The position numbers and the translations under genes are program-made. Below are positions 1-64,000 of a DNA stretch of 64,000 nt, piece after piece (positions within the stretch are counted from its first letter, which is position 1; each line of letters opens with the position of its first letter). This stretch comes from Paenibacillaceae bacterium GAS479. Its GTDB lineage: Bacteria; Bacillota; Bacilli; Paenibacillales; Paenibacillaceae. The notes beneath the pieces were generated by a model. The model saw nothing but the letters and a program-made list of their open reading frames with translations. It did not search any database and had not been told where the DNA came from. The stretch lies in assembly GCA_900105225.1 (NCBI GenBank), contig LT629764.1, forward strand, positions 384,098-448,097, read 5' to 3'.

Positions 1-1190
1 GATAAGTCGAGGTACGCAGAAGCCATGACGGGCATGAAAATAGCCCCAAGCCCAGCACCTCTTATGATGAGAGCCACTGACAAATAAATTTGGTTTGTAT
101 CGGTACCTGCTTGCAAAAAAGGCAACGTTCCCACTAGGACTAAAATAGTTCCAACCAGCACAACGGGGCGGGAACCGATTTGATCGGTCAATTTGCCCGC
201 TAACGTGCGAGTGAGCAGCATGCCGATTCCTTGAGGAACGAGCAGCAATCCAGAAATAAGTACGGATTCACCGCGAATTTGCTGATAGTAAAGCGGCAGC
301 AGCAGCATCGATCCATAGGTGGTAAGGCCGGATAAGAACAACAACATGGAGGACACCGTAAAGGAACGTACTTTAAATAGAGCTAAATCAATAAGAGCTG
401 AGTTTGCTTTTCTCAAAGCGTGTAAAGCAAAAGCAATCAATAACAGCACACCTGCTATAAAGGGAACGAGGACGGCGGCATGGCCGAAACCGTTATTGGA
501 GCCTACCTCTCCTAATCCATAAATAATCAGAACAATTGCCGGAGAAAGCAGCAGAAGCCCCAGCGTGTCTAGCTTCTGGGTGTTCGCTTCAGGCTCATCT
601 TTAGGCAATCCTTTCCAAGCCATGATTATAGCTACGATGCAAATCGGGATATTCACAAAAAATATCCAGCGCCAGCTTAAATTACCAATAATTAAACCGC
701 CCAATACCGGCCCGAGTATCGGCCCAAGCAGTGCAGGCAAGCCAGCAACCGCCATCGTTTTGCCCATTTTTTGTCCGCCGGAAGCGCGCACTCCCATCGT
801 TTGCATAATAGGCATCAGTAGACCGCCGCCGATTCCTTGAATGATCCGGAAAAATATCAGGCTTTCTACATTCCACGCCAAGCTGCACAAAATGGAACCA
901 AACAGAAACACGGTTAAAGAAAACAACCACATTTGTTTGCCGCCAAAGCGCTCTACCGCCCAACCTGTAAGCGGAATAACCATTCCAAGCGCAAGCAGAT
1001 AACTTGTCATGACCCATTGAATGGTCGACACCGTGGCATTTAGATCACGCCCCAATGTATCGATGGCAACATTCGTAATCGTCGTATCGAACAATGGCGC
1101 GAGAATACCGATGATGAGTATCCACATCATTTTTTTGGAAGCAGCCTCCTGCTCCTGCTGATGAAGAGCCACTCCATCCTGTTTCTCCAT
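1..1190 (-). CDS. DHA2-type MFS multidrug efflux transporter (3' end outside window)
   Basis: The 396 visible codons encode a membrane protein with the layout of the EmrB/QacA (DHA2, 14-helix) drug:proton antiporters. The N-terminus reads ILAPLFDTTITNVAI, then WVMTSYLLALGMVIPLTGW and GRALLGPILGPVLGGLI-like helices typical of the family. The stop codon lies beyond base 1. The ATG at 1190 follows AAGGAG with good spacing. It is divergent from a TetR gene, with an inverted repeat between them, so it is probably the repressed target. Substrate cannot be read from sequence. Confidence 0.9.
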   Translation of the reverse strand, partial: MEKQDGVALHQQEQEAASKKMMWILIIGILAPLFDTTITNVAIDTLGRDLNATVSTIQWVMTSYLLALGMVIPLTGWAVERFGGKQMWLFSLTVFLFGSILCSLAWNVESLIFFRIIQGIGGGLLMPIMQTMGVRASGGQKMGKTMAVAGLPALLGPILGPVLGGLIIGNLSWRWIFFVNIPICIVAIIMAWKGLPKDEPEANTQKLDTLGLLLLSPAIVLIIYGLGEVGSNNGFGHAAVLVPFIAGVLLLIAFALHALRKANSALIDLALFKVRSFTVSSMLLFLSGLTTYGSMLLLPLYYQQIRGESVLISGLLLVPQGIGMLLTRTLAGKLTDQIGSRPVVLVGTILVLVGTLPFLQAGTDTNQIYLSVALIIRGAGLGAIFMPVMASAYLDL

Positions 1191-1220
1191 AATGCTCACT
1201 CCTTAAATTAAGATACTGTT

Positions 1221-1260
1221 CGTTTCTTATTTTTATGATATGCTATCGATATAAGAAACG
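1221..1260. promoter_or_regulatory. Inverted repeat between MFS and TetR genes, candidate TetR operator
   Basis: CGTTTCTTAT (1221-1230) and its perfect complement ATAAGAAACG (1251-1260) flank a 20-base AT-rich spacer in the divergent promoter region. Position and symmetry suit binding by the adjacent TetR-family protein. That the protein binds here is inferred. Confidence 0.6.
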
Positions 1261-1291
1261 CAACGACTTTTATTTGAGGAGAATCAGATTG

Positions 1292-1888
1292 ATGAAAACT
1301 TCGGATGATCAACTCGTTGAAAGTACCAAGACAAGGCGTAGGGGCAAGGAGCTTGAGATCGCTATTTTAAAAGCGGTACAGGTGGAGCTTTCTACTGTGG
1401 GATATTCGAATCTCACGATGGAAGGAGTTGCGGAACGATCTGGGACAAGCAAAGCCGTCTTATATCGCCGCTGGCCGAATCGCGCAGAGCTTGTGCTGGC
1501 TGCAATTCACGCGCGAGTTCCTTTGCCTTTAGAGGAAGTCCCGGATACAGGGAATTTGCGGGATGACGTTTTGAGTGTGCTCAGATCGATGAATAAAAAT
1601 ATTTCGGAGATCGTTTGGGACGCTTTATTTGGACTTATGGCAGACATTGGGAACATTTCACTTGCTGAATTGCTCTTTCCTAATGGCCGGCAAAACAGAA
1701 CGATGACAATTGTGCTGCAGCGAGCTGTGGATCGAGGCGAAATTCGCCCAGACGCCATCAATTCGCGAATTTTGATACTGCCCATCGATCTCGCTCGGCA
1801 TGAAATACTGTTATATAGTAAACCGATGTCGGAAGAAACCATAGTTGAAATCGTGGATGAGGTGTTTTTGCCTCTTGTAGCGAAGTAA
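1292..1888 (+). CDS. TetR/AcrR family transcriptional regulator
   Basis: A 198-residue protein with an N-terminal TetR helix-turn-helix: LTMEGVAERSGTSKAVLYRR at about residues 41-60, followed by a divergent ligand-binding half ending in IVEIVDEVFLPLVAK. The ATG at 1292 follows GAGGAGAATCAGATTG; an in-frame start 57 bases upstream lacks a ribosome site. Divergent transcription from the MFS pump suggests it represses that gene and itself and is released by a pump substrate (family knowledge plus context). Confidence 0.88.
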   Translation: MKTSDDQLVESTKTRRRGKELEIAILKAVQVELSTVGYSNLTMEGVAERSGTSKAVLYRRWPNRAELVLAAIHARVPLPLEEVPDTGNLRDDVLSVLRSMNKNISEIVWDALFGLMADIGNISLAELLFPNGRQNRTMTIVLQRAVDRGEIRPDAINSRILILPIDLARHEILLYSKPMSEETIVEIVDEVFLPLVAK

Positions 1889-1949
1889 AAGAGGGTAAAA
1901 AAAACTCAATCAATTCTCAGTTGTGGGGAGAATTCATTAAACATAAAAA

Positions 1950-1971
1950 GCCCTCCTTGGATGGAGGACTT
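1950..1971 (-). terminator. Probable terminator of the lipoprotein gene
   Basis: On the minus strand CCTCC-ATCCAA-GGAGG is followed by GCTTTTTATG. It lies about 130 bases after the lipoprotein stop. The stem is short, so support is moderate. Confidence 0.45.
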
Positions 1972-2098
1972 TAAGGTGAAGAGAACTTTACTTTTACCAA
2001 GTAACATTGATGTGGTACATGCGCATTTACGGTTAGGATTTGCCAACACATGAATGCGTGTTACATGGAATCTGCATATATAAAAGTGCTATACACTT

Positions 2099-2869
2099 TT
2101 ATTCGTTTATATCATTAATTGCAATTGGAATTAACGATTTACTAATTGAAGACTTTTTATCGTTGAATACTTGTTCACTAATCACTTCAAAACTAATATT
2201 AAAAATATTCCTTTGTTCATAGTACGTTTTATTTAACTCGAATGTTATTTCGTAGATGTTTGATTTTTCTTTTTTTTCTAGTAACCTTGTCTTAGGTTTA
2301 CTCACTATTCCTATTAACGAGTCAGGAACTTTAAATAGCACTCCTGTACCATCAACTCTAGTTAACTCATATTTCATCGTAACATTTGTTCCATTTTGTT
2401 TAAATGAGCTGCCTATTAAGTAAATCTGATTTTGTTCAGGAATTTGTTCTATATTGTCTTTCCCATCAAACACAAACTTTCCCGTCTTTAGCTTAATCTT
2501 ATTATTATCACCATCAAATATTATAATATTATTAAAGCTTTTATTTTTTCCATTCGTTTTTAATATCAACTTATTTGTGTCAAGGGTGTCTATTTCATTC
2601 TGATTATTTATTGATTGAACGAGTTCATTGTCCAAATACAATTGTACTTTTTGAATATTATTAATAAAGCTAATTTCGTAAGGGAAATAAATTGTAAAAT
2701 CCTCATCATTAAAAAGATAAGATTCTTCTTTCATTACAAATTGTTCAATTTGCGCAATATTTTCTTTATATATCGTTTGCTCATCTTCTTCTGGTGTTGT
2801 TGTCTTGCAACCCGCTAAGATTGCTAGAAACAATAAAGTAAAGATAATGATACATCTTGATCTCTTCAA
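2099..2869 (-). CDS. Lipoprotein of unknown function
   Basis: A 256-residue protein starting with a lysine/arginine-containing n-region, a hydrophobic stretch and the lipobox LAGC near residue 20, so it should be lipid-anchored outside the membrane. The mature part is charged and beta-rich by eye; no known domain was recognised. Three TTG codons stand in a row at 2875, 2872 and 2869. AAGGAGG is only 2 bases from the first but 8 from the third, so 2869 is chosen. The gene is much richer in AT than the flanking genes, suggesting acquisition. Confidence 0.75.
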   Translation of the reverse strand: MKRSRCIIIFTLLFLAILAGCKTTTPEEDEQTIYKENIAQIEQFVMKEESYLFNDEDFTIYFPYEISFINNIQKVQLYLDNELVQSINNQNEIDTLDTNKLILKTNGKNKSFNNIIIFDGDNNKIKLKTGKFVFDGKDNIEQIPEQNQIYLIGSSFKQNGTNVTMKYELTRVDGTGVLFKVPDSLIGIVSKPKTRLLEKKEKSNIYEITFELNKTYYEQRNIFNISFEVISEQVFNDKKSSISKSLIPIAINDINE

Positions 2870-2887
2870 CAACAAATCCTCCTTGTT

Positions 2888-2920
2888 AAAAGAGCATTCC
2901 TTAATAAGGAATGCTCTTTT
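2888..2920 (-). terminator. Rho-independent terminator of the secreted-protein gene
   Basis: AAAAGAGCATTCCTTA pairs perfectly with TAAGGAATGCTCTTTT and ends in a T run on the minus strand. It sits between the two AT-rich surface genes and directly ahead of the lipoprotein ribosome site. Confidence 0.8.
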
Positions 2921-2979
2921 AACTATTTTTTACTACTTTATTTTATTTGAGAAAATCCAATACTCATTATCTCTATGGT

Positions 2980-3426
2980 CTAGACTAGAAGCTGAATAGC
3001 GTTTGTCCCCAACCCATATTCAATCGAACCAGAGATTGAAGCCGTCATGCTAGAAATTGTTTTAAGGCTAATTTTAACAGATTTTGAAGTATGGTTATTA
3101 TAGCGATCATAATCATGCCCTGAGTAGGAATTAGCTTCGGAAACTTTAAACCATGCATTTACACCTCTTAAAGCCTTTAAACTATGAGTAACTACATCAC
3201 TTTCTATGAATTCCGGCTCTTCACTTAGCTCTTCATCTTTTAATTGTTTGTAATTGTCAGGAAGAACAGGTATTCCATCCAGATACAACACACCATTGAT
3301 TGTTTTTTCAACTGGTGCTCTAAAATTGGCCTCATCTTGAGCATAAACCACCGAGTTTAATGATGGGATAGAGAATGTAGCTACCAAAACACCTAAAATA
3401 GATAAAGATTTCATTTTTTCTTTCAA
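2980..3426 (-). CDS. Secreted protein of unknown function, probable 3' frameshift
   Basis: 148 residues as read, with a signal peptide ending near VVYAQ-DE (about residue 30). Nothing in the mature part was recognised. The TTG at 3426 follows GGGGG at 10 bases; the next ATG (3414) has no ribosome site. In the -1 alternative frame the sequence continues after the GGGTTGGGG run as RYSASSLDHRDNEYWIF and stops at 2933, a much more protein-like end than the short tail read in frame. One extra G would give a 164-residue product. AT-rich like its neighbour. Confidence 0.65.
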   Translation of the reverse strand: MKEKMKSLSILGVLVATFSIPSLNSVVYAQDEANFRAPVEKTINGVLYLDGIPVLPDNYKQLKDEELSEEPEFIESDVVTHSLKALRGVNAWFKVSEANSYSGHDYDRYNNHTSKSVKISLKTISSMTASISGSIEYGLGTNAIQLLV

Positions 3427-3782
3427 AACAGTATTTCCCCCTTTATTTAATAGAACTATATTAACTGTTATTAAAATAGTGGGAAGTTATGGGCGCAAAC
3501 AAATAAAGCTCATGACTTAAGTTCATGAGCTCAAACGGACGCCCCATATAGATGCACTCGATCGCAAAGACGTAAAGGTCGCTACCAGAGTCCGAGCGCT
3601 TGTAGGCGTCGCGAATCAGTTGCAGGGGCGGGATCGGGACATAGCGTTCACGCCGGCTCGGCTCAGTCACCCTACGGTGGCACAGCACGAGATGAGCCCA
3701 ACAACGTACATAAAACAGGGCATCCAAGAAGGAGCCCCCGTACATTCGCCAGGCATAAGAAGGATTGCTCCGCATAGCCCCA
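3427..3782. other. Intergenic region with no confident gene
   Basis: About 355 bases between the secreted-protein gene and the FAD oxidoreductase. The left part is AT-rich; from about 3540 the composition becomes GC-rich like the operon to the right. A minus-strand reading frame (3461-3814) crosses it and includes the plausible string SDLYVFAIECIYMGRPFELM, but it has no ribosome site, overlaps the oxidoreductase end and matches no family I know. It may be a gene remnant. Confidence 0.4.
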
Positions 3783-5126
3783 CTACAACACAACATTCCC
3801 TTGCCGCAGTACATCCCGCAACTGCTCGATATTCACCTCAGCAGGCAATGCCGTGTTCGTTGCAACGGCAAGCGCAGCCGCTGTACCGGCCGCTTCTCCC
3901 GTAGCCATGCAGCTCGGCGTCAGCCGTGTCGTCGCAAGTGCTTCATGGGTCGTTGATATGCAGCGTCCAGCAGCGAGTAAGTTATCTATACCTTTTGGAA
4001 TAAGGCAACCAAATGGAATATCATAAGCACCGCTTCCTTCAATAAAAGAAGCTGCCACGCCTTTGCCCGTCGGGTCATGCAAATCCACAGGGTAGCCGCT
4101 GCGAGCAATGCCGTCGGCAAAACGCCTTCCTTGGACAACATCCCCAATGGTCAAACAATAGAGCCCATCGATGCGCCGCGACTCCCGAACACCGATCTGT
4201 GCGCCAACTGACGAGATGGACGCTTTGGCGAAGCCAGGAATATATTCTTGTAAAAATTTGGCCATAAGCAACACTTGCTTGCGACCTTCTTCCTCGGCTT
4301 CTGTCAGCTGCTCGATGTCCGTCGCGTCCATGCCCTGCACTCGGGTACAGTTGACCAACACTTCGTCGTCAGCCGGTCCTGTGAAAAACAACACCTGATC
4401 GCGGTTAATCGGTACATTTGCCGCTTTCCATTCGGCGTAAAACCCGGAAACGGCTGTTAGCGGAAGCTGATCCAGCTCAGCAAAAAGCGTTTTGGGGTAA
4501 AAGTTATCCGGATTGTCCTGGATCGCCTGACGCACCGCATTCAGGTCAACACCACGCATACGGAATTTCATCGTCATCGGTTGTGTGCGGCCGTCCTCCT
4601 GCCGACCCTTTATCGTTGCCGCTCCAGCTAAATAAGCAACGTCAGCATCGCCAGTTGCATCGATAAATTGTTTGCCAAAAACATCAATCCTGCCCGACTT
4701 ACCGGTCAGCCGCACCGATTGAATGATCCGATTCGATACTAATACCTCATCGACAAAGCTGTGAGCAAGCAGTTTAACACCAGCTTCCTTAAGCATCTCA
4801 ACCGCCAGTACTTTAAAAATCTCAGCATCGTAGGGGGTAATACTGTATGTGAAACCGATCGTATCGCGCAGATGACCAGGCGAACCGCCACGATCAATCA
4901 AGCGGCTTACTATTTCTTCTGCGACGCCCTTAATGACCTGCTCACCTTGCGCGGTGTGGAAGGTCATCCAAGGATAAACAGAAGCCGCTGTAGACATCCC
5001 GCCTACAAATCCATACCGTTCGATCAAGATGACGGATGCCCCTTGGCGTCCTGCAGCAATGGCTGCACATAAACCGGCCGGCCCCCCACCGATAACGACT
5101 ACATCTGCTTCAAACTTATTTTTCAT
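3783..5126 (-). CDS. FAD-dependent oxidoreductase (FAD_oxidored family)
   Basis: 447 residues. The N-terminal Rossmann motif VVVIGGGPAGLCAAIAAGR (about residues 8-26) binds FAD, and the C-terminal stretch DNLLAAGRCISTTHEALATT carries the second flavin-contact region of the FAD_oxidored group. The ATG at 5126 follows GGGAGG; an ATG 36 bases upstream has no ribosome site. It is the last gene of the ABC-transporter operon starting at 8955, 47 bases after the second permease. It may oxidise the imported compound; the substrate is unknown. Confidence 0.88.
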   Translation of the reverse strand: MKNKFEADVVVIGGGPAGLCAAIAAGRQGASVILIERYGFVGGMSTAASVYPWMTFHTAQGEQVIKGVAEEIVSRLIDRGGSPGHLRDTIGFTYSITPYDAEIFKVLAVEMLKEAGVKLLAHSFVDEVLVSNRIIQSVRLTGKSGRIDVFGKQFIDATGDADVAYLAGAATIKGRQEDGRTQPMTMKFRMRGVDLNAVRQAIQDNPDNFYPKTLFAELDQLPLTAVSGFYAEWKAANVPINRDQVLFFTGPADDEVLVNCTRVQGMDATDIEQLTEAEEEGRKQVLLMAKFLQEYIPGFAKASISSVGAQIGVRESRRIDGLYCLTIGDVVQGRRFADGIARSGYPVDLHDPTGKGVAASFIEGSGAYDIPFGCLIPKGIDNLLAAGRCISTTHEALATTRLTPSCMATGEAAGTAAALAVATNTALPAEVNIEQLRDVLRQGNVVL

Positions 5127-5173
5127 GCTGCGAAAACCTCCCTTCAACCAGCATCCCTTCATTTATCCCGTTG

Positions 5174-6031
5174 TTATTCCTTCAGTCCCGTCATGGATAC
5201 TCCTTCAATAAATTGCTTTTGGGCGAAAAAGAAAATGATGAGCAGCGGCAGCGTCGCCATGACGGAGGCGCTCATCAGATGATGCCACGCAGTCCCGGAT
5301 TCATCGGTAAACAGTGATAGCGCAAGCGGCAATGTCATCAGTTCTCTATCGCTAATATAGATCAGCGGATCGAAGAAATCGTTCCACGATGCAAGGAACG
5401 TAAAGATAACCAGTGTTGCAATTGCCGGTTTGGCTAGCGGCATCATAATTCTGCTATAGATTTGCGAGCGAGAGTAACCGTCCACCATCGCTGCTTCTTC
5501 CAACTCCTTGGGAATGCCGAGGAAAAACTGACGCATGACAAACACGCCGAATACGCCGCCAGCGCCGAAGATTGGAAGCAAGATAAGCGGCACATGGGTA
5601 TTAATCAGACCGATCTCACGCAGAAACAGAAACATAGGAATCGCGATTACTTCATTCGGAATCATCATTGTACTTAGCAACAGGAGGAATACGACTCCGC
5701 GTCCCCAGAATGGAATCCGAGCGAAGGCATACCCTGCCAGCGAAGCGAAGAATATAGTGCCGAGTGTAACAAGTGCAGCAATGTAAACGCTGTTCCAGTA
5801 GAACAGATGAAAAGGAATACTTTGCAGCACTTCCGTGTAGTTACTCAAACGTATTGGAGACGGAATGAATTGCGGTGGAAATAAGAAAACTTTGGCAGGC
5901 TCTTTGAGCGATGTAGAGATCATCCATAGAAACGGCATGAGCATTACGGCCGACACCGCCGTTAGTAACACATACTGCACCGCTCCGCTTAATCGGTCCG
6001 AGCGCCGCATGGATAAGTGGTCAGCTTTCAT
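5174..6031 (-). CDS. Sugar ABC transporter permease (UgpE/MalG type)
   Basis: 285 residues with six predicted helices and the EAA loop EEAAMVDGYSRSQIYSRIMMPLAKPAI at about residues 180-206, the site that docks the ATPase. The ATG overlaps the end of the upstream permease by 11 bases. As in many CUT1 systems no ATPase gene is present, so a shared MsmX-like ATPase encoded elsewhere is expected (inference from the family). Confidence 0.93.
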   Translation of the reverse strand: MKADHLSMRRSDRLSGAVQYVLLTAVSAVMLMPFLWMISTSLKEPAKVFLFPPQFIPSPIRLSNYTEVLQSIPFHLFYWNSVYIAALVTLGTIFFASLAGYAFARIPFWGRGVVFLLLLSTMMIPNEVIAIPMFLFLREIGLINTHVPLILLPIFGAGGVFGVFVMRQFFLGIPKELEEAAMVDGYSRSQIYSRIMMPLAKPAIATLVIFTFLASWNDFFDPLIYISDRELMTLPLALSLFTDESGTAWHHLMSASVMATLPLLIIFFFAQKQFIEGVSMTGLKE

Positions 6032-6953
6032 GCATGACCCACCTCTTTCTTAAGCCCCATTGGAGGAGTGTCAGCGCTAAAATAATGATAAACAGCACAT
6101 AGGCCAGGGCTGAAGAGTAGCCAAATTCATAAAGTTTGAACGCTTTTTCCCAAATATAATACACCAACACCTCTGTGCTGCCTACTGGTCCTCCCTGAGT
6201 CATTACGTAAATTTGCCCGAACACTTTGAGCGAGCCGATGATGGTCATGATGATCGTCAAAAACAATGTATGCGTGATCATTGGCAGTGTAATGCGGAAA
6301 AAGGTCGTGAATTTATTGGCGCCATCGAGCTTCGCCGCTTCATACAAGTGAACTGGCACCTGCTGCAATGCTGCGATAAAGAGCACCATATTCAATCCTA
6401 CATTTTTAAGAACACTTGTAATAATGACGACCGGCATCGCTAAGTTCTGGTCATATAACCAGGACGGTCCGGTCACCCCGAGCAACTGAAGTAATTGGTT
6501 GATAAAGCCGGAATCGGTTGCAAACATGTACTTCCAGACGATCGACCAGACAATGAGAGATGTCATGACCGGAATAAAAATTACGGTCCGGAAAATACCC
6601 ATCCCCGGTAACTTGCCCGCCAGAGGGAGCGCCAATAACAGCGCCAGCCCAATGTTAAGCGGGACCAGGCCAACAGCGAAGTAAAGAGTGTTGCCTAGCA
6701 CCTTCCAAAACTCTCTATCGCCCAAAATTATCCGGTAGTTATCCAGTCCAACGAATGTAGCCTCTCCCAGCAGCGGCCAATCCGTCAGGCTCATATACAA
6801 CGCCATCATAAGAGGTATAAACAGAAGCAACGCGAATCCAAGCACCATCGGTGCAACGAAGAGCCAACCCGTTCGGTTCGAATCTCGATCGAGCGGACTC
6901 CGACTGCGCCTCTTTTTGACCTTGTTCTCGCGGTTAACTACGATCGATTGCAT
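6021..6953 (-). CDS. Sugar ABC transporter permease (UgpA/MalF type)
   Basis: 310 residues, six predicted helices, with the EAA loop YEAAKLDGANKFTTFFRITLP near residue 210. The ATG at 6953 is preceded by GCGGAGATGCGTA; the longer frame upstream lacks a ribosome site. It overlaps the preceding gene by 20 bases and the following permease by 11, which indicates coupled translation. It forms the membrane heterodimer with the 5174-6031 product. Confidence 0.93.
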   Translation of the reverse strand: MQSIVVNRENKVKKRRSRSPLDRDSNRTGWLFVAPMVLGFALLLFIPLMMALYMSLTDWPLLGEATFVGLDNYRIILGDREFWKVLGNTLYFAVGLVPLNIGLALLLALPLAGKLPGMGIFRTVIFIPVMTSLIVWSIVWKYMFATDSGFINQLLQLLGVTGPSWLYDQNLAMPVVIITSVLKNVGLNMVLFIAALQQVPVHLYEAAKLDGANKFTTFFRITLPMITHTLFLTIIMTIIGSLKVFGQIYVMTQGGPVGSTEVLVYYIWEKAFKLYEFGYSSALAYVLFIIILALTLLQWGLRKRWVMHES

Positions 6954-7623
6954 TACGCATCTCCGCAACCACACGACGGATGCCGTCGGCATCATTGCCG
7001 AAGACAACTGCACCGATCAGTAGCACCCTAATGCCGCTGTCGATTAGTGCCGGGACATCAGCGGGTACAATTTTGCGCTGGGATGGTACGATGACAGGTA
7101 ACTTCGAGTGCTCTACCAACCAGCGGTATTCCAGCAGATCAGCGAAGCTGAGAGGCGTGCCATACTCCTCGCCCGGGATAATGGAGGCTTCAAGCGCCTC
7201 AACGCCGAATGATGCTGCAACTTCCAGAAAACGGGGATCAAAGCTGCTATCAATCGCAAAGGTGCGTGCAAGCTTCGGAAAACGTAACAGGAAGGAAGGC
7301 ATATGGAATGCGTATATGGACGTAAAGTCCACCCCAAGCTCAGGCAGCGCTTCGATTTCCTCTTGGTTGACGCTTTCAATTGATCCGCCCGGCACAATGC
7401 CGAGCGGTCCGTCATAGAGGGAACGGATCCCAGAGATCGCATCCTGATTGTCAACAAGTGATCCGAAGGTCATGCCACTAGCTCGATGCTCAACGTTAAT
7501 ATGAACCTTCAGGCCGTCCGCGCCTTCAGCCAGCGCCGCCTGAGCGAGAACAGGATCATTGGCCGGCAAACTTACGAACAACTGCAGCTTATCACTCGTT
7601 AAAGATTGTTTAAACCGATTCAT
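6934..7623 (-). CDS. Conserved TIM-barrel-like protein of a transporter operon, function unknown
   Basis: 229 residues. Alternating strand/helix units such as LQLFVSLPANDPVLAQAALA, GADGLKVHINVEH, GPLGIVPGG and IRVLLIGAVVFG look like an (alpha/beta)8 barrel with a phosphate-binding GAVVFG end, resembling the fold of PRAI or indole-glycerol-phosphate synthase enzymes. I do not recognise the family. AAAGGAG precedes the ATG. It lies between the binding-protein gene and the permeases, so it probably acts on the imported compound or on its phosphorylated product. Confidence 0.7.
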   Translation of the reverse strand: MNRFKQSLTSDKLQLFVSLPANDPVLAQAALAEGADGLKVHINVEHRASGMTFGSLVDNQDAISGIRSLYDGPLGIVPGGSIESVNQEEIEALPELGVDFTSIYAFHMPSFLLRFPKLARTFAIDSSFDPRFLEVAASFGVEALEASIIPGEEYGTPLSFADLLEYRWLVEHSKLPVIVPSQRKIVPADVPALIDSGIRVLLIGAVVFGNDADGIRRVVAEMRNAIDRS

Positions 7624-7653
7624 GAAACACCAGCTCCTTTTTGAACAACCTCT

Positions 7654-8955
7654 TTACTTGTTAAGCAGTGGGTCAACCTTCTCCTGGATCCCCTTCAATA
7701 TTTCTTCAGGAGTGCCGGATTGTCCAAACAAACGGTCGAAGCCTGATAAAATTTCCGTATCAATCTTCTGCCACTGGATATGGCCTGGCTGCACTTTGGC
7801 TTTCGGCATCTCATCGATGACAGCCTGCTTGATATCGGCCGGATCAGGGTTACCTTCCTGCTTCAGGAATGCGTCCGAGCTCAGCACCGACTTGCGTGGC
7901 GGTACAAAAAACGCGGATGTCGTTTGTATACCTTCCTGCCCGGCGAGGAACTTGATCAGCTCCTTTGCTTCCTTCGGATGTTTACTTTCCTTGAACAACA
8001 CATAACCGGCCTGCCCCATCATCGGAACTGTGCCTTTAGAGCCAGATGGCATCGGCGCGATACTCCATTTGAAATCTTTAATTGTACGCGCTTTCGAAAC
8101 AAAGCTGTAATTATCAAAAATCATGCCTAATTTACCGGATTCGAAGCTAACCTGCTCACCAGCCTTCGGATGAGACTTGTCAACGAACATCATGGTCTGG
8201 AGCATTTTAAGCGTCTCTACACCGTAGGCATCGTTCCACGTGAATTTGCTCATATCTTCCTTGAAAGGAGCACTACCATTCGACCAAGAATAGGAGGCGA
8301 GCATAATCCAAGTTTTCCAGTCCCGGAAGAAGTTAGCCCCGTATGTCCGGCCTGAGGTCGGACCGTCCGAGATAAGTTTGGCCGACTTAACGAATTCTTC
8401 CCAAGTCCACTTGCCTTGCTCCGCTAGTTCATTGGGCGAAGTAAGCCCTGCTTTCTCAAACAGATTCTTGTTATAAAATACAACGCTGGGCGGCGTCGAA
8501 AATGGTACTCCGTAAAGCTTATCATCCTTCCGGAACAGATCCAATGTTGAGGGAATGATGTCATCCTTGTTGAATGACGGATCGTCAGCCACATCGGTGA
8601 TATCTGCCAAAATACCATTGGCCATAAATTGCGGAACCATCCGTTCGGAGATCCATGCAATATCCGGTAACTCCCGCCCCGCAGCGAGAACTGAAATTTT
8701 CTGCTGGTAGTCAGCGAACGGTATCGTGTCGATTTTAACCTCGATGTTCGGATGAGTTTCATTAAACTTGGCAAACAGACCTTGGTACAGTTCGAGCTGC
8801 GCTGGATTTCCCCATGTCGCAAATTTCAACTCAACCTTCTTGTCGGTAGAATCCATTGGCGTTGTTGTCTCGCCATTCGTATTGCCGCTACACGCGGTTG
8901 CGGCCGTTGTCATGGCAAGGAACAATGCGAGATAGCCAACCCTCTTTCGCTTCAT
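7654..8955 (-). CDS. Extracellular sugar-binding lipoprotein (family 1) of ABC transporter
   Basis: 433 residues. A signal peptide ends in AATAC, an atypical lipobox with Ala at -3. The mature part has the family 1 solute-binding layout: VELKFATWGNPAQLELYQ, an ISVLAAGRELPDIAWI segment, and LYGVPFSTPPSVVFYNKNLF. The ATG at 8955 follows GGGGGAG with 5-base spacing. First gene of the operon 8955-3783 and directly downstream of the response regulator gene. Typical ligands are oligosaccharides, not identifiable here. Confidence 0.92.
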   Translation of the reverse strand: MKRKRVGYLALFLAMTTAATACSGNTNGETTTPMDSTDKKVELKFATWGNPAQLELYQGLFAKFNETHPNIEVKIDTIPFADYQQKISVLAAGRELPDIAWISERMVPQFMANGILADITDVADDPSFNKDDIIPSTLDLFRKDDKLYGVPFSTPPSVVFYNKNLFEKAGLTSPNELAEQGKWTWEEFVKSAKLISDGPTSGRTYGANFFRDWKTWIMLASYSWSNGSAPFKEDMSKFTWNDAYGVETLKMLQTMMFVDKSHPKAGEQVSFESGKLGMIFDNYSFVSKARTIKDFKWSIAPMPSGSKGTVPMMGQAGYVLFKESKHPKEAKELIKFLAGQEGIQTTSAFFVPPRKSVLSSDAFLKQEGNPDPADIKQAVIDEMPKAKVQPGHIQWQKIDTEILSGFDRLFGQSGTPEEILKGIQEKVDPLLNK

Positions 8956-9089
8956 TGCTTCTCCCCCTCTAAGTGAATAGACTTGATCTCTTCCTGTTAA
9001 TTGTACGGACTGTTGACAGCAGGAGAAATCACGCATGTTTTAGATTTGGTATGGTTTTTTTAGAGGAATGGGTGAAAACGGATTGAGAG

Positions 9090-9854
9090 TTAAGTTGTTT
9101 GTTGTTCGCGGAATGTGCTGGGCGTTACGCCGGCTAACTGCTTGAATACAAGCATGAAATGTTTGGGACTCTGATAACCGGATAGCCGGGCAATATCATA
9201 AATTTTCAGCTCAGTCTGAGATAGTAAGTATTTTGCACGCTCAATACGGACGGTCGCGATCTGATCGGACAGATTAATGCCGGTTTCCTGCTTGAACAGC
9301 ACACTCAAATAGGCTGGATTCATATGAACAAAATCAGCCAGCGTCGGCAGCCGTAAGTCTCCTTCCGGATGAGCCTCGATGTATTCTTTAATTTTGCGTA
9401 TTAAGCGCCGTCTCTCTGGACCTTGGCGCTCCTCTGAAACGTCTTCACCTTCCGCAGGTTCAGTGCTCTTGCCGCTGCGCTTGAGCAGAACCGCCTGGAT
9501 TTTGTCGAGCGCGCATACCAGATGTTTCCGATCGATAGGCTTCAGCAAATAATCAGAGACCCCATACTGTAGCGCTTTCTGAGCATAGGTGAAGTCGCTG
9601 TATCCGCTAATAATGAGAAATGGCATATCCTCAAACTTCTCGCGGATTTTCTCCAGCAGTTGCAGACCGTTTATTTCACCTATACGAATGTCCGTAATGA
9701 CCGCATCGATGGCGTTTTGGTTCAGATAATGGAGTGCTTCACGGCCATGCGATACTTCCTTCACGACTTTAAAATGAGGTGAAACCTGATGGATCAACGA
9801 AGCAATGCCCCTGCGGATCACTTCCTCGTCTTCAACGAGCATGACACGTATCAT
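9090..9854 (-). CDS. YesN-type response regulator with AraC DNA-binding domain
   Basis: 254 residues. The receiver domain has the acidic pocket VEDEE (8-11), phospho-acceptor D55 in ITDIR and K about 104 in LLKPID. The C-terminus carries two AraC helix-turn-helices (LADFVHMNPAYLSVLFKQETG and IYDIARLSGYQSPKHFMLVF). Start at ATG 9854, overlapping the kinase stop as TGATG, with AAGGAGG upstream. It should activate the adjacent ABC operon when phosphorylated by the kinase. Confidence 0.93.
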   Translation of the reverse strand: MIRVMLVEDEEVIRRGIASLIHQVSPHFKVVKEVSHGREALHYLNQNAIDAVITDIRIGEINGLQLLEKIREKFEDMPFLIISGYSDFTYAQKALQYGVSDYLLKPIDRKHLVCALDKIQAVLLKRSGKSTEPAEGEDVSEERQGPERRRLIRKIKEYIEAHPEGDLRLPTLADFVHMNPAYLSVLFKQETGINLSDQIATVRIERAKYLLSQTELKIYDIARLSGYQSPKHFMLVFKQLAGVTPSTFREQQTT

Positions 9855-11698
9855 CAAACGCTTCCTCCTTCTGATGGCAGCGGAATCGTAATCGTAAATG
9901 CCGTACCTGCCCCGGGACTTGCGTCTACATGCAGCTCGTAGGCACGCCCGTACATTAATGCTAATCGCTGACTAATATTACGCAGTGCTACGCCATGTCC
10001 ATCCCACCGCTCAGCGGTGACTGAAGCCGGACGGTTAAAAGATTGGCGCAGGCGCTCCAGCTCCATTTCAGACATACCCCGCCCATCATCACGGACTGTC
10101 AGCAGCAGACAGTCTTCAAATCTGACGGCATGAACCCAGATCGTCTTCCCCCGGTCATAGTCGCCAATGCCATGATAGATGGCATTTTCAATCATTGGCT
10201 GAATGATCAGCTTTGGGACTTCATGCGGCAGCAGCTCAGGTTCAATATCAAACAGAATCTGCAGCCGATCACCGTAGCGCAACTGCTGAATGCTCACATA
10301 AGCCTCAGCTGTTTCCAACTCATCTCGCAGCTGTACGAGCTGGCATTCATGTCCTACCGTATAACGGAGCATCCTCCCGAGCGCTGTCACCATATCCGAT
10401 ACACGGTCGCTTTGACCTTGGACAGCAAGCATATTAATCGATTCAAGGGTGTTGTAAATAAAATGTGGGTTGATCTGTCTTTGTAACGCGGTTAGCTCTG
10501 CTTCCTTCTCACGTAATCCGATTACATAAACTTCCTCGACCAACCGATCGATCTCTTCTACCATTCGGTTGAAGTTATGGCTGAGCTGCCCAATCTCATC
10601 CCCTGTTTCCACCTGAACGCTTTGCTTGAAGTTGCCCAGCTCAACGAGCTTCATCTTGTTTTTGAGCGCAGCAAGGGGACGGTTCAATCGATAGGAAAAA
10701 TAGGTGGCAAGCGCTCCTCCCAAAACAAGACAAACGATGCCGATCAGCATCGTTTTGGTGCGCAGAGCGTTGGTTTCCTTCAGCAGTGACTCTAGCGGGA
10801 TGAAGCTAACGATTTTGATATCCGAGTAGTCGGAGTAATCCGCGATGGTCAAAAAGGACTTTCCTCCAAGCTGCATGCGGCGGACGGTCGACTCGTTTGG
10901 CAAGGCAGCAGCACTGGCGAGCTCCTCGTTACGATCAGGCGGCAGCCCTGGGCCATTTTCCAAGAAAAAAAGCTCGGTACGACTATTCACCGCAACCAAA
11001 CTTCCTTTGTCCTCGAATTTAACATTGGAAAGAATTTGCCGGAATACATCCAGCTTCAAGTCGATTTTAATGAGTCCCAGCGTTCGATTCGTATTCGGCT
11101 CGCGTATAAGGCGGGCAACAGAAAAATAGTCCTGCGGGTCACGTTCAAGGTAATAAGAAGGTTGATGCGTTGGGATCAGCGTCCAGGCCCCGTCTGCCCT
11201 ATGTACTCGTTCGTACCAGCTTTGCTGCGTGGCATCGTTGAACACTTGAATCGTATTGGCGTCGAGGTTTGAAAAGGTGAAGCCATTACCTGCAAAAATA
11301 TGAATGCCGCGAATTTCCGGTCGGTCATAAGTGCCGCTGGCGATGTAAAGCAGCATCTTCTCCATTTCTTCCACGGAAGGTCGCTTATCGGCAAGGGTCG
11401 GGCTGCTATATTTTCTGAGAATTGCGAGCACCTCGGGATCATACATGGGCATCAGCGAAAGATGCTGCATTTCCTTTAAGGTACGGTCTAAATTTTGATT
11501 AATCTGGCCGACAAGCTGTGCTGAATACTCCGCTGTTCTGCTTTCGGTGGAAGAGGAAAAATCGTAGTAGGTCAAAGAACCCTGCAAGCTCAGAGGAGTA
11601 GCGATCAGCAGCAAAAAAATAAGCAACGTCTTGGATCGCAGACTCCATTGGGATAGGGGAGGAAGCAATACATACCAAGATTTTTTTCTGATTTTCAT
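9854..11698 (-). CDS. YesM-type sensor histidine kinase
   Basis: 614 residues. A helix at about 24-42, an extracellular Cache-like sensor (45-310), a second helix (about 317-336), HAMP (337-389), then the His_kinase domain with QRQINPHFIYNTLESINML, phospho-His near residue 412, and HATPase motifs IIQPMIENAIYHG and DDGRGM. ATG 11698 is favoured over 11704 because GAGGTG is 8 bases from the former and only 2 from the latter. Its partner is the next gene. It likely senses the sugar directly or through the binding protein. Confidence 0.92.
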   Translation of the reverse strand: MKIRKKSWYVLLPPLSQWSLRSKTLLIFLLLIATPLSLQGSLTYYDFSSSTESRTAEYSAQLVGQINQNLDRTLKEMQHLSLMPMYDPEVLAILRKYSSPTLADKRPSVEEMEKMLLYIASGTYDRPEIRGIHIFAGNGFTFSNLDANTIQVFNDATQQSWYERVHRADGAWTLIPTHQPSYYLERDPQDYFSVARLIREPNTNRTLGLIKIDLKLDVFRQILSNVKFEDKGSLVAVNSRTELFFLENGPGLPPDRNEELASAAALPNESTVRRMQLGGKSFLTIADYSDYSDIKIVSFIPLESLLKETNALRTKTMLIGIVCLVLGGALATYFSYRLNRPLAALKNKMKLVELGNFKQSVQVETGDEIGQLSHNFNRMVEEIDRLVEEVYVIGLREKEAELTALQRQINPHFIYNTLESINMLAVQGQSDRVSDMVTALGRMLRYTVGHECQLVQLRDELETAEAYVSIQQLRYGDRLQILFDIEPELLPHEVPKLIIQPMIENAIYHGIGDYDRGKTIWVHAVRFEDCLLLTVRDDGRGMSEMELERLRQSFNRPASVTAERWDGHGVALRNISQRLALMYGRAYELHVDASPGAGTAFTITIPLPSEGGSV

Positions 11699-11774
11699 CA
11701 ACATTCACCTCTTTCTATTCTAGCCTCCCTGTGCAAATTCCTAATTATAGGAGAATATTGCTCCACTGTACAAC

Positions 11775-11812
11775 AAAAAACACTCTAGAGATATTCTCTG
11801 GAGTGTTTTTTA
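11775..11812 (-). terminator. Rho-independent terminator after the HxlR gene
   Basis: AACACTCCAGAGA and its near-complement TCTCTAGAGTGTT form a hairpin followed by TTTTTTG on the minus strand, 15 bases past the HxlR stop. Confidence 0.8.
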
Positions 11813-11826
11813 TGGAAATTTACTCA

Positions 11827-12210
11827 TTAATCATCATCACATAACAAACGCTGTATTTCATTCCGATCAACATGAGCTAATCCCCAGTCACAGATCATTT
11901 CCAGCAGAGGAATGAGCGAGCGACCCTTATCACTAAGTTTATATTCAACACGTGCCGGAACTTCAGAATAAACGGTCCGGATAATCAGTGCATTGGCTTC
12001 TAATTCGCGGAGTTGATTGGTCAACGTTTTATGGGAGATATCGTGAATGTATTTCAGTAGTTCCCCAAATCTTCTTGCAGATTGTTCATGAAGCTCATAC
12101 AGGATCATCACTTTCCATTTGCCTTGAATCATTTGCATAGTTGCATCGAATTCATTTAAATATTTATAGCTCGGCGCTGCATTCGATTGAGCATCATCCT
12201 GTTTTTCCAT
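11827..12210 (-). CDS. HxlR family transcriptional regulator
   Basis: 127 residues. The HxlR winged helix is complete: MIQGKWKVMILYELHEQSARRFGELLK, then ISHKTLTNQLRELEANALI as recognition helix and a wing with YSEVPARVEYKLSDKG. ATG 12210 follows AGGAGG at 8 bases; an upstream TTG is too close. Divergent from an SDR gene with a palindrome between them. HxlR proteins (YodB, HypR) often sense electrophile or oxidative stress through cysteines, but the only cysteines here are C107 and C124 near the C-terminus, so the signal is open. Confidence 0.9.
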   Translation of the reverse strand: MEKQDDAQSNAAPSYKYLNEFDATMQMIQGKWKVMILYELHEQSARRFGELLKYIHDISHKTLTNQLRELEANALIIRTVYSEVPARVEYKLSDKGRSLIPLLEMICDWGLAHVDRNEIQRLLCDDD

Positions 12211-12240
12211 CTGCAATTCCTCCTACCTAAAACACATACA

Positions 12241-12255
12241 GGTTACTTAGTAACC
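12241..12255. promoter_or_regulatory. Palindrome, candidate HxlR operator
   Basis: GGTTACTTAGTAACC is a perfect palindrome around one central base, in the 124-base gap between the divergent HxlR and SDR genes. Length and position suit an HxlR dimer; binding is inferred. Confidence 0.6.
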
Positions 12256-12334
12256 TAAAAGTGCATACTGTTCTCGTAAGAGTTTACATTATACACTTAA
12301 GTTAACATGAAAAGTAGAGAGGAAGTTATTTCAC

Positions 12335-13057
12335 ATGACAACAGGTTTTGTAGCTATTACCGGGGCGTCCTCAGGCATCGGAGAAGCGACCGCAAAATAT
12401 TTTCTAGAAAAAGGACATAACGTTCTGTTGATTGCTCGGCGAATCGAGCGTCTGGATCATTTTCAAGATGAGCGGGCGATGAAAGCCAAAGTGGACGTAA
12501 CCGACGAACAAGCGCTGAAAAACGCAATTCAGCAAGCAGAAGATAAGTTTGGCCCCATTCAGGCTATGATTAACAATGCAGGACTTATGTTGCTTGGAGA
12601 CGTAAGTAAACAAAGCAGTCAAGAGTGGAAAGATATGTTCGATGTGAATGTGCTTGGTTTGTTGAAAGGAATGCAAGCCGTTCTCCCTTCTATGATTGAG
12701 CGTAAAACAGGAACGATTATTAACATCAGCTCCATCGCGGGCAAAAAAACCTTTGCGGATCACGCAGCCTATGTTGGCACCAAATTTGCTGTTCATTCCA
12801 TGAGTGAAAACATCAGGGAAGAAGTTGCAAAGCACAATGTGCGTGTTATCACAATTGCTCCTGGGGTTGTCGAGACAGAACTGCTTGGTCATACAACCAA
12901 TGAAGAAATCAAAAGTGGCTATAATGAATGGAAAAATTCCATTCAAGGTGGACTCTCTCCTCAGACTGTAGCGGAAACGATCTATTTTGCTTTCAGTCAA
13001 CCACAAAATGTAAACATCAGGGAGATTGTGTTAGCCCCTACGATGCAAGTAGGTTAA
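12335..13057 (+). CDS. Short-chain dehydrogenase/reductase
   Basis: 240 residues with the classical SDR marks: TGASSGIG at 9-16 for the dinucleotide, NNAGLM near 84, and the catalytic set S133, Y146, K150 (ISSIAG and YVGTK). Start ATG follows GAGAGGAAGTTATTTCAC. Arg-rich ARRIER after the second strand suggests NADP preference. Probably controlled by the divergent HxlR regulator; may reduce a reactive carbonyl, which is only a guess from the regulator class. Confidence 0.9.
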   Translation: MTTGFVAITGASSGIGEATAKYFLEKGHNVLLIARRIERLDHFQDERAMKAKVDVTDEQALKNAIQQAEDKFGPIQAMINNAGLMLLGDVSKQSSQEWKDMFDVNVLGLLKGMQAVLPSMIERKTGTIINISSIAGKKTFADHAAYVGTKFAVHSMSENIREEVAKHNVRVITIAPGVVETELLGHTTNEEIKSGYNEWKNSIQGGLSPQTVAETIYFAFSQPQNVNIREIVLAPTMQVG

Positions 13058-13077
13058 GATAATCGTGTTGATTGCAA

Positions 13078-13109
13078 TGCCGCCGGCGTGAATCGTCAGC
13101 GGCAATTTT
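13078..13109 (+). terminator. Possible terminator between SDR and ogt
   Basis: TGCCGC pairs with GCGGCA around a 15-base loop, followed by ATTTTC on the plus strand. The two genes converge here. Stem is short. Confidence 0.4.
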
Positions 13110-13130
13110 CTATTTCATTACCTCATTTTT

Positions 13131-13673
13131 TTACAATGCGGTACCCTTAGCCGGAATATACAACTCCTCCATGTTCACCCTCTCCAGCTGCAGCAGCTTG
13201 ATTTTTCTTTCGATTCCACCGGCGTAGCCAGTAAGGCTGCCTTTTGAACCTACCACTCTGTGGCATGGAATAATAATCGAAATGGGATTGTGTCCAACTG
13301 CGCCGCCTACTGCCTGTGCTGACATCGCGGCTCTTCCCATTTTTTGCGCCACTAGTTTTGCAATTTCTCCGTAAGTAATCACTTCACCATAGGGAATGTC
13401 GCAAAGAATGCTCCATATCGATTTACGGAATTCATTCCCCTGCGGAGCCAAAGGCAAAACAAGCCCCGGTTGTTCACCTTGGAAATAAAGTTCCAGCCAT
13501 TCTTCCACAAGATCAAATACAGGCAGCGATGCTCCCGGCCCATGATTACCTAAAGTTGCCCCAAAGTATTTTTGGCCTTCCATCCAAACGCCGGTAAGGT
13601 TTTCCCCATCGCTAGCCATAGTCATGCGGCCAATGGGAGAATTGAATTCTTTGGTATACTGATTGCTGTCCAT
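13131..13673 (-). CDS. ogt: Methylated-DNA--protein-cysteine S-methyltransferase
   Basis: 180 residues, the usual Ogt length. The active site IIIPCHRVV places the acceptor cysteine at C137; IPYGEVITYGEIA is the DNA-binding helix region and TGYAGGIERKIKLLQLE the conserved C-terminus. It repairs O6-methylguanine by irreversible transfer to the cysteine. ATG 13673 is preferred to the one 60 bases upstream, although AAAGGTG is rather far (about 12 bases). Confidence 0.93.
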   Translation of the reverse strand: MDSNQYTKEFNSPIGRMTMASDGENLTGVWMEGQKYFGATLGNHGPGASLPVFDLVEEWLELYFQGEQPGLVLPLAPQGNEFRKSIWSILCDIPYGEVITYGEIAKLVAQKMGRAAMSAQAVGGAVGHNPISIIIPCHRVVGSKGSLTGYAGGIERKIKLLQLERVNMEELYIPAKGTAL

Positions 13674-13887
13674 ATTTAAACACACACCTTTTTCCGCTGT
13701 TTTAAAGCGAATTCCATAAGCTGATCGTTGCATAGGAACGCCACGGTCTCCATTCCTCTGCTAATTCCACGATTTCTTTTGATTCATTTGCAAAAAACAA
13801 CTTTTAGTTAGTATATCAGTCTCCGATATTTATACTGGTCATTTTCGGACCTATTATTCGTGAATGATAAGCCAAATTATGACCAAC

Positions 13888-13925
13888 AAACAGGCGCTGT
13901 CCTCTAATGAAGTCAGCGCCTGTTT
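13888..13925 (-). terminator. Hairpin after the polysaccharide deacetylase gene
   Basis: AAACAGGCGCTG and CAGCGCCTGTTT pair perfectly around a 14-base loop; minus-strand tail is TTGTTGG. It lies 45 bases beyond the deacetylase stop. The T run is weak. Confidence 0.55.
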
Positions 13926-13970
13926 CTCTGTAACAAATGCCACGATAGGTTATGGGATGGCTTCCATCAG

Positions 13971-14723
13971 TCAAAAGGGTGTATCTTTCTCTAATTGCTT
14001 TTTATGTGCCATCAGTTCCGAGATCGTTACCATGCGATAACCCCTCTTTTTCAGCTCTGGCAAGATGAGCTTCAAAGCTTCAACCGTTTGTGTGGATCCG
14101 TTGACATGATCATGCAGCAGCACAATATCGCCGTTACGCGCATTTTTCAGAACTTTATTGACTATTCTGCCTATTCCTGGGCTGGTCCAATCCTTCGTAT
14201 CCTGGTGCCAAGACCATAATACGACCGTATAGCCTTTTTGCTTCGCAACTCTAATGACCGTATCGTTATAATAACCGCCCGGCGGCCGAAACCATGGACT
14301 AGATTGTCCCGTTATGGCTTTTATTTTTTTCTGAACGTTGTCCATTTCGGTTGTTATGGTTTTCTCGCTGATTCCACCCTTGAAATAAACGTGAGCATCC
14401 GTATGGTTGGCCACTTCATGTCCTTCCGCAGCTTCACGTGCGGCAATTTCAGGATACTTATCAAGTCGATATCCAATAACAAAAAAAGTGGCTTTTGCCT
14501 TATATTGTTTCAACAAATCCAAAATTTGTAGTGTAGTTATTGGACTCGGCCCGTCATCGAATGTTAAGGCTATCAATTTTTCATCCATGGGTACTTCCCA
14601 TACTACGTCTCCGCGGGTTTCATAATAACTCCGATCATGTTTACTAGGACCACCGGCAAAACCGCTCGTTATAAAAAAACACGCACAGCAGAGCATAAGC
14701 AGCCAAATTGATTTTGATGACAA
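13971..14723 (-). CDS. Polysaccharide deacetylase (NodB domain, PdaB-like)
   Basis: 250 residues with an N-terminal signal or anchor (LLMLCCACFFITSGFA). The carbohydrate esterase 4 motifs are present: TFDDGP (54-59), metal ligands H107 and H111 in HEVANHTDAH, RPPGGYY (146-152) and the late WSWHQDTKDW. It should remove acetyl groups from cell-wall or sporulation polysaccharide at the membrane surface. The TTG at 14723 follows GGGGG at 7 bases and no ATG is nearby. Single gene with its own hairpin downstream. Confidence 0.92.
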   Translation of the reverse strand: MSSKSIWLLMLCCACFFITSGFAGGPSKHDRSYYETRGDVVWEVPMDEKLIALTFDDGPSPITTLQILDLLKQYKAKATFFVIGYRLDKYPEIAAREAAEGHEVANHTDAHVYFKGGISEKTITTEMDNVQKKIKAITGQSSPWFRPPGGYYNDTVIRVAKQKGYTVVLWSWHQDTKDWTSPGIGRIVNKVLKNARNGDIVLLHDHVNGSTQTVEALKLILPELKKRGYRMVTISELMAHKKQLEKDTPF

Positions 14724-14853
14724 GAGAATCCCCCTTTATAGAAAAGGTTGCTGCTGTTCCAAAAATTTGGACGCCTCGTTAGTATGGTTTTTAGATCCTT
14801 CAAATATGTTAGGTTGGGGAAAGTTATTTTAAAGGCGGCATTTGGGAGCATAA

Positions 14854-14883
14854 AGAAAAACCCTTCCAAGGAAGGGTTTTTCT
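14854..14883 (-). terminator. Terminator of tRNA-Leu gene 1
   Basis: AAAAACCCTTCC and GGAAGGGTTTTT form a 12-base stem with a TT loop and a T-rich end, 10 bases past the tRNA 3' end on the minus strand. Confidence 0.85.
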
Positions 14884-14892
14884 AAAGCATAT

Positions 14893-14975
14893 GCGGTCAA
14901 GAGGACTCGAACCTCCACGGTATTGCTACCACTGGCACCTGAAGCCAGCGCGTCTGCCAATTCCGCCATGACCGC
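14893..14975 (-). tRNA. tRNA-Leu (anticodon CAG)
   Basis: 83 bases; acceptor arms GCGGTCA and TGACCGC pair, the D arm contains TTGGCAGACGCG, and the anticodon stem CTGGC/GCCAG holds the loop TTCAGGT with anticodon CAG (codon CUG). The long variable arm TGGTAGCAATACCG and GGTTCGAGTCC T-arm are typical of leucine tRNAs. CCA is not encoded. Confidence 0.95.
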
Positions 14976-14990
14976 GCAATCACAAGAAAG

Positions 14991-15020
14991 AATATATCAT
15001 GCGGCGAATGAGCTTGTCAA
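14991..15020 (-). promoter_or_regulatory. Promoter of tRNA-Leu gene 1
   Basis: Minus strand: TTGACA at 15020-15015, 18-base spacer, TATATT at 14996-14991, 15 bases ahead of the mature 5' end. The same architecture recurs at the other tRNA-Leu copy and at the pseudogene. Confidence 0.8.
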
Positions 15021-15163
15021 CAATAAATCAGGAAAATCTTGCCGTGCCTTGCTTTCCGATTGGTTAACAACTAAAAAGGGGCCTCTAGAAAACCCCTAAT
15101 TAATCGCTAATGAAGACGCTGCGTTCATTGTTAGCGAGTTAATCCGTTATCTACCTTGAGACA

Positions 15164-16384
15164 TCATTTTTTTTGGAGTACTGCAGAGTAATCCGTCAGA
15201 TTATCCAAGGTGTACACTTCGGAATTACCGCCCACGCTTTTCCTTTCGGATAACTGTAATGCGGCCAGAGCTTGATTGCGCGCCTCGATCTCCTCTTGTG
15301 TGCGCGGCCAAACAAGATTAGGAGCATTATAGATTTGATCCTGGTTCTCTTCAGCAAACGGACGCATGATTTTTTCATATGCAGCGAAAGCCTGATCAGG
15401 CTCCTCGTGAAGCGCCAATTCGCCGGCCAAAATGTATGCGCCCACGAGGGCAAGACTTGTCCCTTGTCCCGTTAAAAACGATGGAGCAAACGCGGAGTCG
15501 CCCACTAACGCGACGCGCCCTTTGGACCAGCGCGGCATATGGATCTGGCTGACAACATCGCAGTACAAATCGTCAGCTTCCATCATTGCCTGCACGAGAA
15601 GAGATGTCTCCCATCCAGCGCCGTCAAAAGCCTGTGCGGTCAATCTGCGCTGTTCATCGATACCTTGCTTCTGTACAAATGCCGGTTCCTCCGTCACGAA
15701 GACCAGGAAAGCATGCAAAACATCCTTATTCTCAGAGTGATACACTGCGGCAATTCTCCCTGGCGTCGCGTATATGACACCTTCTCGGAATAAGCCGAAA
15801 TCATTCGGAACAGAAAAACCAGCAAAGCAATAACCGAGGTATTTGCTGAATTGTTGCTCCTGGCCAAAGGTGAGACGCCGAGTATTGGAATGCAAGCCGT
15901 CAGCGCCTATGACAATGTCATATTTATTCTCGCTGCCGCTCTTAAACTTGACGTTTACGCCATCACCGTTATCATTTAGATCGTTTATGGAATCATTGAA
16001 TTGAAATCGGATAGGCAAACGCTTTTGTTCAATTAGGCCAAACAATATTTGTGTCAGAGTGCCTCGCGGTAGCTCAATTTCTCGTCCATTCTGAACTCCA
16101 GCAGACTCTTCCATTCCGAGAACACCGATAACATCGCCTTTTTGATCAAGAAACGAGATCTTTTTTGTGCCGATATGATTTGCACGGAGTTGCGTAAGTC
16201 CCCCCATCCGGTCCATCACATCAACTGCCGTTTCCCTAACATCAATTGGATATCCTCCTCCCCGTATGTTCCCAGCGCGTTCAACAATGGTTACATCGAA
16301 TCCATACTCGCCGAGCAAATAGGCAGTGGTTAGTCCAGCAATACTTGCACCTGAAATTAAAACTGAAGCTCTATTTTTACGCAT
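15164..16384 (-). CDS. FAD-dependent monooxygenase (PHBH fold)
   Basis: 406 residues. VLISGASIAGLTTAYLLGEYG at about 8-28 binds FAD, IGADGLHSNTR near 160 is the DG motif, and VALVGDSAFAPSFLTGQGTSLALVGA near 285 is the GD motif of the PF01494 hydroxylases. AAGGAG precedes the ATG. It sits directly downstream of a TetR gene in the same direction (40-base gap). Relatives include TetX-like and Rdc hydroxylases that modify aromatic or polyketide compounds; the substrate cannot be named. Confidence 0.9.
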   Translation of the reverse strand: MRKNRASVLISGASIAGLTTAYLLGEYGFDVTIVERAGNIRGGGYPIDVRETAVDVMDRMGGLTQLRANHIGTKKISFLDQKGDVIGVLGMEESAGVQNGREIELPRGTLTQILFGLIEQKRLPIRFQFNDSINDLNDNGDGVNVKFKSGSENKYDIVIGADGLHSNTRRLTFGQEQQFSKYLGYCFAGFSVPNDFGLFREGVIYATPGRIAAVYHSENKDVLHAFLVFVTEEPAFVQKQGIDEQRRLTAQAFDGAGWETSLLVQAMMEADDLYCDVVSQIHMPRWSKGRVALVGDSAFAPSFLTGQGTSLALVGAYILAGELALHEEPDQAFAAYEKIMRPFAEENQDQIYNAPNLVWPRTQEEIEARNQALAALQLSERKSVGGNSEVYTLDNLTDYSAVLQKK

Positions 16385-16424
16385 AGGAATGCTCCTTTTC
16401 TGAATGAATATCGATTATGTGCTC

Positions 16425-17000
16425 CTACATAAGCAATCTCGTTTGGAGAAAGGATAACGCATCGTCTACAAGTTCCAAATAATTCCTATCCGACTTCTCT
16501 GCGGAATATAGCTCAGCCGCCCGAATGGTGCCTAGAATAGCCCCAATATACATGTGGATCGTAAAATCGTCTGGATCGCGGCCCAACCGTTTTGCCAAAG
16601 CTTGTGCCAACCAGGACATCACCTGCGTTAGCTTGTTAAATAATTGCGCACGAAGCTCAGGAACGGACGAAATCAGCCTGCTGCGCTCTCGTTCAGCTGA
16701 CAGCTCGAAATCAGACAGGCCGGCAAACACTTCTTGGATCGCATTGCGTAACGCTTCGATTGGACCTAAATCCAAAGGCTGAGCTTCAAAGGCTTCAACA
16801 ATCTTCGGATCATACTCATCATGTAAAACAACATCCTCTTTAGTAGGAAAATAGCGAAAAAAAGTTCTCCTCGACACTCCGGCTGCATCCGCTATCTGTT
16901 CAACCGTAGTCTTATCGTAACCTCGTTCTTGAAATAAGCTAAGCGCGCATTGCTGGATGTAAGTTTTGGTCATGACTTTTTTTCTCTCTCGTTGTACCAA
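16425..17000 (-). CDS. TetR family transcriptional regulator
   Basis: 191 residues. The helix-turn-helix TTVEQIADAAGVSRRTFFRY is complete, with the preceding helix QQCALSLFQERGYDK. The TTG at 17000 follows GGAGGG at about 10 bases and keeps the conserved RERKK start of this subgroup. Transcribed just ahead of the monooxygenase, probably as one unit, with a double palindromic operator 70 bases upstream, so autorepression with co-control of the monooxygenase is likely. Confidence 0.9.
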   Translation of the reverse strand: MVQRERKKVMTKTYIQQCALSLFQERGYDKTTVEQIADAAGVSRRTFFRYFPTKEDVVLHDEYDPKIVEAFEAQPLDLGPIEALRNAIQEVFAGLSDFELSAERERSRLISSVPELRAQLFNKLTQVMSWLAQALAKRLGRDPDDFTIHMYIGAILGTIRAAELYSAEKSDRNYLELVDDALSFLQTRLLM

Positions 17001-17069
17001 TGACGGTCGTCCCTCCTCTTCGTGTATTCACCAGCTTATCAGAAAAAAATAACCCCTACTGATTATTAA

Positions 17070-17117
17070 ATTACAAATGACACTCAGTGTCAATAGACAC
17101 TGAGTGTCATTTGTAAT
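17070..17117. promoter_or_regulatory. Double palindrome, candidate TetR operator pair
   Basis: Two 22-base arms (17070-17091, 17096-17117) are perfect reverse complements with a 4-base centre. Each arm contains its own palindrome: GACACTCAGTGTC and GACACTGAGTGTC, with centres 17 bases apart. This suits two TetR dimers side by side, upstream of the TetR-monooxygenase unit. Confidence 0.75.
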
Positions 17118-17131
17118 TCTTGAAATTCCAC

Positions 17132-17175
17132 AATAAGAAATCCCCTACAGCTAAAGCTGCAGGGGATTTCTTATT
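17132..17175 (-). terminator. Terminator of the nucleoside transporter gene
   Basis: AATAAGAAATCCCCT and AGGGGATTTCTTATT pair, continued inward by CAGCT/AGCTG, 24 bases beyond the transporter stop. T-rich on both strands so it may work in both directions. Confidence 0.75.
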
Positions 17176-17199
17176 AAACTTCTATACTATTAGGATTGA

Positions 17200-18390
17200 T
17201 TACAGGAACAGACCGGCAACCGTGGCCGAAAGCATGCTGACCAGCGTAGCCCCGTACAGCAACCGGAGACCGAAGCGGGCGACCGTATTCCCTTGCTGTT
17301 CATGCAGCCCTTTTACGGCACCGGCAATGATACCGATTGAAGAGAAGTTTGCAAACGAGACGAGGAAGACGGAAACGATGCCAATCGTCCGCGAGGACAT
17401 CGTGCCTTCTTTTGTGATGTTGGCCAAATCAAGCATCGCCACGAATTCATTAGACACCAATTTAGTGGCCATGATTTTGCCCGCTTCAACGGCTTCGCTC
17501 CATTGAACTCCCATAAGGAAGGCGACAGGCGCAAAGATAAAGCCCAAAATTTCCTGGAACGTAATGCCGAACAGCATTCCGAACAGACCGTTGATCATCG
17601 CAATTAGAGCGACAAAACCGATCAGCATCGCAGCGACCACAATCGCCACCTTGAAGCCGTCCATAATATACTCGCCCAGCATTTCAAAGAAGGACTGCTT
17701 GTGCTCATCGGTAACCTCAAGAATGTCCTCTTCTTTTGATACTGTATACGGATTCAAAATCGATGCGATAATAAATCCGCCGAACAAGTTTAGTACAAGC
17801 GCCGTTACGACATATTTCGGCTCGATCATCGTCATGTACGCCCCAACGATAGACATGGAGACTGTCGACATCGCGGAAGCACACAACGTGTACATACGGT
17901 GTTCCGGCAGCAAGCCAATCTGCTTCTTGACCGAAATAAATACTTCGGATTGCCCCAAAATAGCGGAAGCAACCGCATTGTACGATTCCAGCTTACCCAT
18001 GCCGTTCACCTTGCTGAGGGCAACGCCGATATATTTAATAATAAACGGCAGAATTTTTGTATATTGCAAAATGCCGATCAGCGCAGAAATAAACACAATT
18101 GGCAGTAGCACCGACATAAAAAATTGTGTGGCCTGGCCTTCGTTCACGATTCCGCCGAACACAAAATTAATGCCTTCCGCCGCATAACCAAGCAGCGCTT
18201 CAAACACGGAAGAAAATCCACGAACAAGCGTCTCGCCAATCGTCGTGTTCAACAATACAAACGCTAGGACAACTTGCAATATAATTAATTGCGCTAATGG
18301 CCGATAGCGAATGCGGCTTCGATCCTTGCTCGCCAAGTAGCTCAATCCAAATACGGTTAACAATCCAGCAATAACAATCAAATATTTCAC
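17200..18390 (-). CDS. Concentrative nucleoside transporter (NupC/CNT family)
   Basis: 396 residues, the usual CNT length (NupC about 393). Multiple helices with family motifs [28 protein letters not shown] and [17 protein letters not shown], which form the nucleoside and sodium/proton sites, and the end [10 protein letters not shown]. The GTG at 18390 follows AGGAGG at 8 bases. It should import nucleosides with cation symport. Stands alone with its own terminator. Confidence 0.93.
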
Positions 18391-18705
18391 TTTAAGTACC
18401 TCCTGGATTCGCTTTTAAAGCATTTTCCATATGTTTTGGGCCGTGTCTCTAAAACTGGCGGTAACTATCATCATGTACACTTTAGACATCACGCAAACTC
18501 CCATTCTAATTTGCGGCAGTATGTCCAAACATATTCGCCCAACCCACCGCCTCTATTTCTCTCAGCATTAATCGATGCACATCTATCCAATAACCTTCCA
18601 ACTGGCAAGAGCTATTCGTTTCCCCATACAACTCTCCTTTCACGCAAAAAGACGGCTACGCTGAAAGTTCCAGTGCAACCGACTTTTTGATAAACCCGAT
18701 CATAA

Positions 18706-18756
18706 GGTCTAGAACCTGAAGTCAGTGTGTCTGCCTGCAAATGGCGCCATGAAAGC
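18706..18756 (-). pseudogene. Degenerate tRNA-Leu, 5' half only
   Basis: Plus-strand CCTGAAGTCAGTGTGTCTGC and GCGCCATGAAAGCGCAATC align with the tRNA-Leu gene at 14893-14975 from the anticodon loop through the D arm to the 5' end and 5' flank, with substitutions and a small insertion. The T arm and 3' acceptor strand are gone, and the acceptor stem is mutated. The matching upstream promoter survives at 18772-18801. Confidence 0.75.
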
Positions 18757-18771
18757 GCAATCAGGAATAAT

Positions 18772-18801
18772 AATATATCATTAATTTTAAAGGGTTGTCA
18801 A
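18772..18801 (-). promoter_or_regulatory. Retained promoter of the tRNA-Leu pseudogene
   Basis: Minus strand TTGACA (18801-18796), 18-base spacer, TATATT (18777-18772), identical boxes and spacing to the promoter of the intact gene at 14991-15020. The rest of 18391-18965 shows no convincing gene. Confidence 0.65.
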
Positions 18802-18965
18802 CGATGATTCCATAGGTGATGAACTTGGAATAATTAAAATGTCATATATTTTTGGAACCTCGGCATTTTTATCAATATTACTATCAACGGCAATGGATCT
18901 GCTCCTGTCCATCTTATCTCTATCAACAAGCAGATTGTCCATTATTTACCATAAGAAATGAAAAT

Positions 18966-19017
18966 CAAAAAAAATCGGCAGGAGCGAACATACTTCATTT
19001 ATCCCGCTCCTGCCGAT
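18966..19017 (-). terminator. Rho-independent terminator of the rhamnosidase gene
   Basis: ATCGGCAGGAGCG and CGCTCCTGCCGAT, a perfect 13-base stem, followed on the minus strand by TTTTTTTGATTTT. 18 bases past the stop codon. Confidence 0.9.
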
Positions 19018-19034
19018 ATGCATTTGGGAAAAGC

Positions 19035-21740
19035 CTATGAAACGTTCTGCGTCTCAGCAGCAGTTAAAGCCTCATCCTTCAAAACAAAGCTGTAACGGCC
19101 CGAGCCGACTCGAACAGAAATAAACCCTTCCTCGCTCTCCTTTAGCTCGATATCCCTCGCTTCGCCAATCGGCAAGCCGCTTTCCAGAATGCTACCGGCA
19201 TTGGCAGTTGGAAGCCGAACCGTCGCGGTTGTATTAACCGGAACTTCAATTTCCAGGATGAGCTTACCGCTCTCCCTCCGCCAGTCGGAACGGATAAGCC
19301 CATAGGGTGAATCAAGCTCCGCTTTGGCGTAGGTCAGCTTCTCTCCTCCGAATAAAGGCTCAATGCGGATAGCACGATAAGCCGGCTGCGACTCATCCAT
19401 ATCAATACCCGCCACACGGCGGTACATCCACTCGCCAATCGCGCCATAAGCGTAGTGATTGTACGAGTTCATATCATCGCTCCAGAACGTTCCATCCGGC
19501 TTCACGCCATCCCAATGCTCCCAGATCGTCGTTGCACCTTTATTGACGGAATAGAGCCATGAAGGATAGCTTTCTTGCAGCAGCAGCTTCAGTGCCGTTT
19601 CATGATAGCCGTTATCGGAAAGGGCAAAAAAAAGATAAGGCGTTCCGACAAAACCAGTTGTCAGATGGAATTCTTGATCCGTCACCAGCTTGTTAAGCTC
19701 CCTTGCTGTCCGCTCGCGCACGCTTCCTTCGACTAATCCAAACGCCAGCACAAGCGCATGAGCCGTCTGTGTCGGGGCAGCCAACCGTCCACCTGGCGTA
19801 ATAAATTCCCGACTGAATGCGGCACGCACCCTCTCCGTTAGCTCCGTATAACGCTTCGCCTCTTCGGCTTTGCCGAGCACAACAGCAGCATCCCGCACTA
19901 GCGAAGCAGAGTAGGCATAAAACGCTGTAGCGATCAGATCACTCGGCGTTGCCCCCACATAACTGCCTTCTTTGGCGTCCAGCCCAAGCCAGTCCCCGAA
20001 ATGGAAACCCGTATTCCAGAGGTACTCATCCTCGCCCTGTCGGCGAATATACTCGACCCATGCTTTCATGCTGTCGAACTGCTCCTCCAGCATCCGCTTG
20101 TCGCCGTAACATTGATAAATTGTCCACGGACAGATGACCGCAGCGTCGCCCCAAGCCGAGGATGAATGCTGATGGAGCACATCCGGAATGATGAACGGAA
20201 CGCCTCCATCCGGCTGCTGATCCGCCTTAAGATCCCTCAACCATTTGGCAAAAAATAATCCGACATCGTAATTAAATGCCGCAGTTCGCACGAATACCTG
20301 CGCATCTCCCGTCCATCCGAGCCGTTCATTCCGCTGTGGACAATCCGTCGGCACATCCAGGAAGTTACCCCGCTGCCCCCAGCGAATATTACTGAAAAGC
20401 TGATTGACCAGTCCGCTTGAGCATTCGAAGCTCCCCGTCTCCGGCATCTCGGTATGCATCACTTCAGCGACGAAGCCCTCCAGAGGAACCTCCCCCAGAA
20501 CCTGGCCCGGATACCCTTCTAGTTTTACATAGCGGAATCCGTAAAAGCTGAACGCTGCAGCATAACTTTCCTTCCCATTGCCTGCAGCCGTATAAGTCAG
20601 CATTTGCTTGGCTGAGCGCAGATTACCCCTATAAAAGTTACCGTCTCGATCGAGAATTTCCGCATGATACAAAGTTATTGTTGTTCCTGCTGGAAGGTCC
20701 AACTCCAGACGAATCCGTCCAACGAGATTCTGTCCGTAATCGAGCACGGTTTCGCCGTTAGGCGTTTGGATCAGGGAGATCGGCGAGATTCGCTCCGTCA
20801 CCCGCACCGGCAAATTCTCCTGCGCGACAAGTTTGCCTACCCCAGGGACAACTTGCACCGCGGCGCTCCAGGCGGAATCGTCGAAGCCCGGTTTATGCCA
20901 GTCTCGAGGCTCAAGCCTCGCATCATACACTTCGCCGTGATAAATTTCAGATGCGAGCAGCGCTCCTGTCGACACTTTCCAGGAAGGATTGCTCGTAATA
21001 AGCTGCTCGCTGCCGTCTGTTTGAACGATATGTAACTGAAGCAATAAAGCCCTAACGTTGCCATAGTGATTTTTGGCATTTTCCCAAACCAGCTCGCCTT
21101 TGTACCAGCCGTTCCCGAGCGACGCCCCCAGCGCATTGCCCCCCTGACGCAGCTCTTCGGTCACATCGTAGGTCTGATACTGCAGCCGATCGCTGTAGCT
21201 GGTCCAGCCCGGAGTCATCAGATCTTCGCCAACACGGCGACCGTTCAGATGGATTTCGTAGACGCCTTCCGCAGTCGCATACAGCCTCGCCGATGCAATC
21301 TGTCCCTCCACTTCGAACTCTTTGCGGAGCAGCGGTGAGGCTTCATCATCCGGGTCATGCAGCATTGGGTCTGCAGATATCCACTCGGCCTGCCATTCAT
21401 CAGCGGACAGGAACGCTGTCTCCCACCAACCCGTCTTGCTCCATGGAGACGACTGACCTTCTTTGTCCCATACCTGTACACGGTAATAGTATCGGGTTCT
21501 GGAAAGCAAAGCGGGTCCTGCATAAGGGATCTGGATCGAGTCTCCGTTAACGATCTGTCCAGTATCCCAGAACGGCTTCTCGAAATCATCCCCAGCTGTC
21601 GCCACTTGAAGCCGGTAACCCGTTTGCAGAGCTCCGCGCTCCGTGCTTTCCAGCTTCCAGCCAAACCTTGGATGCACCTTATCAATGCCAAGCGGCTGTT
21701 TGCGATATTCACAGGTCAAATCTTTTACAGTCAATGTCAC
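19035..21740 (-). CDS. Alpha-L-rhamnosidase (GH78)
   Basis: 901 residues. N-terminal beta-sandwiches (WNTGQI-type, LYATAEGVYEIHLNGRRVGED), then the (alpha/alpha)6 catalytic barrel with DCPQRNERLGWTGDAQVF near 490 (conserved acidic residues) and ATTIWEHWDGVKPDG near 745 (catalytic Glu), then a C-terminal beta domain. It releases terminal rhamnose. No signal peptide, so cytoplasmic. The GTG at 21740 follows AGAGGAG at 9 bases, while the ATGs 48-51 bases upstream have no such site. Divergent from an AraC regulator. Confidence 0.93.
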   Translation of the reverse strand: MTLTVKDLTCEYRKQPLGIDKVHPRFGWKLESTERGALQTGYRLQVATAGDDFEKPFWDTGQIVNGDSIQIPYAGPALLSRTRYYYRVQVWDKEGQSSPWSKTGWWETAFLSADEWQAEWISADPMLHDPDDEASPLLRKEFEVEGQIASARLYATAEGVYEIHLNGRRVGEDLMTPGWTSYSDRLQYQTYDVTEELRQGGNALGASLGNGWYKGELVWENAKNHYGNVRALLLQLHIVQTDGSEQLITSNPSWKVSTGALLASEIYHGEVYDARLEPRDWHKPGFDDSAWSAAVQVVPGVGKLVAQENLPVRVTERISPISLIQTPNGETVLDYGQNLVGRIRLELDLPAGTTITLYHAEILDRDGNFYRGNLRSAKQMLTYTAAGNGKESYAAAFSFYGFRYVKLEGYPGQVLGEVPLEGFVAEVMHTEMPETGSFECSSGLVNQLFSNIRWGQRGNFLDVPTDCPQRNERLGWTGDAQVFVRTAAFNYDVGLFFAKWLRDLKADQQPDGGVPFIIPDVLHQHSSSAWGDAAVICPWTIYQCYGDKRMLEEQFDSMKAWVEYIRRQGEDEYLWNTGFHFGDWLGLDAKEGSYVGATPSDLIATAFYAYSASLVRDAAVVLGKAEEAKRYTELTERVRAAFSREFITPGGRLAAPTQTAHALVLAFGLVEGSVRERTARELNKLVTDQEFHLTTGFVGTPYLFFALSDNGYHETALKLLLQESYPSWLYSVNKGATTIWEHWDGVKPDGTFWSDDMNSYNHYAYGAIGEWMYRRVAGIDMDESQPAYRAIRIEPLFGGEKLTYAKAELDSPYGLIRSDWRRESGKLILEIEVPVNTTATVRLPTANAGSILESGLPIGEARDIELKESEEGFISVRVGSGRYSFVLKDEALTAAETQNVS

Positions 21741-21871
21741 AGTATTCAGCTCCTCTAGGGCTTTTCTCGCAATCGTAATCGCTTTCATCATATAATGGAT
21801 ACCAGCCCCTTAAATGAGGCATTTCCGACATTAGACAAGGGGAACTACGACATCGAGAGGAGTATTGCCAA

Positions 21872-22738
21872 TTGGTTCAGCGCGTTATCAATTCCTTGCA
21901 AGGTTCCTCTTTTTTTGAAGATGGCCTGCCGGTCTACATCAATCGAGCGGTCGAAAGCTTCGGGATGTCTCAGCATAACCATGATTTTCTGGAAATCTCC
22001 TATGTATCTGAAGGAAGCGGGGTTCATTATACAGAAACAAACTCCATTCAGGTGTCGCAGGGCGATGTTATTCTCATTCCAGTTGGTGTCTCCCATGTTT
22101 TCCGGCCTTCATCGCCCTCTCCGTCCAAGCCGCTTGTCGTTCGCAATTGCCTCATTGATACGGATAAAATGGCTCTTTTTCTAGAAGGCTTTCCTGGAGG
22201 AGCCCCACTCAAAGCACTGCTTTCCCCTGTACATATCCGCAACTTTCGCGATAGAAATGGAGAATGCGGCAAGCTGTTCCAGCGTCTGCATTACGAATAC
22301 GCAGCCCGCCGACCTGCATGGGAAGCGGCACTTTATACCGTGCTGCTGGAGCTTTTATTGCATTTGCATCGGCTCCAAGAGGAACAGCCTGGCAGCACGG
22401 CTCAATCGCCAGGTGTATTGGATGAAGCGCTGCAGCTGCTCCATAATCAGTTCGCTCTCACCCTCTCAACGAGTACTCTGGCGGCAACCGCTGGGCTCGG
22501 CGCGCGGCAATTTCAACGCTTGTTCGCCAAACACACTGGCATGTCGCCGATTGCTTACTTGCAGACGCTTCGCGTCCAGGAGGCTTGCCGACTACTACGA
22601 GAAAGCGACTGGAAGCTAACCGCCATCAGCTCGGCTGTAGGCTATCAGGACCCAGCCCATTTCACCGCCTTGTTCAAGCGTATTACCGGCTGTCCACCGG
22701 GGCGATATCGTAAATTAGCTCAGCAGGGCGATTTATAA
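21872..22738 (+). CDS. AraC family regulator with N-terminal cupin
   Basis: 288 residues. The first 150 form a cupin sensor (HNHDFLEISYVSEGSG, QGDVILIPVGVSHVF), and the last 100 carry two helix-turn-helices, STLAATAGLGARQFQRLFAK and ISSAVGYQDPAHFTALFKR. The TTG at 21872 follows GAGAGGAG at 9 bases. Divergent from the rhamnosidase gene, with a 131-base gap, so it most likely activates it in response to rhamnose or a derivative. Confidence 0.9.
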   Translation: MVQRVINSLQGSSFFEDGLPVYINRAVESFGMSQHNHDFLEISYVSEGSGVHYTETNSIQVSQGDVILIPVGVSHVFRPSSPSPSKPLVVRNCLIDTDKMALFLEGFPGGAPLKALLSPVHIRNFRDRNGECGKLFQRLHYEYAARRPAWEAALYTVLLELLLHLHRLQEEQPGSTAQSPGVLDEALQLLHNQFALTLSTSTLAATAGLGARQFQRLFAKHTGMSPIAYLQTLRVQEACRLLRESDWKLTAISSAVGYQDPAHFTALFKRITGCPPGRYRKLAQQGDL

Positions 22739-22887
22739 GGCGCTTCATGCAGCGCTCATACCTACCAGCAACAGGATATTTTCGTGGAATCTGTAAAATT
22801 AAAATGACCTAGCGCCGAAAATATGGTAAATTAATTTTTCGTGGTAATTTTTTCGCCATACTTTCATTCAAAAGGGGTTTTAAAGTT

Positions 22888-23670
22888 TTGATCAGGTTTT
22901 TGTATATGTCTCTCTTTTATGTAAGTTTATTTGTGACAACGATGTGGTTAGCAGCAACGGATAATATGATTTACGCCTGGATAATAATCGCGCTCTTGTT
23001 TCCCGTGTCGTTTGCTTTCATCATTTTCAATTCGCTCAAATTTAATCGGCTGTTTCTTGCCGGTAAGACTGAGGAAGCCTTTCAGGAACTGGACAAGCAG
23101 GAAAATAAATTCCTGAACAAACCAAAAGCGCTGAACCAGATTCGGGTTACACGCGCCTCCCTACTTAGCAACATAGGTGAATTTGCAGCTTCCAACGCGT
23201 TGCTCGAATCAATCCCAGGCAAGCTTGATCCCAATTTGGAAGCTATGCGGCAAGGATTACTCGGCTTTAATTATTATATGAGCGGATCGAGAATGTCTGA
23301 GGCGTCCGATCTGATCCGTCAGTCTCTCCGTTCACTGAATCAATGGGGTAGTTACTTGATCTTAGCGGCAGTAGAGAGAGAGCTTGGTAATGAAGAGGCA
23401 TCCCGACAAGCCCTGGATACTTACCTCGATAAACGGAAACAGAATGTTTCCTTTGTCCTCGGAAAAACGCTGATCCTCTATAACAAGAAGCTGCTAAACG
23501 AATTAGAAGAATATTTACTGGGGCGGTACTATTTGGCGGGCTATGAAGAAGAGACTGCATATACGCATTTTGCAGCAGCGGCTGCCTTGCCATCTAATGG
23601 CCCCTACGCTCGTTTATCCAAGGAAATGCTGGAACAGCTTAGCTTAAGCACTACAAGCGCTATACGATAG
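22888..23670 (+). CDS. Membrane protein with TPR-like repeats, function unknown
   Basis: 260 residues. Two N-terminal helices (about 5-22 and 28-47) are followed by a soluble alpha-helical region in which paired helices such as AGKTEEAFQELDKQENKFL and ILAAVERELGNEEASRQALD look like degenerate tetratricopeptide repeats. The TTG at 22888 follows AAAGGGG at about 12 bases. A strong terminator follows. Possibly a scaffold for a membrane complex; I do not recognise the family. Confidence 0.75.
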   Translation: MIRFLYMSLFYVSLFVTTMWLAATDNMIYAWIIIALLFPVSFAFIIFNSLKFNRLFLAGKTEEAFQELDKQENKFLNKPKALNQIRVTRASLLSNIGEFAASNALLESIPGKLDPNLEAMRQGLLGFNYYMSGSRMSEASDLIRQSLRSLNQWGSYLILAAVERELGNEEASRQALDTYLDKRKQNVSFVLGKTLILYNKKLLNELEEYLLGRYYLAGYEEETAYTHFAAAAALPSNGPYARLSKEMLEQLSLSTTSAIR

Positions 23671-23691
23671 ACTTCTCTAACGACCGCCATA

Positions 23692-23717
23692 AACCGCATC
23701 CTCGAGATGCGGTTTTT
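23692..23717 (+). terminator. Rho-independent terminator
   Basis: AACCGCATC and GATGCGGTT with a 4-5 base loop, then TTTTTT, 21 bases after the TPR-like membrane protein gene. Confidence 0.9.
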
Positions 23718-23748
23718 TCTCGTTAACATCAGCTTTAATTTTGCTTGC

Positions 23749-23794
23749 AAAAAAAGCCAAGAATCGTCCAGTCTCTCAGACGTTCCATGGCTTT
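23749..23794 (-). terminator. Rho-independent terminator of the RidA gene
   Basis: Minus strand AAAGCCA ... TGGCTTT with an inner AACGTCT/AGAC stem, followed by TTTTTGC, 14 bases after the RidA stop. Confidence 0.8.
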
Positions 23795-23807
23795 GATCAA
23801 CTGAGCT

Positions 23808-24206
23808 TTATAATTTAGCCGCCCATATTTCTACTTCAATTTTTATCTCCGGTAATCCTAACGCCGCAATATAACCGATTGTCATTGCCGGATAATCGTT
23901 GCTGAATAATTGATCCCACTCTGAATATAAAAATTCCCAATCTATTTCCTCAGTAGCCCATATGTTCACTTTTATAATATTTTCCGCACTTAATCCTTCA
24001 GAGCCCAACACCGTTTTTATATTCCTAAACGTATTAGTAACTTGTTCATTCATTGTATTCGGGAAATGTCCATCTCGATCAACGCCGACTTGACCGGATG
24101 TCACAAAAAGCTCTGCATTTCTAGGAATTTTTGTAATATGTGTGTAATTTCCCACTGGTGCTGGCATGTTTGTTGGGTTATTCCTAGTGATTTTTCCGTT
24201 TTCCAT
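23808..24206 (-). CDS. RidA family (YjgF) deaminase-like protein
   Basis: 132 residues, usual family size. LFVTSGQVGVDRDG and QVTNTFRNIKTVLGSEGLS match the RidA trimer fold; the last conserved block is AALGLPEIKIEVEIWAAKL. The catalytic Arg of canonical RidA (in NCxPxRS context) is replaced by GLPEIKIE here, so imine hydrolysis is uncertain and it may belong to a non-RidA subgroup. ATG follows GAGGG. Confidence 0.85.
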   Translation of the reverse strand: MENGKITRNNPTNMPAPVGNYTHITKIPRNAELFVTSGQVGVDRDGHFPNTMNEQVTNTFRNIKTVLGSEGLSAENIIKVNIWATEEIDWEFLYSEWDQLFSNDYPAMTIGYIAALGLPEIKIEVEIWAAKL

Positions 24207-24376
24207 TGTTATCCCTCGCCATTTTAGAATTTTCTGCAGTTCTTCCTAGAAAATGATCCTAGACGCAGTCAGTATTCACATCTTCTTGATGAATCAGGTG
24301 CATCTACTGAGTTAATGATTATGAATGACCTGCAGCCCATACAAGTTAATGAACCGATAGAATAATGAATAGCCAA

Positions 24377-24406
24377 CAAAAAAAAACCCCAGAAATCTCT
24401 GGGGTT
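24377..24406 (-). terminator. Terminator of tRNA-Leu gene 2
   Basis: AACCCCAGA and TCTGGGGTT stem with a T run of nine on the minus strand, 18 bases past the tRNA. Confidence 0.9.
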
Positions 24407-24423
24407 GGATTATAAAATATGGT

Positions 24424-24506
24424 GCGGTCGAGAGGACTCGAACCTCCACGGTATTGCTACCACTGGCACCTGAAGCCAGCGCGTCTGCCAATTCCGCCAC
24501 GACCGC
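24424..24506 (-). tRNA. tRNA-Leu (anticodon CAG), second copy
   Basis: 83 bases, differing from the copy at 14893-14975 only by the compensatory acceptor pair (GCGGTCG with CGACCGC). Anticodon loop TTCAGGT gives CAG. Its own promoter and terminator are present. Confidence 0.95.
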
Positions 24507-24547
24507 ATTGTGTAAGCTGCGAAGATGTCTTCGCTGTAACGTTGATT

Positions 24548-24577
24548 ATAATATCATGAGGCTGAAGGACAAGTCAA
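24548..24577 (-). promoter_or_regulatory. Promoter of tRNA-Leu gene 2
   Basis: Minus strand TTGACT (24577-24572), 18-base spacer ending CATGA, TATTAT (24553-24548). Confidence 0.7.
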
Positions 24578-24601
24578 TGCCGTTGGAAAAAGTTCCATAA
24601 T

Positions 24602-25048
24602 TCAGATTACGAAGTACGGATTCGCCCGAAATTGCGCTCTATCCCCTTCTACAGAGGGGGCTTTAGCACCGTAGGCCGGCGCCGCGGCATATGCCAGTTC
24701 TTCCTGCTCTTGGTGTCCTGTATTGCTGCTGTATATCTCAGGAACATATCCATATGGCTGCGTAGCTGTCGCTTGCGGCGGTTGCTGCGGCACACCATAA
24801 CCTTGACATGCTTGCCCCTCTGAGGCAGTTACATCAGCCTCATTCGAAGGAGCCGGAGAGCCGTAAGGCAACTCCTGCAGCTTCAGCTCGCAGCTCCCCT
24901 CTGCCGATGGATATAATCTCTCGTCACTCGCCAGTCGTCCCTCTTTATCCTCGATGACTACGATGCCACAGATCGGGCATTTGCCGACTGTCACTCCATT
25001 ATGCTCAGCATGATTCATAACTGCATAATCTTCCGGACATACCATCAT
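24602..25048 (-). CDS. Zinc-ribbon-like protein of unknown function
   Basis: 148 residues. The N-terminus MMVCPEDYAVMNHAEHNGV with CPICGIVVIE supplies one Cys-Pro and one CPxC knuckle that could bind zinc; the rest is low-complexity, rich in Pro, Gln, Tyr and Gly. ATG 25048 follows AAAGGAGG at 8 bases; the longer upstream frame has no ribosome site. Follows the small basic protein gene at 25071 by 22 bases, probably one transcript. Confidence 0.7.
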   Translation of the reverse strand: MMVCPEDYAVMNHAEHNGVTVGKCPICGIVVIEDKEGRLASDERLYPSAEGSCELKLQELPYGSPAPSNEADVTASEGQACQGYGVPQQPPQATATQPYGYVPEIYSSNTGHQEQEELAYAAAPAYGAKAPSVEGDRAQFRANPYFVI

Positions 25049-25070
25049 ACCTATTGCCTCCTTTGGTCGT

Positions 25071-25292
25071 TCAGGATTGAACGATACGGGGAGATGATGC
25101 AGGCTGGTAAACATAACTGCGGCTCAGCTTAACGACTCTTTTGTTCGGCCTGCGGATCATGACGGAATCGTCATCCCAAGCCACTACGATGCCAACGACA
25201 TCGTTCTGCTCCATCTCGTCCCGGACAACCCTGACTTTCTCTCCTGACTGGCGATATTCGTCCAGCAGGGATTCTTCGACGTTGTTATTCAT
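25071..25292 (-). CDS. Small conserved protein, SH3-like, function unknown
   Basis: 73 residues. EKVRVVRDEMEQNDVVGIVVAWDDDSVMIRRPNKRVVKLSRSY reads as a five-strand beta barrel of the KOW/SH3 type. ATG 25292 follows AAGGGG; an in-frame start at 25328 is possible but has no ribosome site. First of a two-gene unit with the zinc-ribbon-like gene. No family name recognised. Confidence 0.7.
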   Translation of the reverse strand: MNNNVEESLLDEYRQSGEKVRVVRDEMEQNDVVGIVVAWDDDSVMIRRPNKRVVKLSRSYVYQPASSPRIVQS

Positions 25293-25377
25293 TGTAATTA
25301 CCCCTTTATGTACATTTTCAATCTCCAAGCATCAGAGCGGCTACTCCAATAACGTGAAGCGGTTCTGCTTCTGTTAT

Positions 25378-25420
25378 GAAAAAAGACCTCCAGACCCTGC
25401 CTCGGGCATATCTGGAGGTC
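25378..25420 (-). terminator. Rho-independent terminator
   Basis: GACCTCCAGA and TCTGGAGGTC, perfect 10-base stem, then TTTTTT on the minus strand, 12 bases after the 25432-25761 gene. Confidence 0.9.
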
Positions 25421-25431
25421 GCGCTATGCGA

Positions 25432-25761
25432 TTATTCTGCGTTGCCGACATGCTCCTTCGTATCGTTCGTCTCGTACCACTCGTCTAGGACACGAGAACT
25501 CATAACCCGCTTGGAGATGTACTCGCTTTGGCGATCTGTGAACAAACCTTTCCACTCTACGCTCAACTCCTCGCAAAGCTTGACGATCGTCAGCAGCTCC
25601 GACCAAGCTACATAGCGCTTATACCAGAAAAATTGCGGATGCTCGATCATGTACGGATACAGATCGTCAAACTCGGTATGCTTGCAATCGAGCGCACGCT
25701 CGAAGTGAATTTTGGCAGCGGACAGCTTGGCTTCAAAGAAACCGGGATTTACGTTTTCCAT
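25432..25761 (-). CDS. Conserved hypothetical protein
   Basis: 109 residues, acidic and aromatic-rich, largely helical (FFEAKLSAAKIHFERALDCKH, FFWYKRYVAWSELLTIVKLC). No domain recognised. The ATG follows GGGGAGG at 9 bases, and a strong terminator follows, so it is a genuine single-gene unit. Confidence 0.75.
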   Translation of the reverse strand: MENVNPGFFEAKLSAAKIHFERALDCKHTEFDDLYPYMIEHPQFFWYKRYVAWSELLTIVKLCEELSVEWKGLFTDRQSEYISKRVMSSRVLDEWYETNDTKEHVGNAE

Positions 25762-25879
25762 CGCCTTATGCCTCCCCTTGAAGATCTCTTTTCTTCCCCA
25801 TTATAGGGTAAATGCATCTCACGGGAAAGGGTAGAATTTCATTCCCTGGATGGACAGCATCGGCCCGTCAAATCTTCTG

Positions 25880-26452
25880 CTAGTCCTCGAACGTAATCTG
25901 GCCATTGTCCAGCGAGCTAATTCGAGCAAGAGACTCCACTCGAATCCCGTTTTCCCTAAGCGTTCTGCCGCCAGCCTGAAAGCTTTTTTCTACGGCAACT
26001 CCGAGTCCGACCAAATGCGCTCCTGAGCGCTCTATAATGCGTACGAGACCTCTTGCTGCATCGCCATTGGCGATAATGTCATCGATGAACAGCAGCCTAT
26101 CATCCGGGGACAGTAGGGATTTTGATACCATCAGATCGGTCACGATCCCCTTTGTAAAAGAAGGCACCCGCTCCGAATAATGATCGGGATCAGCAATCAA
26201 TGTCTTTTTGCGCCTTGCGAACAATAGGGGGACATTCAGCTCCAGAGCCGTAGCGAAGCTCACCGGAATGCCGGAAGATTCAACCGTAATGACCTTGGTC
26301 ACTCCATCCTCAGCAAATCTGCGTGCGAACTCGCGGCCCATCTCCATGGTGAGCGCAGGGTCAACCTGATGGTTGAGAATGGCATCGAGCATCACAACGT
26401 CGCTGGACATAATGGACGCCTCCTGCAAGATCCTTTGTTTCAACAGTTCCAT
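25880..26452 (-). CDS. xpt: Xanthine phosphoribosyltransferase
   Basis: 190 residues, the usual Xpt length. The PRPP-binding loop LLFIDDIIANGDAARG spans 120-135 and VITVESSGIPVSFATALEL is the conserved front region. It converts xanthine and PRPP to XMP in purine salvage. AAGGG lies 6 bases before the ATG. In Bacillus, xpt is in an operon with pbuX behind a guanine riboswitch; here it is alone and I find no riboswitch-like sequence in the 151-base upstream gap. Confidence 0.93.
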   Translation of the reverse strand: MELLKQRILQEASIMSSDVVMLDAILNHQVDPALTMEMGREFARRFAEDGVTKVITVESSGIPVSFATALELNVPLLFARRKKTLIADPDHYSERVPSFTKGIVTDLMVSKSLLSPDDRLLFIDDIIANGDAARGLVRIIERSGAHLVGLGVAVEKSFQAGGRTLRENGIRVESLARISSLDNGQITFED

Positions 26453-26603
26453 AACAACCCTTGTCCCTTCATCCGAATTCTTTTCGTTAAATTATCACAG
26501 CTTGGCGTTTCCTGCAAGCCATGCCTTTTTGCCATTAAGGCATGCCTGTCCTCGAACGGACATACGATGTAAGGACAGACTTATGAGGATTGGGGGCGAA
26601 GCT

Positions 26604-27653
26604 ATGCCGAGACGTTCAGGACGCGTGCTGCAAATCGGATTTACGTACATAGGCACCGTAGTCGGTGCTGGATTCGCCACAGGACAGGAAATCCTGCAAT
26701 TTTTCACCCGCTATGGCCAGTGGGCCGTGCTGACGATCGCATTATCCACCTTTTTCTTCATCTGGCTCGGCGCCAAAATGATGCTATTCGCCGGTGAGAT
26801 CGGCGCCAAATCATATGAAGATCTCAACAAAGCGCTGTTCGGGCCCAAAATCGGACAACTTGTCAGTTACTTCATGCTCGTCGTCCTGCTCGGAGTCAAC
26901 GCTGTTATGCTGGCGGGAGCTGGGACGATCTTTTATGAAAACTGGAATATCTCGTACCAGACCGGCTTGGTCGTCACCCTTATTGCCTGTTTCCTGATGC
27001 TACGCCGCGGCATGAATGCGATTCTAACCGTGAACAGCATCGTTGTCCCTTTCATGCTGCTGTTTACGCTGATCCTGCTCTACAATACCTTCAACTCTCC
27101 CGGCTCAGACCGTTGGATTACAATGCCCGCCGATGATTCACTGCTGCGAATATGGAGTGCGCCGCTGCTTTATACCGCCTTCAACCTTGCTATGGCGCAA
27201 GCCGTCCTCGTCCCGCTCGGAGCGCAAATTGAGGATCGCCAAGCAATCCGCTGGGGCTCACTGTTCGGAGGAATAGGTATCGGATTCATGCTGCTTGTAG
27301 GTCATATCGCACTGTCTGCGCATATGCCGGGAGTCCAACAATTTGAAATTCCAATGGGCGGTATCGCGCGGCAACTAGGCTACGCCATCCAGTTCATCTA
27401 CATTTTCCTCATCTTCTCGGAAATTTTCACCACGCTGATCGCCGATATTTATGGGCTGGCGCTGCAGCTTCAACAACGAGTATCGATTCCGCGCAATCTG
27501 CTGCTGCTCATTATACTTGTCATCTGTTATCTTCTCAGCCAGATTGGCTTTGGGCCGCTCGTGTCTACTCTTTATCCGTTATTCGGACTGTTCAGCTTAG
27601 GTTGGCTTGTGCTCATGATGCTCAAAAAAACCGGAAAAAGGCGAGGGAGCTAA
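26604..27653 (+). CDS. ykvI: YkvI family membrane protein
   Basis: 349 residues with about ten helices. The start LQIGFTYIGTVVGAGFATGQEILQFF is the signature of the YkvI family, related to the APC/LeuT-fold transporters. The ATG at 26604 follows GGGGG at 7 bases; the far longer open frame upstream has none. Substrate unknown. Its stop overlaps the convergent glycosyltransferase stop by 4 bases. Confidence 0.88.
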   Translation: MPRRSGRVLQIGFTYIGTVVGAGFATGQEILQFFTRYGQWAVLTIALSTFFFIWLGAKMMLFAGEIGAKSYEDLNKALFGPKIGQLVSYFMLVVLLGVNAVMLAGAGTIFYENWNISYQTGLVVTLIACFLMLRRGMNAILTVNSIVVPFMLLFTLILLYNTFNSPGSDRWITMPADDSLLRIWSAPLLYTAFNLAMAQAVLVPLGAQIEDRQAIRWGSLFGGIGIGFMLLVGHIALSAHMPGVQQFEIPMGGIARQLGYAIQFIYIFLIFSEIFTTLIADIYGLALQLQQRVSIPRNLLLLIILVICYLLSQIGFGPLVSTLYPLFGLFSLGWLVLMMLKKTGKRRGS

Positions 27654-28792
27654 TTGCCCCCTGCCGCTTCCGGTACCGTATCCAGATAAACCTGCTTCAA
27701 TTGCGAGATTACTCTCGTGAGCGAGTAGGCTTTTTTGGCTTTGTCCCAGGCGGCCCGCGCCAGATGATAGCGGAACGTCGGATCGATGATGAGACGCTCC
27801 AACGCGAGCGCCAGCGCCGCAGCATCTTCAGGCGGCACAAGCAGACCGTTCACACCTTCTTCAATCTGCTCGCCGATGCCGCCGACATCGGTGCCAACTA
27901 ACGCAAGCCAGCATAACGCGGCTTCGGCGAATACGCTGCCAAACGCCTCGGCGCGGGAAGGCAATACGAAGACGTCGAAGAACGGCATGAATTCCTCCGG
28001 ATGAAGCATGTAACCGTAAAAAATGATATCGTCGTACAGGTTCAGTTCAACCGCAAGCGCCTCAAGCTCTTTGCGAATCGGACCATCGCCAATAATATGA
28101 AGCACAAACGGGTGGCCCTTTTGCTTCAGCTCAGCGCATGCCCGGAACAGAATATCCAGCCCTTTTGCCGGTACAAGTCGGCATACGGTTATGAGCTGAG
28201 TAACTTCATTCTCATGGCTAATCGGCTTAAAGCGCCGCTCATCGAAGCCATTGGCGATGATGCCGACCTCTTCCGGCTGATCCATATGAGGAGTCATGTA
28301 TAGCTTAAATGATTCTGACACCGTTAAAATCCGGTCAGCCGCATGCTCCAGCTCCCGGTAGATCGAGGTCAGGAATTGATGCTCGATCCCGCCTTCCTTG
28401 ATTTTACCGTTCAAAATCAACTCGCGTTCGTAGCTGGAATGAATGGTCACGATGAGCGGAGTGTCTGGAAACACCTGTTTCATAACTAGTGCTGCCACTG
28501 GATGATGGGCATGGATAAGATCATAGTTGCGCTTGATGCGCATTTTGGTCCACCATAAATAGTCGCTTAACGTCTGCAAATATTTGGCGGCAATCGGGTT
28601 ATCTCTGTATAGCTCTACATCGAAAGTATGGAGCTTAACCTCCTCGCTCCCCTTGCCTCTGATGCGCTTTGGAAGCGAAAACAGGTCTGTCGGCCAGCCG
28701 ACCTTATTGAAACGGTCCTGCATATAAGGAACCATCGAAGATACGCCCCCGGGCTGCTCCGGAGGGAAAAATAAAGCTTGTAATATTTCCAT
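27650..28792 (-). CDS. GT4 family glycosyltransferase
   Basis: 380 residues, two Rossmann domains. The front has a PPEQPGGVSSMV acceptor loop and YDLIHAHHPVAALV; the back has VGRLVPAKG-like VCRLVPAKGLDIL, IIGDGPIRKELE, and the nucleotide-sugar motif EAFGSVFAEAALCWLALVGTDVGG. It transfers sugar from a nucleotide donor, probably to a cell-envelope acceptor. AAGGAG precedes the ATG. No linked envelope genes identify the product. Confidence 0.9.
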   Translation of the reverse strand: MEILQALFFPPEQPGGVSSMVPYMQDRFNKVGWPTDLFSLPKRIRGKGSEEVKLHTFDVELYRDNPIAAKYLQTLSDYLWWTKMRIKRNYDLIHAHHPVAALVMKQVFPDTPLIVTIHSSYERELILNGKIKEGGIEHQFLTSIYRELEHAADRILTVSESFKLYMTPHMDQPEEVGIIANGFDERRFKPISHENEVTQLITVCRLVPAKGLDILFRACAELKQKGHPFVLHIIGDGPIRKELEALAVELNLYDDIIFYGYMLHPEEFMPFFDVFVLPSRAEAFGSVFAEAALCWLALVGTDVGGIGEQIEEGVNGLLVPPEDAAALALALERLIIDPTFRYHLARAAWDKAKKAYSLTRVISQLKQVYLDTVPEAAGGN

Positions 28793-28958
28793 CTTACCTA
28801 TCTCCTTAAAAGCTTCGCCATGTTATAATAGAACAAACGTTCCCTCTCATGAAGGAAGCATGAACAACCGATATGCTAATGGCGATCAACTCTCGCCGCC
28901 GCGCCGGCAAGATTCATTGCAATGTCAGGCCCATGCTGAGTAGACGGAGTGTATTCCC

Positions 28959-30131
28959 ATGACCAATTGGCCTCAGACTTCGGCCATCCAGATGTTCGCT
29001 TCTTCCAGCACGATTACAGTGCTAGCTTTGATGATTTTCATGGGGGTCAAGCTTTACCGCAGCTACCGCCGACATCCGGTTTACCGGCTGCTCATTTTCA
29101 TTCTGTCCTTGCTTATGATCCGGCAGCTTATGCTGCTCACCGGCATGGACCAGAGCGATTCACCGCCGATTTTGCAGTTGGCTACTCGTTTGCTCGGCAT
29201 CTTTTCCTTTATTATTATAAACTTTGTCTTCATGAAATTATATAGCCATCCGGGAGCGAGGCTGCGAGGGACACCGTTTGTAATTATGGCTTCTCTGGCC
29301 TTCCTGATTGCCGGAGCCGAGATTCTGATGAATCCGACTCTGCTGAACAGCGCGGCCGGCCATGGCATCATGCCGCTCGTCGCCTTGGATTTCTACGGCA
29401 TTCTGGTCAATTTCTTGATCCTGCTAGATACTCGCGGCGTCGAGCTGCGCACCAAATATTCCGCCAGCCTGATTCTCTATTTTGCAGCGGATCTTGCGCT
29501 GGTGACCGATCGGTACGTGTTCCAGGGCAGCTTGCCGCTGCTGCTCATGATTTCGCGGTTACTGCCTGTCGTTTATTTTACGCTGCTGTTCCTGCTTCTG
29601 TTCGAGTGGGTCGTTGAGCGGTTGCTGACTACTTATCGTTCTTCGATTACAGACGGCCTTACCGGACTCTACAATCGGCGACACTTTAAACAGAAGGCTG
29701 AGCAGTTGATGCGACACGGCATGGGAATCGCCGTTATCTTTTGCGACATTGACAACTTCAAGAAACTTAATGATACCCAGGGTCATCATCGAGCTGACGG
29801 CGTACTGGAGCAGATCGCCGAGATGATGCGCGAACTCGTACATGGCATTGGTTCTGCTGGCCGCTATGGCGGCGAAGAGCTGCTGCTTGTAGTGAGCGCC
29901 AAGGAGAAGGTTGCGGAGCTTGCCGAGACGCTGCGGCGGCGCATCGAGGTAGAGACGATCGTCACCGTGAGCATCGGCGTTAGCTTTTCCCGTCAAGGAG
30001 TTAACTTAGATCAAATCGTGCAGGAATCTGACGAGGCGATGTACCGCTCCAAAACCACTGGCAAAAATCGCGTCACAATCGTGAATGCGCCGACGCGCAG
30101 CCCAAGAAGCAAAAAGGCATCTCCCGATTAA
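28959..30131 (+). CDS. Membrane-anchored diguanylate cyclase
   Basis: 390 residues. Six or seven helices fill residues 1-220, followed by a GGDEF domain: DGLTGLYNRRHF (232-243), VIFCDIDNFKKLNDTQGHH, and the active loop GGEEL (304-308), a permitted variant with Glu at position 3 and Leu at 5. The RxxD inhibitory site five residues upstream is absent, so no product inhibition of the usual type. Makes cyclic di-GMP from two GTP. The last codons overlap the terminator palindrome. Confidence 0.88.
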   Translation: MTNWPQTSAIQMFASSSTITVLALMIFMGVKLYRSYRRHPVYRLLIFILSLLMIRQLMLLTGMDQSDSPPILQLATRLLGIFSFIIINFVFMKLYSHPGARLRGTPFVIMASLAFLIAGAEILMNPTLLNSAAGHGIMPLVALDFYGILVNFLILLDTRGVELRTKYSASLILYFAADLALVTDRYVFQGSLPLLLMISRLLPVVYFTLLFLLLFEWVVERLLTTYRSSITDGLTGLYNRRHFKQKAEQLMRHGMGIAVIFCDIDNFKKLNDTQGHHRADGVLEQIAEMMRELVHGIGSAGRYGGEELLLVVSAKEKVAELAETLRRRIEVETIVTVSIGVSFSRQGVNLDQIVQESDEAMYRSKTTGKNRVTIVNAPTRSPRSKKASPD

Positions 30132-30151
30132 TCGGGAGATGCCTTTTTGCT
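30108..30151. terminator. 44-base perfect palindrome, bidirectional terminator overlapping the cyclase stop
   Basis: AGCAAAAAGGCATCTCCC continues to a centre at GATT/AATC and returns without mismatch to TTTTTGCT. It has T runs in both directions and serves the cyclase and the convergent HAD gene. The cyclase TAA lies inside the stem. Confidence 0.9.
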
Positions 30152-30172
30152 ATGCGAGTGAAAGCAGCTAGC

Positions 30173-30886
30173 CTAAGCGCCGCTGCTCAGACCGTATTCG
30201 GCAGCGGCGGTTTGCCCGGAGACGAGACGGATCGCCGCCGGCAGCTGCGCCAGCTCCGTGATGACGGCGTCGGGCAGCATTGCTGTCTCAATGGGCCAGG
30301 GCTGGGAATGCTTCAGCCACACTGACTTCATGCCGCTGAAATAAGCTCCCTGAATATCATTTACAGGGTGGTCCCCAACAAACAGCGTCTGTTCAGGTGA
30401 CGATCCAAGCTGGCCGAGAGCCTGATTAAAAATGTTTGGATGAGGCTTTTTGCAGCCTGCCGACTCCGATATAGTAATCGTTTCAAACCAGCCGCTGATG
30501 CCGGTTCGTTCGATTTTACCGCGCTGAATGAAGTCCCGACCGTTCGTCACAATTCCGAGCCGATAATAAGGCCGCAATGCCGCCAGCAATTCTCGGGCCC
30601 CAGGCATTAGCCGGGAGCTGCTGACGTACTCCTGATCATAAAAAGCGTAGAGCTCCTCCCATCCCGCATTGCTGCGGCAAGGCAACTGATCTAACAGTTC
30701 GCGGAACAGCTGTGGTTTGCTTTTATAACCCCGCTCATCCATCTCTATCAAGCGCTTGATCCATTGCGGCCGCTCTTCAAGAGAAACGTCGGCGTAACGG
30801 TCGGCCAGACGCTCTGCGAATTCGCGGAAACCCTCTGCCCGATCTAACAACGTATCGTCCAAATCAAACAATATGGCTCGAATCAT
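30173..30886 (-). CDS. HAD superfamily hydrolase
   Basis: 237 residues. Motif I LFDLDDTLLD (D8, D10), motif II LGIVTNGRD, motif III Lys in SAGCKKPHPNIFN and motif IV FVGDHPVNDIQGA are all present, with a C1-type helical cap between I and II. Phosphatase of a small molecule, substrate unknown. ATG 30886 follows GGGGG; 28 bases after the upstream phosphoesterase gene, probably one operon. Confidence 0.9.
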   Translation of the reverse strand: MIRAILFDLDDTLLDRAEGFREFAERLADRYADVSLEERPQWIKRLIEMDERGYKSKPQLFRELLDQLPCRSNAGWEELYAFYDQEYVSSSRLMPGARELLAALRPYYRLGIVTNGRDFIQRGKIERTGISGWFETITISESAGCKKPHPNIFNQALGQLGSSPEQTLFVGDHPVNDIQGAYFSGMKSVWLKHSQPWPIETAMLPDAVITELAQLPAAIRLVSGQTAAAEYGLSSGA

Positions 30887-30913
30887 CGGTTGTCCCCCTC
30901 CCATTCGATCCGC

Positions 30914-31639
30914 CTAAGAAGGCAGCCCACGGTAACGCGCTGTCAGCAGCTCCTGCCTGTAAAGCTCAAGCTCAGGCATATTGGCTTCCTCAGCGGCATG
31001 TATTGCACTCGCTATGTCATAGGGGACACGGACTAGCTGCAGCGAAAAGGAAGCTGCCTGTAAAGAGTTTTCCACACCCTCCAAAATGGCGTAAGAGGCT
31101 TGGGTTAGATCCAGCGGATTGCCGACACTTCCCGTGTTGAACAATAAACGACCCTCAAGATGTTGTGAATATGCCTGATGGATGTCGCCATAACCGAGCA
31201 CATCGGCAACCTGTCCGCCAGCATCCGGCGGCTCGAATAAGGAGAGACGGTCTTCCAGCGTATGCCAGGGTTGAATGCGCCGGTAAACGCTTTGAGGTGA
31301 GGCATGAACAAGCCGGACTAAACGCCCGCTCAGCTGAAGTTCCACACAGAAGGGAAGCTCCTGCAAATAACGCAACCGCTCTTCACCGAGCTGACGCTGA
31401 TGCCACCTGAGCGTCTCAATGTCCGTTGGATTGCCAAGAAATTCGTCCCAGTTGCCACGAATGACCCGCTCGCATCTTTCCCTAATGATATCTACCGCTT
31501 CTGCTGAATCCGGGCCTTTGCCTACCAGATCCCCAAGACAGAAAATACGGCCGATTCCACGTGAATCGATATCGTCCAGCACCGCCCGCAAAGCCGGCAT
31601 ATTGCCATGAATGTCGGATATGACTGCGATCCGAACCAT
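30914..31639 (-). CDS. Calcineurin-like metallophosphoesterase
   Basis: 241 residues. Metal ligands are in VISDIHGN (8-15), CLGDLVGKGP and RGNWDE, with later VHASP and LLFNTGSVGNP. This is the YfcE/PrpE-like single-domain group acting on phosphodiesters or phosphoproteins. The ATG follows AAGGAGGG at 6 bases. Upstream of, and probably co-transcribed with, the HAD gene. Confidence 0.9.
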   Translation of the reverse strand: MVRIAVISDIHGNMPALRAVLDDIDSRGIGRIFCLGDLVGKGPDSAEAVDIIRERCERVIRGNWDEFLGNPTDIETLRWHQRQLGEERLRYLQELPFCVELQLSGRLVRLVHASPQSVYRRIQPWHTLEDRLSLFEPPDAGGQVADVLGYGDIHQAYSQHLEGRLLFNTGSVGNPLDLTQASYAILEGVENSLQAASFSLQLVRVPYDIASAIHAAEEANMPELELYRQELLTARYRGLPS

Positions 31640-31751
31640 TGAATCCCTCCTTGCAAGCGGATACTATCACATATATGAACAAAAGGTTGAGCTAAGTTCT
31701 TTTTTTAAGCCTCTCTGATCCTTGCGAATTTCCCCAAACCGGTCCAAGCTT

Positions 31752-32258
31752 TTAGCCGCCTCTGAGCACTTTAACGTCAGCGGACAAGATTCTCTCCCCT
31801 TCGTACATCAAAAACCTGCCCTCCTGCCATTCGATACGCAAAAGTTTACGGTCATCGGATTGGAATTGCCAGACATGGAGCTCTCCGGACGGCCCATGAG
31901 GGGATCTTCCTTGTGACGAAACAGGGCTCGAGTACTGCTCCTCGAGATAATAATTTGTGCCGTCCAGCTCCATGGTGGAAGGGACTTCCTCGATGGAGTC
32001 TAATCGACCGTCAATCGGCGTATAAAGTGTGTACTCTGTTTGCTCGCGATCCTCAATATGAAGATAACGGAGCTCCGCTCCATCCTGGAGCGTCAGAAAT
32101 GTTTCTTTACGCCGGAAATTCCGCGTATGTCCAATAACCTCGTAAGTAATAAGAGAAACTTCACATATATCGCCAGGTCCTACTGTCAAAATACTCTTCT
32201 CTTGCTTGGGCGGCTCAGGCTTGCGAACCAAATTGGCCATCCTTTTGAATAAGCTCAT
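31752..32258 (-). CDS. DUF4178 protein, probable PspA partner
   Basis: 168 residues. The core (LTVGPGDICEVSLITYEVIGHTR, ETFLTLQDGAELRYLHIED) matches the beta-rich DUF4178 domain often encoded beside PspA/IM30 genes. The N-terminus MSLFKRMANLV echoes MSLFKRLRDLT of the PspA upstream. ATG 32258 follows GGGGGA. Transcribed 87 bases after pspA, across a GC-rich hairpin, so probably in the same envelope-stress unit. Confidence 0.8.
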   Translation of the reverse strand: MSLFKRMANLVRKPEPPKQEKSILTVGPGDICEVSLITYEVIGHTRNFRRKETFLTLQDGAELRYLHIEDREQTEYTLYTPIDGRLDSIEEVPSTMELDGTNYYLEEQYSSPVSSQGRSPHGPSGELHVWQFQSDDRKLLRIEWQEGRFLMYEGERILSADVKVLRGG

Positions 32259-32302
32259 TTCTCTTCCCCCTTGCTCCAAAAGTTGAAAAAAACATAGGTA
32301 GA

Positions 32303-32337
32303 AGGGGCAGCCGCAGCCTAGCTGCGAGCCTGCCCCT
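32303..32337 (-). terminator. GC-rich hairpin between pspA and the DUF4178 gene
   Basis: AGGGGCAG and CTGCCCCT pair around an inner CGCAG/CTGCG stem, 9 bases past the pspA stop. No T run follows at once, so it may attenuate rather than end transcription. Confidence 0.55.
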
Positions 32338-32345
32338 GGAATTTA

Positions 32346-33011
32346 TTACTTTTCGTATTGCTTCAGCAGGGAGGCCAGTTCGTCTTCGACGGCTTTATCG
32401 CGGCCAAGAGCCTCGAATTCCTCATCCAGTGACTTCCCTTTGTCATTCATTACATTGCTGGCTTCTGCCTGGGATTCCAAGCCGAGCACTTTATCTTCCA
32501 TGCGCTTAAGGCCTGCCATCGCAGTGTCAGAGCCGAAGCCGTTCATCGACTTATTGATCTGGACCTGAGCTTTCGCGGCATTGGCACGAGCTACAAGCGT
32601 CTCACGCTTGTTTTTCAGATCGGTGAGCTGCTTCTGCATTTGCGCCAGCTTATCACGCAGATTGTCCGCAGATGCCTTGTTCGTGTCATAGGCAACACGG
32701 TACTCGTCGCGTTTCGACTCAGCAGCTTTCTTCTCCTCCAGCGCTCTGCGAGCAAGGTCTACATTGCCGGCTTCCGCTGCACCATGCGCCTGTTGGAGAC
32801 GTTTTTCCACAAGAGCTTCCTGCTCTTCGTAAAGCTTCTTAAATTTCTTCTCAAGGGCGATCTGGGCGGCAACCGCCTTCTCCGCGTCCTCCAAGTCACT
32901 TGCCATATCTCGAATATATTGATCCGTCATCTTCACTGGATCTTCTGCCTTGTCGATCAAGGCGTACACATTGGACAGGGTCAGGTCGCGCAGGCGTTTG
33001 AACAAAGACAT
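32346..33011 (-). CDS. pspA: PspA/IM30 family phage-shock protein
   Basis: 221 residues, almost wholly helical coiled coil, with the N-terminal amphipathic helix MSLFKRLRDLTLSNVYALID that binds membranes and EDPVKMTDQYIRDMASDLE. It should oligomerise on damaged membrane and keep the proton gradient. ATG follows GAGGAGG. A sigma-W-like promoter lies about 80 bases upstream. Followed by the DUF4178 partner. Confidence 0.93.
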   Translation of the reverse strand: MSLFKRLRDLTLSNVYALIDKAEDPVKMTDQYIRDMASDLEDAEKAVAAQIALEKKFKKLYEEQEALVEKRLQQAHGAAEAGNVDLARRALEEKKAAESKRDEYRVAYDTNKASADNLRDKLAQMQKQLTDLKNKRETLVARANAAKAQVQINKSMNGFGSDTAMAGLKRMEDKVLGLESQAEASNVMNDKGKSLDEEFEALGRDKAVEDELASLLKQYEK

Positions 33012-33090
33012 TTAAAATTCCTCCTCGAAATTTTCCAATTTAGTTTAGTTGTAAATAACTATACACTAATGTTTTGACTCTTTCCCCTTA

Positions 33091-33115
33091 TACGCTGACA
33101 ACGCAGGGAAGTTTC
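33091..33115 (-). promoter_or_regulatory. Sigma-W-like ECF promoter upstream of pspA
   Basis: Minus strand GAAAC (33115-33111), exactly 16 bases, CGTA (33094-33091). This matches the Bacillus sigma-W consensus TGAAAC-N16-CGTA apart from the first T, and B. subtilis pspA is a known sigma-W gene. Use here is inferred. Confidence 0.7.
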
Positions 33116-33219
33116 TACATTTTCAGACTCCTTCACAAAGATGGGAATTAGGGTTGGTTCGGATGATCCCAGGGTATACATAGAATAATAGAAACATGTT
33201 GCGAACGGAGGTCATGGGG

Positions 33220-34302
33220 TTGAAAATCGGAAGGTTCTATCAGGCTTGCATTAGTATCATTCTTGTGCTGGTCATTCTTTATTTGCTCTCTAGGCTGGAG
33301 TTTCTGTACCGACCCGTACTGCTTGCTTTTAACATCTTGCTTCTTCCCTTTGTTGTGTCATTTTTTTTCTATTACCTGTTACGACCGTTAGTTACGCAGC
33401 TACATAAGTGGAAATTACCCAAATGGCTTGCCGTGCTTGTGCTGTTCATCGCCATGTTCACACTCGTGGCCCTGCTTGTTGTGCTAGTGTGGCCTACTCT
33501 GCAGTCGCAGACAGAGGGCTTTATCGAGAATTTACCCGTTCTGGCAAAAGGAGTGCAGGACCAAATCGACTATTTGCAAACGCAAAGTTTTGGCGGCTTT
33601 AGCCTGAAAGAAATCGACCTAACCTCGAAGGTGTCGGAATACCTTGAGCAAGCGATCAACTATGCTTCCGTTTACTTGCAGAACGCCGTCTCTATCGTTA
33701 CTACCGTGAGTCTGGTCGTAGGTACAGTCCCCGTCTTGCTGTATTATATGCTCAAGGAAGACCGCAAAGGATATACATCCTTCGTGCGGTTCTCACCAGC
33801 AAAGTACCGCGCTGATGCCATCGAGATCTTCAATCATATTGATAAAATGCTGAGCGAATTCGTCATTGGGCGCGTTGTATGCTGTCTGGCACTTGGCGCA
33901 TTCGCCTATATCGGCTTTCTGCTTGTGGATTTGCCTTACTCGCTGCTGCTCGCGATCTTTGTCGGAGTGCTGAATATGATCCCGTATATCGGATCTATTA
34001 TTGGATCCATTCCATGTATCTTGATTGCCTTTACGGATTCTTTCACCACCGCGATCTGGGTGCTGGTCATTATTTTGCTGGCGCAACAGTTGGAGGGTAA
34101 TCTCATTTCACCTTATGTTTATGGTAGAACAATGGACATCCATCCGCTTACAACGATAGTTGTTGTGCTCATCGCTGGAGCGATCAGCGGCATAGTCGGC
34201 ATTATGATCTCGATTCCGGTATACATGATCTGCAAAATCATCATTTTGCAGATTGCTGAGCACTTTGAGCGAAAATCACAGCCGGACGGCAACGTTATAT
34301 GA
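33220..34302 (+). CDS. AI-2E family transporter
   Basis: 360 residues with about eight helices and the PF01594 layout: two N-terminal helix pairs, a middle soluble part, then YSLLLAIFVGVLNMIPYIGSIIGSIP and a conserved NLISPYVYGRTMDIHPL loop. Members export autoinducer-2 or act as cation antiporters. The TTG at 33220 has CGGAGG 8 bases upstream; the ATG at 33196 has none and the ATG at 33214 is too close. Divergent from pspA. Confidence 0.88.
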   Translation: MKIGRFYQACISIILVLVILYLLSRLEFLYRPVLLAFNILLLPFVVSFFFYYLLRPLVTQLHKWKLPKWLAVLVLFIAMFTLVALLVVLVWPTLQSQTEGFIENLPVLAKGVQDQIDYLQTQSFGGFSLKEIDLTSKVSEYLEQAINYASVYLQNAVSIVTTVSLVVGTVPVLLYYMLKEDRKGYTSFVRFSPAKYRADAIEIFNHIDKMLSEFVIGRVVCCLALGAFAYIGFLLVDLPYSLLLAIFVGVLNMIPYIGSIIGSIPCILIAFTDSFTTAIWVLVIILLAQQLEGNLISPYVYGRTMDIHPLTTIVVVLIAGAISGIVGIMISIPVYMICKIIILQIAEHFERKSQPDGNVI

Positions 34303-34305
34303 TTG

Positions 34306-34367
34306 TGTCAGTCCGCAGCTTCAGTGGATAGCATCAGTGTGAAGTGTCAGCCCGCAGCTTCAGTGGA
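34306..34367. repeat. Two direct copies of a 23-base repeat
   Basis: TGTCAGTCCGCAGCTTCAGT... at 34306-34328 recurs at 34345-34367 with a single T/C change, 39 bases apart, between the AI-2E gene and the convergent DUF3891 gene. Function unknown. Confidence 0.7.
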
Positions 34368-34392
34368 GGACAGCTCTCAACAAGAGCTGTCC
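34368..34392. terminator. Hairpin at the 3' end of the DUF3891 gene
   Basis: GGACAGCTCT and AGAGCTGTCC pair around CAACA. It overlaps the DUF3891 stop and has no T run, so it is a weak terminator candidate between convergent genes. Confidence 0.45.
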
Positions 34393-35141
34393 CAGACCAA
34401 TTCCGCCGTGTCCATGGGGGATTCCCGATAGGCAATATCGATGCCCCTATCCTCGATAAGACTCATCGGCACTCTCTTGAATCGTAGCGTTGTATCAACA
34501 GGACCTTGAAGCGCCTTTTCCGATAGGAGGAGGCGCTGCTTCGTCTGCCAGGATGCTCTGAGCTTCCGGCCGGAAGGCATCAGTCCTTCCGTACCAGGGA
34601 AGCCTTCACGATACCAAGGATGCTCGTTCTCTCCAACCGCTCCGGGCTCATTCAGACACACATACAAGGATAAGCTGTCGAGCAGTTGCAGCAACTTTAG
34701 ATCCCGATCGAGCTCCTGCTGCTCCGTCCGCAAATTCATCTTTAACCGATGCTGCCGTATCTCCTCGCGACGCAGGAACTCCTCACAAGCCTCGCCTTCC
34801 ATATGGACAAAAAAAGCACTGTAAAACAGGCTGCAAAGCAGTCCCGCATACGGACTTACGGCCTCAACTTCATCAATGCCCCGCTTGTAAAAAGCGATCT
34901 TTGGCAGAAGTGGATAATCCTCGAACGTGAACGGCATTCCGGTCGCATCATTCCATATCGGGGTCTCATCCAAGCTGATCCAGCCGCGATCATGCTGGCT
35001 TGCCGCATAAATGATTTCGGCCCGGCGCGCCCCCTCTGGCAGCAGCTCCGGCGCCAGCGAGCGGGCCAACTGCTCCGAGAGAGCCGCATGGTCATGCTGA
35101 TGAATTAAAATGAATGCCTGCTCTGTTTTGCGCACGATCAT
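34377..35141 (-). CDS. DUF3891 family protein
   Basis: 254 residues. The start VRKTEQAFILIHQHDHAALSEQLARSL and AASQHDRGWISLDETP are the hallmark of DUF3891, in which His/Asp pairs (HDHA, QHDRGW) suggest an HD-domain-like metal site. Function of the family is not established. AAGGAG precedes the ATG. No clear operon partner. Confidence 0.85.
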   Translation of the reverse strand: MIVRKTEQAFILIHQHDHAALSEQLARSLAPELLPEGARRAEIIYAASQHDRGWISLDETPIWNDATGMPFTFEDYPLLPKIAFYKRGIDEVEAVSPYAGLLCSLFYSAFFVHMEGEACEEFLRREEIRQHRLKMNLRTEQQELDRDLKLLQLLDSLSLYVCLNEPGAVGENEHPWYREGFPGTEGLMPSGRKLRASWQTKQRLLLSEKALQGPVDTTLRFKRVPMSLIEDRGIDIAYRESPMDTAELVWDSSC

Positions 35142-35155
35142 GAGCTCTCATCTCC

Positions 35156-35368
35156 TTAGTCTAAATTGACTTCTTCATAATGCTCAACCACGGGGAATGG
35201 ATCATAGTAGTGATGCAAAAGGGATCTCCACTGCTGATATTCCGGCGAGCCGCGGAAGCCCTCTGTGTGATGCTCAAGCGTCTCCCATTCCACAAGCAGC
35301 AAATATTTACTCTTATGTTCTATGCATCTAGAGAGCGAATGGTGGATATAACCCGGCATGGAGGAGAT
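35156..35368 (-). pseudogene. 5'-truncated antibiotic biosynthesis monooxygenase (ABM) domain
   Basis: 67 codons after the ATG at 35359 encode SMPGYI-type MPGYIHHSLSRCIEH, KYLLLVEWETLEHHTEGFRG and DPFPVVEHYEEV, the last two thirds of a dimeric ABM protein. IIS just before the ATG continues the homology, but an in-frame TAA at 35371-35369 and the loss of the first strand stop it, and no ribosome site is present. ABM proteins oxidise small aromatic compounds or heme. Confidence 0.75.
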
Positions 35369-35437
35369 AATTTATAATGCCATTATCGTACCATAAGGTT
35401 ACTGCCTTGGCCTATTCCTGCTCCGGAAAAAAGAGCT

Positions 35438-36316
35438 TCAGTCCGCTGATAAAAGAAGAATCGAACGGATGAAAGCGAGGCTCATACCGACCCGTTGCAT
35501 ATTGCGCATGCTGCCGGAATATGGTGCGCACTGGCTCGCCGCTAGTCGACAGCCTTGCGCCTTAGCCTCCATTAATCTAGCTTGGATTATCGCCTGCTGA
35601 ATCCCTCGCCCACGGAACTCCGGCAGCGTACCTGCGAAAGTCAGATTCGCCAGCTCTCCTTTCATATGCATAACGCCAACTGCAGCAGGCTCGCCACTAA
35701 GCTCCCCGATCCAATAGCTCCAACCGGGACAATCCATCAGCATCTCATTATTAGCTCGAACTGGGGCTATGCCGTTTTCCCCAAGTCCAGTGGACAAACA
35801 ATGAATACGCGCGTAGACTTCAGCGTCTTCTTTGGAAGCTCTTCGGATGGTTAACTCTCCGGGGAAATGATAGGGGCGTATTGGTGCGCCTTCATTATGT
35901 TCTGAATTAGTTCCGTCATTGCCTTTGCTCCCAACTGGCTCAAAACGCTTATACATACCGGCATGATGTCCGATCAACTTGTAACCACGCCGACCAAGCT
36001 CAGTCAACAATCCCTCCGTCGCCTGATGCGGGTTCAGCTCCAGCCTAACCGGTCGCCGACGCTCGCGATAAAAAGTTTCCAAGCGGTCAAGCTCGGGCAC
36101 TATTGCTTCTTGTACACCTTTTACGCAATTAAACTGCGGCCAAGGCATACCGGCACTATACAGTGCCCTTGCGCTTCCGGCTCGCTCAATTTCTACCCCT
36201 TCGGGGTTGCCCGGCCGCTCTTTCACGGCTTGCAGCCGGTCAACCATGGCCTGAGTCTCTGCCTGTTCGGCAAGGTCCGCATCTTCTTGATACAAAACAT
36301 GAGCATCTTTTATCAT
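35438..36316 (-). CDS. GNAT family N-acetyltransferase
   Basis: 292 residues. The second half is a GNAT fold: LTIRRASKEDAEVYARIH, then the acetyl-CoA loop PEFRGRGIQQAIIQARL (Q/RxxGxG/A type) and GMSLAFIRSILLL. The first half (about 150 residues) is an extra domain, partly like a degenerate second GNAT. AAGGAG precedes the ATG. A decayed copy of its 5' region is found at 46391-46626. Substrate unknown. Confidence 0.88.
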   Translation of the reverse strand: MIKDAHVLYQEDADLAEQAETQAMVDRLQAVKERPGNPEGVEIERAGSARALYSAGMPWPQFNCVKGVQEAIVPELDRLETFYRERRRPVRLELNPHQATEGLLTELGRRGYKLIGHHAGMYKRFEPVGSKGNDGTNSEHNEGAPIRPYHFPGELTIRRASKEDAEVYARIHCLSTGLGENGIAPVRANNEMLMDCPGWSYWIGELSGEPAAVGVMHMKGELANLTFAGTLPEFRGRGIQQAIIQARLMEAKAQGCRLAASQCAPYSGSMRNMQRVGMSLAFIRSILLLSAD

Positions 36317-36457
36317 TATGAAACTCCTTTCGTTAGCCTGAAAGTGCCCCTATCTCTTCACCAGTCTACCATTTATTAGGCGAAGAAGGATGGGTTCGCG
36401 CAGCGAGTTTCACTGTTAAGTTTTTAAGTCCAAGCGTTCCTTGTGAAACAAATAAAA

Positions 36458-36491
36458 GCACCACCTATTAGACATTCATAATAGGTGGCGC
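36458..36491 (-). terminator. Terminator of the seven-gene Lpl-type operon
   Basis: GCGCCACCTATTA and TAATAGGTGGTGC, 13-base stem with one G-T-type mismatch, then TTTTATTTG on the minus strand, 26 bases past the binding-protein stop. Confidence 0.85.
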
Positions 36492-36516
36492 CTTTAGTTT
36501 ACGTTCTGATTGTCAC

Positions 36517-37989
36517 TTATTTCTTATTGGCCAAGAACTCATCCAATTGACGTTGTACCTCAGCTACATACTTATCGATTCCCGCTGCTTTCAGCTTTTT
36601 AATCGCTTTAGGATACCCTGTTTCAAAATCCACAAAGCCTGAGCGAATAGCCGCCATATCCTTGCCAGCAACCTCTTTAAGCGCGGTTTCGACTAATTTA
36701 ACTTTCTCATTGTTAAAGCGGAAGCCAAGTGAAGCGGATACAACAGCCTTATCATCCCAGCTCTTATAATTATCAATAGATTCTTGTGCTACATCCGGTC
36801 CAAACAATTGATAATTTTTGTTTCTAAACATCCATTCATAGAAAAATTCATTAGCAGTCAGCTTCTTGATTCTTCCATCTACAACTTCAAAATCCTTGCC
36901 TTCGATACCATAAAGTGCAAATTGGTAATTATCTTGAGATTTATACAACCAGTTCACAAACTTAATCGCACCTTCTGGATTTGGAGCCGTTGCAGGTACG
37001 CTCAAAACCTCTCCGCCGGTTGCTGTAATATATCGCGGTTTTTCTGGTGCTAAAAGATATGTTTTAACCCTTGCTTCCGGTGCATTCGCTTTAATTGAAG
37101 CGATAATTTCCATTTCCTTGCCTAGCGATCCTTCCACCCACAGGTATAGGCCTGTTTGCATACGTGTATCTCTTTCATTATATTTAATCGTTAAATCTTC
37201 GGTATAAAGTTTGGCTTCATACATACTGCGGTTAAACTTAGCTACTTCCTGGAAAGCTTTCGTTTCATAGTAGCTATAAGCTTTTTTGGTGTCTTCGCCA
37301 AATACGATCAAATCTTCTACTGCAATAAAGTTATATTGCTCTTCTGCAAAATTTCTAGTTAGCGGTTTAAAGACAATATCAGCAGGTCCTTTCATTTGCG
37401 GGAACTTTTCTTTCGCAAGTGTGGCAAACTTTTTCAAATCATCAGCGGTCTTCACTTCGCTCATACCAACTGCCTCAAGTATATCCTGACGTACTGCTAC
37501 CAGTTGATACATAGCCGAGGACGGGGCATACGAGGTTGGAATACCGTGTATTTTACCGTCAAGCATGGCACCTTGGAATTGCTCCATTGGCAACACCTTA
37601 AGCATATCTTGGCCGTACTTCTCAATCAAATCATCTAGCGGCTGAGTTTGCTTTTTATTAACCATTGCAGCAAGATCAGGAAGACCATCCCAATAGAGAT
37701 CAATCGGTTCATTTGCGGCCAGCATAATATCTTTTTGTTCCCAATACTGAGCCCATGGCACAAATATAACATCAACCTTCAATCCAAGTTCAGTTGCCAT
37801 CTTGTCGGCAAATTCATTTTTAAGAAAATCAGTCATTCGCTCGCTTTCATCGCCTGGGTACAATATAGTGAGTGTTTCGAGCTTGGCACCGTCACCGCCG
37901 CCTTCTTTTGTGTCACCGCTACAGCTTGTTAAAATAGACGTTAATAATAACGCTGTAATCATAAAGATAAGCATTTTGCTCCTTTTCAT
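36517..37989 (-). CDS. Extracellular solute-binding lipoprotein (LplA/LipO type)
   Basis: 490 residues with signal and lipobox LTSCSG near residue 23. The large size and LYWDGLPDLAAMVNKKQTQPL, GIPTSYAPSSAMYQLVAV and NPEGAIKFVNWLYKS segments match the LipO-like family 1 proteins that pair with LplB/LplC permeases. GGGGAGGG precedes the ATG. Last gene of the operon. It should capture an oligosaccharide or glycan fragment. Confidence 0.92.
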   Translation of the reverse strand: MKRSKMLIFMITALLLTSILTSCSGDTKEGGGDGAKLETLTILYPGDESERMTDFLKNEFADKMATELGLKVDVIFVPWAQYWEQKDIMLAANEPIDLYWDGLPDLAAMVNKKQTQPLDDLIEKYGQDMLKVLPMEQFQGAMLDGKIHGIPTSYAPSSAMYQLVAVRQDILEAVGMSEVKTADDLKKFATLAKEKFPQMKGPADIVFKPLTRNFAEEQYNFIAVEDLIVFGEDTKKAYSYYETKAFQEVAKFNRSMYEAKLYTEDLTIKYNERDTRMQTGLYLWVEGSLGKEMEIIASIKANAPEARVKTYLLAPEKPRYITATGGEVLSVPATAPNPEGAIKFVNWLYKSQDNYQFALYGIEGKDFEVVDGRIKKLTANEFFYEWMFRNKNYQLFGPDVAQESIDNYKSWDDKAVVSASLGFRFNNEKVKLVETALKEVAGKDMAAIRSGFVDFETGYPKAIKKLKAAGIDKYVAEVQRQLDEFLANKK

Positions 37990-38045
37990 TGAATACCCTC
38001 CCCTTTTAATGGCTATATATGTTGAGCCTTGAATGGCCTACAACC

Positions 38046-38939
38046 TTATTCCTTTATTGCGCCCGCCATAATGCCATGTACAAAGTATTTTTGAATGTAA
38101 GGGTACAAGAAAATGATAGGTCCAATGGTGATGACGGTAACAGCCATCTTAACGGTTTCTGCGGGCAACGTTATATTTCCAGAGGCTCCTGTTGGAATAC
38201 GGCCTGAGCTGATCGCGTTTACATTGGATAAAATGCTATAGAGATAGTATTGAAGTGGAAACAAATCCTTCTCGTTGATAAAAATAAGCGCATTCCACCA
38301 ATCATTCCAGTAATTAAGCGCATACATTAGACCAACCGTCAGTAGCGCTGTTTTGCTTAGAGGAAGGGCTATCTTCACATATATTGTAAAATAATTAGCT
38401 CCATCAATCTCCGCGGCTTCATACATGGACGGTGAAATGCTGGCAAAAAAGGTTCGCATCAGGAACATATTCCAAACGCTAAAAACAGAAGGAATAATTA
38501 AAGCTAAAATACTGTTTTTCAAGCCATAATAATTGACGCTAACCATATACCATGGAATCAAGCCTGCTGAAAAAATAATGGTGAAGTTACTGATAAACGC
38601 AATTATATTTCGATATCTCAGCTTTTTTATCGATATGGCGAATGCAATCATGCTTGTAATCAGTAGTGCGCTGATCGTACCTACTACGGTTATAAAAATA
38701 GTAACACCGTAGGATCTGAGAATCTTCGCTCCACTGTTCACAAAAATATACTTATACGTGTCAATGGTAGGGCTTTGAGGGAGGATTGAATATCCGTTCC
38801 TAGTAACCGCCTGTTCTGCGGAAAAGGAAACGCTTAACGTTAATATGAGAGGGTAAAGACAAACGAGTGCAAACAGGCCAATTAATAAGTAGGCCAAGCT
38901 TATCACAAGTCTATCTCCAGCTAATCGATTGATTCCCAT
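38046..38939 (-). CDS. LplC-type ABC transporter permease
   Basis: 297 residues, six helices; EAA loop YEAAEIDGANYFTIYVKIALPL near residue 180 and the family C-terminus YFVHGIMAGAIKE. GGGAGGG lies 12 bases before the ATG. Only 2 bases separate it from the lplB-type gene, so the two are co-translated partners. Confidence 0.93.
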   Translation of the reverse strand: MGINRLAGDRLVISLAYLLIGLFALVCLYPLILTLSVSFSAEQAVTRNGYSILPQSPTIDTYKYIFVNSGAKILRSYGVTIFITVVGTISALLITSMIAFAISIKKLRYRNIIAFISNFTIIFSAGLIPWYMVSVNYYGLKNSILALIIPSVFSVWNMFLMRTFFASISPSMYEAAEIDGANYFTIYVKIALPLSKTALLTVGLMYALNYWNDWWNALIFINEKDLFPLQYYLYSILSNVNAISSGRIPTGASGNITLPAETVKMAVTVITIGPIIFLYPYIQKYFVHGIMAGAIKE

Positions 38940-38941
38940 GA

Positions 38942-39865
38942 TTAGAATAATCCCTCCCCATCATTCATTTTCTTGGCCGATTTATTGGCAGCAGTAATTA
39001 GAATTAATCCCATAACCGACTGGAATAATCCAATCGCCGTAGAGTAAGAAAAGCCCAAGGATCGCATAGATGCATAAACATAAGTATCGATGACCGTTAC
39101 TTCGTCAGCTAATACCGGGTTATTGCCAACAATTCCGTAAATCATGCCAAAGTCACCATAAAAGATTCGACCCACACTCAGCAAAGTTAAAACGATGATA
39201 GTCGGTTTAAGCATAGGGATGGTTAGATAAAAAATACTTTGCAGTTTATTGGCGCCATCTACTTTAGCCGACTCATATAAACTTCCATCGAAGTTAGCCA
39301 TTGCAGCCATGTAGATAATAGAGCTGTATCCGCTCCATTTCCAAACACTCGCAAGAATAATGATCCACTTCCAGTACTTCGGCTCTGAATACCAACTGAT
39401 GGGTTCTGCACCGAAGAACTTTAATATATTGTTGGCAACGCCAACATCCGTCGAAAAGATACCGTAAAGAATAGCGCCTACAACTACCCATGAGATGAAA
39501 TACGGGAAAAACATCATGCTTTGAGCTACCCGTTTGTATGCATCATTTCGTATTTCGTTTAATAAAATGGCAATACCAACAGGGACAATTATCCCTAAAA
39601 TGATGCCGAAAAAGTTGATGTATAACGTATTGTAGATAACCTTCCAGCCCATGCTGTTAGAAAAAAAGTATTTGAAATTATCCAGTCCAACAAACTTACT
39701 GCCAAATATTCCATCCACGACGTTAAAATCGGTAAACGCCATCCATATTCCGGCAAAAGGAATATAGCTGAACATAAGCAACACAATTAGAGCAGGCAAA
39801 CACATGAGATACAATAGCCTGTTTTTCATGATCTCGGACAGAAAGCCCTTCACAGCTGAACCCAT
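38942..39865 (-). CDS. LplB-type ABC transporter permease
   Basis: 307 residues, six helices; EAA loop YESAKVDGANKLQSIFYLTIP near residue 205, and N-terminal PFAGIWMAFTDFNVVDGIFG as in LplB proteins. AAAGG precedes the ATG. The ATPase is again not encoded nearby. Confidence 0.93.
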   Translation of the reverse strand: MGSAVKGFLSEIMKNRLLYLMCLPALIVLLMFSYIPFAGIWMAFTDFNVVDGIFGSKFVGLDNFKYFFSNSMGWKVIYNTLYINFFGIILGIIVPVGIAILLNEIRNDAYKRVAQSMMFFPYFISWVVVGAILYGIFSTDVGVANNILKFFGAEPISWYSEPKYWKWIIILASVWKWSGYSSIIYMAAMANFDGSLYESAKVDGANKLQSIFYLTIPMLKPTIIVLTLLSVGRIFYGDFGMIYGIVGNNPVLADEVTVIDTYVYASMRSLGFSYSTAIGLFQSVMGLILITAANKSAKKMNDGEGLF

Positions 39866-39878
39866 TGCATCACTACCT

Positions 39879-41156
39879 TTACATAATTATCAAGCTATCA
39901 TTCTGTAAGGATTGTTGCAGCTCTTCCTTTAAACGGTCGATATCAATCCCGACACCGCTCACCCTCGCTTCTTCGGCTGCATACGCCATAATATGACTTT
40001 CTACAGAACGATCAATAGAGGATCTGCTGTTGAAATCAGAGGTTTCCAAATGCTCTAGGAAATCGTTCATCAGCCCTACATCGCCGCCATTATGTGCGCC
40101 ATTCATAGCGCCTGGCCGGATAATCGTTTGCTCATATTTCTCAGCACCATTTGAAGTAAACTTTGTTACTTCAATTACATTTAAGTCGTCATCTCCAGTA
40201 ATCTCGCCATGTTCACACATGATTTTCATCGTACGATGCATTTTATTTGTGAAACCGCTTAAATTAAAGGTTGCTGTTACGCCATTTTTAAACTCAATTA
40301 GCGAAACCTGATGATCGCAAACGTTATTATCTGTTCGATAAACACAGCGTCCGTAAGGGCTTGTTTCCAATGCTTTTAATAGTCCCTCTTCTGTCTGATC
40401 CCCCGTTACAGCCGTAGCAGGCCACTGCCCTCTCACAGGCATATACGCTTTTTGTGCATCAAATCGGCAATCTGAGGCCACTTCACAATCCAAGCATCGA
40501 TCTGCACTATTTGCCGGTGCATTCTCTTCCTTAAAGTAAGTCAGGTCACCATAAGAAGAAATCCGCTTTGCATCGCTATCTACCAGCCAGGTGAGAATAT
40601 CCATGTCGTGGCAGGATTTTTGCATAATAATAGGGCTTGCAAGGTCGCTTCTTCTCCAGTTGCCTCTTACAAATGAATGAGCCATATGGAAATTCCCAAT
40701 ATTCTCGGTATGCTGGATCGTAACGATCTTCCCTAGCTCTCCGCTGTCGATGATTTTTTTTATTTCGGCAAAAAAGTTTGTATATCGAAGGACGTGACAC
40801 ACGATTACCTTCCGGCCTTTTTCATTCGCTTTTTGTTGTATTCTCAAACATTCCTCTGGACTCGGCGATATGGGCTTTTCCAACAGAATGTCATACCCAA
40901 TATCAAGCGCTCTCATCGTCTGCACGAAGTGGTCTCTGTCCATTGAAGCAATAATAATTGCATCGCAGATTTTGCCTAGTTTATAAAAATCATCTACCGA
41001 TTTAAACTGTCGTTCCAAAGGAATCCCAAACTTGTCTGCCGCAACCTTCCGTCTCCAATCATGCGGCTCAACCACCGCAACAATGTCTACACTTTGCGCA
41101 GCATACTCTGAGTAAATCATCCCTCTTTGCCCTGCACCGATTAATGCTATTTTCAA
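39879..41156 (-). CDS. Gfo/Idh/MocA family oxidoreductase
   Basis: 425 residues. The NAD(P)-binding start KIALIGAGQRGMIYSEYA, the EKP motif (DILLEKPISPSPEE near 95) and the C-terminal alpha/beta dimer domain are present. A CLDCEVASDCRFDA cysteine cluster near 225 could bind a metal. The frame opens at 41174 (GTG) but GGAGG lies within it, 8 bases before TTG 41156, so that start is chosen. Probably oxidises a sugar or sugar acid released by this locus. Confidence 0.9.
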   Translation of the reverse strand: MKIALIGAGQRGMIYSEYAAQSVDIVAVVEPHDWRRKVAADKFGIPLERQFKSVDDFYKLGKICDAIIIASMDRDHFVQTMRALDIGYDILLEKPISPSPEECLRIQQKANEKGRKVIVCHVLRYTNFFAEIKKIIDSGELGKIVTIQHTENIGNFHMAHSFVRGNWRRSDLASPIIMQKSCHDMDILTWLVDSDAKRISSYGDLTYFKEENAPANSADRCLDCEVASDCRFDAQKAYMPVRGQWPATAVTGDQTEEGLLKALETSPYGRCVYRTDNNVCDHQVSLIEFKNGVTATFNLSGFTNKMHRTMKIMCEHGEITGDDDLNVIEVTKFTSNGAEKYEQTIIRPGAMNGAHNGGDVGLMNDFLEHLETSDFNSRSSIDRSVESHIMAYAAEEARVSGVGIDIDRLKEELQQSLQNDSLIIM

Positions 41157-41202
41157 ATCATCTACCTCCAGCACTCAAGTGTATGTCTCAGACGTTGCAT
41201 AC

Positions 41203-42282
41203 CTATTCCGGAACTTTAGGGTCTTCCAATGGGTAATAACCTTCGGGATAATATGAATCCCATATATTCAAAAGTGGATCTACAGTTGTTACTTCGACCT
41301 TCACCGTGCCCGCCTCATAGTATCCAGCCTGTTCATTGGCCCTAATATTCAGGTGGAGATGGGTTCGATCCTTGAAAAAGAGTGCAAAGCTTAACGTATA
41401 TTCTCCCGGCTGCATAACCGGCAATTGTATAATTTCGTTATGGACAAAGTCTCCTGTTAACCATGAATCCGTTGCCGCTTGCAAGGGGAACTCATGGGCT
41501 GAATCCCCTTTCACTACCTTCACCCATAGACTAAAATCATCATAAATTTTGGAAATTCCCGTATTAACAAACCAAAAGCGAAGCGGCAAGCTGCCATTGC
41601 TGGATACGGTTTCTGGATAAGTCAGCCTTCGCAAAGCAAGGTTATATCCCAGCCCCGCGCTCAAGTTGGCATGACTTGCGTGCCATCGGTACGCCTCACG
41701 TCTAATATGAGGACCACAATCATCATCTGTCACATGAAGGACAACCGGACTGCTTTTCCATACATGCTGCAGCTTTTGTTTAGCAAAGGCCTCACAGCAT
41801 TCCATCCAGTTCTCTTCGTTGCACTTTACTAGCAAGCCAAAAGTACGGCCATGTAAATAACGGATTAGTTTATGATTGTGCAAATCGGCAAGGAGGTTCT
41901 GATGCTCAAAAGAATCGATATAAGCATTCCATTCCTCCTTGCTGTCAGCCAGAGTCGAGATTACAACGCCAACCAAACGTCCCTCTGAATCGATATAGCT
42001 CCCGACTTTTCTTATAAAAGCTGCAAAACTGTCACTCGGATGGCTTCTCACCCATAAGGGAATATCCGGCTGGAGTACAAGTATTGGATTTGATGCTGCA
42101 TGAAGAGCTTTCTCTATCTCCTGGAGCCAATAAACCCCTCTAGCCGGCTCCAGCTCTTTCCATGAACATGTCACATATTCGAACTGCCCATTTTTTTGAG
42201 GATCATCAAGGCTAGGTAAAGGATGAGGTCGAATTTTTATCGTTTTATACTTTTCATAGTTTTCAAGCGAATATTTCCCCAT
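41203..42282 (-). CDS. TIM-barrel protein with C-terminal DUF4832-like domain, shortened
   Basis: 359 residues. The first 200 look like a reduced glycoside-hydrolase barrel (CSWKELEPARGVYWLQEIEKAL, NPILVLQPDIPLWVRSHP, VVLHVTDDDCGP), the last 150 a beta-sandwich beginning LALRRLTYPETV. The 43601-44935 product has the matching LRKLTYSSEV junction and the same ending, DSYYPEGYYPLEDP versus GYTDGYYPMGTV, so the two are paralogues. Clear catalytic acids are not evident here. GGGAGG precedes the ATG. Confidence 0.7.
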   Translation of the reverse strand: MGKYSLENYEKYKTIKIRPHPLPSLDDPQKNGQFEYVTCSWKELEPARGVYWLQEIEKALHAASNPILVLQPDIPLWVRSHPSDSFAAFIRKVGSYIDSEGRLVGVVISTLADSKEEWNAYIDSFEHQNLLADLHNHKLIRYLHGRTFGLLVKCNEENWMECCEAFAKQKLQHVWKSSPVVLHVTDDDCGPHIRREAYRWHASHANLSAGLGYNLALRRLTYPETVSSNGSLPLRFWFVNTGISKIYDDFSLWVKVVKGDSAHEFPLQAATDSWLTGDFVHNEIIQLPVMQPGEYTLSFALFFKDRTHLHLNIRANEQAGYYEAGTVKVEVTTVDPLLNIWDSYYPEGYYPLEDPKVPE

Positions 42283-42294
42283 CCAATTGCCTCC

Positions 42295-43593
42295 CTATAA
42301 ATGGCTGTCAACTGTTTCAGAGAAATCTTCAATATCCGCGGCTGTTATATAGGGCTCGTTTCCTATCCCTTCAATCTCCTCTTTCAATACAATCATGCTT
42401 GTTGTATTAAATCGGGAGCCGTTCCCCATATATGCCCAAGCTGCCTTTTGCAATGAAGTCGTTAATCGTTCCGGATGATCACTGAGATCTCCCTCCCGGT
42501 TTTTAAACAACTCATAGCGCAGCATGCCGTCTCCATCGAAGGTTGGATAATTATAAAACTGTCTTTGAACGAGCACGATATTGCTTTTTTCATTGTCCAA
42601 GAGAAGCGATAATTTAGCATCGTACAGCCAGCTTGCGCTCCAGAATCCTTTAATGGGTATCTCAGCAAAATATTTGGAAAATAGACTGATGGCCATAACC
42701 ATAGAGTTTTTTAGCCTCTCTGGTGTATAACCGGGTCCGGCTGGGATATGAAGCGCTAACAAAATATCCCCTCTTTGCAGGGCCGGATTCCATTCCTGCT
42801 TGTTTATAGCTGTCGTTGTTCTTTCTGTGAAACCCATAGGATTGATTCGGTTGGCAGTGATCGCATGATCGGTTTCTTCCCAAGCCGACAGGAACGGACT
42901 GCGATGATCAAACACCTCATTGATTCCATCCCGTTGCCCATCACTGCGGAACTTTAATCCACCATGCTGAAACGCGATAACTTTTTGCGTTTGCACATTA
43001 CGATAAGCCGTAAATTCATCATCGAATCGATGCGGGATAAACAGAAAACGATCCAATCGGAAAATCGAACATGTATAGAAATTCATATCCCACGGAAAGT
43101 CCTGTACTTTACCATCGCCGTGTAAAACCAGTTTTTCGAGTTGGCCCTTTAGAGGCTGATGGGGTATGTTTTCGTAATACATTTTGGGAACGCCGCGCTC
43201 CTCCAACCTCTTCATGGAAGGGGCAACACAGGCAAGCAACAAGAGAAATGAATATAAGTCGCTATATTGCTCCATACATCCTGGAGTCATATTTGTATAA
43301 AAGCTTTCATCACAGCGCATACGCGCTGTGCACATATCCTGGACTAAAAATTGCGTAAAACGAAATAAAATTTCATCATTTTCAATAGCTTCAAGCCCGT
43401 TAACCAGCAATTGCCCTGTATGCTCAGGAATTTGATATTGAGCAAAAATAGTAGACAGAAACTCGCGTGGAATTAAATGGGTATCTTCATCCAATTGATA
43501 ACGCTTACATTTATCCTCTAAACCTTCGGGCAAATAATCAAAATTGCAGTATTCAGCCGATTTTTTAAAATCCAGCCGAACTTCCTTATCCAT
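42295..43593 (-). CDS. Two-domain acyltransferase-like protein (NAT_N plus GNAT_C type)
   Basis: 432 residues. An all-helical N-terminal half (YCNFDYLPEGLEDKCKRYQ to about 150) and a C-terminal GNAT-like half with LLALHIPAGPGYTPERLKNSM, GFWSASWLYDAKLSLLL and SNIVLVQRQFYNYP, the pattern of the NAT_N/GNAT_C proteins annotated as acyltransferases. The substrate is unknown. AAAGGGG lies 10 bases before the ATG; 7 bases separate it from the preceding gene. A sugar acyltransferase in a catabolic operon is unusual. Confidence 0.75.
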   Translation of the reverse strand: MDKEVRLDFKKSAEYCNFDYLPEGLEDKCKRYQLDEDTHLIPREFLSTIFAQYQIPEHTGQLLVNGLEAIENDEILFRFTQFLVQDMCTARMRCDESFYTNMTPGCMEQYSDLYSFLLLLACVAPSMKRLEERGVPKMYYENIPHQPLKGQLEKLVLHGDGKVQDFPWDMNFYTCSIFRLDRFLFIPHRFDDEFTAYRNVQTQKVIAFQHGGLKFRSDGQRDGINEVFDHRSPFLSAWEETDHAITANRINPMGFTERTTTAINKQEWNPALQRGDILLALHIPAGPGYTPERLKNSMVMAISLFSKYFAEIPIKGFWSASWLYDAKLSLLLDNEKSNIVLVQRQFYNYPTFDGDGMLRYELFKNREGDLSDHPERLTTSLQKAAWAYMGNGSRFNTTSMIVLKEEIEGIGNEPYITAADIEDFSETVDSHL

Positions 43594-43600
43594 TCGATGT

Positions 43601-44935
43601 TTATCCCCTTTCGATGACTACTGTCCCCATTGGATAATATCCGTCCGTATAGCCTTCAATCGCAAGTTTTACATTCCCAATTTCTTTTACACCGGTTTCG
43701 ATGCCAATCTCCAGCATATACTCTCCTGCAGCAGCCTCGCTCGGTACAGGGATGCTTTCTTCCCACGCAATATCCTCATCCGGCCGCCATTCCCTTATAT
43801 CTTCTTTGCTATAAAGCGTATATGTTCCGTTCTTGCCTCTTAGCCTCAGCACAAGCGGATATTGATTATAGATCGGAGCAACCCCCACATTAGCCCATAG
43901 AGAAGCAATGTCCAACTCCCCGCCCGCCTTAACTTCAGAACTATAAGTTAATTTTCTTAATTCATATCGATATCCCATCTTCTTCAGCCAACGTTCGATA
44001 TTATCTTTCCATGGCTCCGGAACAGTAGTCCCTTTGTTGTTAAAAGAAGAAATATGCCACTTGAGTGTTTCCTCAATGATGTAATCAATATCCCAGCCCT
44101 GAATATGCCAATCATTCATATGCCAGCAAGCTTCAAATAAAATCGGGGCTCTCTGCCAGGCGTCAGCCATTTGAAAGTTCTGTATATTTTGAGGATAAAA
44201 ATCATTCATATGCGACCATTCTGCTCCATGAAAACCTCCCATATCTCCTAAACAGTCAACGCGGAAGCCCACCTTGGCTCTTCTGTCCTTGATAATTCTC
44301 GAAGATAGCGGGTCATGCAATAGCGCTTGGAGCGGTGTCGTTTTAAATCCATCTAGATAGGCGTCTGTAATGCGCTGAATAGACTCTGGCTGCAGGAACT
44401 CCGTACCTCCTCCTTCCCCCCACGCTCCTACAATTGTTAAATCAATAGAGCTAATAACGGGATGACCATCGTACTTTTCGGCAAAAGCACTAATAAAGTC
44501 GGACCAATACTCCACATAACGTGTTGTATGGGGATCTACTCTCCAGAAGGGAAATTCGGGCTCCTCCGGGACTTCTGTTCTGAACCACTCGGGAATATCA
44601 TCCTCGGGGTTTAGCGCATATGGAGAACACCGTACTACAGCCGTACAACCTAAGGATTTGGCGTAATCCAGCTTCTGCTCTAACACTTCCCATCGGTATA
44701 AACCCTTGGTAACTTCTATATCTCTCCAACGTGCACTGCAAAAATAGACTTTACTATCGGGATGATTGTACGTCCTGCTATCTTCCGTAAATTTATACTT
44801 CTCTACCTTTTCCCCACGGTTGTCATACACATCGTCTACGTCGCTCATCAATCCAGGTGCTGTAGTAAAACCAATGCCAGGATTCGTTATTAAGCCATCA
44901 ATGATCGCAGGGTATACCGTAACTGCTTTATTCAT
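43601..44935 (-). CDS. Putative glycoside hydrolase (TIM barrel plus DUF4832)
   Basis: 444 residues, no signal peptide. NPGIGFTTAP and SARWRDIEVTKGLYRWEVLEQ open a beta/alpha barrel; ISSIDLTIVGAWGEGGG near 170 offers a candidate acid/base glutamate after strand 4, as in clan GH-A. The last 150 residues are a DUF4832 beta-sandwich (LRKLTYSSEVKAGGELDI, WANVGVAPIYNQYPLVLRL). First gene of the operon, divergent from LacI. Intracellular cleavage of an imported oligosaccharide is the likely role; the linkage is unknown. Confidence 0.75.
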   Translation of the reverse strand: MNKAVTVYPAIIDGLITNPGIGFTTAPGLMSDVDDVYDNRGEKVEKYKFTEDSRTYNHPDSKVYFCSARWRDIEVTKGLYRWEVLEQKLDYAKSLGCTAVVRCSPYALNPEDDIPEWFRTEVPEEPEFPFWRVDPHTTRYVEYWSDFISAFAEKYDGHPVISSIDLTIVGAWGEGGGTEFLQPESIQRITDAYLDGFKTTPLQALLHDPLSSRIIKDRRAKVGFRVDCLGDMGGFHGAEWSHMNDFYPQNIQNFQMADAWQRAPILFEACWHMNDWHIQGWDIDYIIEETLKWHISSFNNKGTTVPEPWKDNIERWLKKMGYRYELRKLTYSSEVKAGGELDIASLWANVGVAPIYNQYPLVLRLRGKNGTYTLYSKEDIREWRPDEDIAWEESIPVPSEAAAGEYMLEIGIETGVKEIGNVKLAIEGYTDGYYPMGTVVIERG

Positions 44936-44985
44936 GCCTTATCAGCTCCCAACTATGTATACTTCACAGTGATCATCGCCCAATA

Positions 44986-45029
44986 TTGTTACGTGATTTG
45001 TTACGTAATTAATGATTTGTTTAGTAATT
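44986..45029. promoter_or_regulatory. Repeated TTGTTACGTAATT boxes, candidate LacI-type operators
   Basis: Three related boxes lie in the 315-base divergent gap: TTGTTACGTGATT (44986-44998), TTTGTTACGTAATT (44997-45010) and TTTGTTTAGTAATT (45016-45029). The middle contains the palindrome TTACGTAA. The rest of 44936-45250 is AT-rich promoter-like sequence without a gene. Confidence 0.45.
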
Positions 45030-45250
45030 CATGGTGCAATTATACCACTTTAATTCCATGCTGCAAGCCAATTTTAAAAAATTTAAATGTTTAGTTCACC
45101 CCACATACTACCTTATCCATATGGTACTATATAGCTTAATACGCCTGTTACGTTTATGTATTAACGAACGGCTAGGAGCGTTTACGCAACAAATCTCGTA
45201 CACAGCGTATCATGACCGCTATTAGCCTATTAAAGGAGCTGTACCTATTT

Positions 45251-46273
45251 ATGAGTACGATTAGAGATGTTGCCAAATTAGCAACCGTGTCCACGGCCAC
45301 TGTATCTAGAGTTTTAAACAATGATACAACCTATAAAATTACCGATAAAACCCGTGAAAGAGTTTGGCAGGCTGTTACACAGCTTAACTATAAACTTACC
45401 TCAAGTCCTAAACGTCAATCAGGGGTAAAAGATGATTCTACTTCGCAGACAACTATCAAAATAGGTTGTGTATTAAGCGTTACTAAAAATAAATATAACG
45501 ATCCCTATTTTATGTCTATATTATCCGGTATCGAAGAAAGATTGCTTCATACAGGGCATTCGATTGCCTTTATTCGCACTGGGCCTGAATTAGATGATAA
45601 AAAAATCTTGTTTAATACTTTTAATGAATCGATAACAGGTCTTATTATTATGGAATCCTTAAAGAGCGAAACCTATGAGTACCTGCGCAATCAGGTTCCA
45701 CATATAGTCGGCATTGATACAGAACGTGGCGAAATCGACAACGTAGGTTATGATCATTACAATGTTGCCTCGCTGGCTGTTAACCATTTGATCCAAAAAG
45801 GACATACAAATATTGGATTTATCGGTGGAAGCGCCGCTTCGAGCAACTTGAAAGAAAGCAGACGCTATCGCGGCTACTACGCTAGCATGCATGCTGCCGG
45901 ATTGTCCGTAAATCCCGAATGGGTTATTAATTGCTTTTGGGACGAGGATATTTGTACCGAAAAAGTTAATCATTTATGCCAAACAAAAAATGTACCAACT
46001 GCTTTTTTCGCTGCGAGTGATTTGATGGCTATGGCGGCGCTTAACAGCTTGTATAACAATGGGATCTCGGTGCCAGATGAAGTAGCTGTTATCGGCTTAT
46101 CCAATATTGAAGTATCCAAGTATTCTAATCCACCTTTAACAACAATCGACGTGCCAACCAATGAAATCGGGATCGTAGCTGTAGATCTTTTGTTAGACCG
46201 TATTAACAGAAATAGCATGCTTCCGAAGAAGGTCATTTTACCTACGCGTTTGATTGAGCGGAGCTCAACTTGA
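45251..46273 (+). CDS. LacI family regulator of the Lpl-type operon
   Basis: 340 residues. N-terminal helix-turn-helix STIRDVAKLATVSTATVSRVL and hinge, then a periplasmic-binding-protein fold (IKIGCVLSVTKNKYNDPYFM, HTNIGFIGGSAASSN, VPTAFFAASDLMAMAAL). ATG 45251 starts exactly at the family's conserved beginning; AAAGGAG is 12 bases upstream. Divergent from the seven-gene operon. Likely a repressor released by the imported sugar. Confidence 0.9.
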   Translation: MSTIRDVAKLATVSTATVSRVLNNDTTYKITDKTRERVWQAVTQLNYKLTSSPKRQSGVKDDSTSQTTIKIGCVLSVTKNKYNDPYFMSILSGIEERLLHTGHSIAFIRTGPELDDKKILFNTFNESITGLIIMESLKSETYEYLRNQVPHIVGIDTERGEIDNVGYDHYNVASLAVNHLIQKGHTNIGFIGGSAASSNLKESRRYRGYYASMHAAGLSVNPEWVINCFWDEDICTEKVNHLCQTKNVPTAFFAASDLMAMAALNSLYNNGISVPDEVAVIGLSNIEVSKYSNPPLTTIDVPTNEIGIVAVDLLLDRINRNSMLPKKVILPTRLIERSST

Positions 46274-46342
46274 GGAGATTGTTGGAGTGGTTTAGTTCGA
46301 CTTTGAGGGCGTAATCCAGTTGCGTACCGAGTTCGGCTTTCA

Positions 46343-46387
46343 GCGTGGCTACAAGTACTCCACCGAGTGGAACACTTGTAGCCACGC
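46343..46387. repeat. Long perfect hairpin downstream of the LacI gene
   Basis: GCGTGGCTACAAGT (46343-46356) and ACTTGTAGCCACGC (46374-46387) pair perfectly, with an inner TCCAC/GTGGA stem. It lies 70 bases after the LacI stop without a T run, so it may be an element end or processing hairpin rather than a terminator. Confidence 0.6.
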
Positions 46388-46390
46388 CAA

Positions 46391-46626
46391 CTAAGAGCGA
46401 TTAATAAGCCATCCATCGCCTGATGCGGATATACTCCAGTCTGACCGACTGAGATAAAGAGCTTCTAAGCGGTCAAGCTCAGCTCCATTCCTTCTTACAC
46501 GCTTTTCACCAGTAGAATTTCAGCGAAGGTGTTCCTGTACTTTAAAGAGCCGTTGCCCGGCCGCTCTTTCACGGCTTCCAACCGGTCAACCATCGCCTGA
46601 AGCTCTGCCTGTTCGGAAATATCCGC
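46391..46626 (-). pseudogene. Decayed copy of the 5' part of the GNAT gene
   Basis: Blocks such as GTCGCCTGATGCGG-like, CTAAGCGGTCAAGCTC, GCCCGGCCGCTCTTTCACGG and CCGGTCAACCAT align in order with 36010-36295, the first third of the GNAT gene at 35438-36316. Indels break the frame and the 3' part is absent. Homology ends at 46626, next to the AT-rich cassette. Confidence 0.75.
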
Positions 46627-46627
46627 A

Positions 46628-47326
46628 TCATTCAATCTTTATAAATCTAAGAAATTCTTTTCCAAAATCAGTGATGTAAAGTGATGTCAGCCCCTCACGC
46701 CCCAAATCCTGTATCGTATTGCCAATTGATTTCTGATCTATAAGTAATGATTTTGATATTAAATCACAAATGTAAAATTCATACTTACCGTGGGCTTCAA
46801 TAGTAGTTATATTCGTGTAGTTATCTTTAATTCTCTTGATAATTCTATCTTTATAAGTAGCGATTGTTAACATATTCAAACAACCATCCATGCCTTCACT
46901 AATATCCATACTTCCTGATCTTCCAGTGTTCTCATACATTTTTAAAATTTCTATTTCAATAAAATCCAATCTATTAATTAGGTCCAAAAATGTTTCTTTA
47001 AAATCAGACTGATAATTAACCGTCAAACTATTTACTAGAATATCTCGAAAGACATTTAATTTATCTTTATTATTAGTATCGATCACTCGTCGTATTATTG
47101 CAGAATAAATATCATTAAACTCCTCTGAACTTATAGCATTTTCATCATATTCAAGTTCAAGAGATTTTAAATAAAGTAAAAAGCTATCCACAAAATCATT
47201 TATTCTTTTTTGTGCTATTCTTCCTCGAATTTCAAACAATCCTTCATTTAGTGCCCCTCCATAAGGGAACAAAGAAATACTAGCTTTAAATATTCCGATT
47301 AAAGTTTCCTTCAATGGATTGTCCAT
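46628..47326 (-). CDS. Accessory-region protein of unknown function
   Basis: 232 residues, AT-rich. The N-terminus ASISLFPYGGALNEGLFEIR followed by GRIAQKRINDFVDSFLLYL resembles a recurrent opening in uncharacterised accessory-genome proteins; the C-terminal half (IGNTIQDLGREGLTSLYITD) is winged-helix-like. It begins 3 bases after the previous stop, so is translationally linked to the 47330 gene. The stop codon falls at the junction with the GNAT remnant, so the last residues may be altered. Immunity or phage defence is possible but unproven. Confidence 0.6.
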   Translation of the reverse strand: MDNPLKETLIGIFKASISLFPYGGALNEGLFEIRGRIAQKRINDFVDSFLLYLKSLELEYDENAISSEEFNDIYSAIIRRVIDTNNKDKLNVFRDILVNSLTVNYQSDFKETFLDLINRLDFIEIEILKMYENTGRSGSMDISEGMDGCLNMLTIATYKDRIIKRIKDNYTNITTIEAHGKYEFYICDLISKSLLIDQKSIGNTIQDLGREGLTSLYITDFGKEFLRFIKIE

Positions 47327-47329
47327 GTA

Positions 47330-47650
47330 TTACATACACCTCATATCAATAGAGCTTTTGTCTATCTTATCAAAAAATAATTGCGCAGTTTCAAATACTT
47401 CAAAATAGAATTCCTTTTCTTTAATTAATTCGAAATATCCGGGAACAGGTAGTTCCTCTATTTTTAAAAATGGGATTGAATTAATACACTTTATTAAATC
47501 TTTATTTTGGCTCACTAGCGTTGCATTAATGTTATCAGAATCTTCATAAGATTCTGTGTAATTTGGTTTTGCATATAAAAAATCCTTTACAATGGAATGG
47601 AGAGGTAGACCTGTCCATAAATCCACTGAAAAGGATATCTGTATGGACAA
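47330..47650 (-). CDS. 5'-truncated gene paired with the 46628 gene
   Basis: 106 codons. The portion from about SIVKDFLYAKPNYTESYEDS to the stop is AT-rich and acidic like its partner; the first 20 codons are GC-richer and overlap the IS4-type fragment that reads the other way. The original start was probably lost when the IS entered. No domain recognised. Confidence 0.5.
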   Translation of the reverse strand: MSIQISFSVDLWTGLPLHSIVKDFLYAKPNYTESYEDSDNINATLVSQNKDLIKCINSIPFLKIEELPVPGYFELIKEKEFYFEVFETAQLFFDKIDKSSIDMRCM

Positions 47651-48347
47651 TCATAGGCTATTTTCCTCATTTGGTAAATGGCTTGCGCTGATTTGTACAA
47701 AAACGTTCACATCCGCCGTAGCGGAAGCCCCGCAGGATAAATACACGAAAAAGCTGATGACTAGCGCCTATCTCAAGCTGTTTCTGCTTGCACAGCTGCA
47801 AAACCGCGAAGGCTTGCGCCACATAGCTGACGATGTCCTGTGCGAAGAATTGCAACGTGAGCTAGGACTGACTTCCATCTCGGCCTCACAGCTTAGCCGC
47901 AAACACAAACAAGTCGATCCCGAGCTTCTGCGACACGTCTTTGAGCTGCTCGCGAAGCGCGTGTTAGCTGCGCAAGGTACGACTGCGCAGCATCATAAGA
48001 TCAAAATCATCGACTCGACCACCGTCACGTTGTGTCTACAGAAATTTAAATGGGCCGAGTTCCGCAAGACGAAAGCGGGCATCAAAATTCACATGCGACT
48101 GGCTTATCTGGATGGGCACGAGGTCATTCCGGAGAAAGCAACGGTTACTGTAGCGAAGAGAAATGATCGCACGCAAATGGAAGAACTTGTTCATGAGCCT
48201 GGTGTAACCTACATTTTTGATCGTGGTTACATCGACTACGCCGTATTTGATCGCTACTGCCGGGATGAGATTTTTTTCGTGACCCGCCTGAAGAGTAATA
48301 CGCACATCGAGCCTCGGGAGGAGATGGATGTGCCTGCAGGCAGCTAG
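47643..48347 (+). mobile_element. IS4-family transposase fragment, 3' truncated
   Basis: 234 residues of a DDE transposase: FGKWLALICTKTF start, first Asp in KIKIIDSTTVTLC, second Asp in VTYIFDRGYIDYAVFDRYC. The frame ends at MDVPAGS soon after FVTRLKSN, before the domain carrying the catalytic Glu (YREL-type motif), so about one third is missing and it is inactive. GC content matches the host and differs from the AT-rich flanks. IS ends are not clearly identifiable; 48348-48465 is AT-rich filler. Confidence 0.8.
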
Positions 48348-48465
48348 AATATTATTGCTTATTTTAATATCAATATATCCTTTTCAAAATTAAGCTAACC
48401 CAAAAGGATTATTTAGCAACATTGTAGAATATTTTACCAAAACTCAAAAATAAGGAGACGAGAGT

Positions 48466-48897
48466 ATGCAAGGATATAATGTGCTGATGATATACAATAA
48501 AGATATGGATCGGCTACTAATGTGCAAACGATTAAAGAACCCCTATAAAGGATTAAGTAATCTGGTTGGCGGTAAGATCGATATTGGTGAAACTGGAATA
48601 GAAGCTGCTTACAGAGAGCTTTTTGAAGAAGCAAATATTGCAAAAGAAAACATCACTTTGCATCACCTAATGGATTTTAAATACTATTTTCAACGTTGCT
48701 ACGTTGAAGTTTATGTCGGCAAATTGAAATATGATGTAGTTGTATCAGGAGATGAAAATGAATTATTCTGGTCTGATTTGAATCAAGATTTTTTTGACAT
48801 GACCTTATTTGCGGGTGAAGGTAATATTGGACATATGATTGAACAAGTAAAGATGAGCAAAAGTATTCTGACTGATGAACTTCTCACACAACAGTAA
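48466..48897 (+). CDS. NUDIX hydrolase
   Basis: 143 residues. The Nudix box is GGKIDIGETGIEAAYRELFE followed by EANI; the REL-x-EE core that binds metal is intact, with Asn in place of the last Gly. It should hydrolyse a nucleoside-diphosphate-linked compound, perhaps a damaged dNTP (MutT/8-oxo-dGTP type). AAGGAG lies 8 bases before the ATG. AT-rich, within the accessory segment; a small hairpin follows. Confidence 0.88.
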   Translation: MQGYNVLMIYNKDMDRLLMCKRLKNPYKGLSNLVGGKIDIGETGIEAAYRELFEEANIAKENITLHHLMDFKYYFQRCYVEVYVGKLKYDVVVSGDENELFWSDLNQDFFDMTLFAGEGNIGHMIEQVKMSKSILTDELLTQQ

Positions 48898-48911
48898 AAG
48901 GTTCCAATATG

Positions 48912-48933
48912 ACCGCCTTTTCGTAAAGGCGGT
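48912..48933 (+). terminator. Hairpin after the NUDIX gene
   Basis: ACCGCCTTT and AAAGGCGGT pair around TCGT, 14 bases past the stop; a moderate T-rich tail follows. Confidence 0.6.
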
Positions 48934-49081
48934 ATTCTGTTTGTATGAAAATAAATATTAGACTTCAGCTAGGGCGTGTATGCAAACTATGAAAAAGGCT
49001 TAATCGGTGGTCTATTCTATTTCCCTCTTGACTAAAGAGAGCGTTGTCAAACTTGATCCGTTAAGATAAGATAGGAGGCAT

Positions 49082-49105
49082 AAAAGTTAAAGGGCTTAAA
49101 CTTTT
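49082..49105. promoter_or_regulatory. LacI-type operator candidate O1
   Basis: AAAAGTTAAAGGGCTTAAAC plus TTTT, an imperfect palindrome. Its reverse complement matches O2 at 49329 in 22 of 24 positions. The rest of 48934-49377 has no gene; it holds a GC-rich repeat near 49259. Confidence 0.6.
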
Positions 49106-49258
49106 CTTTTTATCTTTAGACTCTATATTTGCTGAACTAGAGAAACAACGCGAGGAAGCGGAGCGAACCGGCCTTCTGTAGAAGCAACGCGTTCGCATTT
49201 GTAGGCGGATTCCCCCTTATAAGGGGCAGAAATCAAGGAATCTGACTACAAGAGCGAT

Positions 49259-49293
49259 CGGAAGAAGGATTGGTTCGCGCAGCGAATTTCGCT
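49259..49293. repeat. Interspersed repeat, also present near 36383
   Basis: GAAGAAGGATTGGTTCGCGC with AGCGAATTTCGCTGTTA recurs at 36383-36418 with three substitutions, upstream of the intact GNAT gene. It may be a dispersed repeat or part of the GNAT duplication. Confidence 0.65.
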
Positions 49294-49328
49294 GTTATAC
49301 TCTCAAGCTCAACTCTTTTTTTTCACCC

Positions 49329-49352
49329 TAAAGTTTAAGCGGTTTAACTTTT
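49329..49352. promoter_or_regulatory. LacI-type operator candidate O2
   Basis: TAAAGTTTAAGCGGTTTAAC plus TTTT, an imperfect palindrome 26 bases ahead of the LacI start and inverted relative to O1 about 247 bases away. The pair would allow looping. Confidence 0.65.
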
Positions 49353-49377
49353 GATTTAGATAGGAGGCGGCTCTGAA

Positions 49378-50391
49378 TTGAAGCCGAGTATTTTTGATGT
49401 CGCCAACAAGTCCGGCTTGTCCGTTGTCACGGTATCCCGTGTGCTGAACGGCTCCGGCAATGTTCGAGAGAAGAATCGGCTAAGAGTGCTGGCAGCGATG
49501 AAAGAGCTCGATTACCGGCCCAATGCTGCGGCCCAGTCTCTTGCCAAAGGCAAAACCGGGGTTATCGGCCTGCTGATTTCGACGCTGCACGATTCCGTGT
49601 TTGACGCAATCGTCAAGGAAGTACATGACGAACTGGCCGAGCACGGCTATTTTCTCGCCTTGTCTGTATCCCCGAGCGATCGCGAGCCAGGCAGCAACTT
49701 TTTGATGGAGAAGGATCGAGTTGACGGCATCATCATCCTTTCCCCTACTTGGGAGGACACATTGGTCCCTGAGCTACAGCAAAAGGAAATTCCCTATGTC
49801 ATCATCGACAATCAGAATCCAGCCTATGATAAGTCGGCGATTGAGGTCGGACATTACTCTGGCGGATACGCCGCAGGTCAGCATCTGGTCGAGCTCGGTC
49901 ATACTTCCATCGCACATCTTAGCGGCCCCGCGGCCTACAAGAGCACGATCGATCGCATGAACGGCTTCCTGAAAGCTCTTGCCGATAATGGCCTTGATCC
50001 CCTGTTTATAGAAGAAGGCCCCTATTCAATGGAGACTGGTTATAACGCAGCAAAGGGATGGATTAACGAGGACAGACTTCCCGAAGCCGTCTTCTGCGGT
50101 GACGACTATATTGCAGTTGGCGTTTTGAATGCTCTACAAGAGGCTGGTCTGTCTGTGCCGCGCCATCTGTCGCTCGTCGGTTATGATGACCAAGACCTGG
50201 CTACCCTCTTCCGTCCGACGCTGACTACTGTCGCTCAGCCGGTACTGCCGATCGCGCGCAGCGCGGTAAAGGCACTGCTTGCACAATTAGAAGGAAAGCC
50301 ATCTCCTGAGCCGGTCGTTCTACAACCGGAGCTTATCGTAAGGCAAAGCACAGCGCTGGCTAAATCCTTTTCAAAGGAGAGTCCACTATGA
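49378..50391 (+). CDS. LacI family regulator
   Basis: 337 residues. PSIFDVANKSGLSVVTVSRV is the helix-turn-helix and LDYRPNAAAQSLA the hinge helix; the remainder is a PBP-like sensor (TGVIGLLISTLHDSVF, TSIAHLSGPAAYKST, VFCGDDYIAVGVL). The TTG at 49378 follows AGGAGG at 10 bases. First gene of a three-gene unit, overlapping the kinase start as ATGA, so it most likely autoregulates the operon through O1/O2. Confidence 0.92.
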   Translation: MKPSIFDVANKSGLSVVTVSRVLNGSGNVREKNRLRVLAAMKELDYRPNAAAQSLAKGKTGVIGLLISTLHDSVFDAIVKEVHDELAEHGYFLALSVSPSDREPGSNFLMEKDRVDGIIILSPTWEDTLVPELQQKEIPYVIIDNQNPAYDKSAIEVGHYSGGYAAGQHLVELGHTSIAHLSGPAAYKSTIDRMNGFLKALADNGLDPLFIEEGPYSMETGYNAAKGWINEDRLPEAVFCGDDYIAVGVLNALQEAGLSVPRHLSLVGYDDQDLATLFRPTLTTVAQPVLPIARSAVKALLAQLEGKPSPEPVVLQPELIVRQSTALAKSFSKESPL

Positions 50392-51395
50392 GCTATTACC
50401 TTGGCGTTGATGCCGGGGGAACAAAAACCTTCGCCCTTATCACGGATGTCGCAGGACGGCCACTCGGCAAAGGAATGGCCCAGAACGGCAATCACCAAAA
50501 TGGATATGAAGACGCTCGCAGCAATCTGGATACCGCCGTCTCCCAAGCGCTCAGCGAGGCTGGCCTCAGCATTGCTGATCTAACACATGCCTACTTCGGC
50601 TTGGCTGGAGCTGACCGGGCAACCGACTTTGACATCCTGCATCCGCTAATCCAGAGCATCGGCTTCAAAGATCGTTATTCAATAGTCTGCGACACGATTA
50701 TCGGATTGCGTGCCGGAACCCAGCATCCTTACGGGGTGTCGGTCATCTGCGGCACAGGCGTCAACTGTGCAGGCACAAATCCGCAGGGTGAGACGTATCA
50801 ATGTGGCGGCTTCAGCTATATGTACGGCGATTACGGCGGCGGCGGGGGATTATGTATTGAAGTGTTTCGCTCCGTTATACGATCCTGGGACGGCCGCGAA
50901 GAGCCAACGTTGTTGACTCCGATGCTGCTTGAGATGCTCGGTTACAGCTCTGTCGAGGAGATGTTCCACGACTATTTGGACCACAACCTAACCGTGCCTA
51001 CAGATGCCGTTCGACTGCTTTTCCGCGCGGCTACCGAAGGTGATGCTGTAGCGATCCGCATTCTGAGCCATCAAGGAGAGGAACTGGCGCTCTCTGTAAA
51101 AGCCGTAATCGAGCGGCTTGGCATGGGGAACATTGCCTTTGATGTCGTCTTGGCTGGCAGTCTGCTCACTCGCGGCGACATAGGCTGGATCAGTGGTCCG
51201 ATCGCTTCCACACTGAGTCGAATCGCTCCGCAGGCAGCTCTCGTCAAGCTCGATGTTGAGCCCGTTATCGGCGCAATCTGGGGTGCGCTTGATGCTGACA
51301 AGGTGGAAATAACAACAGAGATGTACGCGCGCATGCGAGAATACCGAGAGTTCAGTGACATTCCGATAGACACTTCCAACGAAAAGAGGGATTAA
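50388..51395 (+). CDS. BadF/BadG-type ATPase, probable amino-sugar or glycoside kinase
   Basis: 335 residues. Actin-like ATPase with phosphate-1 loop YLGVDAGGTKTFALITD (4-20), HAYFGLAGADR, ICGTGVNCAGT and a glycine-rich DYGGGGGLCIEVF, as in eukaryote-like N-acetylglucosamine kinases of PF01869. Start overlaps the LacI stop by 4 bases and the phospho-glycosidase starts 2 bases after its stop. It probably phosphorylates the sugar that the GH4 enzyme then cleaves. Confidence 0.9.
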   Translation: MSYYLGVDAGGTKTFALITDVAGRPLGKGMAQNGNHQNGYEDARSNLDTAVSQALSEAGLSIADLTHAYFGLAGADRATDFDILHPLIQSIGFKDRYSIVCDTIIGLRAGTQHPYGVSVICGTGVNCAGTNPQGETYQCGGFSYMYGDYGGGGGLCIEVFRSVIRSWDGREEPTLLTPMLLEMLGYSSVEEMFHDYLDHNLTVPTDAVRLLFRAATEGDAVAIRILSHQGEELALSVKAVIERLGMGNIAFDVVLAGSLLTRGDIGWISGPIASTLSRIAPQAALVKLDVEPVIGAIWGALDADKVEITTEMYARMREYREFSDIPIDTSNEKRD

Positions 51396-51397
51396 TC

Positions 51398-52702
51398 ATG
51401 GCAAAAAGCTTAAAAATCGCCGTTATCGGAGGCGGCTCCTCCTACACTCCAGAGCTGGTTGAAGGCTTCATCCGCTATTATGAACAGCTGCCTGTTCGTG
51501 AATTATGGCTCGTCGATATTGAGCCGGGGCTTTGGAAGCTTAACATCGTTGGTGAACTGGCCAAACGGATGGTGGCACGCTCCGGTTTACCAATCGAAAT
51601 CCATCTGACGACCGACCGCCGCCGGGCAATCAAGGACGCGGACTTTGTCAGCACGCAAATGCGAGTTGGTATGCTTGAAGCGCGCGGGCAAGACGAGGCT
51701 ATCCCGCTAAAATACGGAGTTATCGGCCAAGAGACGACAGGTCCGGGTGGCATGATGAAGGCGCTGCGCACTATCCCTGTGCTGCTCGACATTTGCCGTG
51801 ACATGGAGGAACTGGCACCAAACGCTTGGCTGCTCAACTTTACTAATCCGGCGGGCATGGTTACCGAGGCGATCCACAAACATTCCTCCGTCAAAAGCAT
51901 CGGCCTCTGCAACGCTCCTATCGGGCTGCTCAAATGGCTGGCTGAAAAATACAGCACGCCGACCGATCGCATCCACGCCGAATTCGTTGGCCTGAATCAT
52001 CTGCATTGGGTCAGCCAAGTCCTCGTGGACGGCGTCGACCGTCTGCCGGAGCTGCTGTCTGGTGACGACAGCTTCGCGGCCAAAAACGTATCCGGCTCCG
52101 ACTTTGACCCGGAATTTATAGGAGGACTGCAAGCGTTACCGTCCTATTATTTGAAATACTTTTACATGACGGATGCCATGCTCGCTGAACAGCAGGCTTC
52201 CTTCGCACAAAACGGCAACCGAGCCGAAGTTGTCAAACGTGTGGAAAAGGAACTGTTCGAGCTGTACAGCGATCCCGATCTTCAAGAGAAGCCGAAGCAG
52301 CTCGAACAGCGCGGCGGCGCTTATTATTCCGAGGCGGCTGTCAATCTGATGCGCTCTCTCTACAACAGCACTGGGGATGTGCAGACGCTCAATGTGCCAA
52401 ACAACGGCATTCTCGGCTTCCTTCCGGATGATGCTTGCATCGAAGTCAACTGCGTCGTAACTTCGGCAGGTCCCGTTCCGCTGCAGCTTACAGCGATCCC
52501 AGAGCCATCGCGCGGGCTTATCCAAGCGGTCAAAACCTATGAAGCGCTGACAATTAAAGCCGCTGTGACCGGAGACCGCAGCCTTGCTTTACAAGCGATG
52601 GTCCATCATCCACTCGTTCCTTCCGTGAGTGTCGCCAAGGCGCTGCTGGAGGAAATGCTGGAGGCTAATCGAGCTTACTTACCGCAATTTTTCCGTTCCT
52701 GA
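51398..52702 (+). CDS. GH4 family 6-phospho-beta-glucosidase-like enzyme
   Basis: 434 residues. NAD-binding start KIAVIGGGSSYTPELVEGF, VGMLEARGQDEAIPLKYGVI, GQETTGPGGMMKALRTIPV, LLNFTNPAGMVTEA and the Mn-ligand cysteine/His in SIGLCNAPIGLL and GLNHLHWV are typical of LicH/CelF-type GH4 enzymes, which use NAD+ and Mn2+ in a redox-assisted elimination. Specificity beta-glucoside or chitobiose-6-phosphate is inferred from family only. Confidence 0.92.
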   Translation: MAKSLKIAVIGGGSSYTPELVEGFIRYYEQLPVRELWLVDIEPGLWKLNIVGELAKRMVARSGLPIEIHLTTDRRRAIKDADFVSTQMRVGMLEARGQDEAIPLKYGVIGQETTGPGGMMKALRTIPVLLDICRDMEELAPNAWLLNFTNPAGMVTEAIHKHSSVKSIGLCNAPIGLLKWLAEKYSTPTDRIHAEFVGLNHLHWVSQVLVDGVDRLPELLSGDDSFAAKNVSGSDFDPEFIGGLQALPSYYLKYFYMTDAMLAEQQASFAQNGNRAEVVKRVEKELFELYSDPDLQEKPKQLEQRGGAYYSEAAVNLMRSLYNSTGDVQTLNVPNNGILGFLPDDACIEVNCVVTSAGPVPLQLTAIPEPSRGLIQAVKTYEALTIKAAVTGDRSLALQAMVHHPLVPSVSVAKALLEEMLEANRAYLPQFFRS

Positions 52703-52711
52703 TCCCTTGTA

Positions 52712-52758
52712 CAAAAAGCTTCCCAAGCGGCCCAACACGCCGATAGGGAAGCTTTTTG
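52712..52758. terminator. Bidirectional terminator after the GH4 gene
   Basis: CAAAAAGCTTCCC and GGGAAGCTTTTTG form a 13-base stem, 10 bases past the GH4 stop and 13 before the convergent hydrolase stop. Confidence 0.85.
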
Positions 52759-52770
52759 AGTGAGATAAGA

Positions 52771-53459
52771 TCAGGTCGCCGACCTGGCAGTCACGGCTTG
52801 CAAAGGCAGTGTACCGGGAAGCCATTGCTCCAAAAATTCGGAAACGGCGGCATCGTAGCGGTTTGGGTCCTTTTGGCGAGCTGCCCCATGCTCCGCACCT
52901 GCAACTAACAGTAGCCCCTTCGGTTGAATGCAGGCTTCATGCAGCTTTACACCCATCCATGTTGGCACAAAAGTATCGGCATCGCCATGGATGAACAGCA
53001 TGGGAACCTTCGCCCTGCGCACTTGCTCAAGCGCCGAAGCTTCACCGAAATAATAACCCGCCCGCAGCTTCGTTAGTACACTCGTCGTCTGAAGAAAAGG
53101 AAAGGCGGGCAGTTTGTACATACGCTTCAACTGGAATCGCAGCTCATCTTTCGCGGATGTGTATGGACAATCCGCCACGATAGCCTTGACCTGATTTGGC
53201 AAATTCTCACCGGAAGCCATGCAAACTGTAGCTCCGCCCATCGATATTCCATGCAGAATAACTTCCGCCCTATCCTCGCCCGTACGTCCAATCACCCAGC
53301 GAATCCAGTCGGCATAATCTTTGCGCTCATGCCAGCCAAAACCAATGTAGCTGCCTTCGCTCAGACCGTGCCCGCGCGCATCCGGCAGAAGCAAATTCCA
53401 GCCGAGCGTCTCCGCATAATAGCGAGCGAAATTAACATCCATATGAGCCAGTCAGCCAT
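52771..53459 (-). pseudogene. Alpha/beta hydrolase, 5' frameshifted and truncated
   Basis: From ATG 53442 the frame gives 223 residues: GWNLLLPDARGHGLSEGSYI, nucleophile elbow HGISMGGATV (Ser in G-I-S-M-G), acid in IHGDADTFV, and His in GAEHGAA. This is the YqkD-like group, normally about 300 residues. An AAAGGA-preceded ATG at 53459 starts MAD in another frame, and LAHMDVNF follows after a one-base shift, so a base was probably lost at GACTGGCTCAT. The N-terminal anchor and HG oxyanion strand are missing, so it is probably inactive. Confidence 0.65.
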
Positions 53460-53525
53460 CGTTTCCCATTCCTTTTCTAATGGTCCCGTGATCGTTATTG
53501 GTCTCATTATATCAATGTTTTCGAT

Positions 53526-53559
53526 CAAAAAAAGCCAACCGCAGAAAGAGCGGCTGGCT
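53526..53559 (-). terminator. Rho-independent terminator of the nitroreductase gene
   Basis: AGCCAGCCGC and GCGGTTGGCT stem, then TTTTTTGATC on the minus strand, 16 bases after the stop. Confidence 0.85.
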
Positions 53560-53575
53560 CTATAATACATTTGAA

Positions 53576-54181
53576 TTAGGAGAATACCTTCACGCGATCT
53601 TCGATCGGTTGGAACTGCTTTTCGCCAGCCGGAGCTACAGGCTTGCCGAAAGGCATTTGTGCAACCAGTTTCCAGCTTGCTGGCACGTTGAATTCCTTTT
53701 GAACCCGCTCATCAATAATCGGGTTGTAATGCTGCAGCGTAGCGCCGAGGCCTTCTGCCTCAAGTGCGGTCCAGACGACCAATTGCAGCATGCCGGAGGA
53801 TTGACTGCTCCAAATAGGGAAGTTGTCTTGGTAGGCCGGGAATTGCTCCTGCAAGCCGCGAACGACATTTTCATCTTCAAAGAACAAAACGGTTCCGTAA
53901 CCAGCCTTGAAGGCAGCCATCTTCTCTTCTGTCGCGCTGAAGCCTTCACCTCCGCCAGTTACAACACGCAGCGTCTCAAGCGTGAAATCCCACAGTTTGT
54001 CGGACTGCTCGTTAAACAGGATAACGACACGGCCGCTCTGGGAATTGAAGGCAGACGGAGAATGCTTAACCGCTTCCTCGATGATGGATTGAACTTTTTC
54101 GACAGGTACAACCTGTTCTTTACTGATGGCATACAGGGAGCGGCGATTGCGGATTGCATCCAAAAAAGCTTGAGAAGACAT
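53576..54181 (-). CDS. Nitroreductase family protein
   Basis: 201 residues. RNRRSLYAI and KHSPSAFNSQSGRVVILF form the FMN-binding front, and GLGATLQHYNPIIDERVQKEF the conserved back, of the HcnA/YfhC-like group. NAD(P)H-dependent reduction of nitro or quinone compounds is the family role. GGAGG lies 8 bases before the ATG in a leader GGAGGAATTTTAAATG identical to that of pspA. A good sigma-A promoter is upstream. Confidence 0.9.
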   Translation of the reverse strand: MSSQAFLDAIRNRRSLYAISKEQVVPVEKVQSIIEEAVKHSPSAFNSQSGRVVILFNEQSDKLWDFTLETLRVVTGGGEGFSATEEKMAAFKAGYGTVLFFEDENVVRGLQEQFPAYQDNFPIWSSQSSGMLQLVVWTALEAEGLGATLQHYNPIIDERVQKEFNVPASWKLVAQMPFGKPVAPAGEKQFQPIEDRVKVFS

Positions 54182-54225
54182 TTAAAATTCCTCCAAATAT
54201 TTTTTTATGTGTTACGAACTTTTTT

Positions 54226-54255
54226 ATTGTAACTTAACAACAAGGGGATTGCCAA
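54226..54255 (-). promoter_or_regulatory. Sigma-A promoter of the nitroreductase gene
   Basis: Minus strand TTGGCA (54255-54250), 18 bases, TACAAT (54231-54226), about 45 bases before the ATG. Confidence 0.6.
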
Positions 54256-54289
54256 TGGTATTTGATTCCAATAAACCACTTGTAAAATT

Positions 54290-54601
54290 TTACCCCTCCC
54301 CCCCAATTTTGAACCGGATCAAATGGTCCTTCAGTCCTTGCTCTCTTAAGATTCTTTCCTGAACTTCGCCAAATAAGTCCATATGGGGGTAACGGTCACG
54401 GCGATGGATGTATTTCGGCGGGATGTCCCGACTCCTGCACCATTCCTCTAGCCGGCCAAGATCGGAGCAACCGACCTTGGTTACACTTGTGACGCCAGGA
54501 AAACGTTCATCGATCCAGAAATGCGTTAAAAATGCGATTTCTCCTCGATCTACAGCTCTTTTCCAACTACCGAGCTCTTCGCGCCCGATCCCGAATGCCA
54601 T
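54290..54601 (-). CDS. yneQ: YneQ family protein
   Basis: 103 residues. WKRAVDRGEIAFLTHFWIDERFPG, VTKVGCSDLGRLEEWC and YPHMDLFGEVQERIL match the short Bacillus YneQ family of unknown function. It starts 8 bases after the ywbE stop and is probably expressed with it. Confidence 0.85.
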   Translation of the reverse strand: MAFGIGREELGSWKRAVDRGEIAFLTHFWIDERFPGVTSVTKVGCSDLGRLEEWCRSRDIPPKYIHRRDRYPHMDLFGEVQERILREQGLKDHLIRFKIGGEG

Positions 54602-54608
54602 TGCCGAA

Positions 54609-54818
54609 TCACAGCTCCCCTGTATATTCGACGATAGCTTTGACGCGGCCGACCTGGCCGTCTTCCAATCTTACTTTTATTCCATGGGGATGAGACGGCG
54701 AATTGGTAAGAATATTTTTGATAATACCGCGCGTGAGCTTGCCTGTTCGCTGATCCTGTTTAAGCACGATATCCACGGTTAGCCCCGGCCGAATGTCGCT
54801 TCTTTGATTGATGGTCAT
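54609..54818 (-). CDS. ywbE: YwbE family protein
   Basis: 69 residues, usual length. IRPGLTVDIVLKQDQRTGKL and ILTNSPSHPHGIKVRLEDGQ followed by VGRVKAIV are nearly diagnostic for YwbE (DUF2196). Function not known. Upstream partner of yneQ. The gap 54819-55041 holds a promoter-like TGGTATACT but no gene. Confidence 0.92.
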   Translation of the reverse strand: MTINQRSDIRPGLTVDIVLKQDQRTGKLTRGIIKNILTNSPSHPHGIKVRLEDGQVGRVKAIVEYTGEL

Positions 54819-55041
54819 GCCGCTTTCCCTCGCTTTCTATTCTGCTTGATTGACCCGGTTCGCGGGCCGCATGCGTCACAGACTATCACACCCTATAGCC
54901 AATGGCAAAAAAACGACCGCTTTACGTCGTATCTAATGTGCATCCGATCGCTGCAACTGGTATACTGAAGCCAGAAGCAGCGGACGGCTACAGCATAACG
55001 CCGGGCCGACCTGCACAATTCAGAAATGAGGAATTTCCATT

Positions 55042-56871
55042 ATGTCATCATCATTCCAAGCCCTTAGCATCCGGAGCGAGCTCGTCGACCTGCTCATCCA
55101 GGAAGGCATTATTACGCCCACTCCGGTACAGGAGACTGCAATTCCCGTCCTGCTGAAGGGCAAGGACGCCATCGTTCAAGCGCAAACAGGCACCGGCAAG
55201 ACGCTGGCCTTCGCGCTTCCAATTCTGGAGGGCATCCATTCCAATAAAAGCTACACTCAAGCGCTTATTTTGACGCCTACGCGTGAGCTGGCTATTCAGA
55301 TTACCGGAGAATTGTCCAAGCTTGCTCCACCGCTCGGCGTCTCGGTGCTGGCCGCATACGGCGGTCAAGATGTAGAGTCACAAATCCGCAAGCTCAAAAA
55401 TGCACCTCATGTTATTATCGCGACTCCAGGACGTCTGCTTGACCACCTGCGTCGGGAGACAGTAACGCTCAGCTCCATCCGCATGCTTGTGCTCGACGAA
55501 GCCGATCAGATGCTGCATATGGGCTTCTTGAAAGAAGTTGAAGCGATCATCGACCAATGCTCGCTCAAACGCCAAACGATGCTCTTCTCGGCGACAATGC
55601 CGGCTCCCGTCAAGCAGCTTGCAACTCGCTATATGGATTCCCCTGAGGACATCCGCATTCGTAGCGCTGCGGTAACGCTCGATGCGATCGACCAACTGGT
55701 CATCGATACGACAGACCGCAACAAACAAGCGCTGCTGCTCTCACTGCTTGATTCAGAAAATCCTTATTTGGCCGTTGTATTTTGCCGCACGAAGCTGCGG
55801 GCCAAAAAGCTGACCGAAGCGTTGCAAGAGGCTGGCGTTCCAGCGGACGAGCTGCATGGCGACCTCACGCAAGCCAAACGCGAGACGGTCATGAAGCGAT
55901 TCCGCAGAGCCAAGCTGCAAGTGCTCGTAGCTACTGACGTTGCTGCTCGCGGTTTGGATGTTGAAGGCGTCACGCATGTATTCAATTATGATGCTCCTAC
56001 CGATGGAGATTCGTATATCCACCGTATCGGCCGTACTGGCCGCGCCGGAGAATCGGGCAGAGCAATTACGCTTGCTACACAGCGCGACCGGATGAACCTT
56101 GAGACAATCGAGCAAAAAATCCGCGCCAAGCTGAAACATGCGCCAGGCTCCAAGTTTGGAGTCGGACACGACTCGTCCGAGGAGCGCTCGGACTCGGAAG
56201 CTCGCAAGCCGAAGCGCAGCGGCTCCAAAGGCGCCGCCGGCGGCGGCAGAGGTACGCGCGGTGGTATACGCGGCGGATTGGGCCGCGAGACTGATCGCGG
56301 CGGTTTGGCGCGCGAGGCTGACCGCTCCGGCGGGCGTGAGCGCCCAGCGGCACGCGGCGCAGCGAGCCGCTCCGGCGGCGGAGCTGGAGCGCGCACAGCG
56401 GGCGCAGCAGCCAGCTGGAGCGATGAGCCGCGCGGTAGCGGCGGCTCCCGCGGCGGCGCGCGCTCTGGCGGCCGCGACAGCGGCGGCTTCGGCTCGCGTG
56501 GCGGCTCTGCCGCTGGCGGCCGTTCCGGCGGCGCTGAGCGCTCCGGCGGCCGCGACAGCGGCGGCTTCGGCTCGCGTAGCGGCTCTGCCGCTGGCGGCCG
56601 TTCCGGCGGCGCTGAGCGCTCCGGCGGCCGCGACAGCGGCGGCTTCGGCTCGCGTGGCGGCTCTGCCTCAGCCGGCCGTTCCGGCGGCGCTGAGCGCTCC
56701 GGCGGTCGCGACAGCGGCGGCTTCGGCCCGCGTAGCGGCTCTGCCTCAGCCGGCCGTTCCGGCGGCGTTGGCCGCAGTAGCTCGCCGTCATCCGGGCGCG
56801 GCTCCAGACCTTCGCAAGGTGGCCGCTCCGGTGGCAAATCCGGCGGCGGTCAAGGTCGCCGCACCCGCTAA
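55042..56871 (+). CDS. DEAD-box RNA helicase with glycine/arginine-rich tail (CshA-like)
   Basis: 609 residues. Motifs: Q (TPTPVQETAIP), I AQTGTGKT (47-54), Ia PTRELA, II DEAD (152-155), III SAT (183-185), VI HRIGRTGRAG (327-336). From about 380 on the sequence is Gly, Ser and Arg-rich, including four copies of a 26-residue unit beginning SGGRDSGGFG and RGG-type boxes that bind RNA. Unwinds RNA in ribosome assembly, decay or cold adaptation. GAGG lies 10 bases before the ATG. Confidence 0.93.
   Translation: MSSSFQALSIRSELVDLLIQEGIITPTPVQETAIPVLLKGKDAIVQAQTGTGKTLAFALPILEGIHSNKSYTQALILTPTRELAIQITGELSKLAPPLGVSVLAAYGGQDVESQIRKLKNAPHVIIATPGRLLDHLRRETVTLSSIRMLVLDEADQMLHMGFLKEVEAIIDQCSLKRQTMLFSATMPAPVKQLATRYMDSPEDIRIRSAAVTLDAIDQLVIDTTDRNKQALLLSLLDSENPYLAVVFCRTKLRAKKLTEALQEAGVPADELHGDLTQAKRETVMKRFRRAKLQVLVATDVAARGLDVEGVTHVFNYDAPTDGDSYIHRIGRTGRAGESGRAITLATQRDRMNLETIEQKIRAKLKHAPGSKFGVGHDSSEERSDSEARKPKRSGSKGAAGGGRGTRGGIRGGLGRETDRGGLAREADRSGGRERPAARGAASRSGGGAGARTAGAAASWSDEPRGSGGSRGGARSGGRDSGGFGSRGGSAAGGRSGGAERSGGRDSGGFGSRSGSAAGGRSGGAERSGGRDSGGFGSRGGSASAGRSGGAERSGGRDSGGFGPRSGSASAGRSGGVGRSSSPSSGRGSRPSQGGRSGGKSGGGQGRRTR
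56464..56775 (+). repeat. Four tandem 78-base repeats in the helicase gene
   Basis: Each unit opens TCTGGCGGCCGCGACAGCGG or a close variant and encodes 26 residues (residues 475-578). Changes between copies are mostly Gly/Ser and AAGG/ASAG exchanges. Copy number could vary by slippage. Confidence 0.9.
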
Positions 56872-56916
56872 GGCAATCGCCTAGATTCCCTCTACTCTCG
56901 GCCAAGCCTAATTCGC

Positions 56917-56942
56917 TGGTCCCCGGGCAATTGCCCGGACCA
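56917..56942. terminator. Palindromic hairpin after the helicase gene
   Basis: TGGTCCCCGGGCAA and TTGCCCGGACCA pair with a bulge, 46 bases after the stop; no T run, so assignment is tentative. Confidence 0.4.
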
Positions 56943-57014
56943 ATCATGCGATTAGGCATAGACTGGAGTACAAAGCAGCCATTTGCTGCCGGACTCGTAA
57001 GAGGAGGGAATCCC

Positions 57015-57113
57015 ATGTCAGTTCAAGGTAATTATGGAGGCGTCAGTAGCACAGCCATGATTCTCGTGCTGTTCATCTTGCTCGTCATCATTACTCAAGT
57101 TTTTTATTTCTAG
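57015..57113 (+). CDS. YjcZ-like small sporulation membrane peptide
   Basis: 32 residues: a polar start SVQGNYGGVSSTA then the helix MILVLFILLVIITQVFYF. This layout is that of YjcZ-family peptides found in spores of Bacillaceae and Paenibacillaceae. GAGGAGGGAATCCC precedes the ATG at 57015. A strong terminator follows. Confidence 0.8.
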   Translation: MSVQGNYGGVSSTAMILVLFILLVIITQVFYF

Positions 57114-57194
57114 CCGAATGGTTCTCCCTCACTCACCTTATCGGCTGAGTTATAACTCCCGGCTCCAAACCTTATTGCTGTGCACCGGGCTATA

Positions 57195-57233
57195 CAAAAA
57201 GACCGTTCTTCTCGTTGAAGAACGGTCTTTTTG
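57195..57233 (+). terminator. Rho-independent terminator
   Basis: CAAAAAGACCGTTCTTC and GAAGAACGGTCTTTTTG, a perfect 17-base stem, 81 bases after the YjcZ-like gene. T-rich on both strands. Confidence 0.85.
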
Positions 57234-57267
57234 TTACATAATTAGCCCTGAATTTTATCCAAGCAAA

Positions 57268-57455
57268 GAGCTAACGATACTGAGAAGCCTTATTATAGGC
57301 AAATTTACTCATTTTCTGAGCTAACGAAACTGAGAAAGCTTATTTGACTCTCTTCACCTACAAAAGTCGATATTATCGGGGAATAACGCTTCTCAGTTTC
57401 GTTGGATTTTCAAACGCATCATTTTCGGCCAAATAGCGCTCCTGAGTTTGGTTAG
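57268..57455. repeat. Four-copy inverted/direct repeat element
   Basis: A 25-27-base box, consensus CTAACGAAACTGAGAAGCG followed by TTATT, occurs at 57268-57294 and 57318-57344 on the plus strand and inverted at 57382-57405 and 57431-57455. Box centres are about 50 bases apart. No coding sequence fits 57114-57671. It resembles a REP/BIME-type palindromic element. Confidence 0.75.
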
Positions 57456-57525
57456 AAAACTCCATAAGTCAACTGACGCCCGCCCTTAACTAACCGGCTT
57501 TAATAACTAATGAACGCTCACCAAA

Positions 57526-57567
57526 AAACCTGACATCCAAACCGTGGTCGGTTTGGATGTCAGGTTT
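57526..57567 (-). terminator. Terminator downstream of the CD3324-type gene
   Basis: AAACCTGACATCCAAACC pairs perfectly with GGTTTGGATGTCAGGTTT; on the minus strand TTTTTTGG follows. It is 105 bases beyond the stop. Confidence 0.75.
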
Positions 57568-57671
57568 GTCGCTGTTAGGCGCTTTCAATTCAAAGGGGAC
57601 TTCGTTATGTCCCCAAAACTTGTATTATTGCGTCCCTCAGCAGCCCCGCAAGCCGCCGTCGCGGCGGCAGC

Positions 57672-58013
57672 TTAGGAGCGGGCTCCAGTAGTTCCTTCGT
57701 GGCGGATTGCCGATGAACCGGCAGCCGTTTCGAGTCGGACACCGGCAGCGCGCATCTTCACGACGATTTTGCGGAGGCTCTCGATAGAGAGATGGAATTT
57801 GCTTTCCAGCTCTGCCAGCGAAAGTCCCTTCAAATAGTTGCGATAGATGTCCTCGTTGCGACGCTGGATGAGTTTGCGGGATCCGCTCAGCTCACCCCAG
57901 GCAGCACGGCGCTCCTGCTGCTTCGGGATATAAATTAATTCCCCGTTGATATACTGTTGCAGCTCTTTCAGTAAGCTAGGGGGAAGCACGTCTTTTCCAT
58001 TTTTGTAATTCAA
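57672..58013 (-). CDS. CD3324 family protein (Mor-like HTH)
   Basis: 113 residues. LPPSLLKELQQYINGELIYIP, WGELSGSRKLIQRRNEDIY and LSLAELESKFHLSIESLRKI match the CD3324 group, whose C-terminus is a helix-turn-helix like phage Mor regulators. Probably a small DNA-binding regulator. The TTG at 58013 follows GAGGAGG at 9 bases. It overlaps a small ORF upstream by 38 bases, suggesting translational coupling. Confidence 0.8.
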   Translation of the reverse strand: MNYKNGKDVLPPSLLKELQQYINGELIYIPKQQERRAAWGELSGSRKLIQRRNEDIYRNYLKGLSLAELESKFHLSIESLRKIVVKMRAAGVRLETAAGSSAIRHEGTTGARS

Positions 58014-58116
58014 GATTTCCTACCTCCTCGATTGTATAACCCATTGCGACCAAACGGCGGCTTACGGCGGTCATGCCTTTAACTCCTGCAGCGACTGAAA
58101 ACTTTACGTTGTTCAT
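57976..58116 (-). CDS. Small ORF overlapping the CD3324-type gene
   Basis: 46 residues (MNNVKFSVAAGVKGMTAV, then SRRLVAMGYTIEEVGNLEL) with an excellent ribosome site, AAAGGAGG 9 bases before the ATG. The ribosome site of the CD3324 gene lies inside its coding sequence and the two overlap by 38 bases in another frame. Real translation is likely from the signals; function unknown. It could act as a coupled leader peptide. Confidence 0.6.
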   Translation of the reverse strand: MNNVKFSVAAGVKGMTAVSRRLVAMGYTIEEVGNLELQKWKRRASP

Positions 58117-58227
58117 TTTGCTTTTCCTCCTTTCGAAATTTGACCCTCATTGGGGTTTGGCGGTTAGCCATCTTCATTGTATTCGCATGCGGGCTATTCA
58201 TTTCCTGCTTACCAAAAGAAAAAGAAG

Positions 58228-58253
58228 TAAGGGAGGCCGAAAGGCCTCCCTTA
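58228..58253 (-). terminator. Terminator of the pseudouridine synthase gene
   Basis: TAAGGGAGGCC and GGCCTCCCTTA pair around a TTTC loop; the minus strand continues CTTCTTTTTCTTTT. A second small hairpin (TCTCCGC/GCGGAGA) lies near 58263-58280. No gene is seen in 58117-58403. Confidence 0.7.
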
Positions 58254-58403
58254 TGGCACGGATCTCCGCTAGGCGGAGACCACCTCGTATGCCTGATCCA
58301 TTTCTATCAGCCTCCTTCCAGTAGAGGATGTGTCGGCCCGACAACCTTATTAACGCATATTTTTCCACCTTTAGGCAAGAAACAACATGGCTATAATCAT
58401 TTT

Positions 58404-59384
58404 TTACCGCTTGGCTTCCTTCAGCGCTTCAGGTTGAAGTTGGCGCAACTCATCTTCCGTCAGCTCCCTGTAGCTGCCAATTGGCAATTCTTCATCAAGG
58501 ACAAGCGGCCCCATGGAAACCCGCTTCAAATAGATCACCTTACCGCCAACTGCCTGGAACATCCGTTTGACTTGATGGAACTTCCCTTCGTGAATCGTCA
58601 ACCGAATGGAGGAGATGATCGCGGCTCCGGCGCCCTCTGTAATTTCACCGGCTTCCTCATCCGCTTCACTATCCTCCACAAACTTATCGGCATCGGCATC
58701 TTCCTCTTCACCCGCATAGAGAGCGTCTTCCGCTGCATCCCGGTTCGACTCGCTGTTAGCCACGTCTACTCCGGCATTATTGTCCACTTCAGCGGCCCCA
58801 TCCAAGCTGCTACCTTCGCCCCAACCTGCTTCCACATCCGGCTCCTGCGGCTTCCAGGACAAAACCTCCAGCTCCGCTGGAAGAGTCACATAACCATCAT
58901 CCAACTCCACACCTTGGCGGAATCGTTCCATTTCCCATTCACCCACCGGCTCCGGTCCGCGGACAAGCGCTTCGTACGTTTTAGGCACATGTTTGCGCGG
59001 AGAAAGCAGCTCATGCGCCAGCTGTCCATCATTGGTGAGTAACAGCAGTCCTTCCGTATCCTTATCCAATCTCCCAACGGGAAAAGGCCCAAGCACTCGG
59101 TCCTCTTGTTCTAATAGGTCAATCACTGTACGCTCACGGCTGTCCTCCGTTGCCGAAATCACACCTGAAGGCTTGTGTAGCATCAGATAGATTTTATCTC
59201 TGTACAACACCGTCTCCCCGTCAAGCGCTACAATTTGAAGATCAGGATTAATAATTCTTCCGAAGTCTTTCTCCGGTTTGCCGTCCACAGTGGCCCGACC
59301 TGCTTTGATGACCCTTTTGATCTCTGCCCTGGAACCATGTCCCATGCTCGACAACAGCTTGTCCAGTCTTATTCTTTTGCTCAT
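58404..59384 (-). CDS. RsuA/RluB family pseudouridine synthase with acidic insertion
   Basis: 326 residues; the family is usually about 240. An S4 RNA-binding domain (RIRLDKLLSSMGHGSRAEIKR) precedes the catalytic domain with GRLDKDTEGLLLL (D107) and HEGKFHQVKRMFQAVGGKVI. Residues about 181-255 are an extra acidic, low-complexity stretch (EEEDADADKF, SEADEEAGE) inside the catalytic domain. It should isomerise a uridine in rRNA. The ATG is preceded by GGAGAGTGAACTG. Confidence 0.88.
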   Translation of the reverse strand: MSKRIRLDKLLSSMGHGSRAEIKRVIKAGRATVDGKPEKDFGRIINPDLQIVALDGETVLYRDKIYLMLHKPSGVISATEDSRERTVIDLLEQEDRVLGPFPVGRLDKDTEGLLLLTNDGQLAHELLSPRKHVPKTYEALVRGPEPVGEWEMERFRQGVELDDGYVTLPAELEVLSWKPQEPDVEAGWGEGSSLDGAAEVDNNAGVDVANSESNRDAAEDALYAGEEEDADADKFVEDSEADEEAGEITEGAGAAIISSIRLTIHEGKFHQVKRMFQAVGGKVIYLKRVSMGPLVLDEELPIGSYRELTEDELRQLQPEALKEAKR

Positions 59385-59463
59385 CAGTTCACTCTCCTCC
59401 GTCCCATTATCGAAAAGAAGCGAGGCTCGAAAGCCCCGCTCCGCAACTTTTCAAATCAGCACA

Positions 59464-59730
59464 GCATGCCGCTGCACCAATTTCATATCAGCACAATAAA
59501 ACATGCCGCTGCACCTACTTCATATAAGCCAGGGATTCGCCTGTCCCGCCAGGGTTTCTCGCAATCCAGCTGCCCGGTCACAGTCATTCACAGCCCTGAT
59601 GTTCGTCAGGCTCATCGCAATCCAGTTGCCAAGTCACGGTCACTCTCAGCCCCGCTGTTTGTCACGCTCATTACAGTCACGCTACTCACAGCCCCGCTCT
59701 TCGTCACGCTCATCGCAGACCCGCTGTCCC
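59464..59730. repeat. Degenerate tandem repeats in a gene-free stretch
   Basis: CATGCCGCTGCACC plus a TTCATAT tail occurs twice (from 59465 and 59503). Then CAGCCCTGATGTTCGTCAGG, CAGCCCCGCTGTTTGTCACG and CAGCCCCGCTCTTCGTCACG repeat with GCTCAT tails at about 59590, 59648 and 59690. No real gene is seen between 59385 and 59835. Confidence 0.65.
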
Positions 59731-59835
59731 GTTCTTTGATCCTGAGACCCCATTTACCTGTCACGATCTTTCGAGATTCCTCATCCGAGACCGTTCTCTC
59801 ACAATCCCGTGCCAAGCACCGGCTTCTCGATCCCG

Positions 59836-60654
59836 CTACTCCCCGTCTCCTTGCTGAGGCGCGCCCCTGCGAGCCTTAAGCAATGAAACTTGGATGTCTC
59901 CGGCCAACTGCTTCAAGCCGAACGTGTCGCCCTGCTCCCATAGTTCGTTGAACTTCAGCTGGAACTGGACAGCTTCCCGCACTCTGCGGTAGAAATACAG
60001 GTCCTGTATATCGCTCAGCACTTTGCCGACAATATTGGAGCCTTCCTCAAAGCCGATTTGGGCGTCCAAAATTTCCCGACGAATGCTGGACATCTCATTG
60101 TCCAAATTAAATGCCGCCTCAGCCGCTTTACGTAGCCGAAGTTTTACCTCATCCGGCAAGCTTTCCTTGAACTTGTAATTGAGCGAATGCTCAATCGTCG
60201 CCCAGAAGTTCATGGCCAGCGTGCGGATTTGGATTTCAGCCAGCACCTTTTTGAAGCCAAGCGCCGTCTGCACGGGATATTCAACAATCATATGGTAGCT
60301 GCGGTATCCGCTATCTTTATAATTCGTTACATAGTCCTTCTCATATACAAGCTTGAGATCCTGCCTGGAACGAAGAATCGCTGCTACGCGTGTAATATCA
60401 TCCACGAATTGGCACATAATCCGAATTCCGGCGATGTCCTCAATACCGGTTTCCAACTGCTCCATCGGCACGCTAAGCCGTCTGGCCTTATCCAGAACGC
60501 TGGAAATTTTCTTCACTCTGCCGGTTACAAACTCAATAGGAGCGTAGGATTCCCTGACCTTCAGCTCCGAGCGGAGCGTCTTGAATTTGACCTTCATTTC
60601 CTCAACTGCCTGTTCATAAGGCTGCAAAAAAAGATTCCAATCCCGGCCGTCCAT
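59836..60654 (-). CDS. yjbM: Small alarmone synthetase, GTP pyrophosphokinase (YjbM/RelQ type)
   Basis: 272 residues. IEFVTGRVKKISSVLDKARR (40-59), IEDIAGIRIMCQFVDDI, KDSGYRSYHMIVEYP (113-127) and AEIQIRTLAMNFWATIEHSL (139-158) are the RelA/SpoT synthetase motifs; no hydrolase domain. It makes (p)ppGpp. About 65 residues extend beyond the normal YjbM end (about 211). ATG 60654 follows GGAGGC; the ATG at 60678 overlaps the pyrD stop but has no ribosome site. Downstream of pyrD. Confidence 0.92.
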   Translation of the reverse strand: MDGRDWNLFLQPYEQAVEEMKVKFKTLRSELKVRESYAPIEFVTGRVKKISSVLDKARRLSVPMEQLETGIEDIAGIRIMCQFVDDITRVAAILRSRQDLKLVYEKDYVTNYKDSGYRSYHMIVEYPVQTALGFKKVLAEIQIRTLAMNFWATIEHSLNYKFKESLPDEVKLRLRKAAEAAFNLDNEMSSIRREILDAQIGFEEGSNIVGKVLSDIQDLYFYRRVREAVQFQLKFNELWEQGDTFGLKQLAGDIQVSLLKARRGAPQQGDGE

Positions 60655-60674
60655 CCGTCCGCCTCCTGTCTCTG

Positions 60675-61781
60675 TCATTGATGATCGGCGCCGATTGCTT
60701 CGGTAATCCTTGTATAACCGTCCTTGCGCAGAAGCTCTCTCAGCCCGATCGCAATTTCCTTGATGACCCCCGGTCCCCGGTAAATCATCGATGTGTATAT
60801 CTCCACCAGCGAAGCACCTGCTCGAATCTTGGCATATGCATCCTCTGCTGTGAAAATGCCGCCTGATCCGATGATCGGCAGCTTGCCTCCAGTCAACCGG
60901 TACAACTCGGAAATGACCTCTGTAGACCGCTCCCGAAGCGGACGTCCGCTCAGCCCGCCGGTCTCCCGCTCATTGACATGGGTCAAGCCTTCCCGGCTAA
61001 GCGTTGTGTTCGTCGCGATAATTCCGTTTACTCCGCTGCTGGCAATCGTCTCTGCCGTGAGCTCGAGCTGTTCACCCGTCATATCAGGCGCGATTTTGAC
61101 CAGCACCGGCTTGGCTGGCGCTCCCGCTTTGCGGCCCTGTGCTCTTATTTCTTCCGTTACAGCAGCCAACAAGACACGCAGCTCATCGCCATGTTGCAGT
61201 GCGCGAAGGTCCGGAGTATTGGGAGAGCTGATATTGACCACAAAAAGATCAGCATGAGCATATAAATCCCGAATACAAGTTATGTAGTCTTCGTGAGCGA
61301 GCTCGTTCGGCGTCGCTTTGTTTTTGCCGATATTGACAAACACCGGAATTTTGCGCTGACGCAAAGCGCCGAGTCTAGCCGCCATGGCCGTCGTTCCGTC
61401 ATTGTTGAAACCCATCCGATTGATGAGCGCCTCGTCAGAGGGCAATCGGAACAGTCTTGGCAGTTCATTGCCAGACTGAGCCTTCGGCGTCACCGTGCCG
61501 ACTTCCATGAAGCTGAATCCGACACTGGAAAATCCTTCAACAGACTTAGCGTTTTTGTCTAAGCCTGCTGCTAGCCCGACGGGATGACGAAAGCTCAGGC
61601 CCAACAGCTCGGTACGCAGCTCCGCCATGTCAGGCACTCCGTACATGCTCCCAAGCACAGAGGTCATACCAGGCACTCGTGCCGCCTGATGCAGGCCATC
61701 AATGACAAGATGATGCGCTTTCTCCGGGTCCATGCGGAAAAATACTGGCTTGGCAAATGATTGGTAAAGCAACCTCTTCAC
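60675..61781 (-). CDS. pyrD: Dihydroorotate dehydrogenase (quinone), class 2
   Basis: 368 residues. N-terminal membrane-contact helix FAKPVFFRMDPEKAHHLVI, then the FMN barrel: PVGLAAGLDKNAKSVEGFSS, NRMGFNNDG, FVVNISSPNTPDLRALQ with the catalytic Ser, and IIGSGGIFTAEDAYAKIRAGAS. It oxidises dihydroorotate and passes electrons to quinone in pyrimidine synthesis. The GTG at 61781 has AGGA 5 bases upstream. It stands apart from any pyr operon here. Confidence 0.94.
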   Translation of the reverse strand: MKRLLYQSFAKPVFFRMDPEKAHHLVIDGLHQAARVPGMTSVLGSMYGVPDMAELRTELLGLSFRHPVGLAAGLDKNAKSVEGFSSVGFSFMEVGTVTPKAQSGNELPRLFRLPSDEALINRMGFNNDGTTAMAARLGALRQRKIPVFVNIGKNKATPNELAHEDYITCIRDLYAHADLFVVNISSPNTPDLRALQHGDELRVLLAAVTEEIRAQGRKAGAPAKPVLVKIAPDMTGEQLELTAETIASSGVNGIIATNTTLSREGLTHVNERETGGLSGRPLRERSTEVISELYRLTGGKLPIIGSGGIFTAEDAYAKIRAGASLVEIYTSMIYRGPGVIKEIAIGLRELLRKDGYTRITEAIGADHQ

Positions 61782-61958
61782 TCCGTTCCTACAGTAAATG
61801 CTCCGCCCTTCAGTTTATCGCGTTCAGCCCCAAAAGAAAAGAGCGCAGCACAAAGGTAGCGTTTCCATACTGGAAAAACGACCAAGCTATTGCCCAACCC
61901 TGCTGCAAGCGATTACAATAGAAAAGCTATAGAAACCGACCTGAAAGGGGATAGAACG

Positions 61959-62099
61959 ATGAGCTCTGCCAAACGCAAACCCCCCACCCGCAAACAAACA
62001 AGGAATGACGAACCTAACCGCAAAGCAATCGCTATCTTCTCGACTGTTTTTGGCTTGCTGGCCATCCTCATGATCGTCCTACTCGTAGTTTATAACTGA
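61959..62099 (+). CDS. Small single-helix membrane protein, unknown function
   Basis: 46 residues: a basic start SSAKRKPPTRKQTRNDEPNR and one helix AIAIFSTVFGLLAILMIVLL. ATG 61959 follows AAAGGGG at 9 bases. Divergent from pyrD. Likely a short inner-membrane protein; no family recognised. Confidence 0.7.
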   Translation: MSSAKRKPPTRKQTRNDEPNRKAIAIFSTVFGLLAILMIVLLVVYN

Positions 62100-62112
62100 C
62101 ATTGGTCAGACT

Positions 62113-63765
62113 TTATAACAACCAGTTATACACTTTATTCGGATTCTCTTCAGTCGATACGGGCCGCACTTTGTAGCGGCTCTTCGTTGTGCCCTGCGGT
62201 GCTTCCTGTGGTTTCAAATGCTCCAAACCTCCAGCCTGGATGGTGACAGGCGTACCGATTGGCACTAAATCGTATAACTCCTCTGCATCTTGACGCCCTA
62301 TTCTCACGCACCCAAGCGATTCATCCTTGCTTATGGAATCCAAATCATTGGTAGCGTGAATGGCATATCTTGTACCCGATAAAGTCATGCCGCGACTACT
62401 GAACGGCCCCGTTGTAGTGCCGTTAGGATTGCGGACCTTCTCGCTAATTGCGTATTGGCCGAGAGGTGTTTTGGTTCCGCCAAGTCCCACCGGATAAATC
62501 CGCACCACAACAGATCCGCTTAGCAGCGCCAAGCGATGCGTTTTGACGTCGACAACAATACGAAAGCTCTCTGACATTGCAGAAGCAAGTTTGCCACGCT
62601 GCACTTTCTCGGCTGCTTCATTCTCCTGCGAAGCCGCTTCCGTTCCGCCTCCCTTACTCGCCTCCGAGCCACGAGCAGTAGCCAGCATTTCCGCAAAGAG
62701 CCCCTCCATTCCGTCTGCCTTACCCGCAAGAATATTGTTCGGGTACGGACGCGTCAGATCGGCGAGCGACTTTGGCCACTTCCCATTGATCCGGTAATAA
62801 CTTCTAATTCCGCTAATGACGGACCAACGCTGCTCCTGAAGGAGCCTTTCCGCCTTTACAACTTTATCCACCGACTCGGAAAGACCGCTTTCGCAGTTGC
62901 ACATATCCTGCGAAACCGGCTCCTGCAGCAAATACGATCCAGCCCGTTCCGTGCGGGAAGCTGATGCCGCTCCAACCGCTGGAAGCTCCCAGCGATAATG
63001 TTTACCCGCACGTGGCAGTGTCAAAGCTGCCACTTGATTCCATTTATTCGTGAGTCGAAGTGACTCTGCAGCCGAGACAGCCCCTGATACAAAAGCCGGG
63101 CCGTCAACCCACACCATACCTTGCATGGCAGTGCTGTGGACTAGAGCTGATGACTTGTTCTCCCGTTGTTGATCCACCGCGCCAGGCAGCGGCTCCTTCA
63201 CACCTGGCTTAACTGTTGCAGCTTCCTGTACGGGCTGATTTCCAGGTGCGGAAGAAGCTGCAGGGATCAACAGCAGTCCAGCCAAAACAGCAAGTCCAAT
63301 GCGTATAGCTAACCGGCCGCGGCGCGGTTCTTCATTCCAGGAAGAAAGCAGCTCTTCAGCAGGGATCAAGCTGTTCTCATAAGGGTGAGGAGAGTTTTCG
63401 TATGCTTCATATATGGGTCCGGATCGAAGATAACAATAATTAGCCTTGGCTTCCTTGCCGAGACGTGCATACGTTTTACCGAGCAGGAACCAAGCCATCT
63501 TGTTATGTGAATGAGCCGTCACATACTTTTTTAGCTCGTCAAGTCGGCGCTCCAACGCCGCTTCTTGCAGCATTTCCGTTGGCCCAGCAATGACTGACGC
63601 ATTTGCGGCTTCACCCATTTCGGCGGATGTAGTCCCAGTGTCGCTCCCCAGTCGTTGCTCCCTCCTGCCGAGTTCATCCGGCAGTGACTTGAGCTCGCCA
63701 TTCGCATTCGCAGCAGGCTTCGCGGTCTGCTCCGCCGCTTTCGGCCTTTTGTTCTTCCCCTCCAT
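62113..63765 (-). CDS. L,D-transpeptidase (YkuD domain) with TPR-like cytoplasmic start
   Basis: 550 residues. Residues 1-155 are cytoplasmic, with a TPR-like pair (KMAWFLLGKTYARLGKEAKA); a helix follows at about 157-172 (IGLAVLAGLLLIPAAS). A linker and a long extracellular part precede the YkuD domain: FRIVVDVKTHRLALLSG and HATNDLDSISKDESLGC with H470 and catalytic C486. It should crosslink peptidoglycan at diaminopimelate. The large N-terminal addition is unusual. Converges on the small membrane gene. Confidence 0.88.
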   Translation of the reverse strand: MEGKNKRPKAAEQTAKPAANANGELKSLPDELGRREQRLGSDTGTTSAEMGEAANASVIAGPTEMLQEAALERRLDELKKYVTAHSHNKMAWFLLGKTYARLGKEAKANYCYLRSGPIYEAYENSPHPYENSLIPAEELLSSWNEEPRRGRLAIRIGLAVLAGLLLIPAASSAPGNQPVQEAATVKPGVKEPLPGAVDQQRENKSSALVHSTAMQGMVWVDGPAFVSGAVSAAESLRLTNKWNQVAALTLPRAGKHYRWELPAVGAASASRTERAGSYLLQEPVSQDMCNCESGLSESVDKVVKAERLLQEQRWSVISGIRSYYRINGKWPKSLADLTRPYPNNILAGKADGMEGLFAEMLATARGSEASKGGGTEAASQENEAAEKVQRGKLASAMSESFRIVVDVKTHRLALLSGSVVVRIYPVGLGGTKTPLGQYAISEKVRNPNGTTTGPFSSRGMTLSGTRYAIHATNDLDSISKDESLGCVRIGRQDAEELYDLVPIGTPVTIQAGGLEHLKPQEAPQGTTKSRYKVRPVSTEENPNKVYNWLL

Positions 63766-63858
63766 ACGTTTCCTTCCCTTCCCGGAACCGGTCTTACTAT
63801 TGTTATCGGCATTTAGCTACTGCAGCGTTTGGCAATCCCCGGAACGTTTTATAAAAGC

Positions 63859-63886
63859 AAAAAACCTGCCCGGAAAGCCGGACAGG
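63859..63886 (-). terminator. Terminator of the ferredoxin gene
   Basis: CCTGTCCGG and CCGGGCAGG with one mismatch, then TTTTTTGC on the minus strand, 18 bases past the stop. Confidence 0.8.
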
Positions 63887-63903
63887 CACATAAACAGGTA
63901 TGA

Positions 63904-64000
<97 letters not shown>

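What the first reader, a model, noticed from the sequence alone, without database searches (positions are those of the whole stretch)
36517..46273. Seven-gene LacI-controlled glycan locus joining Lpl-type transport, two DUF4832 barrels and an acyltransferase-like enzyme
Seen: one tight minus-strand operon (gaps 2-56 bases, own terminator) with LplB/LplC permeases, a LipO-type binding protein, a Gfo/Idh dehydrogenase, two related TIM-barrel/beta-sandwich proteins and a NAT_N/GNAT_C-type acyltransferase, divergent from LacI. Inference: imported glycan is cleaved inside the cell by the 43601 product, oxidised by the dehydrogenase, and an acyl group is added or removed. The combination does not match a pathway I know.
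Basis: partly seen in the sequence, partly recalled or inferred. Interest (0 to 1): 0.65.

Follow-up and report, generated by a model that had tools for sequence, protein, structure and literature searches.

The report
Sugar-uptake operon with antibiotic-type acyltransferase
A bacterial sugar-import operon, kept together in distant relatives, pairs a likely glycosidase and its inactive twin with a relative of the enzymes that decorate glycopeptide antibiotics, suggesting that the cell re-acylates imported amino sugars before breaking them down.

Summary
Seven minus-strand genes (36517-44935; gaps 2-56 bases; terminator-like stem 36496-36453) lie divergent from a LacI gene (45212-46273). It is not a one-off: in 29 named loci found through the acyltransferase (AT; Paenibacillus, Cohnella, Anaerocolumna, Scatolibacter, a Clostridia MAG) the Gfo/Idh gene is present in 29 of 29 and both DUF4832 genes in 26, lost together in 3. 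Two loci are re-ordered but still clustered. AT is a full-length relative of the teicoplanin/A40926 N-acyltransferases (model vs 4q36: Z 20.7, next family 5.7), with a histidine invariant in 69 of 69 members. AT paralogues (not the orthologs) lie beside N-acetylgalactosaminidases above chance (GH123 5 of 67, GH109 4 of 67 sites). 43601-44935 is a DUF4832 protein with a clan GH-A-like barrel and two conserved Glu; 41203-42282 is its paralogue without them, found full-length only in this operon. Best reading, inferred: an imported hexosamine oligosaccharide is N-acylated by AT, cut by the glycosidase with its pseudo-enzyme partner, and oxidised by the Gfo/Idh enzyme. Substrate and order of steps are unproven. 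New variant of a known kind (ABC/LacI sugar operon).

The parts
43601..44935 (-). D1: DUF4832 protein, no signal peptide seen, clan GH-A-like barrel + C-terminal beta-sandwich; Glu174 (44416-44414) after the presumed beta-4 and Glu268 (44134-44132) at the end of the presumed beta-7
   Evidence: both Glu invariant in 13 orthologs; Glu174 invariant in 25 rows incl. 5 secreted relatives; Glu268 not
42295..43593 (-). AT: NAT_N + GNAT_C acyltransferase, relative of Orf11*/tcp24 and Dbv8; invariant His282 (42750-42748)
41203..42282 (-). D2: shortened paralogue of D1 without the two acids; conserved C-terminal tail (YYPEGYYPLEDP)
   Evidence: full-length form in 13 of 240 genomes, each time at this operon (coordinates as)
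39879..41174 (-). GFO: Gfo/Idh/MocA oxidoreductase with conserved EKP lysine, QKSCHDMD motif and Cys-rich insertion
38942..39865 (-). LplB-type ABC permease
38046..38939 (-). LplC-type ABC permease
36517..37989 (-). extracellular solute-binding lipoprotein (SBP_bac_1 + DUF3502)
   Evidence: lipobox LTSC read by eye from the translation
45212..46273 (+). LacI-family regulator, divergent
   Evidence: ortholog in 28 of 29 named loci
44996..45013 (.). operator-like half-sites (TTACGTAACAAA) between regulator and operon
   Evidence: motif better kept than shuffles (mean best 4.84 vs 6.73 mismatches), but derived from and scored on the same 25 intergenic regions (25 of 30 loci taken); weak
36453..36496 (-). 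intrinsic-terminator-like stem after the binding-protein gene

Best explanation
A LacI-controlled operon for uptake and intracellular breakdown of an oligosaccharide that carries a free (de-N-acetylated) hexosamine, most likely galactosamine or glucosamine. The lipoprotein and LplB/LplC permeases import it (the ATPase is encoded elsewhere; inferred). AT transfers an acyl group, probably acetyl, from acyl-CoA to the 2-amino group of a terminal hexosamine. D1, a GH-A-type glycosidase, then cleaves the glycosidic bond, with D2 as a non-catalytic partner subunit. The Gfo/Idh enzyme oxidises the sugar with NAD(P). In 3 species where D1/D2 are lost, a secreted DUF4832 hydrolase beside the LacI gene may do the cutting outside the cell. 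Shown: operon structure, conservation, folds, conserved residues, co-loss, linkage of the AT family to N-acetylgalactosaminidases. Inferred: substrate, acyl group, order of steps, D1-D2 complex.
For: Conserved set in 29 named loci, two of them re-ordered but still clustered. D1 and D2 are lost together in 3 of 29, and those 3 all carry the secreted DUF4832 gene next to LacI (8 of 29 overall; p 0.015 ignoring relatedness). The AT model matches only the glycopeptide N-acyltransferases over its length (Z 19.8-20.7, next family 5.7). His282 in 69 of 69 aligned family members. AT paralogue sites lie within 6.5 kb of GH123 in 5 of 67 (0.16 expected) and of GH109 in 4 of 67 (0.03 expected). In 19 genomes taken because they have GH109, AT paralogue sites near GH109 are 4 of 13 against 0 of 129 listed DUF3502 binding-protein sites (p 4e-5; 4 of 17 if the orthologs are counted in, p 1e-4). 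One AT paralogue lies in an ABC operon with NagA (TIGR00221 315 bits, cut-off 226) and a ROK kinase, another beside GH123 and a Spherulin4 gene. A D1 homologue (40%) lies near NagA (336 bits) and ROK genes, another directly after a 45% GFO homologue. SIR_1591, a TIM-barrel + DUF4832 protein, disperses GalNAc-rich Pel aggregates, and PelA hydrolase and Sph3 do not cut GalN oligosaccharides (PMC12345266, passages), which gives a reason to N-acetylate first.
Against: The 15 AT ortholog sites have no GH123 or GH109 nearby (0 of 15); the amino-sugar link comes from paralogues about 30% identical. Paralogue contexts are mixed (gamma-glutamyltranspeptidase, arylsulfatase, GH43, GH95/GH29, UbiD, amidase). 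ROK and sulfatase genes are as common in control regions (2 of 15 each) as near paralogues (1 and 4 of 32). AT orthologs have Asp181 where the paralogues have Gly, so acceptors may differ. 3 of 29 loci do without D1/D2. No amino-sugar kinase or deacetylase is in the operon. The D1 model is moderate (mean pLDDT 75; the Glu174 loop under 50; Foldseek TM-scores only 0.27-0.37), so the acid geometry is untested, and Glu268 is not aligned with a Glu in the secreted relatives.
Confidence: 0.42

Rival explanations
1. AT is a side enzyme, like galactoside acetyltransferase LacA: it acylates imported sugar analogues or dead-end products so that they can leave the cell, and is not a step of the pathway.
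For: A sugar acyltransferase in a sugar operon is known from lac (recalled). The two Anaerocolumna loci carry an MFS transporter gene between D2 and GFO, and the Clostridia MAG an MFS gene after D2, which could be an exporter.
Against: AT paralogues are linked to specific hexosaminidases. No inserted MFS gene in the window's operon. (AT being present in 29 of 29 loci says nothing here: the loci were found through AT.)
Confidence: 0.15
2. A 3-keto-glycoside route: GFO oxidises C3 of the imported glycoside, D1/D2 cleave the keto-glycoside, and AT works in reverse or on hydroxyls, handling an acyl-sugar substituent.
For: GFO gives weak NCBIfam matches, far below cut-off, to disaccharide/glycoside 3-dehydrogenases BT_2159/BT_2158 among others. 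D1 homologues (about 40%) have an AXE1-type esterase-like gene next to them in 4 of 8 loci (L148, L149, L151, L152). Three AT paralogues lie by a Gfo/Idh gene and a xylose-isomerase-like TIM barrel.
Against: No isomerase-like or other keto-hydrolase gene in the operon. The best NCBIfam matches of GFO are inositol and UDP-GlcNAc dehydrogenases, also far below cut-off. The only whole-length structural relatives of AT are amine acylators.
Confidence: 0.17
3. GFO is itself a Gfo/Idh-fold glycosidase with a GH109-like oxidation-elimination mechanism, and D1/D2 are accessory.
For: AT + GFO is kept in all 29 loci, D1/D2 are not. In four genomes an AT paralogue lies within 1.3 kb of GH109, a Gfo/Idh-fold glycosidase.
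Against: GFO has no match to PF21252 (GH109 C-terminal domain) at E<=1, and the window's genome has none.
Confidence: 0.1
4. The operon takes up and inactivates an amino-sugar antibiotic or signal rather than a nutrient.
For: AT's only whole-length structural relatives act on glycopeptide antibiotics.
Against: DUF3502-type binding protein, LacI control and a GH-A-like enzyme point to carbon use; several paralogues lie among glycosidases.
Confidence: 0.05

Closest known systems
Teicoplanin / A40926 N-acyltransferases (Orf11*/tcp24, Dbv8; PDB 4q36, 4mfj, 4mfz)
   Same: NAT_N + GNAT_C architecture over the whole length, conserved His in LxLHxP, SWL motif
   Different: Found here in a transport operon in Bacillota instead of an antibiotic cluster; 14-18% identity in structural alignment; about 90 residues longer; acceptor and acyl chain unknown
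DUF4832 glycosidases such as SIR_1591 of Streptococcus intermedius (PMC12345266, passages); DUF4832 genes contiguous with pel clusters (PMC7112168, passages)
   Same: TIM barrel resembling beta-amylase/beta-galactosidase plus C-terminal DUF4832 sandwich
   Different: D1 has no signal or membrane segment, sits in an uptake operon and has an acid-less twin (D2); SIR_1591 has a transmembrane helix and lies beside pel genes; the two sequences were not compared here
LacI-controlled Lpl/LipO-type sugar ABC operons of Paenibacillus
   Same: SBP_bac_1 + DUF3502 lipoprotein, two permeases, no own ATPase in the operon, divergent LacI
   Different: Enzyme content: DUF4832 pair + glycopeptide-type acyltransferase + Gfo/Idh
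Lysosomal heparan alpha-glucosaminide N-acetyltransferase (HGSNAT) step (recalled)
   Same: Idea of N-acetylating a terminal hexosamine so that an exo-glycosidase can cut
   Different: Unrelated membrane enzyme (recalled); analogy of logic only, not tested

Membership tests
NAT_N/GNAT_C glycopeptide-type N-acyltransferase | both Pfam domains above curated cut-off | tested here: met
   GNAT_C 57.0 (cut-off 22.8), NAT_N 34.5 (27.8)
NAT_N/GNAT_C glycopeptide-type N-acyltransferase | whole-chain fold shared with Orf11*/Dbv8 | tested here: met
   4q36 Z 20.7, rmsd 5.0, 305 aligned, model 7..405; next family Z 5.7
NAT_N/GNAT_C glycopeptide-type N-acyltransferase | conserved His (LxLHxP; its catalytic role in Orf11* is recalled, not read) | tested here: met
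   His282 in 69 of 69 aligned members; aligned with tcp24
NAT_N/GNAT_C glycopeptide-type N-acyltransferase | transfers a fatty acyl group to the 2-amino group of glucosamine | not testable with these tools
   needs enzyme assay
Clan GH-A glycoside hydrolase (D1) | (beta/alpha)8 barrel | tested here: met
   GH10 xylanases, GH42, an exo-mannosidase and beta-amylases at Z 12.0-12.9 (rmsd 4.1-5.3, 226-255 aligned); Foldseek E to 5e-8 but TM-scores 0.27-0.37 and large rmsd
Clan GH-A glycoside hydrolase (D1) | Glu after beta-4 and Glu at the end of beta-7 | tested here: inconclusive
   Glu174 and Glu268 fall there by the strands (with a short strand near residues 22-23 taken as beta-1) and are invariant in 13 orthologs; the Glu174 loop has pLDDT under 50 and Glu268 is not aligned in secreted relatives
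Clan GH-A glycoside hydrolase (D2) | the same two acids | tested here: not met
   the Glu174 segment is deleted; His, His, Gln, Ser instead of Glu268 in the four D2 rows
GH42 (PF02449) | Pfam match above cut-off | tested here: inconclusive
   no match in the window's D1 at E<=1, 35.5 bits (cut-off 21) in the Clostridia MAG ortholog in L080
Gfo/Idh/MocA oxidoreductase | N-terminal Rossmann and C-terminal domain models above cut-off, EKP motif | tested here: met
GH109 | PF21252 C-terminal domain | tested here: not met
   no match in GFO at E<=1; none in the window's genome
DUF4832 (PF16116) | score above cut-off 29.2 | tested here: met
   D1 65.3; D2 29.9 (marginal)
Lpl-type ABC importer | SBP with DUF3502 and two BPD_transp_1 permeases | tested here: met
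   the LplC protein scores 24.7, slightly under the cut-off of 26.4

The most novel reading that the evidence does not exclude
A re-N-acetylation route for cationic galactosamine glycans (Pel- or galactosaminogalactan-like): the bacteria import partly de-N-acetylated oligosaccharides, put the acetyl groups back with an enzyme of the glycopeptide-antibiotic acyltransferase fold, and only then cut them with a heteromeric glycosidase made of an active DUF4832/GH-A subunit and a pseudo-glycosidase subunit. It would define a catabolic role for this acyltransferase family and a new two-subunit glycosidase.
Probability: 0.22. Interest if true: 0.72.

Novelty: new variant of a known kind. Interest (0 to 1): 0.5.

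Why it matters
If right, it gives a catabolic function to a protein family whose solved structures come only from lipoglycopeptide antibiotic synthesis, and a biochemical reason for N-acylation in uptake operons: glycosidases that need an N-acetyl group cannot act on free amino sugars. It also offers a clean case of an active/inactive glycosidase pair kept and lost together, and a handle on how Bacillota may feed on cationic biofilm polysaccharides. All of this is testable with a few purified proteins.

Tried and rejected
Rejected: D2 as a second active glycosidase (no catalytic acids). GFO as GH109. Operon as an isolated oddity. D1 in phages: no tblastn match at 1e-5 in 50,697 phage records. 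An SGSH-type N-sulfatase beside AT paralogues: the Pfam match to SGSH_C suggested it, but NCBIfam calls the protein an arylsulfatase above cut-off, so I dropped the heparan-like reading.

Led nowhere: literature searches for GNAT_C/NAT_N as words (only noise), teicoplanin acyltransferase structures (listing without such a paper), Dbv8/Orf11 (none), keto-glycoside/Gfo-Idh (listing only), Paenibacillus galactosamine clusters (listing only), the combination of families (none); a GNAT review has no occurrence of 'glycopeptide' (PMC4964394, term search). A PDB profile search with the GFO alignment gave nothing at 1e-15. A LacI operator motif is weak because found and scored on the same regions. The first neighbourhood control (15 regions 100 kb away) held ROK in 2, sulfatase in 2 and a partial Gfo/Idh match in 1, but no NagA, GH123, Spherulin4 or full-length GH109; the 32 test regions held NagA 1, ROK 1, GH123 2, Spherulin4 1, sulfatase 4, GH109 1 at full length (plus 3 partial Gfo/Idh matches), fucosidase 7. 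That control is too small to decide, so site rates were used. In one search, four genomes (G151, G032, G183, G126) had been included because of their AT-GH123 pairs, which biases that test; it also showed 1 of 150 binding-protein sites near GH123. One search leaves those genomes out. The binding-protein list was cut off by the tool, so 129 and 150 are listed rows only. The Poisson null ignores clustering of sugar genes, assumes 6.8-Mb genomes, and uses the GH123 rows listed down to E 5.5e-71 of a cut-off list. Of 32 paralogue regions fetched, AT was located in 30; only part of the neighbouring proteins was annotated. The 29 loci had to hold one of two peptide patterns, so more distant ones may be missed.

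Full report
1. What is there. Seven minus-strand genes between 44935 and 36517 are separated by 7, 12, 28, 13, 2 and 56 bases and end in an 18-pair terminator-like stem at 36496-36453. A LacI gene is divergent at 45212-46273. In order of transcription I call them D1 (DUF4832), AT (NAT_N + GNAT_C), D2 (DUF4832), GFO (Gfo/Idh/MocA), LplB, LplC and the binding protein SBP (SBP_bac_1 + DUF3502). No NCBIfam model reaches its cut-off for any of the eight proteins. The window lies in one 5.52-Mb contig; the closest named relative of the locus is in Paenibacillus herberti (AT 93% identical).

2. Conservation. AT was searched in 245 genomes of the bacterial family: 39 match, of which 14 (own genome included) hold orthologs at 54-100% identity; the other matches are about 23-32% identical paralogues. 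Around the 13 other orthologs, 12 have the whole set in the same order and one (L040) lacks D1 and D2. A scan of 84,980 named species genomes with the ortholog alignment gave 29 loci: 21 Paenibacillus, 2 labelled Bacillus sp., 2 Cohnella, 2 Anaerocolumna (one a MAG), Scatolibacter rhodanostii and a Clostridia MAG; Anaerocolumna and Scatolibacter are class Clostridia. In the 29: AT 29 (by construction), GFO 29, LplB/LplC/SBP 28 (in L069 the contig ends), LacI 28 (no match in L080), D1 and D2 26 each and missing together in L064, L068 and L073. L079 has the order GFO-D1-AT-D2-LplB-LplC-SBP, and L080 GFO-AT-LplB-LplC-SBP-D1-D2. The order changes while the set stays together, which argues for a functional link.

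3. The DUF4832 pair. D1 shows no signal peptide (by eye). Its AlphaFold2 model (mean pLDDT 75, pTM 0.79, 60 residues under 50) is a barrel plus beta-sandwich. Foldseek's best matches are PslG, beta-amylases, GH35 and other beta-galactosidases and GH158, with E to 5e-8 but TM-scores of only about 0.3; VIA-align gives GH10 xylanases, GH42, and beta-amylases at Z 12.0-12.9. By the strands, with a short strand near residues 22-23 counted first, Glu174 follows beta-4 and Glu268 ends beta-7, the positions of acid/base and nucleophile in clan GH-A (recalled rule). Both are invariant in 13 orthologs. Glu174 is also kept in 5 secreted relatives (25 of 25 rows); Glu268 is not aligned there. The ortholog in L080 scores above the GH42 cut-off. 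D2 aligns with D1 over barrel and sandwich (hhalign 99.8%, E 1e-28), but the stretch around Glu174 is deleted and Glu268 is replaced by His, His, Gln and Ser in the four D2 rows. Full-length D2 is found in 13 of 240 family genomes, each time at this operon. D1 at 64% or more is likewise in 13 of 240, while a second group of 38-47% D1 homologues lies elsewhere in 8 genomes. Joint presence, joint loss and missing acids make D2 a probable pseudo-enzyme partner. D2 also ends in an almost unchanging tail (YYPEGYYPLEDP).

4. A secreted counterpart. A DUF4832 protein of about 656 residues with a signal-like N-terminus lies directly behind the LacI gene, same strand, in 8 of 29 named loci (L056, L057, L059, L061, L064, L065, L068, L073). 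All 3 loci without D1/D2 have it, against 5 of 26 with D1/D2 (p 0.015, ignoring relatedness). So an outside cutter may replace the inside one. In L076/L044 a relative with its domains in the other order lies further off.

5. The acyltransferase. The AT model is good (pLDDT 88.4, pTM 0.86). Five PDB entries reach E 0.001 in Foldseek, all glycopeptide N-acyltransferases. VIA-align: 4q36 (with octanoyl-CoA and teicoplanin) Z 20.7, rmsd 5.0, 305 residues, then 6iix, 4mfk, 4mfz, 4mfj; the next family is at Z 5.7. The sequence profile search agrees (E 1.6e-7). His282 in LALHIPSGPG aligns with the LGLHVPEWGG histidine of tcp24 and is present in 69 of 69 aligned family members, with Trp168 and Trp322. 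I recall this histidine as catalytic in Orf11*; no held paper was found to check it.

6. What the family does elsewhere. 71 of 245 genomes of the bacterial family have GNAT_C proteins, but only 4 of 398 in a phylum-wide draw, two of these from the same family. Among the non-orthologous members looked at, one lies in an ABC operon with NagA (TIGR00221 above cut-off) and a ROK kinase (L047), one with GH123, an ABC transporter and a Spherulin4 gene (L048; Spherulin4 is the Sph3 type, recalled), one with a second GH123 (L101), four with an arylsulfatase and an alpha-fucosidase, one with GH109 and a melibiase-like gene (L097), one with GH109, GH95 and a fucosidase (L128), three with Gfo/Idh and isomerase-like genes. 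Others lie near gamma-glutamyltranspeptidase, GH43, GH2, UbiD, amidase or genes not annotated here, so the family is not confined to amino sugars. Counting sites, GH123 lies within 6.5 kb of 5 of 67 (expected 0.16, Poisson 9e-7) and GH109 (over 200 bits) of 4 of 67 (expected 0.03, 4e-8). Against binding-protein sites in 19 genomes taken because they have GH109: 4 of 13 versus 0 of 129 listed, p 4e-5; with the four orthologs of these genomes counted, 4 of 17, p 1e-4. For the operon's own clade the count is 0 of 15 for both families. I read this as: the family acylates hexosamines in several catabolic settings, and in this clade D1/D2/GFO take the place of the hexosaminidases. That last step is inference.

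7. The D1 side points the same way, weakly. Among 8 loci of D1 homologues, L148 has D1 directly after a 45% GFO homologue in an ABC operon with a GH42-like gene, and L149 has NagA (above cut-off) and ROK genes near D1; four have an AXE1-type esterase-like gene beside D1. A DUF4832 protein with reported activity, SIR_1591, disperses GalNAc-rich Pel aggregates; the same paper states that PelA hydrolase and Sph3 cannot hydrolyse GalN oligosaccharides (PMC12345266, passages). DUF4832 genes are contiguous with pel clusters in streptococci and clostridia (PMC7112168, passages). A cell that imports partly de-N-acetylated oligomers would gain from putting the acetyl group back first.

8. Mechanism, with status. 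Import by SBP/LplB/LplC: inferred from families. Relief of repression by LacI: inferred; a TTACGTAACAAA-like motif at 44996-45013 is a candidate operator. N-acylation by AT: fold and His shown, acceptor inferred. Cleavage by D1: fold and conserved acids shown, activity inferred. D2 as partner: inferred. Oxidation by GFO: family shown, substrate unknown. Overall confidence 0.42.

9. Known or new. Each part belongs to a described family. I found no paper describing the combination (searches, open-licence PMC only, seen as listings with a few passages). I rate it a new variant of a known kind.

Noticed in passing
window 46274-49377: Between the LacI gene and the next ORF set (49378-52702, same lengths and spacing as L032:13882-17206) the window has about 3.1 kb holding a 232-aa ORF (46628-47326 -) and, by eye, a transposase-like ORF (47592-48347 +); in L032, from the closest relative, the interval is about 0.3 kb, so this looks like a recent insertion beside the operon.
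   Followed up: partly
G000:C1:3872989, 3875188, 3887473, 1466748, 1469676, 1389755: The window's genome holds six more DUF4832 proteins, four of them in two close pairs; the one at 1389755 looks secreted and has a GLWGNWGEHH stretch like D1's Glu174 segment.
   Followed up: no
G000:C1:300074-300511: A second, shorter GNAT_C protein of the window's genome lies beside what look by eye like an aminopeptidase gene and two-component genes.
   Followed up: no
L047:8382-9803, L093:6129-7490, L101:6041-7465: A protein of about 450-475 residues recurs directly beside AT paralogues, with NagA/ROK in L047 and GH123 in L101; no Pfam match for the L047 and L093 copies: a candidate unknown amino-sugar enzyme.
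   Followed up: no
L149:5439-7520, L151:5611-7470, L152:8876-10384, L148:8886-10865: An AXE1-type esterase-like gene of 500-695 residues recurs next to D1 homologues, suggesting acyl chemistry around this glycosidase family in general.
   Followed up: partly
L102, L103, L105: AT paralogues 1-34 bases from a gamma-glutamyltranspeptidase-type gene: a possible non-sugar amine acceptor.
   Followed up: no
window 41203-41260 (D2 C-terminus): D2 ends in an almost invariant tail YYPEGYYPLEDP after its beta-sandwich in the orthologs read, absent from D1; it could be an interaction peptide.
   Followed up: no
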